A DNA stretch of 47,673 bases from Methanosarcina spelaei (lineage in GTDB: Archaea; Halobacteriota; Methanosarcinia; Methanosarcinales; Methanosarcinaceae): assembly GCF_002287235.1 (NCBI RefSeq), contig NZ_LMVP01000057.1, positions 1 to 47,673 of the forward strand, written 5' to 3'. This document shows positions 1 through 47,673 of this stretch, piece after piece (within the stretch, counting starts at the first letter, position 1; the number at the start of each line of letters is the position of its first letter). The position numbers and the translations under genes are program-made. The notes below the pieces were generated by a model, which had not been told where the DNA came from, searched no databases, and saw only the letters and a list, made by a program, of their open reading frames with translations.

Positions 1-60
1 GTGTTAATTTGATAAGTGTTAATTTGATAAGTGTTAATTTGATAAGTGTTAATTTAATCA
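1..60. repeat. 15-bp tandem repeat, four units
   Basis: Three exact copies of GTGTTAATTTGATAA run from position 1 to 45 and are followed by a fourth, diverged copy (GTGTTAATTTAATCA). The array begins at the window edge, so its true length is unknown. It lies downstream of the minus-strand deacetylase-like gene. No coding frame is supported. Confidence 0.9.
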
Positions 61-141
61 ATTTATCATACATGTAAGAAATTAATCTATCTTAGTGCCT
101 CTGACGATTATTAACTGACCCCTATCTTATACCTGGTTTTT

Positions 142-1188
142 TCAATACCGCGGTTCAATATTGGTAGACCACCAGTTATATATTTCCTTTCCACTTGTAA
201 TCCAGGCTTTTTTACTGGAAACATATTTGAGGAATTTTTCGTAATATTTAAGGCCTTTTCCTTCAATAGATGTGTTATTGTGCCATAGAATCGTGATCAC
301 ACCATTATACTGTTCAACCTTATCAACAAGACTTTTTGTTAGTTCCCAGGCCTTTTTAACGTCAAGTCTCATGTAGTCTCTAAATAAAGTCCGGTCCATA
401 ACTATGAGAGGGAGCTCTATGATATCGATTTGTTTTCCGGTATTTATATTATAAGGCCTGAAGGGATGACACATACCGTTTCTAAAGCCTGCACAATCTG
501 GGTACCCGAATGTCGTATCATACTTAAAGTTTGCTTTGCTTAATAATTCCCATGTGTCCGGTACTTTAAACTTTAAATAGTGATTTCTGTACCCTATAAC
601 TTCTTTGCCTAATACTTTTTCAAGTCTCTGCTTTTTTTCTTTTATATCTTCCAGGCTGCTGTAGGATTTGTGCCCTCCATGTAATCCTACTTCCCATCCC
701 TGAGAGGATATAAACTTCAATTCGGCCTCAAGATCCTCTATTTCATAGTTGAAGTCTTTCTCTCCAGGCCTCAAGGCCAGAAAATAAAAGCTGGATTTTG
801 CATTATATTTTGCCTCCAGCTCCATTATTTCTCTAAAATTCCAGCAAGGGTTAAACTTCTTGCAAATTCTACAAAAGGGGGTCTTTATAGCATCTGTTAA
901 GTTCCCTTTAGCAAAGGCTTTGGCAGTTCCAATGATCGGGTAGAACTTTTCCGGATATATCACATCAATATCATGAGTAAGGCAGACTGCAAATTTTTTT
1001 CCGTCTGGATACTCAGGGTGTAATCCCTTTTCTACTAGAAACCTGGAAACTCTGGGATCAAAAACATTCCTCTGGCTACTTAGATAGTAAGGAAACCTAT
1101 CATGCTGGTCAGAAAAGGTCAAATTGTATTCTTCTTTTTTGCTAAACAGATCCCAGAGTTCATCGTTTTGTTTCAATTTCTCGATCAT
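142..1188 (-). CDS. Polysaccharide deacetylase-like protein (NodB-type fold), full-length copy
   Basis: A 348-residue cytoplasmic-looking protein with no signal peptide. The sequence shows the hallmarks of a polysaccharide deacetylase-like barrel: a first metal motif THDID at residues 71-75, GLHGGH at 168-173, GYRNHYLKF near 199-207, and a late LWHN motif at 301-304. The family hydrolyses N-acetyl or O-acetyl groups on sugars; the substrate here is unknown. The ATG at 1188 follows a GGAAGAG ribosome site. It is last in a minus-strand block behind four nucleotide-sugar genes, with 56 bp to the dehydrogenase, so it may act on a sugar intermediate or on the glycan. Close relatives lie at 34066-35106 (intact) and 42074-42666 (broken). 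Family assignment is firm; enzymatic activity is inferred. Confidence 0.85.
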   Translation of the reverse strand: MIEKLKQNDELWDLFSKKEEYNLTFSDQHDRFPYYLSSQRNVFDPRVSRFLVEKGLHPEYPDGKKFAVCLTHDIDVIYPEKFYPIIGTAKAFAKGNLTDAIKTPFCRICKKFNPCWNFREIMELEAKYNAKSSFYFLALRPGEKDFNYEIEDLEAELKFISSQGWEVGLHGGHKSYSSLEDIKEKKQRLEKVLGKEVIGYRNHYLKFKVPDTWELLSKANFKYDTTFGYPDCAGFRNGMCHPFRPYNINTGKQIDIIELPLIVMDRTLFRDYMRLDVKKAWELTKSLVDKVEQYNGVITILWHNNTSIEGKGLKYYEKFLKYVSSKKAWITSGKEIYNWWSTNIEPRY

Positions 1189-1244
1189 TTCTCTTCCTTT
1201 TCCAGATTTTAAAGTCTGAAGTAGTTTTTCAAAGAAATCTTAGT

Positions 1245-2678
1245 TTACATTAATAAATGTTCGTTTTTATCGCCTCTTCCAATCCCCTTATAGACAAAGC
1301 CCTTGCGAATAAATTCATCTGGTTCAACTATATTTCTTCCATCCACAATAACTGGGTTTTCCTTGCCTGTAATTCTCTTTACCCAATCGGCCTTTATATC
1401 AGAGTATACACTATGCCCTGCAAGAATAACCACAGCATCCGCGTTTCTGACAACATTTTCAAGATTATCCGAGATCTCAGTTCCTGGATAGTTCACGACA
1501 TAAGGGTCATGCACATTAACTGTCGCACCTTCCTTAAGGCAGAGGTCTCTATAAGGTTCTGAAGGCGTATTCCTCGCATCATCCGAGTCTCGGATGAAAG
1601 CCCAGCCGAGCATTGCAATCTTTGAGCCTTTCATCTCTTTTCCAATCCTCATAAGGGCTGCAATAGTCAGGTTGTACATGTGGACAGGCATGAAATCATT
1701 TACTTTTCTTGCGAGCACGTAGATTGAGTCTGCACCTTCTGGATAGTCAAGCTGCCCATTACCGATCTTAACTCCTCTCTCCAAGTGGTACGTATCCTTG
1801 GTAAGGCAGTGACCTCCAACGCCTGCTCCTGGCCAGAGTATAGCTCTTGTAATACCTTCTCCTTTTAGACTGTCTACACCAGTCCTTACATCGTACACGT
1901 TTATGCCCATGGCTTCACAGTAAAGAGCAAGTTGGTTGATTGCTGCAATCTGGAGATCACGGAAAGTGTTCTCTGCAGTTTTCGTTACCTCAGCTGCAGT
2001 TGCACTCATAGGAATTACTTTCCCCGCAGTTAATACAGGGGAATAGAGCTCAATAGCCCGCCTGGTACTTGCTTCGTTTATACCACCCACGATTCTATCA
2101 TGTTCTCTGATGTTCTTCAAAAGCCTGCCCACCATTACTCTTTCAGGTGCATGGGCAAGGGCAAAGTCTTCTCCGGCTTTCAGGCCTGATTCTTCCTCAA
2201 GAATCTTTTTTGCCATACCTTCGGTTGTGCCAGGAGTAATTGTGGACTCAAGAACGACGAGTATTCCTGGTCTCAGGTATTTTCCTACGTTTCTGATACC
2301 CTCAATAAGTGCGGAAAAGTCAGGTTCCAAATCTTTAGGATTTGCAAAAGGAGTTTGGATTGCAAGAGTGACGGCGTCAAGTTCTGATATTCTTGAAAAG
2401 TCGGGAGTGCATTCAAACTTGCCGGCTTTTACAACTTTGCTAATGAGGTCTTCCAGACCGGGTTCTTCTCCTTTGAGAGGACTCTCTCCACGGTTGAGCA
2501 TATCAATCTTGTAACTTGAGCTTTTTGAATTACGCTGGAAACCAAGAACTTTAGTAAAACATGGGGCATCTGCGAAAAGAACGGCTGAAGGAATACCTAC
2601 GTAGCCCATTCCAAGTACTCCTATTTTTTTTATTGGGCCTCTGTCAGCGATAAGTTTTTCTAATTTACTCATATTCAT
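1245..2678 (-). CDS. Nucleotide-sugar 6-dehydrogenase (WbpA/WecC family)
   Basis: A 477-residue member of the UDP-glucose/UDP-ManNAc dehydrogenase family, which oxidises C6 of a UDP-sugar to a uronic acid with two NAD+. The N-terminal NAD-binding motif GVLGMGYVG sits near residues 20-28. The catalytic cysteine lies in GGHCLTKD near residue 290, and the C-terminal UDP-binding domain is complete. Three starts lie close together: GTG at 2681, ATG at 2678 and ATG at 2672. ATG 2678 behind GGAAAG is preferred. The gene follows homologues of WbpD, WbpE and WbpB, so UDP-GlcNAc is a likely substrate (WbpA role). UDP-ManNAc (WecC role) is the alternative. It is distinct from the second 6-dehydrogenase at 30622-31905, which is the UDP-glucose type. 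Confidence 0.88.
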   Translation of the reverse strand: MNMSKLEKLIADRGPIKKIGVLGMGYVGIPSAVLFADAPCFTKVLGFQRNSKSSSYKIDMLNRGESPLKGEEPGLEDLISKVVKAGKFECTPDFSRISELDAVTLAIQTPFANPKDLEPDFSALIEGIRNVGKYLRPGILVVLESTITPGTTEGMAKKILEEESGLKAGEDFALAHAPERVMVGRLLKNIREHDRIVGGINEASTRRAIELYSPVLTAGKVIPMSATAAEVTKTAENTFRDLQIAAINQLALYCEAMGINVYDVRTGVDSLKGEGITRAILWPGAGVGGHCLTKDTYHLERGVKIGNGQLDYPEGADSIYVLARKVNDFMPVHMYNLTIAALMRIGKEMKGSKIAMLGWAFIRDSDDARNTPSEPYRDLCLKEGATVNVHDPYVVNYPGTEISDNLENVVRNADAVVILAGHSVYSDIKADWVKRITGKENPVIVDGRNIVEPDEFIRKGFVYKGIGRGDKNEHLLM

Positions 2679-2733
2679 CACTTTCCAAATTGTTTTTTAG
2701 ATTTTTTTTCAAATCCTTTTGTTTTTTTCAAAG

Positions 2734-2834
2734 TTTTTAAGATATTACTTCTTTGAGCTTTTAGATATTATTTCTTCAGATCTTTTAAGATATTACTTCT
2801 CTAGATTCTTTAAGACATTATTTCTTCAGATCTT
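2734..2834. repeat. Degenerate tandem repeat between two sugar-pathway genes
   Basis: The 160-bp gap between the 3-dehydrogenase and 6-dehydrogenase genes contains four imperfect units of about 24-26 bp, each carrying the core AGATATTA or AGACATTA followed by TTTCTT or CTTCT. They alternate in two versions, giving a roughly 50-bp dimer repeated twice. It probably expanded by slippage. Whether it affects transcription of the downstream minus-strand gene cannot be told. Confidence 0.7.
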
Positions 2835-2845
2835 TTTCCGGCTTA

Positions 2846-3781
2846 TTATCCTACTTCAATTAATCTTCCTTCCTCGTAGGACTTTATAGCTGCCATTGCC
2901 ACTTCAAGGGCGTGTTTTCCGTCTTCTCCACAGGGGTTAGGGCTTTTACCATTTGCAGCGCAATCTATGAAATATGTGAGTTCATTTTTCAGAGGTTCAC
3001 TATGTTCTACTTTGGCTTTTCTTATCCATTCGTTATCGTGTAGCTGTACTGTTTGATTAATGTAGTCCAGATAGGCAACCCCCTTAACTCCTATTGCTGT
3101 TAGCTGCCTGATCTTGTGTGGAGTCAGCCAGTTTGTTTCCACAACCCCTGCAAAATTATGGTCCATACGCAGAATAATTGAGGCATGATCTTCAAATGAG
3201 TGAATGTCTGCACCTGCAATAGCATAAACACTATTTATTTTCTTGCCGTAAAGATATGAAATTACATCTATGTCATGGACACCAATATCCAGGATTACTC
3301 CCACGTCTCTTATTCTCGGGTTATAGGGCCCTACTCGTTTGGTTGAGATCGAGACTATTTTTCCCAAAGTGCCTGAGTTTATAATTTCTTTGAGTTTTAT
3401 GACTGCAGGGTTAAAACGTTCGATGTGTCCAACCATAAGGATTTTTCCCGCGTTTTGTGCGGCTGCTATCATCAAGTCCGCATTTTCAGTTGTGTCTGCA
3501 ATCGGCTTTTCTACAAGGACATTTATGCCTGCCTCAAGAGCATCAAGTACAACTTGCTTATGCAGTTTAGTAGGTACAACAACACTTACCGCGTCAAGTC
3601 CTTCTGCTAACATTTTTTTATAATCTGTAAAGGCTTTTGTCTTGAATTGCGTAGCCATTGCTTCTACACGCTTCTGGTCTACATCCGAGATTCCGGCAAG
3701 CTCTACGTTATTCATTTCACTATAAATTCTTACATGGTTCTGTCCCATAGCACCTGTACCTATTACTCCTACTCTTATCAA
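2846..3781 (-). CDS. Gfo/Idh/MocA oxidoreductase, probable UDP-GlcNAc 3-dehydrogenase (WbpB-like)
   Basis: A 311-residue NAD-dependent oxidoreductase. It begins with a Rossmann motif (GVIGTGAMGQNH), has the family lysine in VEKPIAD near residue 95, and a DIGVHDIDV segment with the usual catalytic-region aspartate and histidine near residue 170. In methanogens and in Pseudomonas (WbpB), relatives oxidise the 3-OH of UDP-GlcNAc or its 6-carboxylate, giving the ketone for transamination. The longest frame starts at GTG 3790, but TTG at 3781 is better: it sits about 7 bp after GGAAGTGAG and yields the family-typical MIRVGVIGTG start. The aminotransferase that would use its product is immediately upstream. 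The reaction is inferred from context and family. Confidence 0.85.
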   Translation of the reverse strand: MIRVGVIGTGAMGQNHVRIYSEMNNVELAGISDVDQKRVEAMATQFKTKAFTDYKKMLAEGLDAVSVVVPTKLHKQVVLDALEAGINVLVEKPIADTTENADLMIAAAQNAGKILMVGHIERFNPAVIKLKEIINSGTLGKIVSISTKRVGPYNPRIRDVGVILDIGVHDIDVISYLYGKKINSVYAIAGADIHSFEDHASIILRMDHNFAGVVETNWLTPHKIRQLTAIGVKGVAYLDYINQTVQLHDNEWIRKAKVEHSEPLKNELTYFIDCAANGKSPNPCGEDGKHALEVAMAAIKSYEEGRLIEVG

Positions 3782-3826
3782 AAATCTCACTTCCTGGTTA
3801 TGAGAATGCAGTGGCTGGAAAAATGA

Positions 3827-4909
3827 TCAGTCCTTTGCATAAAATTCTTTGGTCGCTTCGATTATGTTCTGCAAATCGATTCTGGATAATGAAGGGTGCA
3901 CAGGGAGAGATAATACTTCTTCCGCTGCTTTTTCCGAGACCGGTAAGGAATCCGTGTATCCAAGTTCCCTGTAGAAAGGCTGCTTGTGAATGGATATAGG
4001 ATAGTGAACTCCTGTTCCTATTTCTTTTTCTTTCAGGAAAGTTGCCAATTGGTCCCTCTTTTCTGCTCTGACCGTATATTGGTGGAATACATGGGTACAT
4101 TCGGCTTTTGTTACAGGTAGCACAATTTCGGGTATGTTCTTTAACCCTGCTGAAAGAATCTCTGCGTTCTTTTGTCTGGTTGAGGTAAATCCATCCAGTT
4201 TTCCAAGTTGTACAAGTCCGATTGCAGCTGCAATATCAGTCATGCGCAGGTTGAAACCTAGCATTTCATGCAGATATCGAACTTTTGAGCCATGGGCCCG
4301 AATCATCTTTGCCTTCTCTGCAATTTCCTTCTCATCTGTAGTGAGCATTCCACCTTCGCTGGTTGTCATATTTTTAGTAGGATAAAAGCTGAATGCCCCT
4401 GTTCCGAAGCTACCCACTTTTTTTCCAAGGTATTCTGCGCCGTGTGATTGGCAGGCATCCTCAATTACAATGAGCTTATTATCATCTGCAATTTCCATTA
4501 TCGCTTTCATATCTGCAGGGTGTCCATAAAGATGAACAGGCAAAATAGCCCTGGTTTTTGGAGTTATTTTCTCCTTAATATTTTCAGGGTCCATATTGTA
4601 TGTGTCTAAATCAATATCTGCAAAAACAGGTTTTGCCCCGGTATAAAGGATGCTGTTTGCTGTTGCAATAAAACTGAAGGGACTTGTAATCACTTCATCA
4701 CCTTTTCCTATACCATGGGCAAGAAGCGCAATGTGTAAAGCTGCAGTTCCAGAGTTCACAGCAACTCCATACTCACAACCAATGTATTCAGAAAAAGCAA
4801 GTTCAAACTCTTCGACTTTTGGACCCTGTGCAATCATACCTGACCTCAGGACCTCTGTCACTGCATCAATCTCTTCCTTACCCATAAGGGGCTTGGCAAT
4901 TGGGATCAT
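3827..4909 (-). CDS. DegT/DnrJ/EryC1 family PLP aminotransferase (WbpE-like)
   Basis: A 360-residue sugar aminotransferase of normal family length. PLP-site features are visible: VNSGTAALH near residues 51-59, the pyridine-nitrogen aspartate in EDACQSHGA (Asp151), and the Schiff-base lysine in SFYPTKN (Lys179), followed by TTSEGGM. It transfers an amino group to a keto-sugar nucleotide. Flanked by a putative 3-dehydrogenase and an N-acetyltransferase, it most likely makes the 3-amino sugar in the route to UDP-2,3-diacetamido-2,3-dideoxy-glucuronate. The ATG at 4909 follows GAGGTT. A 4-amino-sugar role is possible in principle, but no 4,6-dehydratase is present in the window. Confidence 0.9.
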
Positions 4910-4970
4910 TTTGGAACCTCTTTTAATAATCTTGATAAAACTAATCTTACTTAGCTTGATTTTTACAAGT

Positions 4971-5639
4971 TTATATTTGATTCAATTCCTTTAAATCTTT
5001 TGGAAGTTCTTGTATTCTGGCAGGCACTCCAATTGCAAGTTTCCAGGCGGGAACATTTTTTGTAACGAGTGCTCCTCCTGCAACCATTGCTCCCTCGCCT
5101 ATTTCAACATCAGGAAGCAGGGTAGCGTTTGCACCTATAGATGCGCCTTTTCTCAAGAAAGGACCCTTCAATTCGTATTTCTTTCGAATTGGATATTTAT
5201 CGTTAGCCAGAACAGCACAGGGCCCAATAAATACATTGTCCTCGATAACAACATTGGTTGGAATGTAGACATTTCCCTGGATACTTACGTTATTTCCTAT
5301 TTTCACGTTTCCGTCTATAATAACATTAGTTCCAATAAGAACATTATTTCCAATTTCTGTATTTTCTCTAATCATTACGTTATGCCCGGTTTTGAAGTTT
5401 TTTCCGGTTTTTACGTTGGAAAATATCGTTGATCCAGCCCTTACCATTGAGTTCGAGCCTATCGTACACCCTGGAAAATCAAAGTTTTCAATTTCTATGT
5501 TTTGCTTCAGGATTTCCATCAGAATTCTGTGTTCAGGGTATCCTAGAATCACATTTTCCATTATTACCGTGTCTTTCCCAATTACAGAGGTTCCATATAT
5601 TTTAGAAGAATTGTGAATCTTAAATTCAGTCGAGTTCAT
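4971..5639 (-). CDS. Left-handed beta-helix N-acetyltransferase (WbpD-like)
   Basis: A 222-residue hexapeptide-repeat acyltransferase. Most of the chain is made of [I/V]-G-x-N/x-[V/A] hexads (for example [13 protein letters not shown]) that form a left-handed beta-helix. The C-terminal [17 protein letters not shown] segment is typical of sugar N-acetyltransferases using acetyl-CoA. The frame is open to 5702, but ATG 5639 sits right behind a strong GGGGGGAA ribosome site and gives the start [10 protein letters not shown]. It is the first gene of the minus-strand block. The likely job is acetylating the 3-amino group made by the neighbouring aminotransferase. Confidence 0.87.
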
Positions 5640-6158
5640 TGTTCCCCCCGTTTTTCTGGTGTTTGTTAACCAGATAAACTTTCTGTTGGAGCATAAAAAC
5701 ATCCGCTTACTTTTTGTAGTTTTACATAGCTTTTCATTTCATAGTTTTTCATTTTTTATCTTCCCGATAACCGGGCTAAGTAAACCTCTCAGGACAAACC
5801 CAAGATATTGCTATTACTTTTTCCATCTTCATTTCTTGATTTTTTCTAACTATCCTTAGTTTTTATTTTAGAGGATTTTTTAATTATTTAATGATTTTGT
5901 TTATTTTTCTACTCTTCTCTTCTATCTTTTCAAGAATTATTTAATTTATATTTTGCGTCTATAACTTTACAATATAATTTTGATTCTTTGGTTGCGAACT
6001 CAAACTTACAGTATTTTCGTTATCTATTAAGGGAACTTCCTACTTTTTTCTAAAATTCGAGTTTAATCCTTTCTCTCCTGATGTTTATCAATTTGTATGA
6101 GGAGGATTTTTATATCTTATCGCGTATTGTTCCTGTAATATGCTAATCAACTCGAGGA
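5640..6158. other. Divergent intergenic region between the acetyltransferase and a small membrane protein gene
   Basis: About 520 bp of AT-rich DNA with no supported gene. It must carry the promoter of the minus-strand five-gene block, though I could not pick out a convincing TATA box for it. A short hairpin CCCGATAACCGGG occurs near 5763. A plus-strand TATA-like box is listed separately at 6107-6118. Confidence 0.6.
6107..6118 (+). promoter_or_regulatory. TATA-like promoter box
   Basis: TTTTTATATCTT lies about 45 bp upstream of the GAGGAG ribosome site of the small plus-strand gene at 6159, a normal distance for an archaeal TATA box with a short leader. It is assigned by position and composition only. 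Confidence 0.45.
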
Positions 6159-6422
6159 GTGCTGACTATTCTTACAAGTTTAATCACGTCTAACTCCGTT
6201 TCTTCAGGCATGCTCTCAGTAACTACCGTAACACCGGGAATTCCTGAAGGCGCATCTGTGGCTGCGGCAGTTTTACTTTTATTGCTTTTGCTCAGGGACT
6301 TCCTTCCTGCATCGAAACATTGGGGAAGTACGGTAAAGGTTTCTTTGAATATGGGAATTATTCCACTGATGTTTTCCTTTGGTGCAATCATTCTCTTCAA
6401 GGTTGTTGCACTATTTCAATGA
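6159..6422 (+). CDS. Small two-helix membrane protein, family unknown
   Basis: An 87-residue protein with two hydrophobic segments, a leucine-rich stretch near residues 34-47 and a second near 63-85. No known domain was recognised. It resembles the 92-residue protein at 32136-32414: both share [K/R]-[E/D]-x-L-x-A-S after the first helix, then MGI-x-PL leading into an F-x(4)-LF second helix. This likeness is the main evidence that both are real. A GAGGAG site overlaps the GTG at 6159, which is too close for normal initiation. The start could be CTG 6162 or the internal ATG at 6210. The function is unknown; it may belong to the cell-envelope programme by context. Confidence 0.55.
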   Translation: MLTILTSLITSNSVSSGMLSVTTVTPGIPEGASVAAAVLLLLLLLRDFLPASKHWGSTVKVSLNMGIIPLMFSFGAIILFKVVALFQ

Positions 6423-6597
6423 ATTTTCAGCGGGCGGCTGTCCAAGTGTCCGCTCGATTTCTATCTCAACAAAGTTTTGCGGCTTTACAGTGTACTGACA
6501 TTTTCACTCCACTCTGTTTCCATGAGAACTGAATTATAGGCAAGTAATAGGGGTCTTGTCTCAAGAAGTAACTTCTAAACATAATAACACTTTATTT

Positions 6598-6653
6598 AAT
6601 AATGCTTTTTTAATAATGCTTTTTTAATAATGCTTTTTTAATAATGCTTTTTA
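6598..6653. repeat. 14-bp tandem repeat, four units
   Basis: Four head-to-tail copies of AATAATGCTTTTTT, the last ending slightly short. It is a non-coding simple repeat in the gap after the small membrane protein gene. Confidence 0.85.
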
Positions 6654-6740
6654 AAAATCGTAACTGACTCAATTTCTGTTATAGAAGGCAATTTCAATTA
6701 TACTTGGCAGTTGATGAGTTTCATTTATTTCAGTCGAATA

Positions 6741-6922
6741 CCCCGCTAGCTTGCTGCGGGGATGGAAACTTCCCCGGTAACCGTTGATGACTATATTATT
6801 TATCAATTTCATTTTCGGTTGTTAACTTCTGATCAAACCAAACAGTTTGGGGTTATTACTTCCTTTAACGGAATTTTGAGCGGTGGCGCGAACATACCCC
6901 GTTGCTTGCAGCGGGGTGCGCC
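6741..6922. other. Pair of GC-rich hairpins, possible IS200/IS605-type end remnants or structured RNA
   Basis: Two related GC-rich hairpins stand out in AT-rich DNA. The first, at 6741-6761, is CCCCGC with a 9-base loop and GCGGGG. The second, at 6897-6916, is CCCCGTTG, loop CTTG, CAGCGGGG, and is enclosed by an outer GGCGC/GCGCC stem (about 6885-6922). Both are preceded by ATA and share the CTTGC loop sequence. No transposase frame lies between or beside them. Paired end hairpins are typical of IS200/IS605 elements, so this may be a non-autonomous remnant of about 180 bp. A structured RNA is the alternative. Confidence 0.4.
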
Positions 6923-7121
6923 AGCGCAGCTTTGATTTTTTATTATAGTGAAATACATTTTATATATCAACTCTCTGGTTAATTCTGGAAAATATGAAAA
7001 ATATGAAAAATATGAAAAATGCGAAAAGCATGGGGAACTGTTAATGTTTACTTTATTCTGTATTTCCATTATTATAGAAACATGAGTGAGTTTTTCTGAC
7101 TATATTATCGAGAATAGTCCA

Positions 7122-7146
7122 GAAAAAAGTTCCCGACTATATCGGG
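7122..7146 (-). terminator. Terminator-like hairpin after the CPBP gene
   Basis: Read on the minus strand, CCCGA-TATAG-TCGGG is followed by AACTTTTTTC. It lies about 75 bp beyond the stop of the minus-strand protease gene. Confidence 0.5.
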
Positions 7147-7220
7147 CTTTCGCTTTTGGTTTAATTTTCTTTGATTAAGCTACTTTTTCTTTTTCGGAAC
7201 ACGTTAATGGACATAGAGAG

Positions 7221-8063
7221 TTAAAGGAGAAGGGGAATAATCCCGAAAAAGAATACATTCATAAACCCATGAATTAATGCAACAAGCGGTAGGCTTCGGG
7301 TTCCGTAAAACAGGTAGCCTATAACAGCACCTACTAAAGTTATATAAAATATCTCGTAAACGCTCCCATATCCTGAATGCATTAGCCCGAATAAAATACT
7401 TGTAACTATTAGCGCTTTCCGGCCGCCTAATACTGTCTCTAATCGATTCTGCAGGATTGATCGGAAGATCATCTCCTCTATAGGGCTCACAAGAAGGACC
7501 ATAATTATGGTGAGACTCAGGAGGTTAAGGATTGAAAGATCCTGAATAAGAGGATTTTTTCCGACTATGATATATTCTCCTGCTCCTAATAAAAGGCCCA
7601 TGAATACTGATAACGGAATATATAACCCTATTTTTTTGAAAGTCACTCCAAGCTGCGTGCTAGTAAACTCCTGATTAATAGCTGCAATGCTTACCGGAAT
7701 TGCCATAAGACAGTATATGAAAATAAGGTTGTAAAGTTTCTCTTCATAGAAAATAGGCATTGAAAAATCCACCAGACGCAGGAGCGGTAGAAGGAGAAAA
7801 CTCTGATAGGTTTTCTGAATATCCTTGTTTTTTATATATATTATGGATAAGGAAAGCCCGAGCAGAACTAATGCATATATTCCCATAGCTTCGAGTTTTC
7901 TTCCCGAATATATCATCAGTTCAGCAAGAGCGATAGTTACAATCGGGATTGATAGATAAACCCATTTGTTTTCTATCTCAGGTGTTTTTTCCTTCAGATC
8001 CTCAGACATCTCCGTTTTTATGCCTCCCGGAGTCTCCACGTTAGCACTCTCAAATTCTCCCAT
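7221..8063 (-). CDS. CPBP family intramembrane metalloprotease
   Basis: A 280-residue polytopic membrane protein. After a hydrophilic N-terminus of about 35 residues come roughly eight membrane helices. The CPBP (Abi/Rce1-like) motifs are present in order: SPIEEMIFRS with the EExxxR signature near residue 195, FGLMHSGYG, then ALIHGFMN, supplying the glutamates and histidines of the metal site. Family members cleave membrane-associated substrates or act in protein maturation; the target is unknown. A GTG lies at 8069, but ATG 8063 sits 6 bp after GGAGGT and is preferred. The gene starts right at the stop codon of the DUF1616 gene, so the two are co-transcribed and probably translationally coupled. 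Confidence 0.85.
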   Translation of the reverse strand: MGEFESANVETPGGIKTEMSEDLKEKTPEIENKWVYLSIPIVTIALAELMIYSGRKLEAMGIYALVLLGLSLSIIYIKNKDIQKTYQSFLLLPLLRLVDFSMPIFYEEKLYNLIFIYCLMAIPVSIAAINQEFTSTQLGVTFKKIGLYIPLSVFMGLLLGAGEYIIVGKNPLIQDLSILNLLSLTIIMVLLVSPIEEMIFRSILQNRLETVLGGRKALIVTSILFGLMHSGYGSVYEIFYITLVGAVIGYLFYGTRSLPLVALIHGFMNVFFFGIIPLLL

Positions 8064-8065
8064 CC

Positions 8066-8953
8066 TCACACCTCCTCTCCAACGTTTATCCAGAGGTGCA
8101 GATCTTTGTAAGGTATATTCTTTTCAGTTTCATTGAAGAGCAGGAACTCAAGCTTCATATTCTCTCCTTCAACAGAAGGCGTAATCTCAAGAGGCTCTAC
8201 CAGGGTTTTATTATTGGCAAGCCTTATATGCTGCAGATTTTCCGGAAGGGGCAGCGATTGATTTTCGAGTCTTACTTCCATTGTATAGTCCATTGTTCTA
8301 TACTCATTATTTGTTATTCCTATAAAGTAGGTCCCGCTTTCTCCCTGTATATAATCTGTTTTATAGTTGTTAGCCGTCCCGTTGGTTCCAAGGACATAGA
8401 ACTCCGTATATGTTTCTTTATCCTGAGGTACCAGAATGACGTAAACTCCAGTTCCTATCAAGATAAGGAAAGAAAGAATTAGAATTATCCTGAGGTTTTT
8501 TTCAGTCTTTGATTCCGTTTTTCCCGTAATTCCTAATAGCAGGGTTAGGGTAAGAGCCCTGAAAGGGACATCAAATTTTCTGTCTGCAGGTAGATAGTTT
8601 CTTCTAACGTATGCTATTGCCAACACAATTAGGGTAAATATGGAGACACTTGTAATGAGAGGCATCTCCTTGATTTCCCAGGGGGTATAATTGAGTGCAA
8701 GCCCTATCAAAGGCACAACTGAGACGCTCATTGCAACAGAAAGAGCTATTCTCTCCATCCCTTCAAGTTCGCTTTTTTCCGGAAAAAGCATAGCTATGAG
8801 AGCGTACCCTGGAAGGAAGAGTATTAGGGGTAGACCAAGAGCTGTGCGAATAATACTTCCGCTAAGTACAGGAATTAATACGAAAATGTCCATAAGAATT
8901 ACAAGGCCTGCTACTAACAACAGGTCAGATGGGAACTTCTGGTTTCCGGCCAT
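8066..8953 (-). CDS. DUF1616 domain membrane protein
   Basis: A 295-residue protein matching the archaeal DUF1616 pattern. Four N-terminal helices cover about residues 8-115 and include the LGLPLILFLPGYAL segment. A further helix lies near 155-175 (LRIILILSFLILIGTGVYVI). An extracytoplasmic domain of about 115 residues carries several N-x-S/T sites and ends in WINVGEEV. The function is unknown; homologues often sit in archaeal surface-glycan regions. ATG 8965 is possible, but ATG 8953 lies 6 bp behind AGGAG and is chosen. It is the first gene of a two-gene operon with the CPBP protease. A perfect dyad just upstream (8963-8979) may regulate it. Confidence 0.8.
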   Translation of the reverse strand: MAGNQKFPSDLLLVAGLVILMDIFVLIPVLSGSIIRTALGLPLILFLPGYALIAMLFPEKSELEGMERIALSVAMSVSVVPLIGLALNYTPWEIKEMPLITSVSIFTLIVLAIAYVRRNYLPADRKFDVPFRALTLTLLLGITGKTESKTEKNLRIILILSFLILIGTGVYVILVPQDKETYTEFYVLGTNGTANNYKTDYIQGESGTYFIGITNNEYRTMDYTMEVRLENQSLPLPENLQHIRLANNKTLVEPLEITPSVEGENMKLEFLLFNETEKNIPYKDLHLWINVGEEV

Positions 8954-8962
8954 ATAACTCCT

Positions 8963-8979
8963 CATAAAACGGTTTTATG
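8963..8979. promoter_or_regulatory. 17-bp perfect dyad overlapping the ribosome site region of the DUF1616 gene
   Basis: CATAAAAC-G-GTTTTATG is a perfect 8-bp inverted repeat with a one-base centre, ending about 10 bp upstream of the chosen start. A second small hairpin, GGCT-TCCC-AGCC, lies at 8987-8998. Such a position suits an operator or a leader structure that hides the ribosome site. Confidence 0.45.
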
Positions 8980-9858
8980 TTTTTTTGGCTTCCCAGCCTT
9001 TTTGTTATTCGGGCTAATCTGCCAATTTCTTTGTTCCCTATGAGGTTTTTCGGAAACCTTCCGATTTCCTCTCACCGACTTTTAATCTTCAACTGCGAAG
9101 AGGTGCGCCGGAAAGGTGAAAGTTTTCCGAGTTTTAATCTCGGTTTTCTTCTGATTTAGCAGAATATATTTCCTGAATTATATTCGTTTTCAAGAATGTT
9201 TTAACCCGATCTACTCAATTACTTAGTTATATAAAATATCTTTCCCTTTTCCTGAGTTTTATTTAAAATACTTTTCCCTTTTTGTCTATTTCTTTTAAAG
9301 AAGTTTTAGTCTTTTGAGGCCCCATCTCTTTAATTTTTTAAATGCATTTTCGGGGTTGAGTCCGCAGGTGTTTAGTCTGAAGGGTTATGAACACTGACAT
9401 ATACAAGGAAGTCCTTGAGTTCTTATATCTGTGTAATTTTTTCTTTTATTATTCTCTCACACCAGTAAATAATTGGTGCCTTTTAAGCCATTATTCCGAT
9501 TAACAGGCACTTCATATAGATTTAACTGTTTTTCGTCATCGGAGTTACTGACTAATTATTTTTTGTGTCTAAACGCTTATATAGCTCATCTATTAAAACA
9601 GATACAGGTCTTGTATTAAACGCTGTGACTCACTTACGGAGTATTTATGTTCCTTCTTTTAGGTAAAAAGAGGAGAACAATTTCCCTAACTGATTCTCTG
9701 TAAACGTAGTCGTAAAAGACCTTTTGAAACCCTCTAAAAATTGTGGAGCGATGACTCTGAAAAATATATTTGCAGAATTTGGAATTTTTACTGATTCTTC
9801 TATAATAAACTATGTTACCAAGGAGACTTCTTACCTTTATCTTCAAAGAGGTAGATGA
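8980..9858. other. Divergent intergenic region
   Basis: About 880 bp between the DUF1616 gene (minus) and the first GT2 gene (plus). A GC-rich patch around 9040-9145 contains several short hairpins and ends in CCGAG-TTTTAAT-CTCGG plus TTTTCTTC at 9127-9151, a plus-strand terminator-like shape with no gene in front of it. A plus-strand TATA-like box lies at 9576-9584. No protein gene is supported. Confidence 0.5.
9576..9584 (+). promoter_or_regulatory. TATA-like promoter box for the GT2 cluster
   Basis: CTTATATAG is a good archaeal TATA-like match and the best one upstream of the GT2 gene at 9859. If used, it implies a leader of about 255 bases, long but not unusual in Methanosarcina. Confidence 0.4.
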
Positions 9859-10764
9859 TTGCATATGGCCATTACGATTGCAGCCATGCCTGCCTATAAC
9901 GAAGCCCATGCCATTGCAGATGTTATCAAGGGTTGCAAAAAATACGTCGACAGAGTAGTAGTTGTAGATGATGGAAGTACCGATGATACTGTCGATATCG
10001 CCGAATCTCTTGGCGCCTATGTAGTTCGTCATGAAATAAATAAGGGATATGGAGCAGCCCTCAGGAACTGTTTTGAAACCGCCCGTAAGCTCGATGCAAA
10101 TGCTATGGTCATAATTGACTCTGACGGTCAACATGACCCCTCCGAAATTCCCAAGCTTCTTGAACCCTTAAAAAATGGTTTTGATCTGGTAATTGGCTCA
10201 AGATTTGTCAATGGCAACGGTAAAAATGTTCCTGTTTACCGCAAATTCGGGATGAAAGTCCTTGATATCGCAACTTATATTGCAGGCGGTCTGAATGTAA
10301 CCGATTCTCAGAGCGGCTTTAGAGCTTATGGAAAAAAAGCTATCGAAAATATAAATTTAAATGGTACAGATATGTCTGCGGGCTCTGAAATTCTGATTCA
10401 GGCCAAAGATTACAAACTGAAGTTTACTGAAGTGGAAATCCATTGCAGGTATGATCTTGAGGACTGCTCAAGTGAGCATCCTTTCATACATGGACCCAGA
10501 GTCCTATTCCGCATCCTTAAAGATATGGAGTACAGACGGCCTCTGTATTATTTCTCCGTTCCTGGCCTGATTATGACATCTACAGGCTTTCTTATGGGAC
10601 TGATATTTTTACAGGACTTTCTTCTGGGAGGATCCTTGCGCTTCGGGCCAACACTCCTTATGGTAATGCTGACGGTTATAGGAGCCTTCATGGTGTTTAC
10701 TGGAATAATACTGCATGCCATTTCAAGGATGATATTTTTAAATGAGCATATCCGAAAACAATAA
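9859..10764 (+). CDS. Family 2 glycosyltransferase, polyprenyl-phosphate sugar synthase-like, membrane anchored
   Basis: A 301-residue GT-A enzyme. The catalytic domain (about residues 4-225) shows PAYNE, VVDDGSTDDT for UDP-sugar binding and the metal motif DSDGQHD, followed by the acceptor-side motif SQSGFRAYG near residue 157. Two C-terminal helices (about 235-255 and 265-290) anchor it. This layout matches dolichyl-phosphate mannose/glucose synthase-like proteins, which load a sugar on a lipid phosphate for later use by GT-C enzymes. TTG 9859 is 6 bp after GAGGT; ATG 9865 is the other candidate start. It overlaps the next GT2 gene by 23 bp, so the two are co-expressed. The sugar is unknown. 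Confidence 0.87.
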   Translation: MHMAITIAAMPAYNEAHAIADVIKGCKKYVDRVVVVDDGSTDDTVDIAESLGAYVVRHEINKGYGAALRNCFETARKLDANAMVIIDSDGQHDPSEIPKLLEPLKNGFDLVIGSRFVNGNGKNVPVYRKFGMKVLDIATYIAGGLNVTDSQSGFRAYGKKAIENINLNGTDMSAGSEILIQAKDYKLKFTEVEIHCRYDLEDCSSEHPFIHGPRVLFRILKDMEYRRPLYYFSVPGLIMTSTGFLMGLIFLQDFLLGGSLRFGPTLLMVMLTVIGAFMVFTGIILHAISRMIFLNEHIRKQ

Positions 10765-11803
10765 TGTTAAAACGGGGTCAATTTGTATGAGATTCCCTTT
10801 CGTTTCAGTCATAGTAGGTATTCGTAACGAAGAAAAATTCATTGAAGAATGTATTGAGTCACTTCTTAATCTAGACTACCCGAAAGATTCTTATGAAATT
10901 ATTATCGTTGATGGCATGTCCACCGACAAAACACGCGATATAGTACAGAAATATCCTATCAAGCTTCTTTTAAATGAAAGAAAGAATGTAGCTGCGGCAA
11001 GAAACCTTGGTGTGAAGAATGCCAGGGGAGAACTTGTTGCTTTTACTGACGGAGATTGTAAGGTCGATCCTCTGTGGTTGAAAACTCTTGTTCGTGAAAT
11101 GCAAGCCTCTCCAGAGGAAGTTGTGTGTTTTGGAGGCCCGAACCTGATCTTTGACACTGATCCTGTATTTGGCAGGGTGGTGGGTTATGCCCAGGAATCT
11201 TTCTTGGGGTCAGGAGGCTCGGCTCAGTCCAAAAACTCCACAAAAAAACATTATGTTGGCTCTCTTCCTAACTGTAATGCAATGTACAAAAAAGCTGCAA
11301 TTCAGGAAGTTGGAGGTTTTGATGAGCGGTTTGTGGTAGGTCAGGACGGAGATCTTAACTACAGAATTGGTAAGAAAGGTAACAAATTTTTGTATATCCC
11401 GAATGCGCAGGTTCTGCACCATAGAAGAGGAACTCTCAAGTCCTTTTCCGTAAGGATGTTTAAATATGGCATGTGGATGGCAGAACTTTTCAAAAAACAT
11501 GGAGAATTTGTTCGTTGGTATGCTTTTTTGCCTTCAATTGCCATCGTGTTTGCAGTTGCTTTGCTTATTGCTTCTATAAAGTACTCTACTCCAAGCCTGC
11601 TTCTTCTTGCACTTACGGCCGTGTATTTTATTCTTGTCTTTGTTACCTCAATTCAGGTTGCCTACAAAATGAAATCAAAATACGGTCTTTTTGCCCTTTT
11701 TATAATTCCTGTGCAACACATCGCTTATGGGCTAGGATTTTTGTACAGCTTTACAAATTCTCCTCTTATCTCAAAAACACGTTCCTGCTCGGATAATGTT
11801 TAA
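10742..11803 (+). CDS. Family 2 glycosyltransferase, ExoA-like, membrane anchored
   Basis: A 353-residue GT2 protein. The GT-A domain includes VIVGIRNEE near residue 24, IIVDGMSTDKT near 55, the metal motif FTDGDC near 100, and a late GGFDERFVVGQDGDLNYRI segment that holds the catalytic aspartate. Two or three C-terminal helices (about 258-330) anchor it in the membrane. The domain order matches ExoA-type enzymes that extend lipid-linked repeat units. It overlaps the preceding gene by 23 bp. ATG 10742 is the long start; ATG 10787, giving MRFPFVSVIVGI, fits the family N-terminus and may be the real one. Acceptor and sugar are unknown. Confidence 0.87.
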   Translation: MSISENNNVKTGSICMRFPFVSVIVGIRNEEKFIEECIESLLNLDYPKDSYEIIIVDGMSTDKTRDIVQKYPIKLLLNERKNVAAARNLGVKNARGELVAFTDGDCKVDPLWLKTLVREMQASPEEVVCFGGPNLIFDTDPVFGRVVGYAQESFLGSGGSAQSKNSTKKHYVGSLPNCNAMYKKAAIQEVGGFDERFVVGQDGDLNYRIGKKGNKFLYIPNAQVLHHRRGTLKSFSVRMFKYGMWMAELFKKHGEFVRWYAFLPSIAIVFAVALLIASIKYSTPSLLLLALTAVYFILVFVTSIQVAYKMKSKYGLFALFIIPVQHIAYGLGFLYSFTNSPLISKTRSCSDNV

Positions 11804-11995
11804 CGATTACAGACTTATTCGTTCATATAGTAAAAAAGCAACCGAAAAACTTGAGTATATGGGAGGCTTTTCAGGGCAAAATATTCTTAATCAATAAAGC
11901 CCTGATGAACTCTCATTGGTTTTGAAACACAGCTTTTTGGATACCAGGTTTACTGAACTCATGAAATTATGATTATTTAACGACATGGAGATAGT

Positions 11996-13981
11996 ATGTT
12001 GGGATTAAGCAAAGAAGCAGGACCCGGATTAGATAATAACCGTTTAATGAGATTAATTTCTTTTCTGTTTCCGTTAGCTATCATTTTCGCAGTAATATTC
12101 GCGTTCTTATGGATGTTTGCAACCGAAAAGTTCGGTTATGCACTTCGGGGGCTATTTACAGGAGTACCTGCAATACTTTCCTGTCTTTTCGTATTATTTA
12201 TTTACAAAAAAGATGTAAGTTTACATGATATAGATATCTTCCCATCATTGAGTACAAAGTCCCTTACGTACCTTTTTGGGACATTTTATATTGGTTCCCT
12301 AGTTGTACTTATGCTGTCTCCAGGAAGCAGACCTCTGTACTATTTCTTCTTTATTTTAGGACTTTATCTGTCTGTATTCTTCCAAATTTTCTCTGAAGAC
12401 GTAAACCCTTCCCTTGTTCTGGCTGAATCTGTCTTAATCGCGCTTAATTTAATATTCAGTGTGACTTTAAATTATGATTTCTATGTCGGTACCACAGACA
12501 TTCTGCCCCATATTTTTATTTCGGAAGTCACTGCACTGACCGGGAAAACAATTCCTACCTCCTTAAGCGATTACGCTTACTTCCCTCTTTATCACGTGTT
12601 TATTGCAGAAGCTGCTGAGATCTTGAATATAAGCGTAAAGAACTCACTTTTTCTGGTAACTGCACCTGTCTATGCAATAACTATTATTTTCCTTTATTAC
12701 CTTATTAACTATATAACAAACAACAGGCAGATCTCACTCCTCTCGTGTGTACTGTTCTCCGCAAGTTCTACCGTGCTTTATTATGGTACAAACGTAATCA
12801 CCCGCACAATGGCATTCATAATGTTCGTTGTATTATTGTATCTGATTTACAGTGTCAATTTCAAAAAGGATAAACTATCCTTAAAAACTCTCTCAGTAAT
12901 TGTTGCAGTTTTTTTAACTTTAGTTCACAATGTTTCCCTTCCACAGCTTGTTCTATTGCTAATTATTCTTCTTGCATCGGAATATGTAATAGGAAATAAT
13001 AGCTATATCAGCAAACCCTTCTTTATATTGCTTAATGTTATTTTTTCCGCTTACTGGTTCTTCGTAGCATATGTGTTTGTACAGAGGAGCCTGGCTCCCC
13101 GTTTACAGAGTCAGTTTTTGGATTCTGTAGTTTTAACTGCCGGAGGTTCAGAAGTTCTTCAGGAAAGCTTGATTGATTTAATAGGGCTTCTGGATAAATC
13201 GGTATTTTTATTCTTTACCTTGATAGGAATAGGTTTTCTTCTGAAAAATTACAAGAAGAATTATGCTGCCGTTCTAGGGTTATTTGCTTTGTTAACTCTT
13301 ATATTTTATGTTCCCAATCCCCTGAATACGATCTGGCAGTTCAAGGTCCTCTTTAGAGTTGATCGATTTATGCTTTTCGTCAGTCCCTTTATGGCTTTCA
13401 TAATGGGATACGGATTGTACATATTCTGGAATTATATGGTTAAGTATTCTAAGAAATCGAACTCCGCTCTATTAGTGACCTTATTATTCTCTATTTTTAT
13501 TTTAGTTTCTTCGGTCTACAGTATTTCAGATTCGAGTTTTCTTGGTCAAGAAGCAAAACATGAATACTTTACTTCCGAAGAGTTAAGTGGGTTTAATCAT
13601 GTTTTCAAGTATGTTCCTGTCAATTCCTCAACTAAGTCTGTTTACACCGATTATTACGCTTCAAGATTCTTTTATGTCCCGCTGATACCTTCGAAATCTG
13701 CGGAGTTGAATATCTCATCTTACGATAATTACAGAATTGGTAATGTAAATAAACTGCCAGAGTACAAAGGTTATGTAGTTCTAAGAACCAGGGAGTTTCT
13801 CAGGAGTGGATTATATTTTGGCAGTGAGGAAAGCACCCTGAAAGATACTGCCAATTATTTCTATCAGGGGATACCCGAAAACGAGCTTGAGCTAGAGAGC
13901 AACCTCAAAGGTCTTGACAAAATTTATTCAAATCCGTCGATAAACATTTATATTCCACATCAGGGATTAAATAATCTCTGA
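11996..13981 (+). CDS. Large polytopic membrane protein, GT-C glycosyltransferase-like
   Basis: A 661-residue protein with about a dozen membrane helices and a C-terminal soluble tail of about 130 residues after the last helix near 500-520. An acidic motif in a loop after the early helices (YVGTTDILPHIF near residues 162-173) is followed by YFPLYHVFIAEA. The protein at 40094-42040 has the same layout with GYDAYFHA and YYPLFHIFIS. An acidic pair in a first large loop is typical of GT-C enzymes, which use lipid-phosphate sugars. This, or a polymerase, is the best guess. ATG 11996 follows GGAGAT. It sits 190 bp after two GT2 genes, whose lipid-linked products it might use. Confidence 0.65.
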   Translation: MLGLSKEAGPGLDNNRLMRLISFLFPLAIIFAVIFAFLWMFATEKFGYALRGLFTGVPAILSCLFVLFIYKKDVSLHDIDIFPSLSTKSLTYLFGTFYIGSLVVLMLSPGSRPLYYFFFILGLYLSVFFQIFSEDVNPSLVLAESVLIALNLIFSVTLNYDFYVGTTDILPHIFISEVTALTGKTIPTSLSDYAYFPLYHVFIAEAAEILNISVKNSLFLVTAPVYAITIIFLYYLINYITNNRQISLLSCVLFSASSTVLYYGTNVITRTMAFIMFVVLLYLIYSVNFKKDKLSLKTLSVIVAVFLTLVHNVSLPQLVLLLIILLASEYVIGNNSYISKPFFILLNVIFSAYWFFVAYVFVQRSLAPRLQSQFLDSVVLTAGGSEVLQESLIDLIGLLDKSVFLFFTLIGIGFLLKNYKKNYAAVLGLFALLTLIFYVPNPLNTIWQFKVLFRVDRFMLFVSPFMAFIMGYGLYIFWNYMVKYSKKSNSALLVTLLFSIFILVSSVYSISDSSFLGQEAKHEYFTSEELSGFNHVFKYVPVNSSTKSVYTDYYASRFFYVPLIPSKSAELNISSYDNYRIGNVNKLPEYKGYVVLRTREFLRSGLYFGSEESTLKDTANYFYQGIPENELELESNLKGLDKIYSNPSINIYIPHQGLNNL

Positions 13982-14154
13982 AATTTATTTTTTAAGATTC
14001 CTTTTTCCTCAACCTTATTTTACTTCTAGATGAAAAAGTACAGCAGGTATTGTACGTGAGTAAAAATTTTTACGAGTTTTTATCTGTTATTCACTTAATT
14101 TGAGAAGCATAAAAAATTAAAATAAAAAAAGAGTTTTATGCACCTGTTTTTCCC

Positions 14155-14185
14155 GTACATTTAATGTTTATGTACTGTTTTTTTG
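14155..14185 (+). terminator. Hairpin plus T-run between convergent genes
   Basis: GTACAT and ATGTAC form a 6-bp stem around a 9-base loop, followed by TGTTTTTTTGTTTTT. A second inverted repeat, GCATAAAA/TTTTATGC, lies just before it at 14107-14141. They separate the plus-strand GT-C-like gene from the minus-strand GT4 gene. Confidence 0.5.
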
Positions 14186-14188
14186 TTT

Positions 14189-15394
14189 TTATCTTGAAGC
14201 TTTCTCCAAAAGTTCTGAGTATATATCCACAGTCTTTTTTGCATGGGATTCCCAGGTCAGTCCTCTCTGAATTATGCTTTTACGCCCTAGCTTCCCCATA
14301 TTTTCTCTCTGGCTTTTATTCTCAAGCAATTTATTAATTTTTCTGGATATCTCTATAGGATTTTTTGAAGGCACCAGGTAGCCTGTTTCCCCATCGATCA
14401 TGATCTCAGGTATCCCACCTACATTGGTTGCCACGACCGGTACCTCACAAGCAAGGGCTTCGAGTACTACATTTGGTCTACCCTCAGAAAGAGAAGGTAA
14501 TACGAGGATGTCAGAAGCTGAAATCCAGAGCGGGATCTTTTCATGGTCTACGGGCCCAGTGAATCTAATGTGATCTGCAATTTTGAGCTCTTGCGCTCTT
14601 TTTTCCAGACTTTTTCTTAAACCGTCGTCCCTGCCTACCATAAAAAGATCGGTGTTCGTGTTCACAAAATCTTTTGCAGCTTCAATCAGGTAGTCCACAC
14701 CTTTTATTTTCCTAAGTGCTCCAACAAAGAGAACAATATTTTTATCCTGCGGTAGATTTAAAAGATCCCTTGCATGTGCTTTTCCTGCAGGTTTGAACTT
14801 TGCTGTATCAACTCCGTTTGGAACCACATGAACTTTCTCTTCGTTTATTCCCAGATTTGTTATGTGAAGCTTGAGGTCTTCACTGACAGAAAGAATTTTA
14901 TCTGCAAAATTCATTGCCTCTATAATCTGTCTAGATGTATAGGAGCCTTCATAAGCAGTTTTTCTTTCTATTGTACCCAGCGCACTTATTACAAGAGGAA
15001 CTTTCCATCTCTTTGCAAGCTTCATCATTCCATATCCGTCAGGATATGAAAAGTGTGCATGGATCAGGTCTGGCTGGGGCTTTATATTTTTGATCGCGTA
15101 TTCAAAAACAAAGTGAGAGTATGAGAACCCTGTTATTGGATAAAAATATTTTTTGGGAACTGCATAAACATAGCGTGGATAATGAAGGTCATATTTTTTG
15201 GTATGCTCAATCTTTGGTAGTTTAAAAAAGTTATAATATGGAAATACAGAAACAGGAAGGACAAAGGGTTTTGGGGAAATAACAGTAACATCTACTCCCT
15301 GATTTACAATTGAATCTATACTCTGTTTTATGAATGTTCCAAGTTGAGGATAATACCTGTTAGGAAATTCCTGACATGCTTCCAGTACTTTCAT
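14189..15394 (-). CDS. Family 4 glycosyltransferase
   Basis: A 401-residue GT-B enzyme of usual length. The N-terminal acceptor domain includes DLIHAHFSYPDGYG near residue 124. The donor domain shows VPNGVDTAKFKP near 190, LFVGALRKIKGVDYLI near 222, and the catalytic E-x7-E signature in LSEGRPNVVLEALAC near 303, followed by VGGIPEIM. These place it in GT4, retaining transferases that use nucleotide sugars at the cytoplasmic membrane face. It is transcribed alone, convergent with the GT-C-like gene and divergent from the next GT4 gene. The ATG at 15394 has only a weak ribosome site. It is not closely similar to the other two GT4 proteins in the window. Confidence 0.9.
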   Translation of the reverse strand: MKVLEACQEFPNRYYPQLGTFIKQSIDSIVNQGVDVTVISPKPFVLPVSVFPYYNFFKLPKIEHTKKYDLHYPRYVYAVPKKYFYPITGFSYSHFVFEYAIKNIKPQPDLIHAHFSYPDGYGMMKLAKRWKVPLVISALGTIERKTAYEGSYTSRQIIEAMNFADKILSVSEDLKLHITNLGINEEKVHVVPNGVDTAKFKPAGKAHARDLLNLPQDKNIVLFVGALRKIKGVDYLIEAAKDFVNTNTDLFMVGRDDGLRKSLEKRAQELKIADHIRFTGPVDHEKIPLWISASDILVLPSLSEGRPNVVLEALACEVPVVATNVGGIPEIMIDGETGYLVPSKNPIEISRKINKLLENKSQRENMGKLGRKSIIQRGLTWESHAKKTVDIYSELLEKASR

Positions 15395-15599
15395 AATCTT
15401 TTGCTCGTTTTCGCTTCGGATGCATCAAAAGCAGACAGAGGAGGGAGTTAATCCTATAAATACTTCTCTCCAAAATGTGTTTAATTTCTGTCCTTAAACT
15501 GTATGCTAAACCATCGTTCTTGAGGTTATGAAAATAATAACTAAAGTCGTGGGATAAACTAATTAACTACTTTCGCTATTCTGGTAACCGGCTACCATT

Positions 15600-16784
15600 A
15601 TGTTAAAAAAAGTAAATAACATTTTCCTGGTTTATTACGGCTCTTTTAATACTAAATCAGGTTCGAATATCCACATTCTTGAGCTTCTAAGAAATTTAAA
15701 AAAATATACTGATATAGTCCTGTTTGCACCCGGACAGAAGAGTGTAGACCGTTCTCTTTCAGGGATAAAATATGTGCCTGTAATAGACAATAAATATCTT
15801 GTACAGCCTTCTTACGAATTCATGCTTTCTTTTTACCTTCTTTATTCTTGCATAAAAAATAGGCCGGACGTACTCTATCTTCGCCAGAACTCTTTTCCGT
15901 TCTTTCCAATAATTTTATGTAAAATTTTAAAAATTCCTTCCATTGTAGAAGTTAATGGGATAGTTTTGGATGAGTTAAAGGTAGATCCAAATTCACAGTC
16001 CTTTGCGTATAGAGTTTTCTCTTACCTTGCACTTCGGTCTGAAAATTTTAACTACAGGCATTGCGACAGAATTGTCTCTGTCACGGATAAACTCAGGGAC
16101 GAACTTGTGAGACTATACTCTATTCCTGAGAGCAAAATCTATGTTATTAATAATGGGGCAAATACTGATGTGTTCAAGCCTCTAGAATCCGAACAGATGA
16201 GAGCGAAGCTGCAGCTTGAAAGCTCAAAGAAATACGTATGCTTCGTAGGTCATCTTGCAGCCTGGCAGGGAGTTGAATTTCTCATTCATGCTTCTCCTCT
16301 AATTCTTGAAAAATGTCCGGATGTTCATTTTCTTATTGTCGGGGACGGAGTTATGAAGGATAAACTGATGGAAACAGCTTCTAAGATAGGATTTTCAGAT
16401 AAATTTACTTTCACCGGAAGAATTCCCTATGAACAGGTTCCTTTCTACATCAATGCAGCCGATGTTTGCGTTGCACCTTTCATCAAGGAAAGAAACTCGA
16501 AGATAGGACTTTCAGCATTGAAAACTTATGAATACCTTGCCTGTGGGAAGCCTATTGTTGCAAGTGGTATTTCAGGAGTTAAAGACTTAATTGAAGCTTC
16601 AGGCGGTGGACTCTCGGTAACTCCTGAGAGTCCTGAAGAACTTGCGACTGCCGTAGTAAAATTACTTCTCGATGAGAGTACCAGAACCCTTATGGGAGAT
16701 CGAGGCAGAAGATATGTCGTTGAGAATCACAGTTGGGACGGAGTTACAAGAAAAATTCTGGATATATGCAAAGATATCGTTTAA
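15600..16784 (+). CDS. Family 4 glycosyltransferase, paralogue of the one at 36069
   Basis: A 394-residue GT-B protein. Motifs seen: NNGANTDVFKPL near residue 195, FVGHLAAWQGVEFLI near 218, HFLIVGDG near 246, and a C-terminal donor site with KIGLSALKTYEYLACGKP near 305, which contains the second glutamate of the E-x7-E region. It aligns along its full length with the 405-residue protein at 36069-37286, including the WQGVE and YEYxACGKP blocks, so the two arose by duplication. The start ATG 15600 has no strong Shine-Dalgarno site; a small dyad GGTA-ACCGGC-TACC sits just before it. The gene stands alone, 205 bp from the divergent GT4 gene. Confidence 0.88.
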   Translation: MLKKVNNIFLVYYGSFNTKSGSNIHILELLRNLKKYTDIVLFAPGQKSVDRSLSGIKYVPVIDNKYLVQPSYEFMLSFYLLYSCIKNRPDVLYLRQNSFPFFPIILCKILKIPSIVEVNGIVLDELKVDPNSQSFAYRVFSYLALRSENFNYRHCDRIVSVTDKLRDELVRLYSIPESKIYVINNGANTDVFKPLESEQMRAKLQLESSKKYVCFVGHLAAWQGVEFLIHASPLILEKCPDVHFLIVGDGVMKDKLMETASKIGFSDKFTFTGRIPYEQVPFYINAADVCVAPFIKERNSKIGLSALKTYEYLACGKPIVASGISGVKDLIEASGGGLSVTPESPEELATAVVKLLLDESTRTLMGDRGRRYVVENHSWDGVTRKILDICKDIV

Positions 16785-17699
16785 TCAATACCTATAAACA
16801 TGTAAAAAGTAAAATCTGCAGCTTTATCCATATTTGTTTTATAGAACAAATGCAGGAGAAGGTAATTTTATAACTTATGCTGTTTTCATACTTGAGTAAA
16901 CTACCAATCTTCACTTTGCAGTTTTCTTCGTTAGTTTAACTATTATAGCTCTATCGTAAAAGAGTCAAGCAATTGATATTATCTTGATCTCACTTTTTAT
17001 TGCTAGAAGTTGATTAGAAACTGACAAATCGTGTTCTCTTCAACTTAAAGGAGAGTTTTTTAACTAGATAAATATAACTAAATTTATCATACGGTTATAA
17101 GTTTAACGCGTTTTTTAGTATGTTTCTGACTTGGCTAAATTTTAAGTTTTCAGTAAGTGTATGAAATTTACTTTTACCCATACAATTTACGAGGGTATAC
17201 AATAAATTTACTTTTTTCTACAGCCATTGAGTTCCCATATATCATGTGCAAAACTTATCTCAAATACACAAAAGACTAACAAATTTATGCGGAATTTTAG
17301 CAAACCATAACAATTTTGTAACTGTATAACGGCGTTACTTGACAAATATCTATCTAAAAGAGATAATTATTAATTTTGTTATGATTTATGCTAAAAAATT
17401 TCTATGTTATACCGAAGATCAGGAATCTTTTTATTGGTGAGTTACCTTATCTTTAAAAGCGTCCTTACATATTTACTCTTCACGCTTTCAGAAATGCATT
17501 TGTGTTTATAAAGGCCGTGAGTTCTGAAAGTATCTAGTATTTACAATAACTTGGCCAATATATCTGAAAAACTGGCAAACACATTAAGTTTTTTAAAAAC
17601 TTCTATAAATTTTGCAGAGGTGTGGATACGTCACTCTACAAATATTTAACTACAAAAAATATTAATAAATTTTATTCTGATCACCTTCAGATGATATCG
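16785..17699. other. Long intergenic region before the first beta-helix gene
   Basis: About 900 bp of AT-rich DNA with no supported gene. The last 120 bp (about 17560-17699) is related to the DNA upstream of the third beta-helix gene (about 23140-23279), including a shared GATACGTCAC. The frame of the beta-helix gene stays open through it back to a GTG at 17622. No clear promoter was identified. Confidence 0.5.
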
Positions 17700-19178
17700 A
17701 TGTTAAAACAAGAAGTAGGAATTCTTTTCCTGGTAGGTTGCCTTATTCTTGCAAGTGTTCCTACTGCTTTATGCCGGAGTCCTGTACCAACTGTTTATGT
17801 TGCAGGTGACGGTAGTGGGGATTTTAATTGCGACGGAAAAGATGATCATGTACAGATAAACCAGGCCCTTAAGTTTGTGGCCGATAACTCCGGATATACC
17901 ACTGTCCACCTTAAAGGTCCTTTTACGTATGTTATTGATGATACTCTTCTCATCGGCAGTAATACTATTCTTGAAGGGGATTCAAATGCTGTTATCAAAC
18001 TTGTTGATCATGCAGGCTGGGTTCCAATGAAACCTTTGATCCAGCAGATGAGCAGTTCCGGAAATAGTAACATTGTAATAAGAGGGTTCGAGGTTAATGT
18101 AAACCATGACGGTAACACCGAGTTCGCTAAAGGTGATGGATATTATAATATAATGTACTTCCTCTACTGCAAGAACGTAACCGTATATAATATGTATATG
18201 CACGATGGTCATGGAGACGGGTTGAGGATAAAGTATGGAGAAAACATCAAATTTTATAACAACAAAATCTATAAGCTCGGACATGACGGTCTTTTTGCAA
18301 TTCAGTGTCAGAATGTAGAGGCCTGGAACAATAGAATAACTTGCAGGACTAACAGTGGTCTTAGAATCTGGAACTCAAACCACGTAAAATTTCACGATAA
18401 TGTAATCGATTCCTTTTACCACTGGAGTGCAGGTGGACCGGGCATTCAGATCGAAAAGTCTGCAAGCACTATGGATGACGTAGAGGTCTACGATAATATT
18501 ATCTATGACACCTATGGACCTGGAATGTGGCTTTTCAACTATGATAATTCTTCTGCTACCAGAGACAAGGCGAAAAATGTCGATATTAATCACAATATTT
18601 TCTATGACACTGGCACTAATCCTAGCATTACCTGGGTAGGTGGCATAATAACAGGTGGATTCGAGGATACTATCATTGAAAACAATGTCTTTGACGGAGT
18701 ATATCACGCTGCAATCGCTAACATGTATATCAACAGTTACACTCCAGGCTATGTGCCAGAAGGTGACGGATACACAACAATTGTCCGTAACAACATAATC
18801 ACGAATACCAAGCTGCGCACAAAGTCCCCAAGTGGGACAGGATATGGAATTATGAATTATCTGCCTAAAACACACTCCTTTACAATTCTATATAACTGCC
18901 TTTACAAGAACTCAGCAGGTAACTATAAAGACTGCACCTCAAAAACCGATATCTACTTAAACCCATTATTTGTATACCAGGTAAACCATGATTACCATCT
19001 TCAATCAAGAGGTGGAAGTTGGGACGGGAAAACCTGGGTTAAATATAAAGTGAGTTCTCCTTGTATTGATTCCGGCGATCCGTCTTCTGACTATTCCAAA
19101 GAATCTGAGGACAATGGAAACAGGATCAACATCGGAAGGTATGGGAACACAATCTATGCATCGAAATCAAAACACTGA
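17700..19178 (+). CDS. Secreted parallel beta-helix protein, disaggregatase N-terminal-domain-like (paralogue 1, short)
   Basis: A 492-residue exported protein. A signal sequence (LFLVGCLILASVPTALC) is followed by a conserved VAGDGSGDFNCDGKDD segment and a right-handed beta-helix with many [N/D]-N-x-[I/V]-x-x rungs (FYNNKIYKLGHDGLF, WNNRITCRTNSGLRI and others). It corresponds to the N-terminal half of the 1011-residue protein at 23151-26186 but ends right after the beta-helix at YGNTIYASKSKH, without the Ig-like or DNRLRE domains. Related helices are polysaccharide lyases or hydrolases. GTG 17622 after GAGGTG is a possible longer start; ATG 17700 gives a normal signal peptide and matches paralogue 2. 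A 278-bp tract is identical to paralogue 3. Confidence 0.82.
   Translation: MLKQEVGILFLVGCLILASVPTALCRSPVPTVYVAGDGSGDFNCDGKDDHVQINQALKFVADNSGYTTVHLKGPFTYVIDDTLLIGSNTILEGDSNAVIKLVDHAGWVPMKPLIQQMSSSGNSNIVIRGFEVNVNHDGNTEFAKGDGYYNIMYFLYCKNVTVYNMYMHDGHGDGLRIKYGENIKFYNNKIYKLGHDGLFAIQCQNVEAWNNRITCRTNSGLRIWNSNHVKFHDNVIDSFYHWSAGGPGIQIEKSASTMDDVEVYDNIIYDTYGPGMWLFNYDNSSATRDKAKNVDINHNIFYDTGTNPSITWVGGIITGGFEDTIIENNVFDGVYHAAIANMYINSYTPGYVPEGDGYTTIVRNNIITNTKLRTKSPSGTGYGIMNYLPKTHSFTILYNCLYKNSAGNYKDCTSKTDIYLNPLFVYQVNHDYHLQSRGGSWDGKTWVKYKVSSPCIDSGDPSSDYSKESEDNGNRINIGRYGNTIYASKSKH
17724..18001 (+). repeat. 278-bp tract identical to 23304-23581
   Basis: Every base matches at a constant offset of 5580 bp. Outside the tract the two genes differ every few dozen bases, though the offset persists without a gap to at least 18960. 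It covers the signal peptide and the first rungs of the beta-helix. Confidence 0.9.
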
Positions 19179-19340
19179 GGCATCGATATGTTTATTGTTT
19201 ATCGCAAGTCAAGATATTTGAGGTTGCGTTAATAAACTATCATTGATATAAGTACTATAGCAGTTATGGAGGAGAAACTAGATACTCGTCGAGAACTCCA
19301 TTTGGAGGAATTTGAAAAAGACTCTATATATTTTTATTAA

Positions 19341-19427
19341 TGAGCCTATCCCAAAAAATTATCTAACCTATTATTGCCAATATTATAACTCCTATTCTGG
19401 CATTATATTGGTTTTGGGATAGGTTCA
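19341..19427. mobile_element. MITE-like element with 16-bp inverted ends
   Basis: TGAGCCTATCCCAAAA at 19341-19356 is mirrored by TTTTGGGATAGGTTCA at 19412-19427, with one mismatch in 16. The 87-bp element has no coding capacity. Ends of the type GAGCCT-TCCCAAAA resemble terminal inverted repeats of DDE-transposase insertion sequences, so this is probably a miniature element moved by a transposase encoded elsewhere. A clear target duplication is not visible. Confidence 0.6.
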
Positions 19428-19463
19428 TATAATGTAATATTATCTTTTATTGATAGTGGTACA

Positions 19464-19616
19464 GGTTGTCTCAAAATGACATTTAGTTCTATAGTTGGAC
19501 TCTTTTGTTGACGAGAAAGTAAATCCTACATAAATCTTGGAATAATTTCCATCTCAATTATATTGAAAGTGTCCTTCCCTTCCAATTATAGGAAGTATTA
19601 GATTTTTGAGACCACC
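19464..19616. mobile_element. Second MITE-like element with 13-bp inverted ends
   Basis: GGTTGTCTCAAAA at 19464-19476 pairs with TTTTGAGACCACC at 19604-19616, with one mismatch. The 153-bp interval has no coding potential. The end sequence is unlike that of the neighbouring element, so it is a separate family. No obvious target-site duplication was found. Confidence 0.5.
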
Positions 19617-19717
19617 AGTAAATTTTAATAAAACTGTTTCTAATTTCTCTTTTTCTCCAAAATATTCATTGACTTTTCTTACAATTTTGAACACTGGATA
19701 AAAATTTAAAAAAACCA

Positions 19718-19960
19718 CACAAATATTTTTATAACACTACGATATAATTTACACAGTAGACTATAGAAATTTAATTAATGGCTAATACTCAGTTTATTCA
19801 CTCTGTTTCATGGGGGGACTTGGGTGAACTTGATAGATTGGCCTGAAAAAAATGGAGATTTTTCTGGATCTCTTATTTGTTCCTCTAACAGGATTCAGTA
19901 GCTTCCGCTATGAATAATTTCCCTGAGAATTTCTATAGCCTTGAATGTCGGAGAGTGGAT
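19718..19960 (+). promoter_or_regulatory. Conserved promoter and 5' leader of beta-helix paralogue 2
   Basis: About 240 bp of non-coding DNA that closely matches 22850-23095, upstream of paralogue 3, at an offset near 3132. It starts with a shared AT-rich box (AATATTTTTATAACA here, AATACTTTTATAACA there), which could be the TATA element, and ends with the core TATAGCCTTGAATGTCGG. No frame is shared, so conservation points to a long 5' leader or a regulatory region. Weaker similarity extends upstream to about 19610. Confidence 0.55.
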
Positions 19961-20122
19961 ACTGTTCGAAAAATCCCATCTGTCATTCAGTGAACTGAGT
20001 AAGAAAGTTGTCTAACTATTTCATAGACAATTTTTATTTCTGTAGATTAATGAGCCTTTTTTACCCGGTTCTCACTCTGTAAATTAGTAAATAAAATTAT
20101 ATAGTAATTTCAGGTGATATGG

Positions 20123-22132
20123 ATGCTAAAAAGAGAATTAGGGATATTTTTCCTGGTAAGTTGCCTTATTCTTGCAAACGTTCCTACTGCTTTATGCCGG
20201 AGTCCTGCACCAACTGTTTATGTAGCAGGAGATGGGAGTGGAGATTTTAAATGCGATGGAAAAGATGATCATGTACAGATAAACCAGGCCCTTAAGTTTG
20301 TGGCAAGTAACTCCAAATATACCACTGTCCACCTTAAAGGTCCTTTTACGTATGTTATTGATGATACTCTTCTCATTGGCAGCAATACTATTCTTGAAGG
20401 GGATTCAAATGCTGTTATCAAACTGGCTAATAACGCAGGTTGGGTTACAATGAAACCTATGATCCAGCAAATGAGCAGTTCCGGGAATAGCAACATTGTA
20501 ATAAGAGGTTTCGAGGTTAATGGAAACCATGACGGTAATCCCAAAGTTTCTAAAGGTGATGGATATTATAATGTGATTTACTTTACTAACTGTAATAACG
20601 TAAAAGTATACAATATGTATATGCACGATGGTCTCGGAGACGGGCTGAGGATAAAATACGGTCAAAATATTCAATTTTATAACAACAAGATCTACAAGCT
20701 CGGACATGACGGTCTGTTCGCAATTCAGTGTCAGAATGTTGAAGCCTGGAACAATAGAATAACCTGCAGGACTAACAGCGGTCTTAGAATCTGGAACTCA
20801 AACCATATAAAATTCCATGATAATGTAATCGATTCTTTCTACCACTGGAGTGCAGGTGGATCAGCTGTTCAGATCGAAAAATCTGCAGGTATTATGGATG
20901 ATATAGACATCTATGGTAATACTATATCTAACACTTATGGCCCAGGTATCTGGATTTTCAACTATGATAGCTCTTCTGCTACTAAGGACAAAGGGAAAAA
21001 TGTCCATATTCATCATAATGTCTTCTATAGTACAGGTACCAATCCTAGCATTACCTGGGTCGGAGGTATTGTAGCTAGTGGTTTCCATGATACTTTAATT
21101 GAGAATAATGTTTTTGACGGTATATACCATGCTGCTGTTATTCACATGTATCCGGAAGTTTACTCTCCAAGTTACTCGTCAAAGTACACAACCATTGTCC
21201 GTAACAACATAATCGTAAATACCCAGAAACGTACGAAGTCCCCAAGTGGAACAGGGTATGCAGTGATCAATTACCTCTCCAAGAACCATAACTTTGTGCT
21301 GGAAAATAACTGCCTCTACAACAATGCAGCAGGCAATTATAAAGGCTGCACCTCGAAAACTGACATCTACTTAAACCCATTATTTGTAAACCAGAAAAAC
21401 CATGATTATCACCTTCAGTCGGTTACAGGTCACTGGAATGGAAAATGGGTAAAGGACAAAGTGAATTCTCCCTGTATTGATGCCGGGTGCGTTTCTTCGG
21501 ATTATTCTAAAGAACCTGAAAACAACGGAAACAGGATCAACATAGGAAGATACGGAAATACAATATACGCGTCTCTGTCACCGAGTTCACGAGTAAAAAC
21601 TGTGCAGTCTTCACTAGTAGGTTCGATCTCCGAGGCTACGAATGAGACTGACGAAGATCTTAACTTTACGGCGGAAGTTCTTGAAGGGGATGAAGATAAC
21701 TTCACATACTCCGAAGATCTCTCTGTCGACATACAGGGACCCGTTATTGAATCTGTTCCTGATGCCACAGTGAAGATTGGAGAAACTTTAAACTTTACAG
21801 TGAAAGCTTCTGATATTAATGGAGGCAACCTTACCTTTTCAGCATCTGATCTTCCTGAAGGTGCAAGTTTTGACGAAAGGGGGGTCTTTAGCTGGGCACC
21901 TACAGACGGACAGGAAGGACTCTACACTATATCTTTTGAAGTAAGTGACGGTATGTTCAGTGATTCTGAAGTTGCAACAATAACCGCGATTGAAGAAACT
22001 CCCTTGAATCTCTCAAGCGTAGTTGAAAAAGCTCCTTTGAATCTCTCTGACATATGCGACAGCTATCTTTACAAAGTTTCTCCTGAAGGTCTTTATGTGA
22101 ATAATTTATTTCTTAGATTGGAGGAATTATAG
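20123..22132 (+). CDS. Secreted beta-helix plus Ig-like protein, disaggregatase-like with truncated DNRLRE domain (paralogue 2)
   Basis: A 669-residue exported protein. A signal peptide (residues 1-25, ending PTALC) is followed by a parallel beta-helix to about residue 490, an acidic linker rich in D, E and N-x-S/T sites (about 495-538), and a putative Ig/cadherin-like domain (about 539-625) with LTFSASDLPEGASFD and the YTISFEVSDG strand. The last 24 residues (DSYLYKVSPEGLYVNN and onward) align with the beginning of a DNRLRE domain, then a TAG stop cuts it off. It thus looks like a disaggregatase that has lost its C-terminal half. GTG 20114 lies inside the AGGTGA ribosome site, so ATG 20123, 6 bp downstream, is chosen. 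Confidence 0.85.
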   Translation: MLKRELGIFFLVSCLILANVPTALCRSPAPTVYVAGDGSGDFKCDGKDDHVQINQALKFVASNSKYTTVHLKGPFTYVIDDTLLIGSNTILEGDSNAVIKLANNAGWVTMKPMIQQMSSSGNSNIVIRGFEVNGNHDGNPKVSKGDGYYNVIYFTNCNNVKVYNMYMHDGLGDGLRIKYGQNIQFYNNKIYKLGHDGLFAIQCQNVEAWNNRITCRTNSGLRIWNSNHIKFHDNVIDSFYHWSAGGSAVQIEKSAGIMDDIDIYGNTISNTYGPGIWIFNYDSSSATKDKGKNVHIHHNVFYSTGTNPSITWVGGIVASGFHDTLIENNVFDGIYHAAVIHMYPEVYSPSYSSKYTTIVRNNIIVNTQKRTKSPSGTGYAVINYLSKNHNFVLENNCLYNNAAGNYKGCTSKTDIYLNPLFVNQKNHDYHLQSVTGHWNGKWVKDKVNSPCIDAGCVSSDYSKEPENNGNRINIGRYGNTIYASLSPSSRVKTVQSSLVGSISEATNETDEDLNFTAEVLEGDEDNFTYSEDLSVDIQGPVIESVPDATVKIGETLNFTVKASDINGGNLTFSASDLPEGASFDERGVFSWAPTDGQEGLYTISFEVSDGMFSDSEVATITAIEETPLNLSSVVEKAPLNLSDICDSYLYKVSPEGLYVNNLFLRLEEL

Positions 22133-22280
22133 ATGCTTAATAAGCTCTAGTATACTCAAAAAACTCGCAGCTTGTGGTAAAACTAGCTCTAGTGCATCGG
22201 TTCCAAATTATGGAAATAGGACCGAACCTTAAAATTAACGCTGATCAATAAGCTTCCCACGAAAAACTACAGATGGACAA

Positions 22281-22325
22281 GGATAAACACAAATTGAAAC
22301 TGTCTGCATTCATCTGTGTTTATCC
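22281..22325. repeat. Inverted repeat, possible dispersed palindromic element
   Basis: GGATAAACACA at 22281-22291 pairs perfectly with TGTGTTTATCC at 22315-22325 around a 23-base loop. The flanking AGATG and CATCTG motifs recall the dispersed 'grass' of ATAAACACAGATG-type repeats found between genes in many microbes. It may also end transcription of paralogue 2. Confidence 0.5.
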
Positions 22326-22441
22326 GTGGTTTATTGAAATTTATGGAATCAATACACTGGATAAAACAAGCTCTTTTTGGGAAAATTGGTCAAAATATTT
22401 TAAGAACGTAGCTATAACGGAGTTGCAAGAATGATATTGGA

Positions 22442-22485
22442 GTAACATAATCTGACAGTACTCTTATGATATGTCAGAGAGTTAC
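22442..22485. terminator. Nested hairpin, possible transcript 3' structure
   Basis: An inner stem CTGACA/TGTCAG (22452-22457, 22472-22477) is enclosed by GTAAC/GTTAC (22442-22446, 22481-22485). There is no good T-run directly after it, so a terminator role is uncertain. Confidence 0.3.
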
Positions 22486-22849
22486 GCCTAACTTCTACAC
22501 TCCTTTCTTACTTCTATAATCTTTTCGATTTTCCGGGTATTTCCTGGCAATTTTCTATCTTTATGGAGTCTTAATCTATACATTTTTGATATTTGACAAT
22601 CTGTAAAACTGTCTTTTAAAATGTATAATTCTCTCTTTTAAGGTGAAACAAAAAGTTGACTTTGCCAAAGCTATGTACTATATTATCAAAAGAGAGCATC
22701 CTATTAAAACCGAGGATCTTGATTTTACTCAACAAATTTATTTTCTCAGTAGTTTTAATAAATCATGTTCTAATTTTGACTTTTTTCACTCCAAAGATTT
22801 ATTTGTTCTCCTTAACACTATGCAACTCCTTAAATATTTATATGGTTTG

Positions 22850-23095
22850 CACAAATACTTTTATAACATCAAGATATAGTTTACAGTGTTGACTATAGAA
22901 ATTCATTAAGGTCTAATAATCAGCTTACTCACTATGTTTCAGGGGGTAATAGGTGAGTTCGAGGAATTGGCCTGAAAACGAGGGGAAATTTATTCAGAGC
23001 CACTAATTTATTGCATTTTATAGGATTCAGTAGCATTTGCCATGAATAAGTTCTCCACAACTTTTCTATAGCCTTGAACGTCGGAGAGTGGATAC
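22850..23095 (+). promoter_or_regulatory. Conserved promoter and 5' leader of the disaggregatase gene (paralogue 3)
   Basis: This is the partner of the block at 19718-19960. It starts with AATACTTTTATAACA and ends with TATAGCCTTGAACGTCGG followed by AGAGTGGATACT, the most conserved core (one mismatch in about 32 bp). It lies 55-300 bp before the first possible start of the gene. Confidence 0.55.
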
Positions 23096-23150
23096 TTTTT
23101 GAAAAATTCTATCCAACCTGTGAGATCTAAACTAATATGTAAGATATAAA

Positions 23151-26100
23151 ATGTCAGATTTAAGTAAATTTTTTGCAAATAGTAATAAATTTTATGGGGA
23201 TATTGATACGTCACCACATGAATATCTACCTATGAAAATTAAAAATATGCGCTGTTGTGATCAATCCCAGGCAATCTCGATATTAAAACGAGAATTAGGA
23301 ATCCTTTTCCTGGTAGGTTGCCTTATTCTTGCAAGTGTTCCTACTGCTTTATGCCGGAGTCCTGTACCAACTGTTTATGTTGCAGGTGACGGTAGTGGGG
23401 ATTTTAATTGCGACGGAAAAGATGATCATGTACAGATAAACCAGGCCCTTAAGTTTGTGGCCGATAACTCCGGATATACCACTGTCCACCTTAAAGGTCC
23501 TTTTACGTATGTTATTGATGATACTCTTCTCATCGGCAGTAATACTATTCTTGAAGGGGATTCAAATGCTGTTATCAAACTGGTTGATCACGCAGGCTGG
23601 GTTCCAATGAAACCTTTGATTAAGCAGATGAGCAATTCAGGGAATAATAATATTGTAATAAGGGGTTTTGAGGTTAATGTGAACCATGACGGTAACACCG
23701 AGTTCGCTAAGGGTGATGGATATTATAATGTGATTTACTTTCTTTACTGCAAGAACGTAACCGTATACAATATGTATATGCACGATGGTCATGGAGACGG
23801 GCTGAGGATAAAGTATGGAGAAAACGTCAAGTTTTATAACAATACTATCTACAAGCTTGGACACGACGGTCTGTTCGCAATTGATTGTCAGAATGTAGAG
23901 GCCTGGAATAACACAATAACCTGCAGGACTAACAGTGGTCTTAGAATCTGGAACTCAAACCACGTAAAATTTCACGATAATGTAATTGATTCTTTCTACC
24001 ACTGGAGTGCAGGCGGGCCAGGCATTCAGATCGAAAAGTCTGCAGGTGTTATGGACGATGTAGAGATTTACAATAACACTATCCATAATACTTATTGTCC
24101 TGGCATCTGGCTTTTTAACTATGATAGCTCTTCTGCTACCAGAGACAAGGCGAAAAATGTCTATATTCATCACAATATTTTCTATGACACTGGCACTAAT
24201 CCTAGCATTACCTGGGTAGGTGGCATAATAACAGGTGGATTCGAGGACACTGTCATTGAAAACAATGTTTTTGACGGAATATATCACGCTGCAATCGCCA
24301 ACATGTATATCAATAGTTATTCTCCAACCTATGTACCAGCAGGTGATGGATTCACAACAATTGTCCGTAACAACATAATTGTAAATACCAGGCTGCGCAC
24401 AAATTCTCCGAGTGGGACCGGATATGGAATTATGAATTATCTGCCTAAAACACACTCTTTTGTGCTGGAGAATAACTGCCTTTACAATAACTCGGCAGGT
24501 AACTATAAAAACTGCAAATCGACAACTGATATCTATGTAAACCCTCTTTTTACAGATCCGAAAAACCATGACTATCATCTTCAGTCGGTCTCAGGCCACT
24601 GGAACGGGAAAACCTGGGTTAAGGACAAAGTTAGCTCTCCCTGTATTGATGCCGGATATGCATCTTCGAACTATTCTAATGAGCCTGAAGATAATGGAAA
24701 CATAATCAATATAGGAAGATATGGAAACACGATCTATGCATCTCTTTCAGGGGTTTCTGAGGTAAATCATGCTCCTATAATGAAGCCTATTTCTGCGGTT
24801 ACGGTAAAAGCTGGAGAGAAACTGAGTATTCTAGTAAAAGCTTCTGATAAGGATGGAGACAGCCTTACATACTCAGCTTCAGGCCTTCCTGCAGGTGCAA
24901 GTTTTGACGGAAATTCAGGGTTTTTTAATTGGAGGCCGGTAAATGATCAGGAAGGAGTTTACACGATATCTTTTAAAGTGAGTGATGGTAAGCTCAATGA
25001 TTCTGAAGTTGCAAAAATAAGTGTCATTTTGAATCTCTCTGGCGAGATATACAATAATCGCATACGTGAAGCATCTCCTGAGGATGTCTTTTCGGATAAA
25101 ACATTTCTTGATGTAGGAGGAATAAGCAGTGTTGGCAGATACAGAGACCTTGTATGGTTTAACGTAAGTGAATACACCAATTCCACTGAAATCAGCAGTG
25201 CAACTCTTTTTCTTTTCTGGTATTATCCTTCCAGTACACGACCAAATGATACTGTTATCGAGGTTTACAGGCCTGCTTCCTGGAACCCTGACTATGTGAG
25301 CTGGAATAAAAAGAATGCAAATGTTGTATGGAATAATGCCGGAGGAGACTGGTATGACAGAAACGGTGTCCTCCAGGGCAGTACTCCATATGCTACGTTA
25401 ACTCTAAAAGCCAATAGCTTGCCGGATAACAGGTACTACGAGCTCAATGTAACCGATCTCGTAAAAGAATATGTCAGTGGTAAGTACGAAAACACAGGTT
25501 TCCTTCTAAAAGCCCGCAATGAAAATGATAACTATGTCGCTTTCTACAGTGCTGACTGCGGAAATACAAGCCAGGTACCAAAGCTTAATATTAAGAAAAG
25601 GGTAACTGTAAATGCAACTATTACTGGTGCAAAAGACAACCGTCTGCGTGAAACCTCACCTGAAGGAGTCTATTCTGATACATCATTTATCGATGTGGGA
25701 GAACTAAGTGATGTTGGAAAGTATAGGGCTGTTATATCATTTAACTTAAGTGAGTATACCAGTAGCACAGAGGTAAATAGTGCAACTCTTTCTCTTTTCT
25801 GGTATTATCCTTCCAGTACACGACCAAATGATACTGTTATCGAGGTTTACAGGCCTGCTTCCTGGAACCCTGACTATGTGAGCTGGAATAAAAAGAATGC
25901 AAATGTTGCATGGAATAATGCCGGAGGAGACTGGTATGACAGAAACGGTGTCCTCCAGGGCAGTACTCCATATGCTACGTTAACTCTAAAAGCCAGTAGC
26001 TTACCGGATAACAGATACTATGAGCTTAATGTAACCGATCTTGTAAAAGAGTATGTTAATGGCAAGTATGAAAACACAGGTTTTCTTCTAAAAGCTCGCA

Positions 26101-26186
26101 ATGAAAATGGTAACTATATCGCCTTCTATAGTGCTGACTGTGGAAACACTAGTCAGGTACCAAAACTGAGTTTAGTGTACAAGTAA
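23151..26186 (+). CDS. dag: Disaggregatase: beta-helix, Ig-like and two DNRLRE domains
   Basis: A 1011-residue exported protein with the architecture of Methanosarcina disaggregatase, the enzyme that depolymerises the methanochondroitin matrix and frees single cells. Order: a hydrophobic signal segment (about residues 49-69, ending PTALC), a parallel beta-helix (about 70-530), an Ig-like domain (about 540-628; LPAGASFDGNSG, YTISFKVSDG), DNRLRE domain 1 (about 635-815; NNRIRE) and domain 2 (about 825-1011; KDNRLRE), each with WNPDYVSWNKK and GGDWYDRNG. The ATG used by paralogues 1 and 2 is ATA here (23280-23282). Translation must start upstream: ATG 23151, 23232 or 23247. The last two give a more usual signal peptide. 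The family is firm; activity on the local polymer is inferred. Confidence 0.9.
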   Translation: MSDLSKFFANSNKFYGDIDTSPHEYLPMKIKNMRCCDQSQAISILKRELGILFLVGCLILASVPTALCRSPVPTVYVAGDGSGDFNCDGKDDHVQINQALKFVADNSGYTTVHLKGPFTYVIDDTLLIGSNTILEGDSNAVIKLVDHAGWVPMKPLIKQMSNSGNNNIVIRGFEVNVNHDGNTEFAKGDGYYNVIYFLYCKNVTVYNMYMHDGHGDGLRIKYGENVKFYNNTIYKLGHDGLFAIDCQNVEAWNNTITCRTNSGLRIWNSNHVKFHDNVIDSFYHWSAGGPGIQIEKSAGVMDDVEIYNNTIHNTYCPGIWLFNYDSSSATRDKAKNVYIHHNIFYDTGTNPSITWVGGIITGGFEDTVIENNVFDGIYHAAIANMYINSYSPTYVPAGDGFTTIVRNNIIVNTRLRTNSPSGTGYGIMNYLPKTHSFVLENNCLYNNSAGNYKNCKSTTDIYVNPLFTDPKNHDYHLQSVSGHWNGKTWVKDKVSSPCIDAGYASSNYSNEPEDNGNIINIGRYGNTIYASLSGVSEVNHAPIMKPISAVTVKAGEKLSILVKASDKDGDSLTYSASGLPAGASFDGNSGFFNWRPVNDQEGVYTISFKVSDGKLNDSEVAKISVILNLSGEIYNNRIREASPEDVFSDKTFLDVGGISSVGRYRDLVWFNVSEYTNSTEISSATLFLFWYYPSSTRPNDTVIEVYRPASWNPDYVSWNKKNANVVWNNAGGDWYDRNGVLQGSTPYATLTLKANSLPDNRYYELNVTDLVKEYVSGKYENTGFLLKARNENDNYVAFYSADCGNTSQVPKLNIKKRVTVNATITGAKDNRLRETSPEGVYSDTSFIDVGELSDVGKYRAVISFNLSEYTSSTEVNSATLSLFWYYPSSTRPNDTVIEVYRPASWNPDYVSWNKKNANVAWNNAGGDWYDRNGVLQGSTPYATLTLKASSLPDNRYYELNVTDLVKEYVNGKYENTGFLLKARNENGNYIAFYSADCGNTSQVPKLSLVYK
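25198..25993 (+). repeat. Intragenic direct repeat, 582-bp period, between the two DNRLRE domains
   Basis: About 215 bp starting at 25198 reappears at 25780 with only two or three mismatches, at an offset of exactly 194 codons. It covers the FWYYPSS to GSTPYATLTLKA part of each domain. Sequence on both sides of this core is clearly more diverged, which suggests recent homogenisation of an older domain duplication. Confidence 0.85.
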
Positions 26187-26204
26187 AAGTTTGCATTCTC
26201 AAGG

Positions 26205-26270
26205 AGTTCCATCACTTCCGACCCAGGAACAAGCTTCTATTGTCGGATGTTTTTGGAACTTTTTCTTTTA
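26205..26270 (+). terminator. Two-part hairpin with T-run after the disaggregatase gene
   Basis: AGTTCC (26205-26210) pairs with GGAACT (26255-26260) and, inside it, TCCGAC (26217-26222) pairs with GTCGGA (26242-26247). TTTTTCTTTTAG follows. It starts 19 bp after the stop codon. Confidence 0.65.
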
Positions 26271-26963
26271 GATTTACTACAAAAACATAAAATTTTAAAA
26301 ATTATCCAAGGAATCATTTTAAGCAAGTTAGTATGATTCTAGACTTACTAATCGGGATTAACTTACTTATTTTTGCTCCCAAGATTATTCTTCTTTGTCA
26401 AATTTATCTTTCTCTGTAAAAGTTTTATTCCCAGCTCAGGATCTCTTTTGGATCCAGGCCTACGTTGCGTAAATTTATAATTCGATTTTCTAATATGTCA
26501 GAACTTATGGTAGTTGCATTCCTAATTCTTTTATTTCATTTATTTATCTATTTTTCAGGAAGTCATATCAGATGCTCTTTGAACTTCTGACAAAATTTAT
26601 TTCAACACAAAGGCTTTTATCTTTTGTAGAAATCTTTTACTCGGGGTAGCTAAAATTTGGTTGTTATTAAAAAAAATGAGCCTAAACAAGTTTAAAGTTA
26701 ACACTAAATATGAATAACGATATACCTAAGCTTTTGAATTAAAATTAAAGGTATTTTTCATGAATGAAATTTTTTATGATATAGTTATAAATAAAACTTC
26801 TACTGAGAGATCAAAACTTGAGCCAAATGATCAGCATTCACAAGGATTTAAATTTCGGGCTAGAATAGTTAGTCTGGTCAAGTCGTAAGAAAAACTTTCT
26901 TGTAAGACTATTTTCAAGACTTCTTTCACTGAAATTCTTTAAAACGGATTCTTTTAAGGTGAT
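26271..26963. other. Intergenic region before the first flippase gene
   Basis: About 690 bp, AT-rich. Apart from a doubtful 42-codon frame (26760-26888), no gene, repeat or clear promoter was recognised. Confidence 0.5.
26760..26888 (+). CDS. Possible 42-residue protein, unsupported by homology
   Basis: An ATG at 26760 lies 8-9 bp after AAAGGT and opens a frame of 42 codons with an ordinary, mildly basic composition (MNEIFYDIVINK at the start). It ends 75 bp before the flippase gene and could be a leader peptide, a gene remnant or chance. No relative was recognised. Confidence 0.2.
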   Translation: MNEIFYDIVINKTSTERSKLEPNDQHSQGFKFRARIVSLVKS

Positions 26964-28433
26964 ATGATGTCATATCAAAAGTTTGCAAAGGATGTTGGTT
27001 TTATCGGGACAGTTCAGGTACTTACAAGCCTGGGAACTTTCTTCTTACTTCCGATAATCACAAAAACCCTTGGAACATACGACTACGGACTCTGGGCTCA
27101 GATCAATACCACGGTATCTCTCATCTCTCCTCTTGCACTGATGGGCCTCTCTATGGGTTTTGTCAGGTTTTTATCCTCTGAAACAGAAATAAAAATAATA
27201 AGGGAAGCAGTATATTCCATTCTCTTTTTTGTAACTATAGCCGGTCTGTTTGCCTCATTTTTACTCTATATGTTTGCTGAGCCCCTTGCTACCTTCGGTT
27301 TTAAAGATCCTCATGCAACTTATTTTATTCAGGCAGGTTCCCTTTTAATCCTCCTGAGTGTAATTGAGTCAATATCTCTTTTTTATTTCAGGATTTTCAG
27401 ACAGATTCAGATATTTTCTTACTTAACCCTTTTTGAAACGTTTGGAAAATTATTTTTTATTCTCTTTCTTCTTAAAATGGGGTATGGGCTTCTTGGCGTA
27501 ATTGCGGCTACTCTACTTGTGCAGGGCTCCATTTTTTTAATTTCTCTTCTGATGATTATATCACAGATTGGATTCGTAATCCCTCGGTTTACTTACATAA
27601 AAGAGTACTTGCAATTTTCTCTACCGCTAACTCCCAATTCACTTATTAGATGGATTACGGAATCTAGTGACAGATATATGGTTACTTATTTTCTCGGTCT
27701 TAGAAGCGTAGGCGTATATTCGGCAGCCTGTTCAATTGGCAGTCTTATACAACTTTTTGTAAGCTCTCTTCAGCTCATTCTTCTTCCCGAGTTATCAAAG
27801 CTATTCGATGAGAATAAAACGGATGAAGTAAGAATTTATATGTCTCATTCTCTAAGATATTTCCTTCTTATCTCAATTCCTGCAGTTTTCGGGCTCTCAG
27901 CTCTTGCGAAACCTTTGCTTGGGATCCTTACAACTGATGATTTTCTTTCGGGTTGGTTTGTAATTCCTATTATTGCTTTTTCCGGTCTTCTGGCAGGAAT
28001 CTTCCAGATATTTGTCAATACAATGCTCCTTATCAAGGAAACAAAGACTACGACCTACATCAATATTGTTGCAGCAGTTTCGAATGTATTGATCAACCTT
28101 CTGCTGATACCTTCCATTGGAATTGTTGGAGCTTCACTTTCAACCTTATTCTCCTACTTTTTAATGGCTGTGCTTTGTATGCATATTTCCTTAAAACACT
28201 TTAAACTTGATTTTTATCTCCATGATATTGTAAAAAGCGTTCTGTCCTCAATAACTATGTATCTCTTTGTTTCCTACTTCGTTATCTCAAGCATCTTTGA
28301 ACTCTTTGAGATTGCAGTTATGGGTGTACTTATTTATCTGGTTATGATGTTTTTAATAGGCGGATTCACCGACCACGAACTTTCTTTAATACGAAGGTAC
28401 TTATTCAGAGCCAAAAGCGAGGTCAAGCAGTAG
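26964..28433 (+). CDS. Wzx-type polysaccharide flippase (MATE/MOP superfamily), copy 1
   Basis: A 489-residue membrane protein with about 14 helices and the typical O-antigen flippase opening (GFIGTVQVLTSLGTFFLLPIITKTLGTYDYGLWAQI). The segment SLPLTPNSLIRWITESSDRYMV near residue 215 matches the second-half signature of the family, and LLPELSKLFDE lies near 275. Such proteins flip lipid-linked oligosaccharides across the cytoplasmic membrane. ATG 26964 is preceded by AAGGTGAT. It lies between the disaggregatase and the UDP-sugar genes. The second flippase at 38546-40018 is only distantly similar, so two different lipid-linked glycans may be exported. Confidence 0.88.
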   Translation: MMSYQKFAKDVGFIGTVQVLTSLGTFFLLPIITKTLGTYDYGLWAQINTTVSLISPLALMGLSMGFVRFLSSETEIKIIREAVYSILFFVTIAGLFASFLLYMFAEPLATFGFKDPHATYFIQAGSLLILLSVIESISLFYFRIFRQIQIFSYLTLFETFGKLFFILFLLKMGYGLLGVIAATLLVQGSIFLISLLMIISQIGFVIPRFTYIKEYLQFSLPLTPNSLIRWITESSDRYMVTYFLGLRSVGVYSAACSIGSLIQLFVSSLQLILLPELSKLFDENKTDEVRIYMSHSLRYFLLISIPAVFGLSALAKPLLGILTTDDFLSGWFVIPIIAFSGLLAGIFQIFVNTMLLIKETKTTTYINIVAAVSNVLINLLLIPSIGIVGASLSTLFSYFLMAVLCMHISLKHFKLDFYLHDIVKSVLSSITMYLFVSYFVISSIFELFEIAVMGVLIYLVMMFLIGGFTDHELSLIRRYLFRAKSEVKQ

Positions 28434-28492
28434 TTTTACCTTCATTTTCATACTGGTCGACAAAAAATTGTTTAAGAAAAATGGAATATAAG

Positions 28493-29452
28493 TTATTCTA
28501 CTAAGTTTTTATCAAGTAATGCTCTTGCTGTTTCTCTAATGCTTCTCTCTGATGTATAGACCGGTTTCCAGCCCAAATTTTTCATTTTTTCAATCCCTAA
28601 TCTCATTCTTGGCACATCACCTTTCCAGCCTCTATTCCCTCCGGTATAGGTAAATTTGACATTAGAAAGACCTATCTCTTCTATAACAGCCTTTCCTATC
28701 TCTATGGCACTGATAGTGTCCTCGGAGCCGATATTAAATATATTTACTTTTTCTTTACTGTTCTTAATTACAAACAATATTGCGTCAATGCACTCTAACA
28801 CATGGAGGTAGGATTTTTCTTGCTTGCCATCGCCCAGGATTTCCAGTAAATTAGAGTTTTTTCGCAGTTTCTTTACAAAGTCAACCGTAATTCCATGTGT
28901 ACTACGTGGGCCTACAATATTTGCGAAGCGAAATATCCAGGCCTGCATATCGAAAGTATGAGAATATGAAGTAACTAAGGCTTCACAGGCTAGTTTTGAG
29001 GCACCATAAAGAGATATAGGAATAAGAGGGCCGTAATCTTCTGGAGTAGGCATAATGCTCGCTTCCCCATAAACTGTCGAGGTGGAAGTAAATGCAATTT
29101 TTTCATTATTGTTTTTCCTCATTGCTTCCAGAAGATTGTAGGTCGCCATAATATTCTGATTTAGGTGAATTCTTGTATCGGAGGCTCCAAGCTTGACATC
29201 AGGATTTGCAGCTACATGAAAAATAAAATCAATACCTTTACAGGCCTTCTCTATCGCCTCCTGGTTAAGCAGGTCTCCTTTTATCAGGGTAAAGTCCGGG
29301 TTTTCAAGATGTTTTTCTATAAATTCCATTTTTCCTGAACTCATATTATCAAAAACAGTGACCTGGCTTCCTTTTTCTACAAGGCGGTCTACAAGGTGGC
29401 TTCCTATAAAACCGGCTCCCCCTGTCACAAGTATTTTATTCTTTGCAGCCAT
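28493..29452 (-). CDS. NAD-dependent UDP-sugar epimerase (GalE/GNE-like, SDR family)
   Basis: A 319-residue extended short-chain dehydrogenase. The NAD motif TGGAGFIGSHLVDRL is at the N-terminus, TSTSTVYGEA holds the catalytic serine/threonine near residue 125, and YGASKLACE supplies the Tyr-x3-Lys pair near 150. RFANIVGPRSTHG and SYLHVLECIDA follow in the substrate domain. Family members interconvert UDP-Glc/UDP-Gal or UDP-GlcNAc/UDP-GalNAc. Next to galU and a UDP-glucose dehydrogenase, a UDP-GalNAc or UDP-Gal supply role is likely, but a related dehydratase or decarboxylase activity is not excluded by sequence. TTG 29464 extends the frame; ATG 29452 is preferred because it places the glycine motif near the start. 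It is divergent from galU. Confidence 0.85.
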   Translation of the reverse strand: MAAKNKILVTGGAGFIGSHLVDRLVEKGSQVTVFDNMSSGKMEFIEKHLENPDFTLIKGDLLNQEAIEKACKGIDFIFHVAANPDVKLGASDTRIHLNQNIMATYNLLEAMRKNNNEKIAFTSTSTVYGEASIMPTPEDYGPLIPISLYGASKLACEALVTSYSHTFDMQAWIFRFANIVGPRSTHGITVDFVKKLRKNSNLLEILGDGKQEKSYLHVLECIDAILFVIKNSKEKVNIFNIGSEDTISAIEIGKAVIEEIGLSNVKFTYTGGNRGWKGDVPRMRLGIEKMKNLGWKPVYTSERSIRETARALLDKNLVE

Positions 29453-29652
29453 GGAAAATACCAAACAGTCTTTCTTTCGATTAATACTCTACTACTATGT
29501 CTTAAAGTGGTCAGAAAATACTTTTATTTCTTTCCCTATAGATGGGATGAGTAAATAACCGGAGAAAATTAAAGATTCTCTGGTTAATAAGTATTTTTAA
29601 CCCAACTGTATGAACAACCGTTTCATAGAATTCTTTTATCGGAGAGTTTATT

Positions 29653-30549
29653 TTGACCGTTAAAAAAGCGCTTATTCCAGCGGCTGGCCTTGGGACCCGT
29701 TTCCTACCTGCCACCAAATCAATGCCAAAAGAGATGCTTCCTATTATTGACACACCTGTGATCCAGTATGTTGTAGAGGAAGCTATTGCCTCAGGAATTG
29801 AGGATATAATCATTATTACAGGCAGGGGGAAACGGGCAATTGAGGACTATTTCGACGATTCTCCTGAACTCGAAATGCATCTTGCGAAAAAACATAACAG
29901 TGAACTTCTACAACTTGTCCGGGACGTTTCCTCTCTTGTAGATATTCACTACATCCGCCAGAAAGAGCCCAATGGGCTCGGAGATGCGGTTCTCAGGGCA
30001 GAAAAACATATTGGAAATGAACCTTTTGCCGTGCTTCTCGGGGACGATATTATTGTGAATGACAAGCCCTGCACTGCCCAGCTCATTGAAAATTATGAAA
30101 AGTATGGTAGATCCACACTCGCAGTGGAAGAAGTTCCTTATGAAAAATTAAGTAGCTACGGAATTATAAAGGGTAAGCCTCTTAATAATTCCCTCTACGT
30201 ACTTGAGGACATTGTCGAAAAACCGTCACCTGAAAATGCTCCCTCCAATCTGGGAGCAATAGGTCGCTATGTTTTCACCCCTGAAATATTTGACTGTATT
30301 AAAGAAGCCGGAACAGGGATAGGAAATGAAATCCAGCTAACCGATGGGATTCGGGTTCTTAACAGGTCGCAAATGATCTACGCATGCAGGTTCAAAGGAA
30401 AAAGATTCGATACAGGAGACAGGTTAGGGTACGTGAAATCAATAGTAGATTTTGCTCTTGAGAATGAAAATCTTAGAGAAAACGTACTTGAGTACTTAAG
30501 AGAAATTCTAGTCGCGGTAGAGGAACCTTCAGACAAATCAGACTTATAA
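29653..30549 (+). CDS. galU: UTP-glucose-1-phosphate uridylyltransferase
   Basis: A 298-residue nucleotidyltransferase that makes UDP-glucose from UTP and glucose-1-phosphate in the cytoplasm. The signature KALIPAAGLGTRFLPATKS lies at residues 4-22 and is followed by PKEMLPIIDTPVIQYVVEEA. GLGDAVLRAE and LLGDDII mark the nucleotide and metal sites, and EKPSPENAPSNLGAIGRYV is the sugar-binding segment. Length and order match bacterial GalU closely. The start is TTG 29653, 6 bp after GGAGAG. It is convergent with the UDP-glucose dehydrogenase gene, which uses its product, with 72 bp between stops. Confidence 0.95.
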   Translation: MTVKKALIPAAGLGTRFLPATKSMPKEMLPIIDTPVIQYVVEEAIASGIEDIIIITGRGKRAIEDYFDDSPELEMHLAKKHNSELLQLVRDVSSLVDIHYIRQKEPNGLGDAVLRAEKHIGNEPFAVLLGDDIIVNDKPCTAQLIENYEKYGRSTLAVEEVPYEKLSSYGIIKGKPLNNSLYVLEDIVEKPSPENAPSNLGAIGRYVFTPEIFDCIKEAGTGIGNEIQLTDGIRVLNRSQMIYACRFKGKRFDTGDRLGYVKSIVDFALENENLRENVLEYLREILVAVEEPSDKSDL

Positions 30550-30621
30550 AGGCAGTTAGAGGTCAGTAAAGTTAAAATATATAAATTTGTGTAAAAAAAA
30601 GGAAATAATTTCTGCCGGTTT

Positions 30622-31905
30622 TTACCAGCAGAGCCCCTCACAATCAATATTTTTCGCTTTAATTATCCGCCTTCCATCAATTACTATCTTTTCTTTCATG
30701 CCTTCAAATTCAGAGTCAAGTTGCTTGAACTCATCCCATTCTGTCATTACAAGGCAAGCATCAGCACTTTTAAGAGCGTCTTTAGCTTTCTCGGAGTATT
30801 CAATTGTTGGAAAGATTCGCTTCATATTCTCGGTTGCCATTGGATCGTAAGCGGAAATCTCTGTTCCTAATCTTAGAAGTTCAGCAATGACAGGGATAGC
30901 CCTGGACTCCCTTATATCATCCGTATCGTTCTTAAAAGCAAGCCCAAGGACTGCAATCTTTTTGCCTGCAAGGCTTCCTATTTTTTTCTGGAGTATTTCG
31001 GTCATAAGAATTGGCTGTTTTTCGTTTACTGCAATTACCGATTCTAGAAGATCTGGAGAATAACCTATTTCTTTTGCCTTCCCTATAAGTGCTTTTACAT
31101 CTTTTGGAAAACAGGACCCTCCAAATCCTGCTCCAGAATTCAAAAACCTTGGAGATATTCTGGAGTCCTTACCTACAGCTTCCATAACCTCGTAGGTATC
31201 AACATTTAACCTTTTGCAAATATTGCCAATTTCATTAGCAAAGGATATTTTGGTTGCCAGAAGGGAGTTATTTGCATATTTAATCATTTCCGCTGTTGAT
31301 AGACTCGTGCGGGTGACCTCACATTTAAAGGTCCGGTAAAGTTCCGAGACAAGATCTCCAGACTTCTTGTCAATTGCTCCAACAACTATTTTATCAGGAT
31401 GCATAAAGTCGTAGACGGCTTTTCCTTCTCTAAGGAACTCGGGATTCATTGCAACTCCAAAATCTTTTCCGGCTATTTTTCCTGAAATTTCTTCAAGAAT
31501 AGGAAGGACAAATTTTTCAGTTGTCTCGGGCACAACCGTGCTTTTAACAACCACTACATGGTATCCCTCTTTCTTTGCCAGTACTGCCCCTATACTTGCT
31601 GTTGCTGCACGAACAATTGAAAGGTCTATGCTTCCATCTTCTGCGGAAGGAGTTCCTACACAGATAAAGGAAATGTCCGTATTCGTGATCGCATATTCAT
31701 AGTCAGTGGTTGCAGTGAGACTTTTTCCTGCATACTTTTGCAAAAGCTCTTCAAGTCCCTCTTCATATATCGGAGAAATGCCTGCATTTATCTGATCCAT
31801 CTTTTTCTTGTCGATATCTACGCAGACTACTTCATGCCCGACTTCTGCAAAACATGCGGCGGTGACTGAGCCCACATATCCTGACCCTATAACGGAAATT
31901 TTCAT
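30622..31905 (-). CDS. ugd: UDP-glucose 6-dehydrogenase
   Basis: A 427-residue enzyme that oxidises UDP-glucose to UDP-glucuronate with two NAD+. MKISVIGSGYVG is the N-terminal NAD motif; VVVVKSTVVPETTE lies near residue 120. The catalytic cysteine is in GFGGSCFPKD near residue 257, and GLAFKNDTDDIRESRA in the C-terminal domain is typical of the UDP-glucose-specific group, which separates it from the WbpA/WecC-like copy at 1245-2678. The frame is open to 31950, but ATG 31905 lies 8 bp after GAGGT and gives the classical start. Together with galU it provides glucuronate, a known component of methanochondroitin. Confidence 0.94.
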   Translation of the reverse strand: MKISVIGSGYVGSVTAACFAEVGHEVVCVDIDKKKMDQINAGISPIYEEGLEELLQKYAGKSLTATTDYEYAITNTDISFICVGTPSAEDGSIDLSIVRAATASIGAVLAKKEGYHVVVVKSTVVPETTEKFVLPILEEISGKIAGKDFGVAMNPEFLREGKAVYDFMHPDKIVVGAIDKKSGDLVSELYRTFKCEVTRTSLSTAEMIKYANNSLLATKISFANEIGNICKRLNVDTYEVMEAVGKDSRISPRFLNSGAGFGGSCFPKDVKALIGKAKEIGYSPDLLESVIAVNEKQPILMTEILQKKIGSLAGKKIAVLGLAFKNDTDDIRESRAIPVIAELLRLGTEISAYDPMATENMKRIFPTIEYSEKAKDALKSADACLVMTEWDEFKQLDSEFEGMKEKIVIDGRRIIKAKNIDCEGLCW

Positions 31906-32135
31906 AAATTTGAACCTCTTTATTGAGAATTGGAGAGTAATCAATTCCAATTCTTATTTATTTTTTGATAGGAACTCTTTCCAGTTCCACTCTGGAAATT
32001 GTCAATTTATATAGTTTTCTGTGCCAAGCTCCTAATAATTCTTTACATGTTTATATAGTTTAAAGGTTATACCTTGTATAGTTAGGATTTGATACATGTT
32101 TGTTGATTCCTTACAGAAATTTTGGGGATTTTATA

Positions 32136-32414
32136 ATGTTTTCAATACTTGGCCTGGGTACAGAGTTTACAGCGGGGAATTCTCTTCCATATTTAGGAAT
32201 CTGCTTTCTTTCAACGGATTTTGGAATCCCTGTATATTATCGGGTAACGGTTGCGGGACTAATTGCTCTTGTGGGTATGAAAGAGATGTTGCTGGCCTCC
32301 AGAGAAGAAGATGAGTTTTCTGTGGATTCAATGGATATGGGGATTTATCCTCTTGTAATATGCTTTATTGCTAGTTTTCTCTTTGCAGGCTTCAAGATAA
32401 TTTTCTCAAAGTAA
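32136..32414 (+). CDS. Small two-helix membrane protein, paralogue of the one at 6159
   Basis: A 92-residue protein with two or three hydrophobic segments: an N-terminal one (about 1-25), one around VAGLIALVG (about 37-48) and a C-terminal one (about 72-90) ending FKIIFSK. It shares spaced residues with the 87-residue protein at 6159-6422, notably KEMLLAS and MGIYPLVICF against RDFLPAS and MGIIPLMFSF. ATG 32136 lies 7 bp after GGGGA. A TTG at 32100 would extend it by 12 residues, without a better ribosome site. The gene is alone, upstream of and divergent from ugd. The function is unknown. Confidence 0.6.
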   Translation: MFSILGLGTEFTAGNSLPYLGICFLSTDFGIPVYYRVTVAGLIALVGMKEMLLASREEDEFSVDSMDMGIYPLVICFIASFLFAGFKIIFSK

Positions 32415-32749
32415 TCCTCTTAAAATCTACAAATAAATTTATAAAGTGCTTTTTTTCCTTTTAATAAGTCTATTTTTTTGTATAAATTAAAAAAGCTAAA
32501 TAACTTTTATTTTTTACTTTTGAGAATATCCTGTCTATATTTTTCAACACTGAAAGTTCTAGTTATCTTAGTTCAGTAACTATGTTTTCCATAATTATTT
32601 ATCCTTGAGCCATTTATCTTCTAATCATAATTTAGTCTGTTAATACCTTTAACTGAATTAAAAAATGAATTTGATAGGGGCACTAATAAGGGGATCTTCA
32701 GCCGCTGGAGAAGAATAGTTATTATTTTTAAGGTAGAACGAGGCGGGGA

Positions 32750-32766
32750 GTTCTATCTGATAGAAC
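32750..32766. promoter_or_regulatory. 17-bp perfect dyad, operator-like
   Basis: GTTCTATC-T-GATAGAAC is a perfect 8-bp inverted repeat with a one-base centre. A half-site TAGAAC also occurs 16 bp earlier in AAGGTAGAACGAGG. It lies 230 bp before the DUF354 gene and 200 bp before its TATA-like box. It could bind a dimeric regulator or be a chance palindrome. Confidence 0.35.
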
Positions 32767-32960
32767 AGTTTGAAATTGGGGTTGGGTGAAAACCAGGATT
32801 TGACTGAACACATTTGTTAAAGTAAGAGAGAATAAAGCAGGAAAATTTTCTGATTTGTTGATATTAATTTGTCTCATATACTTTCAAATCAGGTTGGGGG
32901 TTAGTTTCCGACCTCTCAATTTCAAAAGACTACTCGAACAGACAGACTTTCTTTCGGTGT

Positions 32961-32976
32961 ATTATATATTATAAAA
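32961..32976 (+). promoter_or_regulatory. TATA-like promoter box for the 33000-38367 gene run
   Basis: ATTATATATTATAAAA ends about 24 bp before the TTG start of the DUF354 gene. Initiation some 25 bp downstream of a TATA box would leave a leader just long enough for the GGAGTGA ribosome site at 32988-32996. Confidence 0.5.
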
Positions 32977-32999
32977 AGTATTAATTGGGGAGTGAAAAG

Positions 33000-34073
33000 T
33001 TGAGAGTTCTTGTCGATATAGGGCATCCAGCCCATGTTCATTTTTTTAAAAACACTATATGGAGTCTTGAGAAAAAAGGGCATCAAGTAATGGTAGTCTC
33101 GCGAGACAAGGATGTAGTAATAGAGCTCTTGAACGCTTACGGAATTCAACATACTGTTTTGAGTAAAGTAAAACCAGGAAAGATCAATTTACTTGAAGAA
33201 TGGTTTATAAGAGAGTTTAAAACTTTTAAAATTACCCAACATTTTGATCCTGATATTTTTATAGGTATCCTTTCTCCAGCTATAGCTCAAGTAGCCTGGA
33301 TACAGCGAAAAAGATCCATAATTTTTAACGACACCGAACACGCAGTATTGGCGCAGAAGTTAACCTATCCCTTCTGTGACATAATCTGTACTCCTTCATG
33401 CTATCTAAAAAATGAAGGACGAAAACAGATAAGGTATTGTGGATATCATGAACTGGCTTATCTTCACCCATCTTATTTTACTCCTCGTCCTGAAATTCTG
33501 AAAGACATTGGGGTAGAAGAGGGGGAGCCTTTTACAATCCTTCGCTTCGTTTCATGGGGTGCGCACCATGATGTAGGCCAACATGGAATCAAAAATAAAG
33601 TAGCACTTATTCAGGAAGCCGAAAAATTTGGAAAAGTGTTCATAACTTCAGAAGGACCCCTGGAAACAGAGTTTGAGAAGTATAGAATCTGGGTCTCCCC
33701 AGAAAAAATTCACCACTTGCTCTATTATGCCACTCTATATGTAGGTGAAGGAGCAACGATGGCTGTTGAGAGTGCAATTCTGGGAACTCCATCAATTTAT
33801 ATCTCCACTCTTGCAGGAACGATGGGGAACTTTTCTGAACTCGAGAAGAAATACGGTTTACTTTTTAACTACAGTGATTCGCAATCTGCCCTTACAAAAA
33901 TTACAGAACTTTTCAAAGATTCGGAACTTAAGAAAACCTGGAGCCTGAAAAGAGCTGCTCTTCTCAGGGATAAAATCAATGTTACAGAGTTCGTGGTCAA
34001 ACTCATAGAAAGTCTTCCTGAAAAAAAATCTGGACTTTCTTTATCTTCGGTTTCGGATGAGTCTTATGTATGA
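33000..34073 (+). CDS. DUF354 family protein, GT-B glycosyltransferase/epimerase-like
   Basis: A 357-residue protein of the archaeal and bacterial DUF354 family. It starts with RVLVDIGHPAHVHFFKN, a characteristic opening. A middle segment FNDTEHAVLAQKLTYPF near residue 110 and a C-terminal YVGEGATMAVESAILGTPSIYI near 250 resemble the sugar-nucleotide binding loop of GT-B transferases and UDP-GlcNAc 2-epimerases. The biochemical role is not established. TTG 33000 lies 5 bp behind GGAGTGA and gives MRVLVDIGHPAH; the frame is open to TTG 32985. It is the first gene of a plus-strand operon and overlaps the next gene by 8 bp. Confidence 0.85.
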   Translation: MRVLVDIGHPAHVHFFKNTIWSLEKKGHQVMVVSRDKDVVIELLNAYGIQHTVLSKVKPGKINLLEEWFIREFKTFKITQHFDPDIFIGILSPAIAQVAWIQRKRSIIFNDTEHAVLAQKLTYPFCDIICTPSCYLKNEGRKQIRYCGYHELAYLHPSYFTPRPEILKDIGVEEGEPFTILRFVSWGAHHDVGQHGIKNKVALIQEAEKFGKVFITSEGPLETEFEKYRIWVSPEKIHHLLYYATLYVGEGATMAVESAILGTPSIYISTLAGTMGNFSELEKKYGLLFNYSDSQSALTKITELFKDSELKKTWSLKRAALLRDKINVTEFVVKLIESLPEKKSGLSLSSVSDESYV

Positions 34074-35106
34074 ATTACTGAAGAAAAATCAGGATTTATG
34101 GGATCTTTTCACCCGAAAAGAAGAGTATTATCCTGAAAAGCTGGATAAACACCAGCGTTTTCTTTTCTCTGAAAAATATCTCCAAAACGCTTCTGAACCT
34201 GAGGTATCCAGATATCTTATAGAAAATGGGATGCAGGTTGAATTCCCTGAAAATCAAACATTTGCTGTTTGTTTGACTCACGATGTAGATGATATTTACC
34301 CACCTCTTTCCCATAGCTTGTTGTCATCAGCTTACAGTTTTAAACAGTTAAATTTTAAGGATTCTGCAAATCAGTTACTGTGGAAACTGAGGGGAATAGA
34401 CTACTCTCCTTACCTCAATTTTTCTAAAATTATGGACATTGAAGCCAGTTTTGAAGCAAAGTCCTCTTTTTATTTCATTACTTCAGAAGTCGATCCAATA
34501 AGATTCAGGTATGATATTGAAGACATAGAACATCATTTGGGAGAAATTTTAGACAGAGGAGGGGAGGTTGGTCTTCACGGAGGTTACTATTCATACGACA
34601 GTCCTGAAAAAATAAAAAAAGAAAAACAAAGACTTGAAGCCGTTCTGGGTAAAAAAGTAATAGGTTTTCGTAATCATTACCTAAGGTTCAAAACTCCAGA
34701 TTCCTGGGAAATACTTACAGATGCCGGTTTTAATTATGACTCCACTTTCGGGTACTATGATTGTGCGGGCTTCAGGAACGGAATGTGCCATCCTTTCAGT
34801 CCATATAACCTTGACACAGGAAAAGAAATAGATATTCTCGAAATTCCACTTGTCGTTATGGACGTTGCTCTTTTTGCTACTTCAAACTCTTTCGAGGAAG
34901 CCTGGGAGCACACAAAAAATCTGATTGATACTACAGCAAGCTTCAACGGTGTTATTACACTGCTATGGCATAATTTCGTATTTGGTTGCAGTTTCCGAAA
35001 CGATTGGGTAAAGTTGTACGAGAAGGTGCTTCAGTACTGCTTCGACAAAGGAGCCTGGATGACAAGCGGAGAAGAAATTTTCAGGTGGTGGGCAGATCGA
35101 AACTGA
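34066..35106 (+). CDS. Polysaccharide deacetylase-like protein, second full copy
   Basis: A 346-residue protein homologous over its length to the product of 142-1188. Shared motifs: MYELLKKNQDLWDLF at the start, CLTHDVDDIYP (first metal motif) near residue 70, VGLHGGYYSY near 165, GFRNHYLRFKTPDSWE near 197, CAGFRNGMCHPF and LLWHNF near 298. The residue after HGG is tyrosine here and histidine in the other copy. ATG 34057 exists, but ATG 34066 sits 5 bp behind GGATGA and aligns with the starts of both relatives. It overlaps the stop of the DUF354 gene and its own stop lies inside the next gene's frame, so translation is coupled. The substrate is unknown. Confidence 0.85.
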   Translation: MYELLKKNQDLWDLFTRKEEYYPEKLDKHQRFLFSEKYLQNASEPEVSRYLIENGMQVEFPENQTFAVCLTHDVDDIYPPLSHSLLSSAYSFKQLNFKDSANQLLWKLRGIDYSPYLNFSKIMDIEASFEAKSSFYFITSEVDPIRFRYDIEDIEHHLGEILDRGGEVGLHGGYYSYDSPEKIKKEKQRLEAVLGKKVIGFRNHYLRFKTPDSWEILTDAGFNYDSTFGYYDCAGFRNGMCHPFSPYNLDTGKEIDILEIPLVVMDVALFATSNSFEEAWEHTKNLIDTTASFNGVITLLWHNFVFGCSFRNDWVKLYEKVLQYCFDKGAWMTSGEEIFRWWADRN

Positions 35107-36022
35107 ATTAAAAGGAAAGTATCTGCTGGTTACTCCTGCAAAGAACGAAGAACAAAATCTTCCGGAAGTTTCAAAAGCTGTAATAGGGCAGGAATTAAAA
35201 CCTGAGTTATGGATTATAGTCGATGACGGAAGTACGGATGGAACATCACGTATCCTTGAAGACCTGCAGTCAAAATGTTCCTGGATCCAGAGCATAAGAT
35301 TGCCTCCAAGGCCAAGAGATATTACTTTTCATTACAGTTATGTTTGCAAACAGGGTTTTGACTATGCGCTTGAATATTCTAAGAAAAATAATATCGAGTT
35401 CGAGTATATAGGCCTCCTGGATGCTGATACAGTTCTCGAAAAAAATTATTTTGGAAAACTTCTGGCTGAGCTTAAAAAAGACAGTTCTCTGGGAATTGTA
35501 AGTGGGGGAATATATTATGATACTGATGGAAAACTTTCCCTGGAAGCAACTGCAAAAAATCTTCCTCGAGGTACAGGAAGAATCTGGAAGAAAGAGTGCT
35601 TCCTCGAAACTGGCGGTTATCAGGTTGAACCGTCTCCAGATTCGATTTCTAATATAAAAGCTCTTTTGCGAGGCTGGCGCCTCATGCAGTATACTGAGGT
35701 AATCCAGATCCAAAAGCGTAAAACGAGTGCAGCCAACGGCCTATGGAACGGATACCTCAAAAACGGCTGGATGGCTTATTACCTTGGTAAAAACTTTTTC
35801 ATGGCCCTCTTAAATGTATTTCGTCTTTCCGTGAAATCTCCTTACTATACAGGTATCGCTTATTTTTGGGGATATTTTAGCTCGGCAATTAGAAGGGAGA
35901 AAAAAATTCAGGATCCTGAAGTAAGGGCTTATTACAAAAACCAGGGGCCTGGGGGACTGTTATCCAGAATCTCGAAAAATGTTAGCTCAAATTCAAGAGA
36001 CATAAAGGAGAGAGAGCAGTGA
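35096..36022 (+). CDS. Family 2 glycosyltransferase without a canonical start codon
   Basis: A GT2 of about 308 residues. Its frame is open from 35063, immediately after a TGA at 35060-35062. The catalytic domain is complete: KYLLVTPAKNEEQNLPEV, then IIVDDGSTDGTS, LLDADTVLEKNYF and GTGRIWKKECFLETGGYQ, with a short hydrophobic segment near the C-terminus. However, no ATG, GTG or TTG occurs in frame before the donor-binding motifs; the first in-frame TTG (35300) would delete DDGSTDGT. The likely start is ATC 35096, 7 bp after GGTGG and overlapping the preceding stop, or CTG 35123 after AAGGAAAG. Either initiation is non-standard, the start codon has mutated, or a base is wrong. Confidence 0.75.
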   Translation: METELKGKYLLVTPAKNEEQNLPEVSKAVIGQELKPELWIIVDDGSTDGTSRILEDLQSKCSWIQSIRLPPRPRDITFHYSYVCKQGFDYALEYSKKNNIEFEYIGLLDADTVLEKNYFGKLLAELKKDSSLGIVSGGIYYDTDGKLSLEATAKNLPRGTGRIWKKECFLETGGYQVEPSPDSISNIKALLRGWRLMQYTEVIQIQKRKTSAANGLWNGYLKNGWMAYYLGKNFFMALLNVFRLSVKSPYYTGIAYFWGYFSSAIRREKKIQDPEVRAYYKNQGPGGLLSRISKNVSSNSRDIKEREQ

Positions 36023-36068
36023 ATATTAGCAAACTTCTAGAAGGAGCAGTTCACTTACAGGTGATAAT

Positions 36069-37286
36069 TTGAAGATGCTTTTTCTGGATATGGTAAGACC
36101 TCTTTCTCTTGCTGATGGCTCACTTATTCACAGGTATGAGCTTGTTAGTAATCTTGCCAGGCTTGACAATGAGGTCCATATTTTTACTGTAGGTGAGATC
36201 TCTTTTTCAAATCTGGCTAATGTTCATAGCCATTATGTCTCTCCTGGAAATTTCCTTTCACTTACTGTCAACTATTTAAAGATTTCTATACGTCTTCTGG
36301 GCTCTGAGACTTTTGATGTCCTATATACCCGCAATCCCAATTTTGGCTTTCTTGCTGGATTATTCTGTAAAAGCAGATGCAGAAGAATTGTTTATGAATT
36401 AAACGGAATTCCTGAAGACGAAAAGAACCTCCTCAGGGAAAAATCTGAAGAAAATGAGTTTCCGCATGCAGAAAAGAAAAACAATTTCTCAAACCGATAT
36501 TTTTCTGCACATGCTAGATTAAAACTGTTTATTCTCAAGAAAGCTCTAGGGTTTTCGGACAGAATCATTGCTGTGACTCCAGGAATAAAATCAAATCTTA
36601 AGAAAGGCTATAAAATTCCTGGAGAAAAAATATTCGTGGTTTCTAACGGTGCAAATACTTTTCTGTTCCAGCCACTAGAACAGGAAACATGCAGAAAAGA
36701 ACTTGGTCTGGACCTTAAAACTCCTTTTGTATGCTTTGTGGGCAATCTTGCTCCCTGGCAAGGAGTCGAATATCTGATAAAGGCAGCTTCACATATCCTT
36801 TCCACGTTTCCGGAATGCCACTTCCTGATTGTCGGAGATGGAGCCATGAAACACAATCTTATGAAGCTCTCCCGTGAACTTGAAGTTGAGGACAAGTTCA
36901 TTTTTACGGGCGTGATTGCCTACGATCGCGTGCCTCTCTACATTAATGCTAGCGATATCTGTACCGCTCCTTTTATATTTGCCAGAAACGCAAAAATAGG
37001 CCTGTCTCCTTTGAAGTTATATGAATACATGGCTTGCGGAAAACCTGTAGTTGCAAGCAATATCAGTGGTGTATACGAAGTACTTGAAGCTGGGGGGGGA
37101 ATTCCTGTCCTTCCAGAGAACCCGAAAGCTCTTGCAGAAGGTATCTTAAAGCTTCTTGAAAATCCCGATTTAAGAATGAAATTGGGTTCAAAAGGTTTAA
37201 GTTATGTTACTGAAAATTACAGCTGGTATAGCGTTGCGAAAAAGGTTAACGAAGTCTGCAAATCAGCATTTGAGACCGAGAAATAA
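36069..37286 (+). CDS. Family 4 glycosyltransferase, paralogue of the one at 15600
   Basis: A 405-residue GT-B enzyme. N-terminal acceptor domain: VRPLSLADGSLIHRYELV; ELNGIPEDE near residue 115. Donor domain: VSNGANTFLFQPL near 192, FVGNLAPWQGVEYLI near 222, HFLIVGDGAMK near 254, and KIGLSPLKLYEYMACGKPVVAS near 310. Compared with its paralogue at 15600-16784 it carries a charged insert of about 25 residues (EENEFPHAEKKNNF) around 127-150. TTG 36069 is 4 bp from AGGTGA and ATG 36075 is 10 bp away; either could be used. It lies 46 bp after the GT2 gene in the same operon. Sugar and acceptor are unknown. Confidence 0.88.
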   Translation: MKMLFLDMVRPLSLADGSLIHRYELVSNLARLDNEVHIFTVGEISFSNLANVHSHYVSPGNFLSLTVNYLKISIRLLGSETFDVLYTRNPNFGFLAGLFCKSRCRRIVYELNGIPEDEKNLLREKSEENEFPHAEKKNNFSNRYFSAHARLKLFILKKALGFSDRIIAVTPGIKSNLKKGYKIPGEKIFVVSNGANTFLFQPLEQETCRKELGLDLKTPFVCFVGNLAPWQGVEYLIKAASHILSTFPECHFLIVGDGAMKHNLMKLSRELEVEDKFIFTGVIAYDRVPLYINASDICTAPFIFARNAKIGLSPLKLYEYMACGKPVVASNISGVYEVLEAGGGIPVLPENPKALAEGILKLLENPDLRMKLGSKGLSYVTENYSWYSVAKKVNEVCKSAFETEK

Positions 37287-37359
37287 AGGCTTAAAACCAG
37301 TCTTACGTTTTCCTATAACTCATCACAGAAAATAATTATTTATTTGTACGGGGCTTAAA

Positions 37360-38367
37360 ATGGACGAAATCGAAGTTAGAGAACTAGCGCCATCTGAATA
37401 TAATGAATGGGATTTGCTCGTAGAAAATGCTCAGCCTGGTACACTCTTCCATACAAGTGAGTGGCTTGGAATTTGCAGGGACGTCCTGGCAAAGGAACTT
37501 AGAATTTATGGTTGTTTCAGAAAAGGTGAGCTTGTGGGAGGATGTCCTCTTTTTATTAAAAATATTAAGGGGGCTCTTAGAATCGCGAATTCAACCTGTG
37601 ATATGACTAGTTACAGCGGGCCTCTTATAAAAGAGAGTGCCAGCTCTAAAGCAAGTAAACAGGTACAGGAAGTTCACGATATTCTTAATCCTCTCAGGGA
37701 ATTTCTTTGTAAGCAGGGATTTGATAGTATTCACCTTACGTTTGCTCCAGGTTTTAAAGACGTAAGACCTTTTACGTGGTACGGATGGGACTCCACTGTA
37801 CACTATACCCATTATTTGAATCTCAACGAAGATGTAGATAATAATCTTTCAAGAAAGATCCGAAGGGAACTTAAAACTGCAAATGAGGCAGGACTTAAAA
37901 CCAGGATATGGAACGATCCTGAGACATATTACCATCTGCTCTCAATGGTATACGAAAAGCAAAACTTAGCCCCTCCGCTTCCCAGAGGGTTCTTTGAAAG
38001 AGTGTTTAAGCTAATTCAGGAAAAAGATATTGGCTATATGTTTGTCACAGAGACTCCTGAGGGCGAAGCTATTGCGGCTCACTTAAATCTGTATGGAAAG
38101 AAGTGTAGTATAACCTGGACCTCAGCCTTGAACCCGGACTTTGGTCGTTTGGGTCCGAACGCTCTTCTGTATTATAACGAATTTCTTGACCTGAAATCCC
38201 GAAACTTCGAGTATATGAACGTAATGGCAGCAAATATTTCCAGGTTTGCGGATTTCATTATGGGCTTTTCTCCTGAGTTAATTCCCTATTATAGTGTGAC
38301 TCTAGAGAGCAAAAAATATTCAATTGCAAAAACCCTGTATAAAACTACTCACAAAGAAACTTACTGA
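37360..38367 (+). CDS. FemAB/GNAT-like acyltransferase
   Basis: A 335-residue protein with the layout of the FemAB-related GNAT family often found in exopolysaccharide loci. FHTSEWLGIC lies near residue 30, SYSGPLIKE near 85, a basic NLSRKIRRELKTANEAGLK segment near 160 and ALNPDFGRLGPNALLYY near 260. Family members transfer acyl or aminoacyl groups to cell-wall or polymer intermediates; here a decoration such as an amino-acid or acyl substituent on the glycan is plausible. ATG 37360 has a weak ribosome site (ACGGGGC). It closes the plus-strand run, 73 bp after the GT4 gene. Confidence 0.8.
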   Translation: MDEIEVRELAPSEYNEWDLLVENAQPGTLFHTSEWLGICRDVLAKELRIYGCFRKGELVGGCPLFIKNIKGALRIANSTCDMTSYSGPLIKESASSKASKQVQEVHDILNPLREFLCKQGFDSIHLTFAPGFKDVRPFTWYGWDSTVHYTHYLNLNEDVDNNLSRKIRRELKTANEAGLKTRIWNDPETYYHLLSMVYEKQNLAPPLPRGFFERVFKLIQEKDIGYMFVTETPEGEAIAAHLNLYGKKCSITWTSALNPDFGRLGPNALLYYNEFLDLKSRNFEYMNVMAANISRFADFIMGFSPELIPYYSVTLESKKYSIAKTLYKTTHKETY

Positions 38368-38545
38368 CAAAAATCGAAATTTTAAAGATATAAAATTAGG
38401 GAATATCCCGAAATTATTTTTTCATTATTTTTCTAATGGTTTTTCCCTTGTTTATTCTGACTGAAACTCTACTTTTCTTCTATAAACTGATTTCCTCAGA
38501 GATCAACTTTCAGTAAGTTTTTTCTAAAAAGGAAATTAAACCCTT

Positions 38546-40018
38546 TCAGGTTCTATTTTTTATATTCACGAGAAAGGCTGAAAATATCCTCTTAAACGTA
38601 GGATCGTCATGAAGAGCTATCCCATAATAGATAGGGGTTATGATGATAGCTGCAAGCATAATGAGATAAAAATTCGCAGAAAGTGTTTCTAGTAGAATCA
38701 ATGGGATTGAGATAACTACTCCAATCACTGTGTATTTAGTGAGGATTTCAAGGCTTTCCTTTTTACTGATCCCTACAAGATTAAGTAAGTATGCATTATT
38801 CCAGAGAGCGAATATAACTCCTGTGAAGCTAAACAAGCAAAGGGAAAACTCAGCACTTTTTGCGTAAACTCCTCCTATGGCAAGTGCTACGAACCTTGAG
38901 AGTAAAAGAGCCGTGCTGTAAGTAAACCAGACTTTTTGCTTTTCAAATACACTGTAGAGGGTTGAAATGGGTAAGGCAAGGAAAACAAGAAATATAAACG
39001 GCACAAGGATTTTTACATAAGTGCCTGCTATATACCAGTTTTTTCCGAAAGCAAATGTAAATATTTCTTCTCCCAGGATTAATAGGAGTATCATAGGGAA
39101 TATTCCTATTAAAATTAGCTTTTTGTAAACTTCGCTTACGATAGTTTTCATATCGCCACTTGAGTTCCCATTTTTCATCTCACTAATTTTCTGGAAGAAA
39201 ACCTGTTGTATAGCTGTCCCGACAAGTCCCATGGGCATATTTACTACCTGATTCGCAAGTGAGAAATATCCGACAACGCTTGTGCTGTAAAAATATGCAA
39301 GCAAGAAAGTAGGCACCTGCGGAGAAATTGTGTTTGAAAGTGTAGACCATGAACTAAATAAAGGAAAATTTTTATATTCAATAGCCATCTCTTTCATTTT
39401 TTTTACTGACACTGTCCTGAAGACCTTTAAGTCCTCTCTTACGCCTTTGAGCATAGCCAGGTCTGCAAGTCCATATCCCAGAGTATAACCTGCAATTAGA
39501 CCCAAAGGTGATGCGGTCCAGAAAGGAATTAACTGAAGCACTTTGGTCGATAAAGCATTTAACACTCTAGATCCTGCAACAACTCCAAAACGTAGTTTTC
39601 TTGAAAGCCAGTAATTCTGCACGAAAAAAAGGCCATTAAAAAATACTATTGCAGGAAGATAGATTAAGTATTTTGAGGATCCCTTAGTATGAAATATATA
39701 CTCAATAATATGCTCAATGTCTTCTGGAAAGATTATTACTGCTACGGCTACGAGTAAAGATATAAAAGTAACTAAAATTGAGGAAAGGAAAAATACATTT
39801 ACAGAATCCTCTTCGGATTTTGGCAACATAATAGCAAACTGGTATGAAAAAGTAGAGAAAATTACCAGTATACCTGATATTGCTACAAAAAGCTGAAAGA
39901 CTCCCATATCGTCAGGGCTATAAATTCTAGTGACTATTGGTACAAGAAGTATACCCAGAATCTGTGCAGCAACACTCCCTGATACAAGTTTTAACACATT
40001 ACCGATAAAGTTTGACAT
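38546..40018 (-). CDS. Wzx-type polysaccharide flippase, copy 2
   Basis: A 490-residue membrane protein with about 14 helices. The opening LVSGSVAAQILGILLVPIVTRIYSPDDMGVFQLF is the usual flippase signature, and FPLFSSWSTLSNTISPQVPTFLLAYFYS near residue 205 starts the second half. It would flip a lipid-linked glycan. The frame is open to ATG 40069, but ATG 40018 sits 6 bp after GGAAG and fits the family N-terminus. It lies downstream of the GT-C-like gene on the same strand (75 bp), so those two probably work in one pathway. It differs strongly from the flippase at 26964-28433. Confidence 0.88.
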   Translation of the reverse strand: MSNFIGNVLKLVSGSVAAQILGILLVPIVTRIYSPDDMGVFQLFVAISGILVIFSTFSYQFAIMLPKSEEDSVNVFFLSSILVTFISLLVAVAVIIFPEDIEHIIEYIFHTKGSSKYLIYLPAIVFFNGLFFVQNYWLSRKLRFGVVAGSRVLNALSTKVLQLIPFWTASPLGLIAGYTLGYGLADLAMLKGVREDLKVFRTVSVKKMKEMAIEYKNFPLFSSWSTLSNTISPQVPTFLLAYFYSTSVVGYFSLANQVVNMPMGLVGTAIQQVFFQKISEMKNGNSSGDMKTIVSEVYKKLILIGIFPMILLLILGEEIFTFAFGKNWYIAGTYVKILVPFIFLVFLALPISTLYSVFEKQKVWFTYSTALLLSRFVALAIGGVYAKSAEFSLCLFSFTGVIFALWNNAYLLNLVGISKKESLEILTKYTVIGVVISIPLILLETLSANFYLIMLAAIIITPIYYGIALHDDPTFKRIFSAFLVNIKNRT

Positions 40019-40093
40019 AATTACTTCCAACTTTAAAACGTAAGTCCCAACAGATGGGCTTTTTTTCATCTCGCAATAAGTAAACGGAGATTA

Positions 40094-42040
40094 TCATGGT
40101 CTCTTAGTTTCCGGTCTTTTTTCTTCCTTTGTGTAAGCAAATACCTCTTCGTTATCATATACTCGGGCGTAATCATGTGCTTTGAATCTGTTGAAAAATC
40201 CCTCTGGCAATGTCTGGATAATATTTACTCCATAACGTTCAGGGTCATTAATAGAGATAGGTTCTTTAATAGTTGATTTTCTCAGCAAAACAACCGGATT
40301 ACCATCAATCTCTCCAGTTTGTATATGCTGAATATTAAAATATGTTGCGTTACTGGAATCATATCCTCTGTCTCTGTAAAAAAGACAACTATCATATGGA
40401 GAATCCATAAAGATATTTCCGGAGTACTTCGCGGTTACTGTTTTAATAGCTTCTATTTCAATACTTTTGAACTGGTTTCTTACGGTCGTGTCCTTTGCCA
40501 CAAGTGGGTTGTCTTTATTTATGCCTGGTGTTGTAACCATTACAAACGAAAATAGAAGAATTATTGTGAACATTATGAGGATCTTTGCTTTTTTTGAGTT
40601 AAAAAGACTTACTAACTTCAACATATATGAGGCAGATACCAGTACCAGGAACACTGCTATCAATGGGAACCATCGGCTTGTAAGGAAATTCCTCATCCCC
40701 AATAAAGGAATTCCATAAGCAAGACCATACAGGATTATAACAACTAAGGCAATAGAAAATTTATTGATTTTTTTGACATCTTCGCGAGAAAACCATACTA
40801 ATACCCCTCCTATTGCGAAAAAAGGTAGGGCAAGGTAACTTATATGAAGTAGAAGTGTTTCCAGTGTTTCCTGATTAGATACGGAACCTACAATAAGTTC
40901 ATTACTTGAGTAGCTTGACCCGCTTTGAAGGACATCCATAAGAGGGCTGAGAACCATTTCAAGAAACGAAGTATCTGTATTAACATATGTGAACATCCAG
41001 TATGTTTGTAAACTAACTATAAAAAAAAGAATATAATTAAAACTATTTGCTTTCGTGAAAAGACTCTTATATACACGATTATGCAGATATTTACCTACGC
41101 AAATTGTGACTAAAGAAAGAAATACTACAAAAGTTGTCAACTGATGAGTCAGAACCATTAGAATAGTAATTAACAGGATAACTGCTGTATATCTCAAACT
41201 CTGTTTCTCGCTAAAGATCGCGTATACAATGAATATAAAGTAGCAAAGAACAAGAGAACCAGGAGTTATATTTGTAATTCCTGCAACGATATTATGATTG
41301 TTTAAGTTTATTAGTAAAGTCGCAAGCAATCCCATCTGAACACCTTCAAGTTTCTTTCCTACAAGGTAAACACCTACTGTACTGAAAACGCTGGCAAATC
41401 CTATGGAATAAAATATTGCGTCTTTGATATCGGTTTCGCCTATTATCTGAATAATTGAGATAAAAATATGAAAAAGCGGGTAGTAAAAGTACTTACCGCT
41501 CGTTTCAATCGGAGCAACAAACCCGGTATCAGTAACTACCCGTGCCATATTAGCATGGAAATAAGCATCATAGCCCATTAGACTTGGAAAATTATAAAAA
41601 ATTCCAACTCTTATAAGAATTGATAGCAGGAATATCTGCAATAGTAAGGAGGTCACTCCGTCCCCTTCTCTAACATAAAGAATCTGGGAGGCGATAACGG
41701 CTGCAAGGATACATATCAATATAAAGGAAGATATGGGTCTGTAGTACAGATTCGTACTATATATAAAAATACATGCCAGAAAAATGAGATAAAACGAGAT
41801 ACCCAGTATACTTTTAAACCTGTTTTCTTGAGAAGAGATTGCGGCCTCACTCTTAAATTTATTTCTAAATACAAAGTAGATCAAACAGGCGGAAAGAACG
41901 GTAATTCCAATATCTTCCTGGTTTAGGTTGATGATATAGTACAAGGAAACAATTAATAGCCCTAAACCGAATCCCATTACGCTGAGAATCACATCAAGAT
42001 TAGTTGTGAATCTCTCCGCGTATCCTTTTGCAGTTTCCAT
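40094..42040 (-). CDS. Large polytopic membrane protein, GT-C glycosyltransferase-like, second copy
   Basis: A 648-residue protein with about 12-14 helices and a soluble C-terminal domain of about 130 residues. The loop GYDAYFHANMARVV near residue 160 and YYPLFHIFISIIQII shortly after match the TTDILPH and YFPLYHVFIAEA region of the protein at 11996-13981, which has the same length and tail layout. An acidic residue followed by a histidine in the first large loop is typical of GT-C enzymes that use lipid-phosphate sugars. A polymerase/ligase role is an alternative. GTG 42055 is the longest start; ATG 42040, just after GGGGT, is preferred. It lies 75 bp upstream of flippase copy 2. Confidence 0.65.
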   Translation of the reverse strand: METAKGYAERFTTNLDVILSVMGFGLGLLIVSLYYIINLNQEDIGITVLSACLIYFVFRNKFKSEAAISSQENRFKSILGISFYLIFLACIFIYSTNLYYRPISSFILICILAAVIASQILYVREGDGVTSLLLQIFLLSILIRVGIFYNFPSLMGYDAYFHANMARVVTDTGFVAPIETSGKYFYYPLFHIFISIIQIIGETDIKDAIFYSIGFASVFSTVGVYLVGKKLEGVQMGLLATLLINLNNHNIVAGITNITPGSLVLCYFIFIVYAIFSEKQSLRYTAVILLITILMVLTHQLTTFVVFLSLVTICVGKYLHNRVYKSLFTKANSFNYILFFIVSLQTYWMFTYVNTDTSFLEMVLSPLMDVLQSGSSYSSNELIVGSVSNQETLETLLLHISYLALPFFAIGGVLVWFSREDVKKINKFSIALVVIILYGLAYGIPLLGMRNFLTSRWFPLIAVFLVLVSASYMLKLVSLFNSKKAKILIMFTIILLFSFVMVTTPGINKDNPLVAKDTTVRNQFKSIEIEAIKTVTAKYSGNIFMDSPYDSCLFYRDRGYDSSNATYFNIQHIQTGEIDGNPVVLLRKSTIKEPISINDPERYGVNIIQTLPEGFFNRFKAHDYARVYDNEEVFAYTKEEKRPETKRP

Positions 42041-42073
42041 ACAACCCCACAACACAATAACTTTATAGTTTTT

Positions 42074-42666
42074 CTAATCTAAATTGTGCCAAAGAAACAT
42101 AAGTAAGAGTCTATAGCACTCAACTGTATCAATGAGCTTTTCCTTAAGCTTCCATGCCTGATTGAAGTCAAGAATCCTTGATCCGAAATATGACAAAGTT
42201 CTCCTTCCAGTTCTTCAACGTTGAATGTATGGTCTTCGTTACCCGAACCAAGGGTCAGAAAATAAAAAGTGGATTTTACTCCGTAATTACCTTCCAATTC
42301 CATAATTTGCCTGAAACTCCATATAAGGCTCCTGATTTTGTTTATTCTTGAAAATAAAAGGGTAGAGGTCCGTAGAAACTGCCCCTTTTTGAGAGCTTTT
42401 AAAGTTCTGGCTGCAGTACTCAGCGTTCCGGGACATACAAAATCAATGTCATAAGTCAGGCATGCAACAAATTTCTTTTCTTTGGGACATTCGGAATTCA
42501 CGCCATTTTTTATTAAAAAGCTCGGGACTTCAGATTCAAAAATGTTTTTTTGACTGTTCATGTAATAGGAAAAGCTTCCGTACTTCTCTAAAAGTACAGG
42601 GTCGTACTCTTCTCTTTTAGTAAACAGATCCCACATTTCTTTATTTTGTTTCATTTTTTTGATCAA
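42074..42666 (-). pseudogene. Broken polysaccharide deacetylase-like gene with internal deletion and frameshift
   Basis: The first 164 codons (MIKKMKQNKEMWDLF to CHISDQG) align residue for residue, without gaps, with the intact copy at 142-1188. The reading frame then runs into unrelated residues and stops at 42079. In the next frame, starting at about 42175, the sequence ILDFNQAWKLKEKLIDTVEC and a later FLWHN resume the homology at intact residue 275. About 110 codons, including the HGGH and RNHYLKF motifs, are therefore deleted, the join shifts the frame, and a TAG at 42074 ends the match shortly after WHN. The first metal motif also reads TYDID instead of THDID. TTG 42666 would be the start. 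It is inactive as a deacetylase. Confidence 0.88.
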
Positions 42667-43603
42667 AGTATCCCCTTAATTATACTTTTTGGACCTCCAT
42701 CTTTATTAAATATTTGGTTCAGTTACGACTTTTCTTTCTCATTCAGGAATATCTATATGGCTTATCATGTTAACCCGTATCTACTGAAACTCCGAACCCA
42801 CTTTTTCACAGACTTTATATATTTCAAACAAAAATGAGAAATGTTGATTTTTTTGCTCTGCGAAAGTAACAACAGGATAGGAGAAATACTCCAAGCCTTT
42901 TTAATAAACAGAAATATTACAGTTTCATTACAGTTTCGACCATTTTATAATGTCTTTTCATTATATAACTAAATATTATTGAAATGTAGGTTTTAGTATC
43001 AGATTAAAATTCTTTTTTCGGTGTTTAATCACTATTATAATATTTTACCTACTTGCCTGTTGATATTTTGAGTCATTAAGTATTTCCTGACCTTGGTACT
43101 GATTGTAGCTGTCATCTGGAAAGTCGTTCGTCAAGTTCCGGCTTATCCGAGATTGGAAATTTATAATTTGCAGGTACAATATCAAACTCCTGCTATACTA
43201 TATGACACTAACCTTCTCAATATACTAGTCAAACTCTTGCTAAACTTGTAATATTGCATTAAAAGAGTATGTTAGTGCCTATTTGAACACTTAATCAAGT
43301 GGTAAACTTTGCTCTTTCGTATTAGATTATTCTTTGATTTTTTTTCTTTGTTTACTAGCTCTTCAAGCCTCCTTTTTCACGAAATAAGGAGATCTTGCCA
43401 GTCAATTAGTTTTTTTATTTTATTCATACAGATTTTTTGTAAGAAAATTTTTTCCGTATTTATATTTTTACGAAACTATTTTTATCAGATGTTAACCTTA
43501 TATATATCCTAATCTAATAATTTTTAGTATGATAGTCTTTAATATTTTTCCACTTATACAGATAAAGGGGGTTATAGCATATGCGTATGTATAGGGGGGT
43601 GGA
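42667..43603. other. Intergenic region before the double-GT2 gene
   Basis: About 940 bp, AT-rich. Short frames here have low-complexity, phenylalanine-rich translations and are not supported. A patch with higher GC at 43075-43170 could be a gene remnant, but no family was recognised. A TATA-like box lies at 43498-43507. Confidence 0.5.
43498..43507 (+). promoter_or_regulatory. TATA-like promoter box
   Basis: TTATATATAT precedes the start of the double-GT2 gene by about 97 bp, giving a leader of about 70 bases if transcription begins 25 bp downstream. Confidence 0.45.
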
Positions 43604-45205
43604 TTGGGTTTGTTTTCAGCCCTTACACTTGGTCTTAATTCTCTAATCTCTGATCCTATGAGCATAGTATCTTCGCCATCTCAACTTTCTGATAGGTTGA
43701 TCAGGCATGAATTTACTATTTTAATTCCAGCTCACAACGAGGAAACTTCCATTGGAAGCAAAGTCTTGATTGCGGCAAGTTACGCGGATCGTGTACTTGT
43801 TCTTGATGAAGGTTCTACCGATCGAACTATGGAAGTAGCTGCTTTGGGAGGGGCACGAGTTGTTCTTATCTCCGGTGGGGAGGAGGCATTACTTGATGTT
43901 CTCTACAAGGCATCTCTTGATTCTGAACTTGCGGTTCTTATCTATCCGGAATGCATGCAGGATATAGATTTGCTTTCTCATGTCCTTGAGCCTTTAAGAC
44001 ATGGATTTGACTTATCAGTGGGTTCGTGGCCCTGCCGTATTTCCTGTGAGCAAGAAACGGTAATGCTCTTTAATGGGAAAAGTACTTTTAAAGAAAAAAT
44101 AGGCTTCCTTGCAATAACTGCAGACTCACTGCAGAAGATCAGTTCAGGCAGAGACCATTTAACTTTAAAATCCTTGCTTTCTGCAGCAAAAACTGAAGGT
44201 CTTAATGTCAACTACCTTAGTTTTGATGTAGACCCTATATTCAGGAAGCTTGAGAGCACCCGTATAGGAGTTGTCGTGCCTGCTTATAATGAAGAACTAC
44301 TTATAGGCGAGACTCTAAGCGGTATCCCTGAATATGTGGACCGAATTTACGTGATCGATGACGGTAGTATAGTTCGAACAGGTGAAATCGTAAAAAAGTT
44401 CGGAGATTCTAGAATCGTTTATCTGCGCCATGAAGTAAACAAAGGAGTAGGTGCAGGAATAATTGACGGGTATAAACTTGCCCTAAAAGATGAGATGGAC
44501 ATCATTGCGGTTATGGCCGGAGACAATCAAATGGATCCTGCCCAGCTTCCCAGGTTGATTTTTCCAATCATTGAGGGAAGAGCTGATTATACAAAAGGCA
44601 ATAGATTACTTACTGACGATTTTATGACCGGGATGAGCAAATGGAGATCTTTTGGAAATCTTCTACTTAGCTTTATCACAAAAATAGGTAGTGGTTACTG
44701 GCAGGTTATGGATCCTCAGAATGGATATACAGCTATTTCCAGGCAGGCCCTCGAGGTTATTGATCTGGATTCAGTTTACCCTTATTATGGTTATTGTAAC
44801 GATCTGTTGATCAAGCTTAATGCCTTTGGAATGAGAGTAATGGACGTAGTAATGCCTGCTCGGTACGGTAGAGAGAGATCAAAGATTCACTACGGCAAGT
44901 TTATTCGCAAAGTAGCTCCCATGATCTTTAGAGGCTTTTTATGGAGGCTGAGGGTCAAATATACAGTACTTGATTTCCACCCACTTGTACTATTTTATTT
45001 CCTTGGAATGGTTGCCTTGCCTGCTGGTGTTCTTTTAGGACTGTGGGGCTTTTTGCAGATTTTGTTACAAAATTTTCTTCCTTCCTACTACCCTCTGCTT
45101 TGTTTCCTTGTACTGGGTACGGGTCTTCAGATGCTTCTTTTCGGAATGCTTTTCGATATGCAGGTCGAGAAGAAAAGGAATGAAAGAGTGGGACTTGCTC
45201 GTTAA
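43604..45205 (+). CDS. Tandem family 2 glycosyltransferase with a degenerate first domain
   Basis: A 533-residue protein with two GT2 domains. Domain 1 (about 37-205) has IPAHNEE and LDEGSTDRT but lacks the metal motif: where the neighbour at 9859 has DSDGQHD, it reads YPECMQD. It still keeps LEPLRHGFDLSVGS, so it descends from the same type. Domain 2 (about 219-440) has VVPAYNEE, VIDDGSIVRTG and MAGDNQMDP, then DPQNGYTAIS, and probably is catalytic, although IV replaces the usual TD after DDGS. Two C-terminal helices (about 463-487, 495-518) anchor it. TTG 43604 follows GGGGGGTGGA. It stands alone. Domain 1 may be regulatory or bind a substrate without transfer. Confidence 0.82.
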   Translation: MGLFSALTLGLNSLISDPMSIVSSPSQLSDRLIRHEFTILIPAHNEETSIGSKVLIAASYADRVLVLDEGSTDRTMEVAALGGARVVLISGGEEALLDVLYKASLDSELAVLIYPECMQDIDLLSHVLEPLRHGFDLSVGSWPCRISCEQETVMLFNGKSTFKEKIGFLAITADSLQKISSGRDHLTLKSLLSAAKTEGLNVNYLSFDVDPIFRKLESTRIGVVVPAYNEELLIGETLSGIPEYVDRIYVIDDGSIVRTGEIVKKFGDSRIVYLRHEVNKGVGAGIIDGYKLALKDEMDIIAVMAGDNQMDPAQLPRLIFPIIEGRADYTKGNRLLTDDFMTGMSKWRSFGNLLLSFITKIGSGYWQVMDPQNGYTAISRQALEVIDLDSVYPYYGYCNDLLIKLNAFGMRVMDVVMPARYGRERSKIHYGKFIRKVAPMIFRGFLWRLRVKYTVLDFHPLVLFYFLGMVALPAGVLLGLWGFLQILLQNFLPSYYPLLCFLVLGTGLQMLLFGMLFDMQVEKKRNERVGLAR

Positions 45206-45210
45206 GACTC

Positions 45211-45240
45211 GGAAGATTATTCTTCCACATTTTTATTTTG
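45211..45240 (+). terminator. Hairpin plus T-rich tract after the double-GT2 gene
   Basis: GGAAGA-TTAT-TCTTCC at 45211-45226 is followed by ACATTTTTATTTTG, five bases after the stop codon. Confidence 0.6.
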
Positions 45241-45662
45241 AATTTTTTATTTTAAATCCTATCTCTTTTATCCGTTACTCTCTGAATCCATTTTTAACTT
45301 CTAGTTTTTTATCCTAACTTTTCTATTTACTATCCCTTTACTCAGTCTAGGTAACCCCTCAGAGCAAGAATAATAAAATAAGAATAATAGAATACTACTA
45401 TATGGTCTATAGTCCGTAAGTTTGCAAGGATAGAAGCAAAGTCAATTTTTCCTTATAAGTTTGTGTTAAATTAGGCAGAAGAGCTCTAACAGCGATACAT
45501 CTCGGATATACAAGAACCCTCAATTGAGGTCTATAAGCCTAAACACTAAATATAATCCGGTTTAATTCACAAATGTCAGAAGAGTAGCATCAAAAATCAA
45601 ATAATTTTCTGTTTATATCTAAATATTACCATCTTCTTATAAGTCAGATTTCCAGACTAATT
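45241..45662. other. Convergent intergenic region
   Basis: About 420 bp of AT-rich DNA between the double-GT2 gene and the remnant behind the fourth beta-helix gene. Nothing recognisable. Confidence 0.5.
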
Positions 45663-45743
45663 TTATTGACATTCATGTATACTTACAGTGAATTTGGGCT
45701 TTTCTTTATCATACCAGTCTCCTCCAGAATTTTTCCAGGGGTC
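45663..45743 (-). pseudogene. Remnant of a DNRLRE domain behind the fourth beta-helix gene
   Basis: Directly after the stop at 45745, in another frame, the minus strand reads NDPWKNSGGDWYDKEKPKF and then stops at 45663. SGGDWYDKE corresponds to the AGGDWYDRN motif in both DNRLRE domains of the disaggregatase, and PWKN to its VWNN. The flanking parts of the domain are gone. The gene in front therefore probably once encoded a beta-helix plus DNRLRE protein and lost the C-terminal domain by deletion or frameshift. Confidence 0.65.
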
Positions 45744-45744
45744 A

Positions 45745-47286
45745 TTAATCAGAAGCAATTAAGGGTAAAGCAATTTTAAGGTTATCAACTTTCTCAGATT
45801 GTATCGAAAGGCTCAAAAATAATCTTTTCAGGGTTCTTATAAACTCCGAAAAAACTCTTTTAAAACTCGTCGCAAAGCCTTCTTCCTGTTCGGTCTGGAC
45901 TACACTTTCGTTTATTTCATAAGACATCTGTAGTCCAGCACACATAGCTTCGTTCCAGGGAAAATAATCCTTATCCAAAGACCCATTGGTGTTCAACTTT
46001 GCAGCAAGTTCGGAGTCAGCTTTAACGTCTGAGGTGGAATTTGCACCCATATAATTTCCACCGACGTTGCCTGAAAGGCAGTTGTTTTCCAGGATAAAGG
46101 AATGTGTATTTTTTAGCTGGTTGTATATAGCATATCCTTCACCAGCTGCACGACTAGACTGTGTGTTAATTATTATGTTATTTCTCACGACAGTTGTGTA
46201 GCCTGAACCTGGAGCTGAAAACTCGTCATTAACCTGTTTATGGGCAATAGCAGCACCATAGCATCCGTCGAATTTATTATTTTCTATCACTGTATTTTGG
46301 AAACCATTGAGCACTATGCCTCCTGCCCAGTTTGCGCCTTTGTTAGTTCCGGTTTTGTAAAATTTATTATGATGAATCAGTATATCTTTTGCAGAATCTT
46401 TTGAATACCTTTGCCCATAACCTGTAATCCATATACCTGCTGCGTTCGTCTCATATAGCAGGTTATTGTAGATTTCAATATCATTCATTGCAGTTGACTG
46501 GCCAATTTTCTGGATTTCAATCCCTGCTCCACCTTCTCCTTTTGAGTCAATCTTATTGTTATAGAATTTTACATGGTTTGTATTGTAAATCCTCAAACCA
46601 CTATTCGTTCTACACGTTATTTTATTATTCCAGGCCTCTATATTAGAAGAATAAATAACGTAGAGAACATCATGCCCTAACTTATATGCCCTATTATTGT
46701 AAAACTTAACACCTGAACATTTTACGACTTTAAGCCCATCTCCGTGACTGTCATGCATATACACACTGTGAACCTGTATGTTCTCGCAGTTAAGGAAATA
46801 GATCAGATTATGATAACCTTTCCCTCTACTTTTTCCATTATTTTTGTCGTGATTTCCGTCAATCTCAAATCCCTTTATATTAATATCATGATTTCCGGCA
46901 CTATCCATTTGCGTAATCATAGGTTTTTCTAGAGGCCAATCCGCTTTATCTTCAAGTTTAATTACAGCTGTTGAATCTCCTTCTAGAATAGTTTCATTAC
47001 CAATGTAGATACTGTCCGAAATGACGTAGGTATTGGGGCCTTCCAGATGGACGGTTGTGAATTTTGGATTTTCTGCAACATATGCAAGAGCTTTGTTTAT
47101 CTCTATCTGGTCGTCACGTCCATCACAGTTAAAATCTCCACTTCCATTGGTAGCAACATAAATTGTTGTATTGGACGGCTTTGATAAGATGAAGATTATA
47201 CTCGCAATTAGAACTATAAAAATTATACAAAGAAACAGTAACTTTTTTCGGTTTCCCTGTTTATACATTAGCCTTTTTCCACTCAT
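45745..47286 (-). CDS. Membrane-anchored or secreted beta-helix protein, disaggregatase N-terminal-domain-like (paralogue 4)
   Basis: A 513-residue protein. A basic N-terminus (MSGKRLMYKQGNRKK) and one long hydrophobic helix (about 16-36) act as a membrane anchor or uncleaved signal. The conserved VATNGSGDFNCDGRDD segment and a parallel beta-helix to about residue 430 follow, with rungs such as FYNNRAYKLGHDVLY, WNNKITCRTNSGLRI and TVIENNKFDGCYGAA. The last 80 residues are amphipathic, not related to the Ig-like or DNRLRE domains, and probably arose when the original end was lost. It is more distant from paralogues 1-3 than they are from each other. ATG 47286 behind GGGGAT is chosen; the frame is open to 47322. 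A polysaccharide lyase or hydrolase role is inferred. Confidence 0.8.
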   Translation of the reverse strand: MSGKRLMYKQGNRKKLLFLCIIFIVLIASIIFILSKPSNTTIYVATNGSGDFNCDGRDDQIEINKALAYVAENPKFTTVHLEGPNTYVISDSIYIGNETILEGDSTAVIKLEDKADWPLEKPMITQMDSAGNHDINIKGFEIDGNHDKNNGKSRGKGYHNLIYFLNCENIQVHSVYMHDSHGDGLKVVKCSGVKFYNNRAYKLGHDVLYVIYSSNIEAWNNKITCRTNSGLRIYNTNHVKFYNNKIDSKGEGGAGIEIQKIGQSTAMNDIEIYNNLLYETNAAGIWITGYGQRYSKDSAKDILIHHNKFYKTGTNKGANWAGGIVLNGFQNTVIENNKFDGCYGAAIAHKQVNDEFSAPGSGYTTVVRNNIIINTQSSRAAGEGYAIYNQLKNTHSFILENNCLSGNVGGNYMGANSTSDVKADSELAAKLNTNGSLDKDYFPWNEAMCAGLQMSYEINESVVQTEQEEGFATSFKRVFSEFIRTLKRLFLSLSIQSEKVDNLKIALPLIASD

Positions 47287-47673
47287 TTCAAATCCCCAAT
47301 ACATTAAACTATAATTCTTCAAGATTAAAAAAAGTTATCTTTTCAGGGCTGCGTAAATTCCCTTGAAAATATTTACATTCTTCCAGATACTTGAATTCCA
47401 TGAATATAATTCTAGAGGGGTTTTAATTCTAGAAGGATTTTAAGCTTTAAAAATTAATTTAAGCCACTACGGGAAATCCGGATTTTTAAGTTTATTTAGT
47501 ACTAAGTTATTGAACCTAAAAATTTGCTTGGTAATTTTTCATCTCGTGTTGAAGTAAAACTAACTATATAAGTAGTTCTTATAAGACGCACTTTTACTCT
47601 AAAAAGCACTTTTATGTCGTGCGACAAGAAGTTATGTCATGAATTGCTTTAATGCTGCCCTTTCCATTTGGAG
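47287..47673. other. Upstream region of the fourth beta-helix gene, to the window edge
   Basis: About 390 bp without a gene. A plus-strand TATA-like box (CTATATAAG, 47564-47572) points out of the window, and a small dyad TGTCG-TG-CGACA lies near 47614-47625. The window ends at GGAG, which may be a ribosome site for a plus-strand gene just outside. Confidence 0.4.

Follow-up and report, generated by a model that had tools for sequence, protein, structure and literature searches.

The window, by which we mean the whole 47,673-nucleotide stretch of Methanosarcina spelaei DNA that was analysed, carries what we propose to be a locus for a capsule-type polysaccharide, in which conserved flanks enclose an exchangeable centre, W08-W12 (Table 1). 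The left flank is an epimerase gene, X1, which in syntenic genomes is found just beyond the left end of the window, and the right flank consists of W17, galU and ugd. Profile (HMM) searches bore out the first-pass annotation in placing at these positions a disaggregatase (Dag) and three paralogues of it, together with a flippase, an SDR epimerase, galU and ugd, with GT2 and GT4 glycosyltransferase genes on both sides. That annotation had also described GT-C-like genes; the many transmembrane (TM) spans implied by this label are indeed predicted (13 and 11 in the two proteins concerned), but a significant Pfam match was found for neither protein. Nearly the entire window is syntenic in most of 19 related genomes examined, and the arrangement is therefore not due to chance. 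One of the genomes compared (G001) we take to be that of M. acetivorans C2A, and we refer to it below by its species name. No tRNA or Rfam RNA was found in the window, and a promoter scan of it, which used sigma-70 patterns that are inapplicable to archaea, gave about background.

Table 1. Genes of the locus, with positions in the window
Gene	Position	Strand	Description
W08	9859..10764	+	GT2 of the polyprenyl-phosphate sugar synthase type, with 2 TM spans at the C-terminus
W09	10742..11803	+	GT2, 3 TM spans; putative chain or repeat-unit glycosyltransferase
W10	11996..13981	+	661 aa, ~13 TM spans; putative GT-C-type transferase or repeat-unit polymerase
W11	14189..15394	-	GT4; best named relative TuaC (below cut-off)
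W12	15600..16784	+	GT4
W13	17622..19178	+	Dag paralogue: beta-helix + PF08480, N-terminal hydrophobic segment
W14	20114..22132	+	Dag paralogue: beta-helix + PF08480 + Ig-like domain, N-terminal hydrophobic segment
W15	23151..26186	+	Disaggregatase layout: N-terminal hydrophobic segment, beta-helix, PF08480, Ig-like, two PF06848
W16	26964..28433	+	Wzx/MurJ-like flippase (PF13440/PF01943); kept in M. acetivorans
W17	28493..29464	-	GalE-like SDR epimerase (PF01370), Met at specificity position
W18	29653..30549	+	galU (TIGR01099), sole full-length copy in genome
W19	30622..31950	-	ugd, AglM-like UDP-glucose 6-dehydrogenase; sole such copy in genome
W20-W26	32985..42055		Second glycan unit: DUF354, deacetylase, GT2 fragment, GT4, FemAB-like, second flippase, second polytopic protein
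W29	45745..47322	-	Dag paralogue, N-terminal hydrophobic segment; outside 17700-31905; kept in M. acetivorans

Disaggregatase and its paralogues

The Disaggr_assoc domain PF08480 was detected by HMM in four open reading frames, W13, W14, W15 and W29, and among these only W15 (1011 aa) also has the two PF06848 (Disaggr_repeat) domains of the Dag layout. With a PF08480 score of 283 bits and one N-terminal hydrophobic segment in addition to these repeats, W15 has the domain composition of the Pfam disaggregatase families and is a putative counterpart of Methanosarcina mazei Dag. A sequence search found no solved disaggregatase structure. In our predicted structure (pTM 0.79), W15 contains a beta-helix like those of AlgE, RbmB and polygalacturonase. 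The best structural matches of the modelled catalytic domain were the A-modules of the alginate epimerases/lyases AlgE4 and AlgE6 (Z ~40 over 340-347 residues, rmsd 2.2-2.5), which have 17-18% identity to it, the likeness being one of fold. Another close match of the model (VIA-align Z 33.7) was RbmB, a secreted beta-helix lyase encoded within the vps/rbm matrix gene cluster of Vibrio cholerae (PMC11637428). The present locus thus appears similar to vps/rbm in that a matrix cluster encodes a secreted beta-helix enzyme, although RbmB and Dag are 18% identical and the polymers differ. Judged by this model, the catalytic part of Dag is of the polysaccharide-acting type of beta-helix fold.

The disaggregatase sits in the block but varies in presence. 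A dag gene lies between W12 and W16 in 14 of 15 spanning stretches, the exception being G012. PF06848 occurs in 23 of 24 good-quality genomes, with 11 matches in M. acetivorans and none in G018, and Dag paralogues are also present at other genome sites. We rejected dag as a marker of capsule makers on the basis of this near-universal distribution and the M. acetivorans matches; the G018 and G012 exceptions also contradict it.

Nucleotide-sugar supply and export

W18 scored 377.5 bits against the GalU model TIGR01099 (cut-off 326.8). W19 exceeded the cut-off of TIGR03026 and fell short of that of the AglM model NF041297 (598.6 versus 670 bits); because it lies well above the TIGR03026 subfamily cut-off, we regard it as a nucleotide sugar dehydrogenase that most resembles Ugd. 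The earlier proposal that galU and ugd are the source of UDP-GlcA was upheld, each being the genome's sole gene of its kind, and as single copies they would be general suppliers of UDP-GlcA for any GlcA polymer. W16, with its PF13440/PF01943 matches and about 12 TM spans, has the features of a Wzx-type flippase.

The epimerase W17 had been put forward as the supplier of UDP-GalNAc. Enzymes with UDP-GlcNAc 4-epimerase activity have a small Cys or Ser at the specificity position of the C5 pocket (PMC6668579, PMC12820599). A motif alignment showed Met at this position in 30 of 30 W17 orthologues, and W17, which is found in every good-quality Methanosarcina genome, lacks the WbpP-type Ser and PYAAVIP motif and clusters among archaeal GalE-like proteins such as AfGalE-1 (3ehe). 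X1, in contrast, is a WbpP-type epimerase, and in all seven copies examined it has Ser at the specificity position together with the motif PYAAVIP, which provides a small C2-pocket Ala. Known WbpP-type UDP-GlcNAc 4-epimerases (1SB8, 6DNT; PMC12820599) have the same Ser and PYAAVIP (PMC6668579). The specificity residue and genus-wide presence of W17 weaken it as a UDP-GalNAc source, a role that we consider doubtful, and these sequence features make X1 the better candidate.

The W08-W12 block and its loss in M. acetivorans

The block of two GT2 genes, a gene for a 13-TM protein and two GT4 genes lies left of 17700-31905, the range to which the first-pass annotation had assigned a candidate methanochondroitin locus. 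W08, W09, W10 and W11 co-occur in 22 of 24 good-quality genomes, and the remaining two, M. acetivorans and G023, either lack them or have them in broken form; W12 is present in 21 of the 24, with G025 having only a 47% paralogue. Every good-quality type I genome carries the block, as do six of the eight genomes that bear rnf (type II), which led us to reject a cassette strictly confined to type I. Between the same flanks, the deeper G023 has another glycan cassette.

The best relatives of W08 are AglJ and PpgS, both below cut-off, and the best of 48 matches of W11 was the TuaC model NF047684, at 186.4 bits with a cut-off of 550. Aligned copies of W10 share the invariant motifs G.TD...H and Y..FPL.H. 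Profile searches of Pfam, NCBIfam and the PDB gave no significant match for W10, and an AlphaFold (AF2) model built from two sequences had a pLDDT of 34.

M. acetivorans retains W06, W07, W16-W23, W25 and W26 and is without W08-W10, W12 and the dag genes of the locus. W11 persists at the same site as a pseudogene remnant with at least nine in-frame stops, beside two transposase ORFs. The FemAB-like W24 ends prematurely after residue 91, and the rest of W20-W26 is retained. Because this genome is nested among block-bearing genomes, the absence of the block represents a loss. No capsule is made by M. acetivorans in freshwater or marine medium, while M. barkeri has one in both (PMC12369344), a contrast that comes down to one species and probably one deletion, which removed linked genes too; a different review conflicts with this report in listing methanochondroitin for M. 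acetivorans (PMC11267900). The loss that matches the phenotype spans 9859-16784 and so falls beyond 17700-31905. Counting against the match, the capsule was stained with concanavalin A, which is not a lectin for GlcA or GalNAc.

Candidate genes for methanochondroitin synthesis

Methanochondroitin has been known since the 1980s. Its biosynthesis genes were stated to be unidentified in 2015 (PMC4582637) and again in 2025 (PMC12369344). W08-W12 is the best available candidate for these genes, and we put the chance that it makes methanochondroitin at about even. The earlier claim that matrix genes and a matrix-cutting enzyme share one locus held in part: a conserved surface-polysaccharide cassette does accompany a secreted Dag-family enzyme, but the genes that had been named as key did not hold up. 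That proposal took galU, ugd, W17 and W16 as devoted to synthesis and export of the polymer, W17 being the producer of UDP-GalNAc. The four lie next to dag, and UDP-GlcA is supplied by galU and ugd alone. However, M. acetivorans, which is capsule-less, keeps every one of them intact, so that a methanochondroitin-specific role for them is not supported; W17 has a bulky Met where epimerases that act on UDP-GlcNAc have Cys or Ser (PMC6668579), and G023 keeps W17, galU and ugd yet has another cassette. Dedicated roles for these four genes thus seem very improbable.

Somewhat more tentatively than for the block itself, and at slightly below even confidence, we suggest that W08-W12 together with galU/ugd and X1 are the methanochondroitin genes and that M. 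acetivorans is a natural knock-out, single-celled through a transposon-linked deletion of the cassette and disaggregatase. The enzymatic steps that we infer, along with the link of the block to methanochondroitin, would run as follows. GalU and Ugd would provide UDP-GlcA and X1 would provide UDP-GalNAc; W08 would load a polyprenyl carrier with sugar, and W09, W11 and W12 would assemble the GlcA-GalNAc-GalNAc unit. The unit would cross the membrane via a flippase, either W16 or another one in the genome, and outside the cell W10 would transfer or polymerise it. Secreted Dag enzymes from the same block would then cut the finished polymer and free the cells. The earlier idea of a switch between aggregates and single cells is hypothetical, and Dag-like genes abound in the capsule-less species too. 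In M. acetivorans, deletion of the centre, with transposase genes at the site, would account for the missing capsule even in low-salt medium. Counted against the W08-W12 model were the intact W16 of M. acetivorans, the presence of the block in rnf-bearing genomes and the alpha linkages that GT4 enzymes, which are mostly retaining, give from UDP-alpha-sugars.

Alternatively, W08-W12 might make another surface glycan (S-layer, lipid-linked or other exopolysaccharide), with the Dag genes adjoining it for historical reasons and some other cause behind the missing capsule of M. acetivorans. AglJ of S-layer N-glycosylation is the best named relative of W08, which would fit such a role, as would the Dag paralogues at further genome sites and the 11 PF06848 matches in M. 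acetivorans. The same holds for W10/W11-like pairs in other Methanosarcinaceae genera, where relatives of W10 (35-41% identity), several with an adjoining W11-like GT4, were found. These genera are not known for methanochondroitin, an observation that counts against the W08-W12 model. We nevertheless regard another glycan as rather unlikely, given that the block is lost in the sole species documented as capsule-less, where the second unit W20-W26 is mostly kept, and that 14 of the 15 genomes that span W12 to W16 carry a dag gene inside the block.

Methanochondroitin could also come from another cluster, such as that on contig C457, or from the second unit, W20-W28, which we consider quite unlikely. 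C457 encodes a UDP-sugar dehydrogenase, tandem WbpP-type and UDP-GlcA-epimerase-like genes, a MurA-like enzyme and a flippase. Its WbpP-type epimerase, in which the specificity position is occupied by Ser, lies beside the sugar dehydrogenase and the flippase. Close relatives (at least 79%) of this epimerase occur in only 8 of 31 genomes, however, and we rejected the cluster as a general source because it is too patchy for a genus-wide polymer. The second unit contains a flippase, glycosyltransferases and a polytopic protein in W20-W26, but apart from the truncated W24 it is largely intact in capsule-less M. acetivorans.

The assignment of W08-W12 to methanochondroitin narrows the search to five genes, which a species documented as capsule-less has lost together, and the genetic tools at hand for Methanosarcina would allow the question to be tested directly. 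It would also offer a genetic, rather than regulatory, reason for the lack of a capsule in M. acetivorans in fresh water. The capsule is relevant to aggregation in anaerobic digesters, to oxygen and virus resistance and to proposed roles in electron transfer.

Among known systems, the Bacillus teichuronic acid (tua) operon produces a GlcA/GalNAc polymer by means of a UDP-glucose dehydrogenase, a flippase and GT4 and GT2 enzymes. The present locus resembles it in that the top NCBIfam relative of W11 is TuaC (186 bits, cut-off 550) and W19 matches TuaD (443 bits, cut-off 700), although all proteins of the window fall short of the Tua cut-offs. In place of a TuaA-type phosphoglycosyltransferase, of which none was seen, the window has the GtrB/AglJ-like W08. 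Unlike tua, the locus is archaeal and includes a matrix-cutting enzyme.

Gene content and precursor supply

The window is contig C57 of a 5.09-Mb Methanosarcina source genome in 559 contigs, and Pfam and NCBIfam searches bore out every gene named in it by the first-pass annotation. Of the window's ORFs, numbered here W01 to W29 in left-to-right order, four contain the disaggregatase-associated domain PF08480, which has 11 matches genome-wide, but only W15 has the two PF06848 repeats of the disaggregatase (Dag) layout. Adjoining the dag-family ORFs are a Wzx/MurJ-like flippase (W16), a GalE-like SDR epimerase (W17), galU and a UDP-glucose-dehydrogenase-like gene (ugd), and glycosyltransferase genes flank this region on either side.

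Coordinates of the features discussed (window coordinates unless a genome and contig are named)
Feature	Position	Content
W01-W05	142-5702	NDP-sugar dehydrogenase, Gfo/Idh, DegT aminotransferase, hexapeptide acetyltransferase, VimE-like deacetylase
Gene pair	7221-8965	CAAX-protease-like, DUF1616
W08-W12	9859-16784	two GT2s, membrane protein W10, two GT4s
W13	17622-19178	PF08480
Upstream of W14	19718-19974	noncoding
W14	20114-22132	PF08480
Upstream of W15	22850-23107	noncoding
W15	23151-26186	PF08480, PF06848
W27	42079-42666	putative truncated deacetylase copy
W29	45745-47322	PF08480
W24 lesion, M. acetivorans	G001:C1 ~5,500,500-5,500,800	FemAB-like gene
L121, source genome	G000:C457:3466-10851	second glycan cluster

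GalU is the sole full-length copy in the genome and Ugd the sole AglM-type copy, so every GlcA-containing glycan must draw on both. The two genes, proposed to supply UDP-GlcA, are general precursor suppliers. The companion proposal, that W17 supplies UDP-GalNAc, is doubtful. In published comparisons, enzymes that use UDP-GlcNAc have Cys or Ser, both small, in the C5 pocket, and enzymes limited to UDP-Glc/Gal have bulky Tyr or Leu there (PMC6668579; PMC12820599). In a motif alignment, all 30 W17 orthologues have a bulky Met at this position; among proteins of solved structure, W17 is closest to Archaeoglobus fulgidus GalE-1 (3ehe) and other archaeal GalE-like proteins. A WbpP-type epimerase, X1, lies on contig C323 of the source genome. 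In syntenic genomes the W01 orthologue has X1 on its left, ~6 kb away in G004, ~7 kb in G003 and ~13 kb in G029, which places the site of X1 past the left edge of the window. X1 keeps Ser and the motif PYAAVIP in all seven copies read, and against the Met of W17 this makes X1 the better predicted candidate for the UDP-GalNAc source.

Cluster L121 combines a UDP-sugar dehydrogenase, tandem WbpP-like and UDP-GlcA-epimerase-like genes, a flippase and an EPSP-synthase/MurA-like enzyme (PF00275), the last unusual in an archaeal glycan cluster. W01-W05 resemble a pathway of the WbpA/B/E/D type leading to UDP-di-N-acetyl-glucuronate, so another uronic-acid glycan may come from the locus. W27 is seemingly a shortened copy of a W01-type polysaccharide deacetylase, with many relatives full-length at the same site. 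CAAX-protease-like and DUF1616 gene pairs recur several times around the locus, including around X1, in the genomes read.

Distribution and loss of the W08-W12 block

We compared the window proteins with sequence from 19 related genomes, taken in stretches no longer than 40 kb, and searched 31 genomes across the genus, 24 of them rated good. W17 occurs in all 24, W08, W09, W10 and W11 co-occur in 22, and W12 is found in 21, G025 having only a 47% paralogue. All five block genes are absent or broken in the same two genomes, G001, which we take to be M. acetivorans C2A, and G023. With type defined by rnfC presence only, the block is present in 6 of 8 rnf-bearing genomes.

G001 retains the right half of the locus: the W16 flippase (80%), W17, galU, ugd, W20-W23, W25 and W26. 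Between W07 and W16, W08-W10, W12 and every dag gene are gone. That interval now holds X1, a remnant of W11 interrupted by at least nine in-frame stops, and two transposase-like ORFs with rve and DUF772 domains. A second lesion truncates W24, a protein of 335 residues, after residue 91. A tree built from W17, W28 and W19 places G001 within the block-bearing genomes, so its lack of the block is a loss. G023, the deepest branch under midpoint rooting, has a different glycan cassette between X1 and W17, with formyltransferase, ATP-grasp, GT4, flippase and ManC-type genes. With this cassette and the gap in G001, the locus resembles a capsule locus whose flanks are conserved and whose centre can be exchanged.

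Elsewhere the locus is rearranged. In G003 (L070-L071, L141-L142) it is split, W12-dag lying ~60 kb from dag-W16, and G009 (L143, L084) has three extra dag pieces and a second W08; dag copies sit at the break points in both, as if acting as recombination sites. In the closest relative, G004 (L072-L073), the match to the W16 orthologue falls into two adjoining segments, both at 99%, which hints at a frameshift or a small insertion.

Possible relation to methanochondroitin

Among named proteins, W08 is most like AglJ and PpgS, a polyprenyl-phospho-GalNAc synthase, and W11 is most like the teichuronic acid synthesis protein TuaC, with every score well under the cut-off. For W10, 13 membrane spans are predicted, and D168, H172 and FPL.H are among its invariant residues; profile searches against Pfam and PDB assigned it no family or fold. 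We infer the enzymatic step of each individual enzyme. Relatives of W10 (35-41% identity) occur in other genera, several adjoining a W11-like GT4, so the function could be a general one in lipid-linked glycans.

A genetic cause for the missing capsule is consistent with the lesion seen in M. acetivorans; the case has a single documented non-producer behind it and probably a single deletion. Concanavalin A, the stain used for the capsule, marks a GlcA/GalNAc polymer poorly. According to a 2025 review (PMC12369344), M. barkeri forms the capsule whether grown in freshwater or in marine medium, and M. acetivorans forms it in neither; another review lists M. acetivorans as methanochondroitin-bearing (PMC11267900). 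Capsule-less gut relatives are without GalNAc and GlcA precursor genes (PMC9723798, PMC11362671). By the account of both the 2025 review (PMC12369344) and the 2015 M. barkeri CM1 genome paper (PMC4582637), the genes for methanochondroitin biosynthesis had yet to be identified. The chances that the W08-W12 locus is the methanochondroitin locus are about evenly balanced. The first-pass proposal of such a locus is partly supported, its key genes moving from 26964-31950 to the W08-W12 block and its UDP-GalNAc source to X1.

Disaggregatase genes

The catalytic region of W15, modelled from a ten-sequence alignment (pTM 0.79), is predicted to be a right-handed beta-helix. Its closest structural matches are alginate epimerase/lyase modules (Z ~40), with the Vibrio biofilm lyase RbmB (Z 33.7) and polygalacturonases not far behind, all at no more than 20% identity; resemblance of this modelled fold leaves the mechanism unfixed. 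The RbmB gene is also part of a matrix gene cluster (PMC11637428), a bacterial parallel for keeping the gene for a cutter beside those for the makers. The locus need not include a dag gene: none lies between W12 and W16 in G012, PF06848 is missing altogether from G018, and M. acetivorans has 11 PF06848 matches outside the locus. No sign of coordinated switching emerged from the analysis. The noncoding regions upstream of W14 and W15 share 77% identity over ~260 bases, a possible shared control region.
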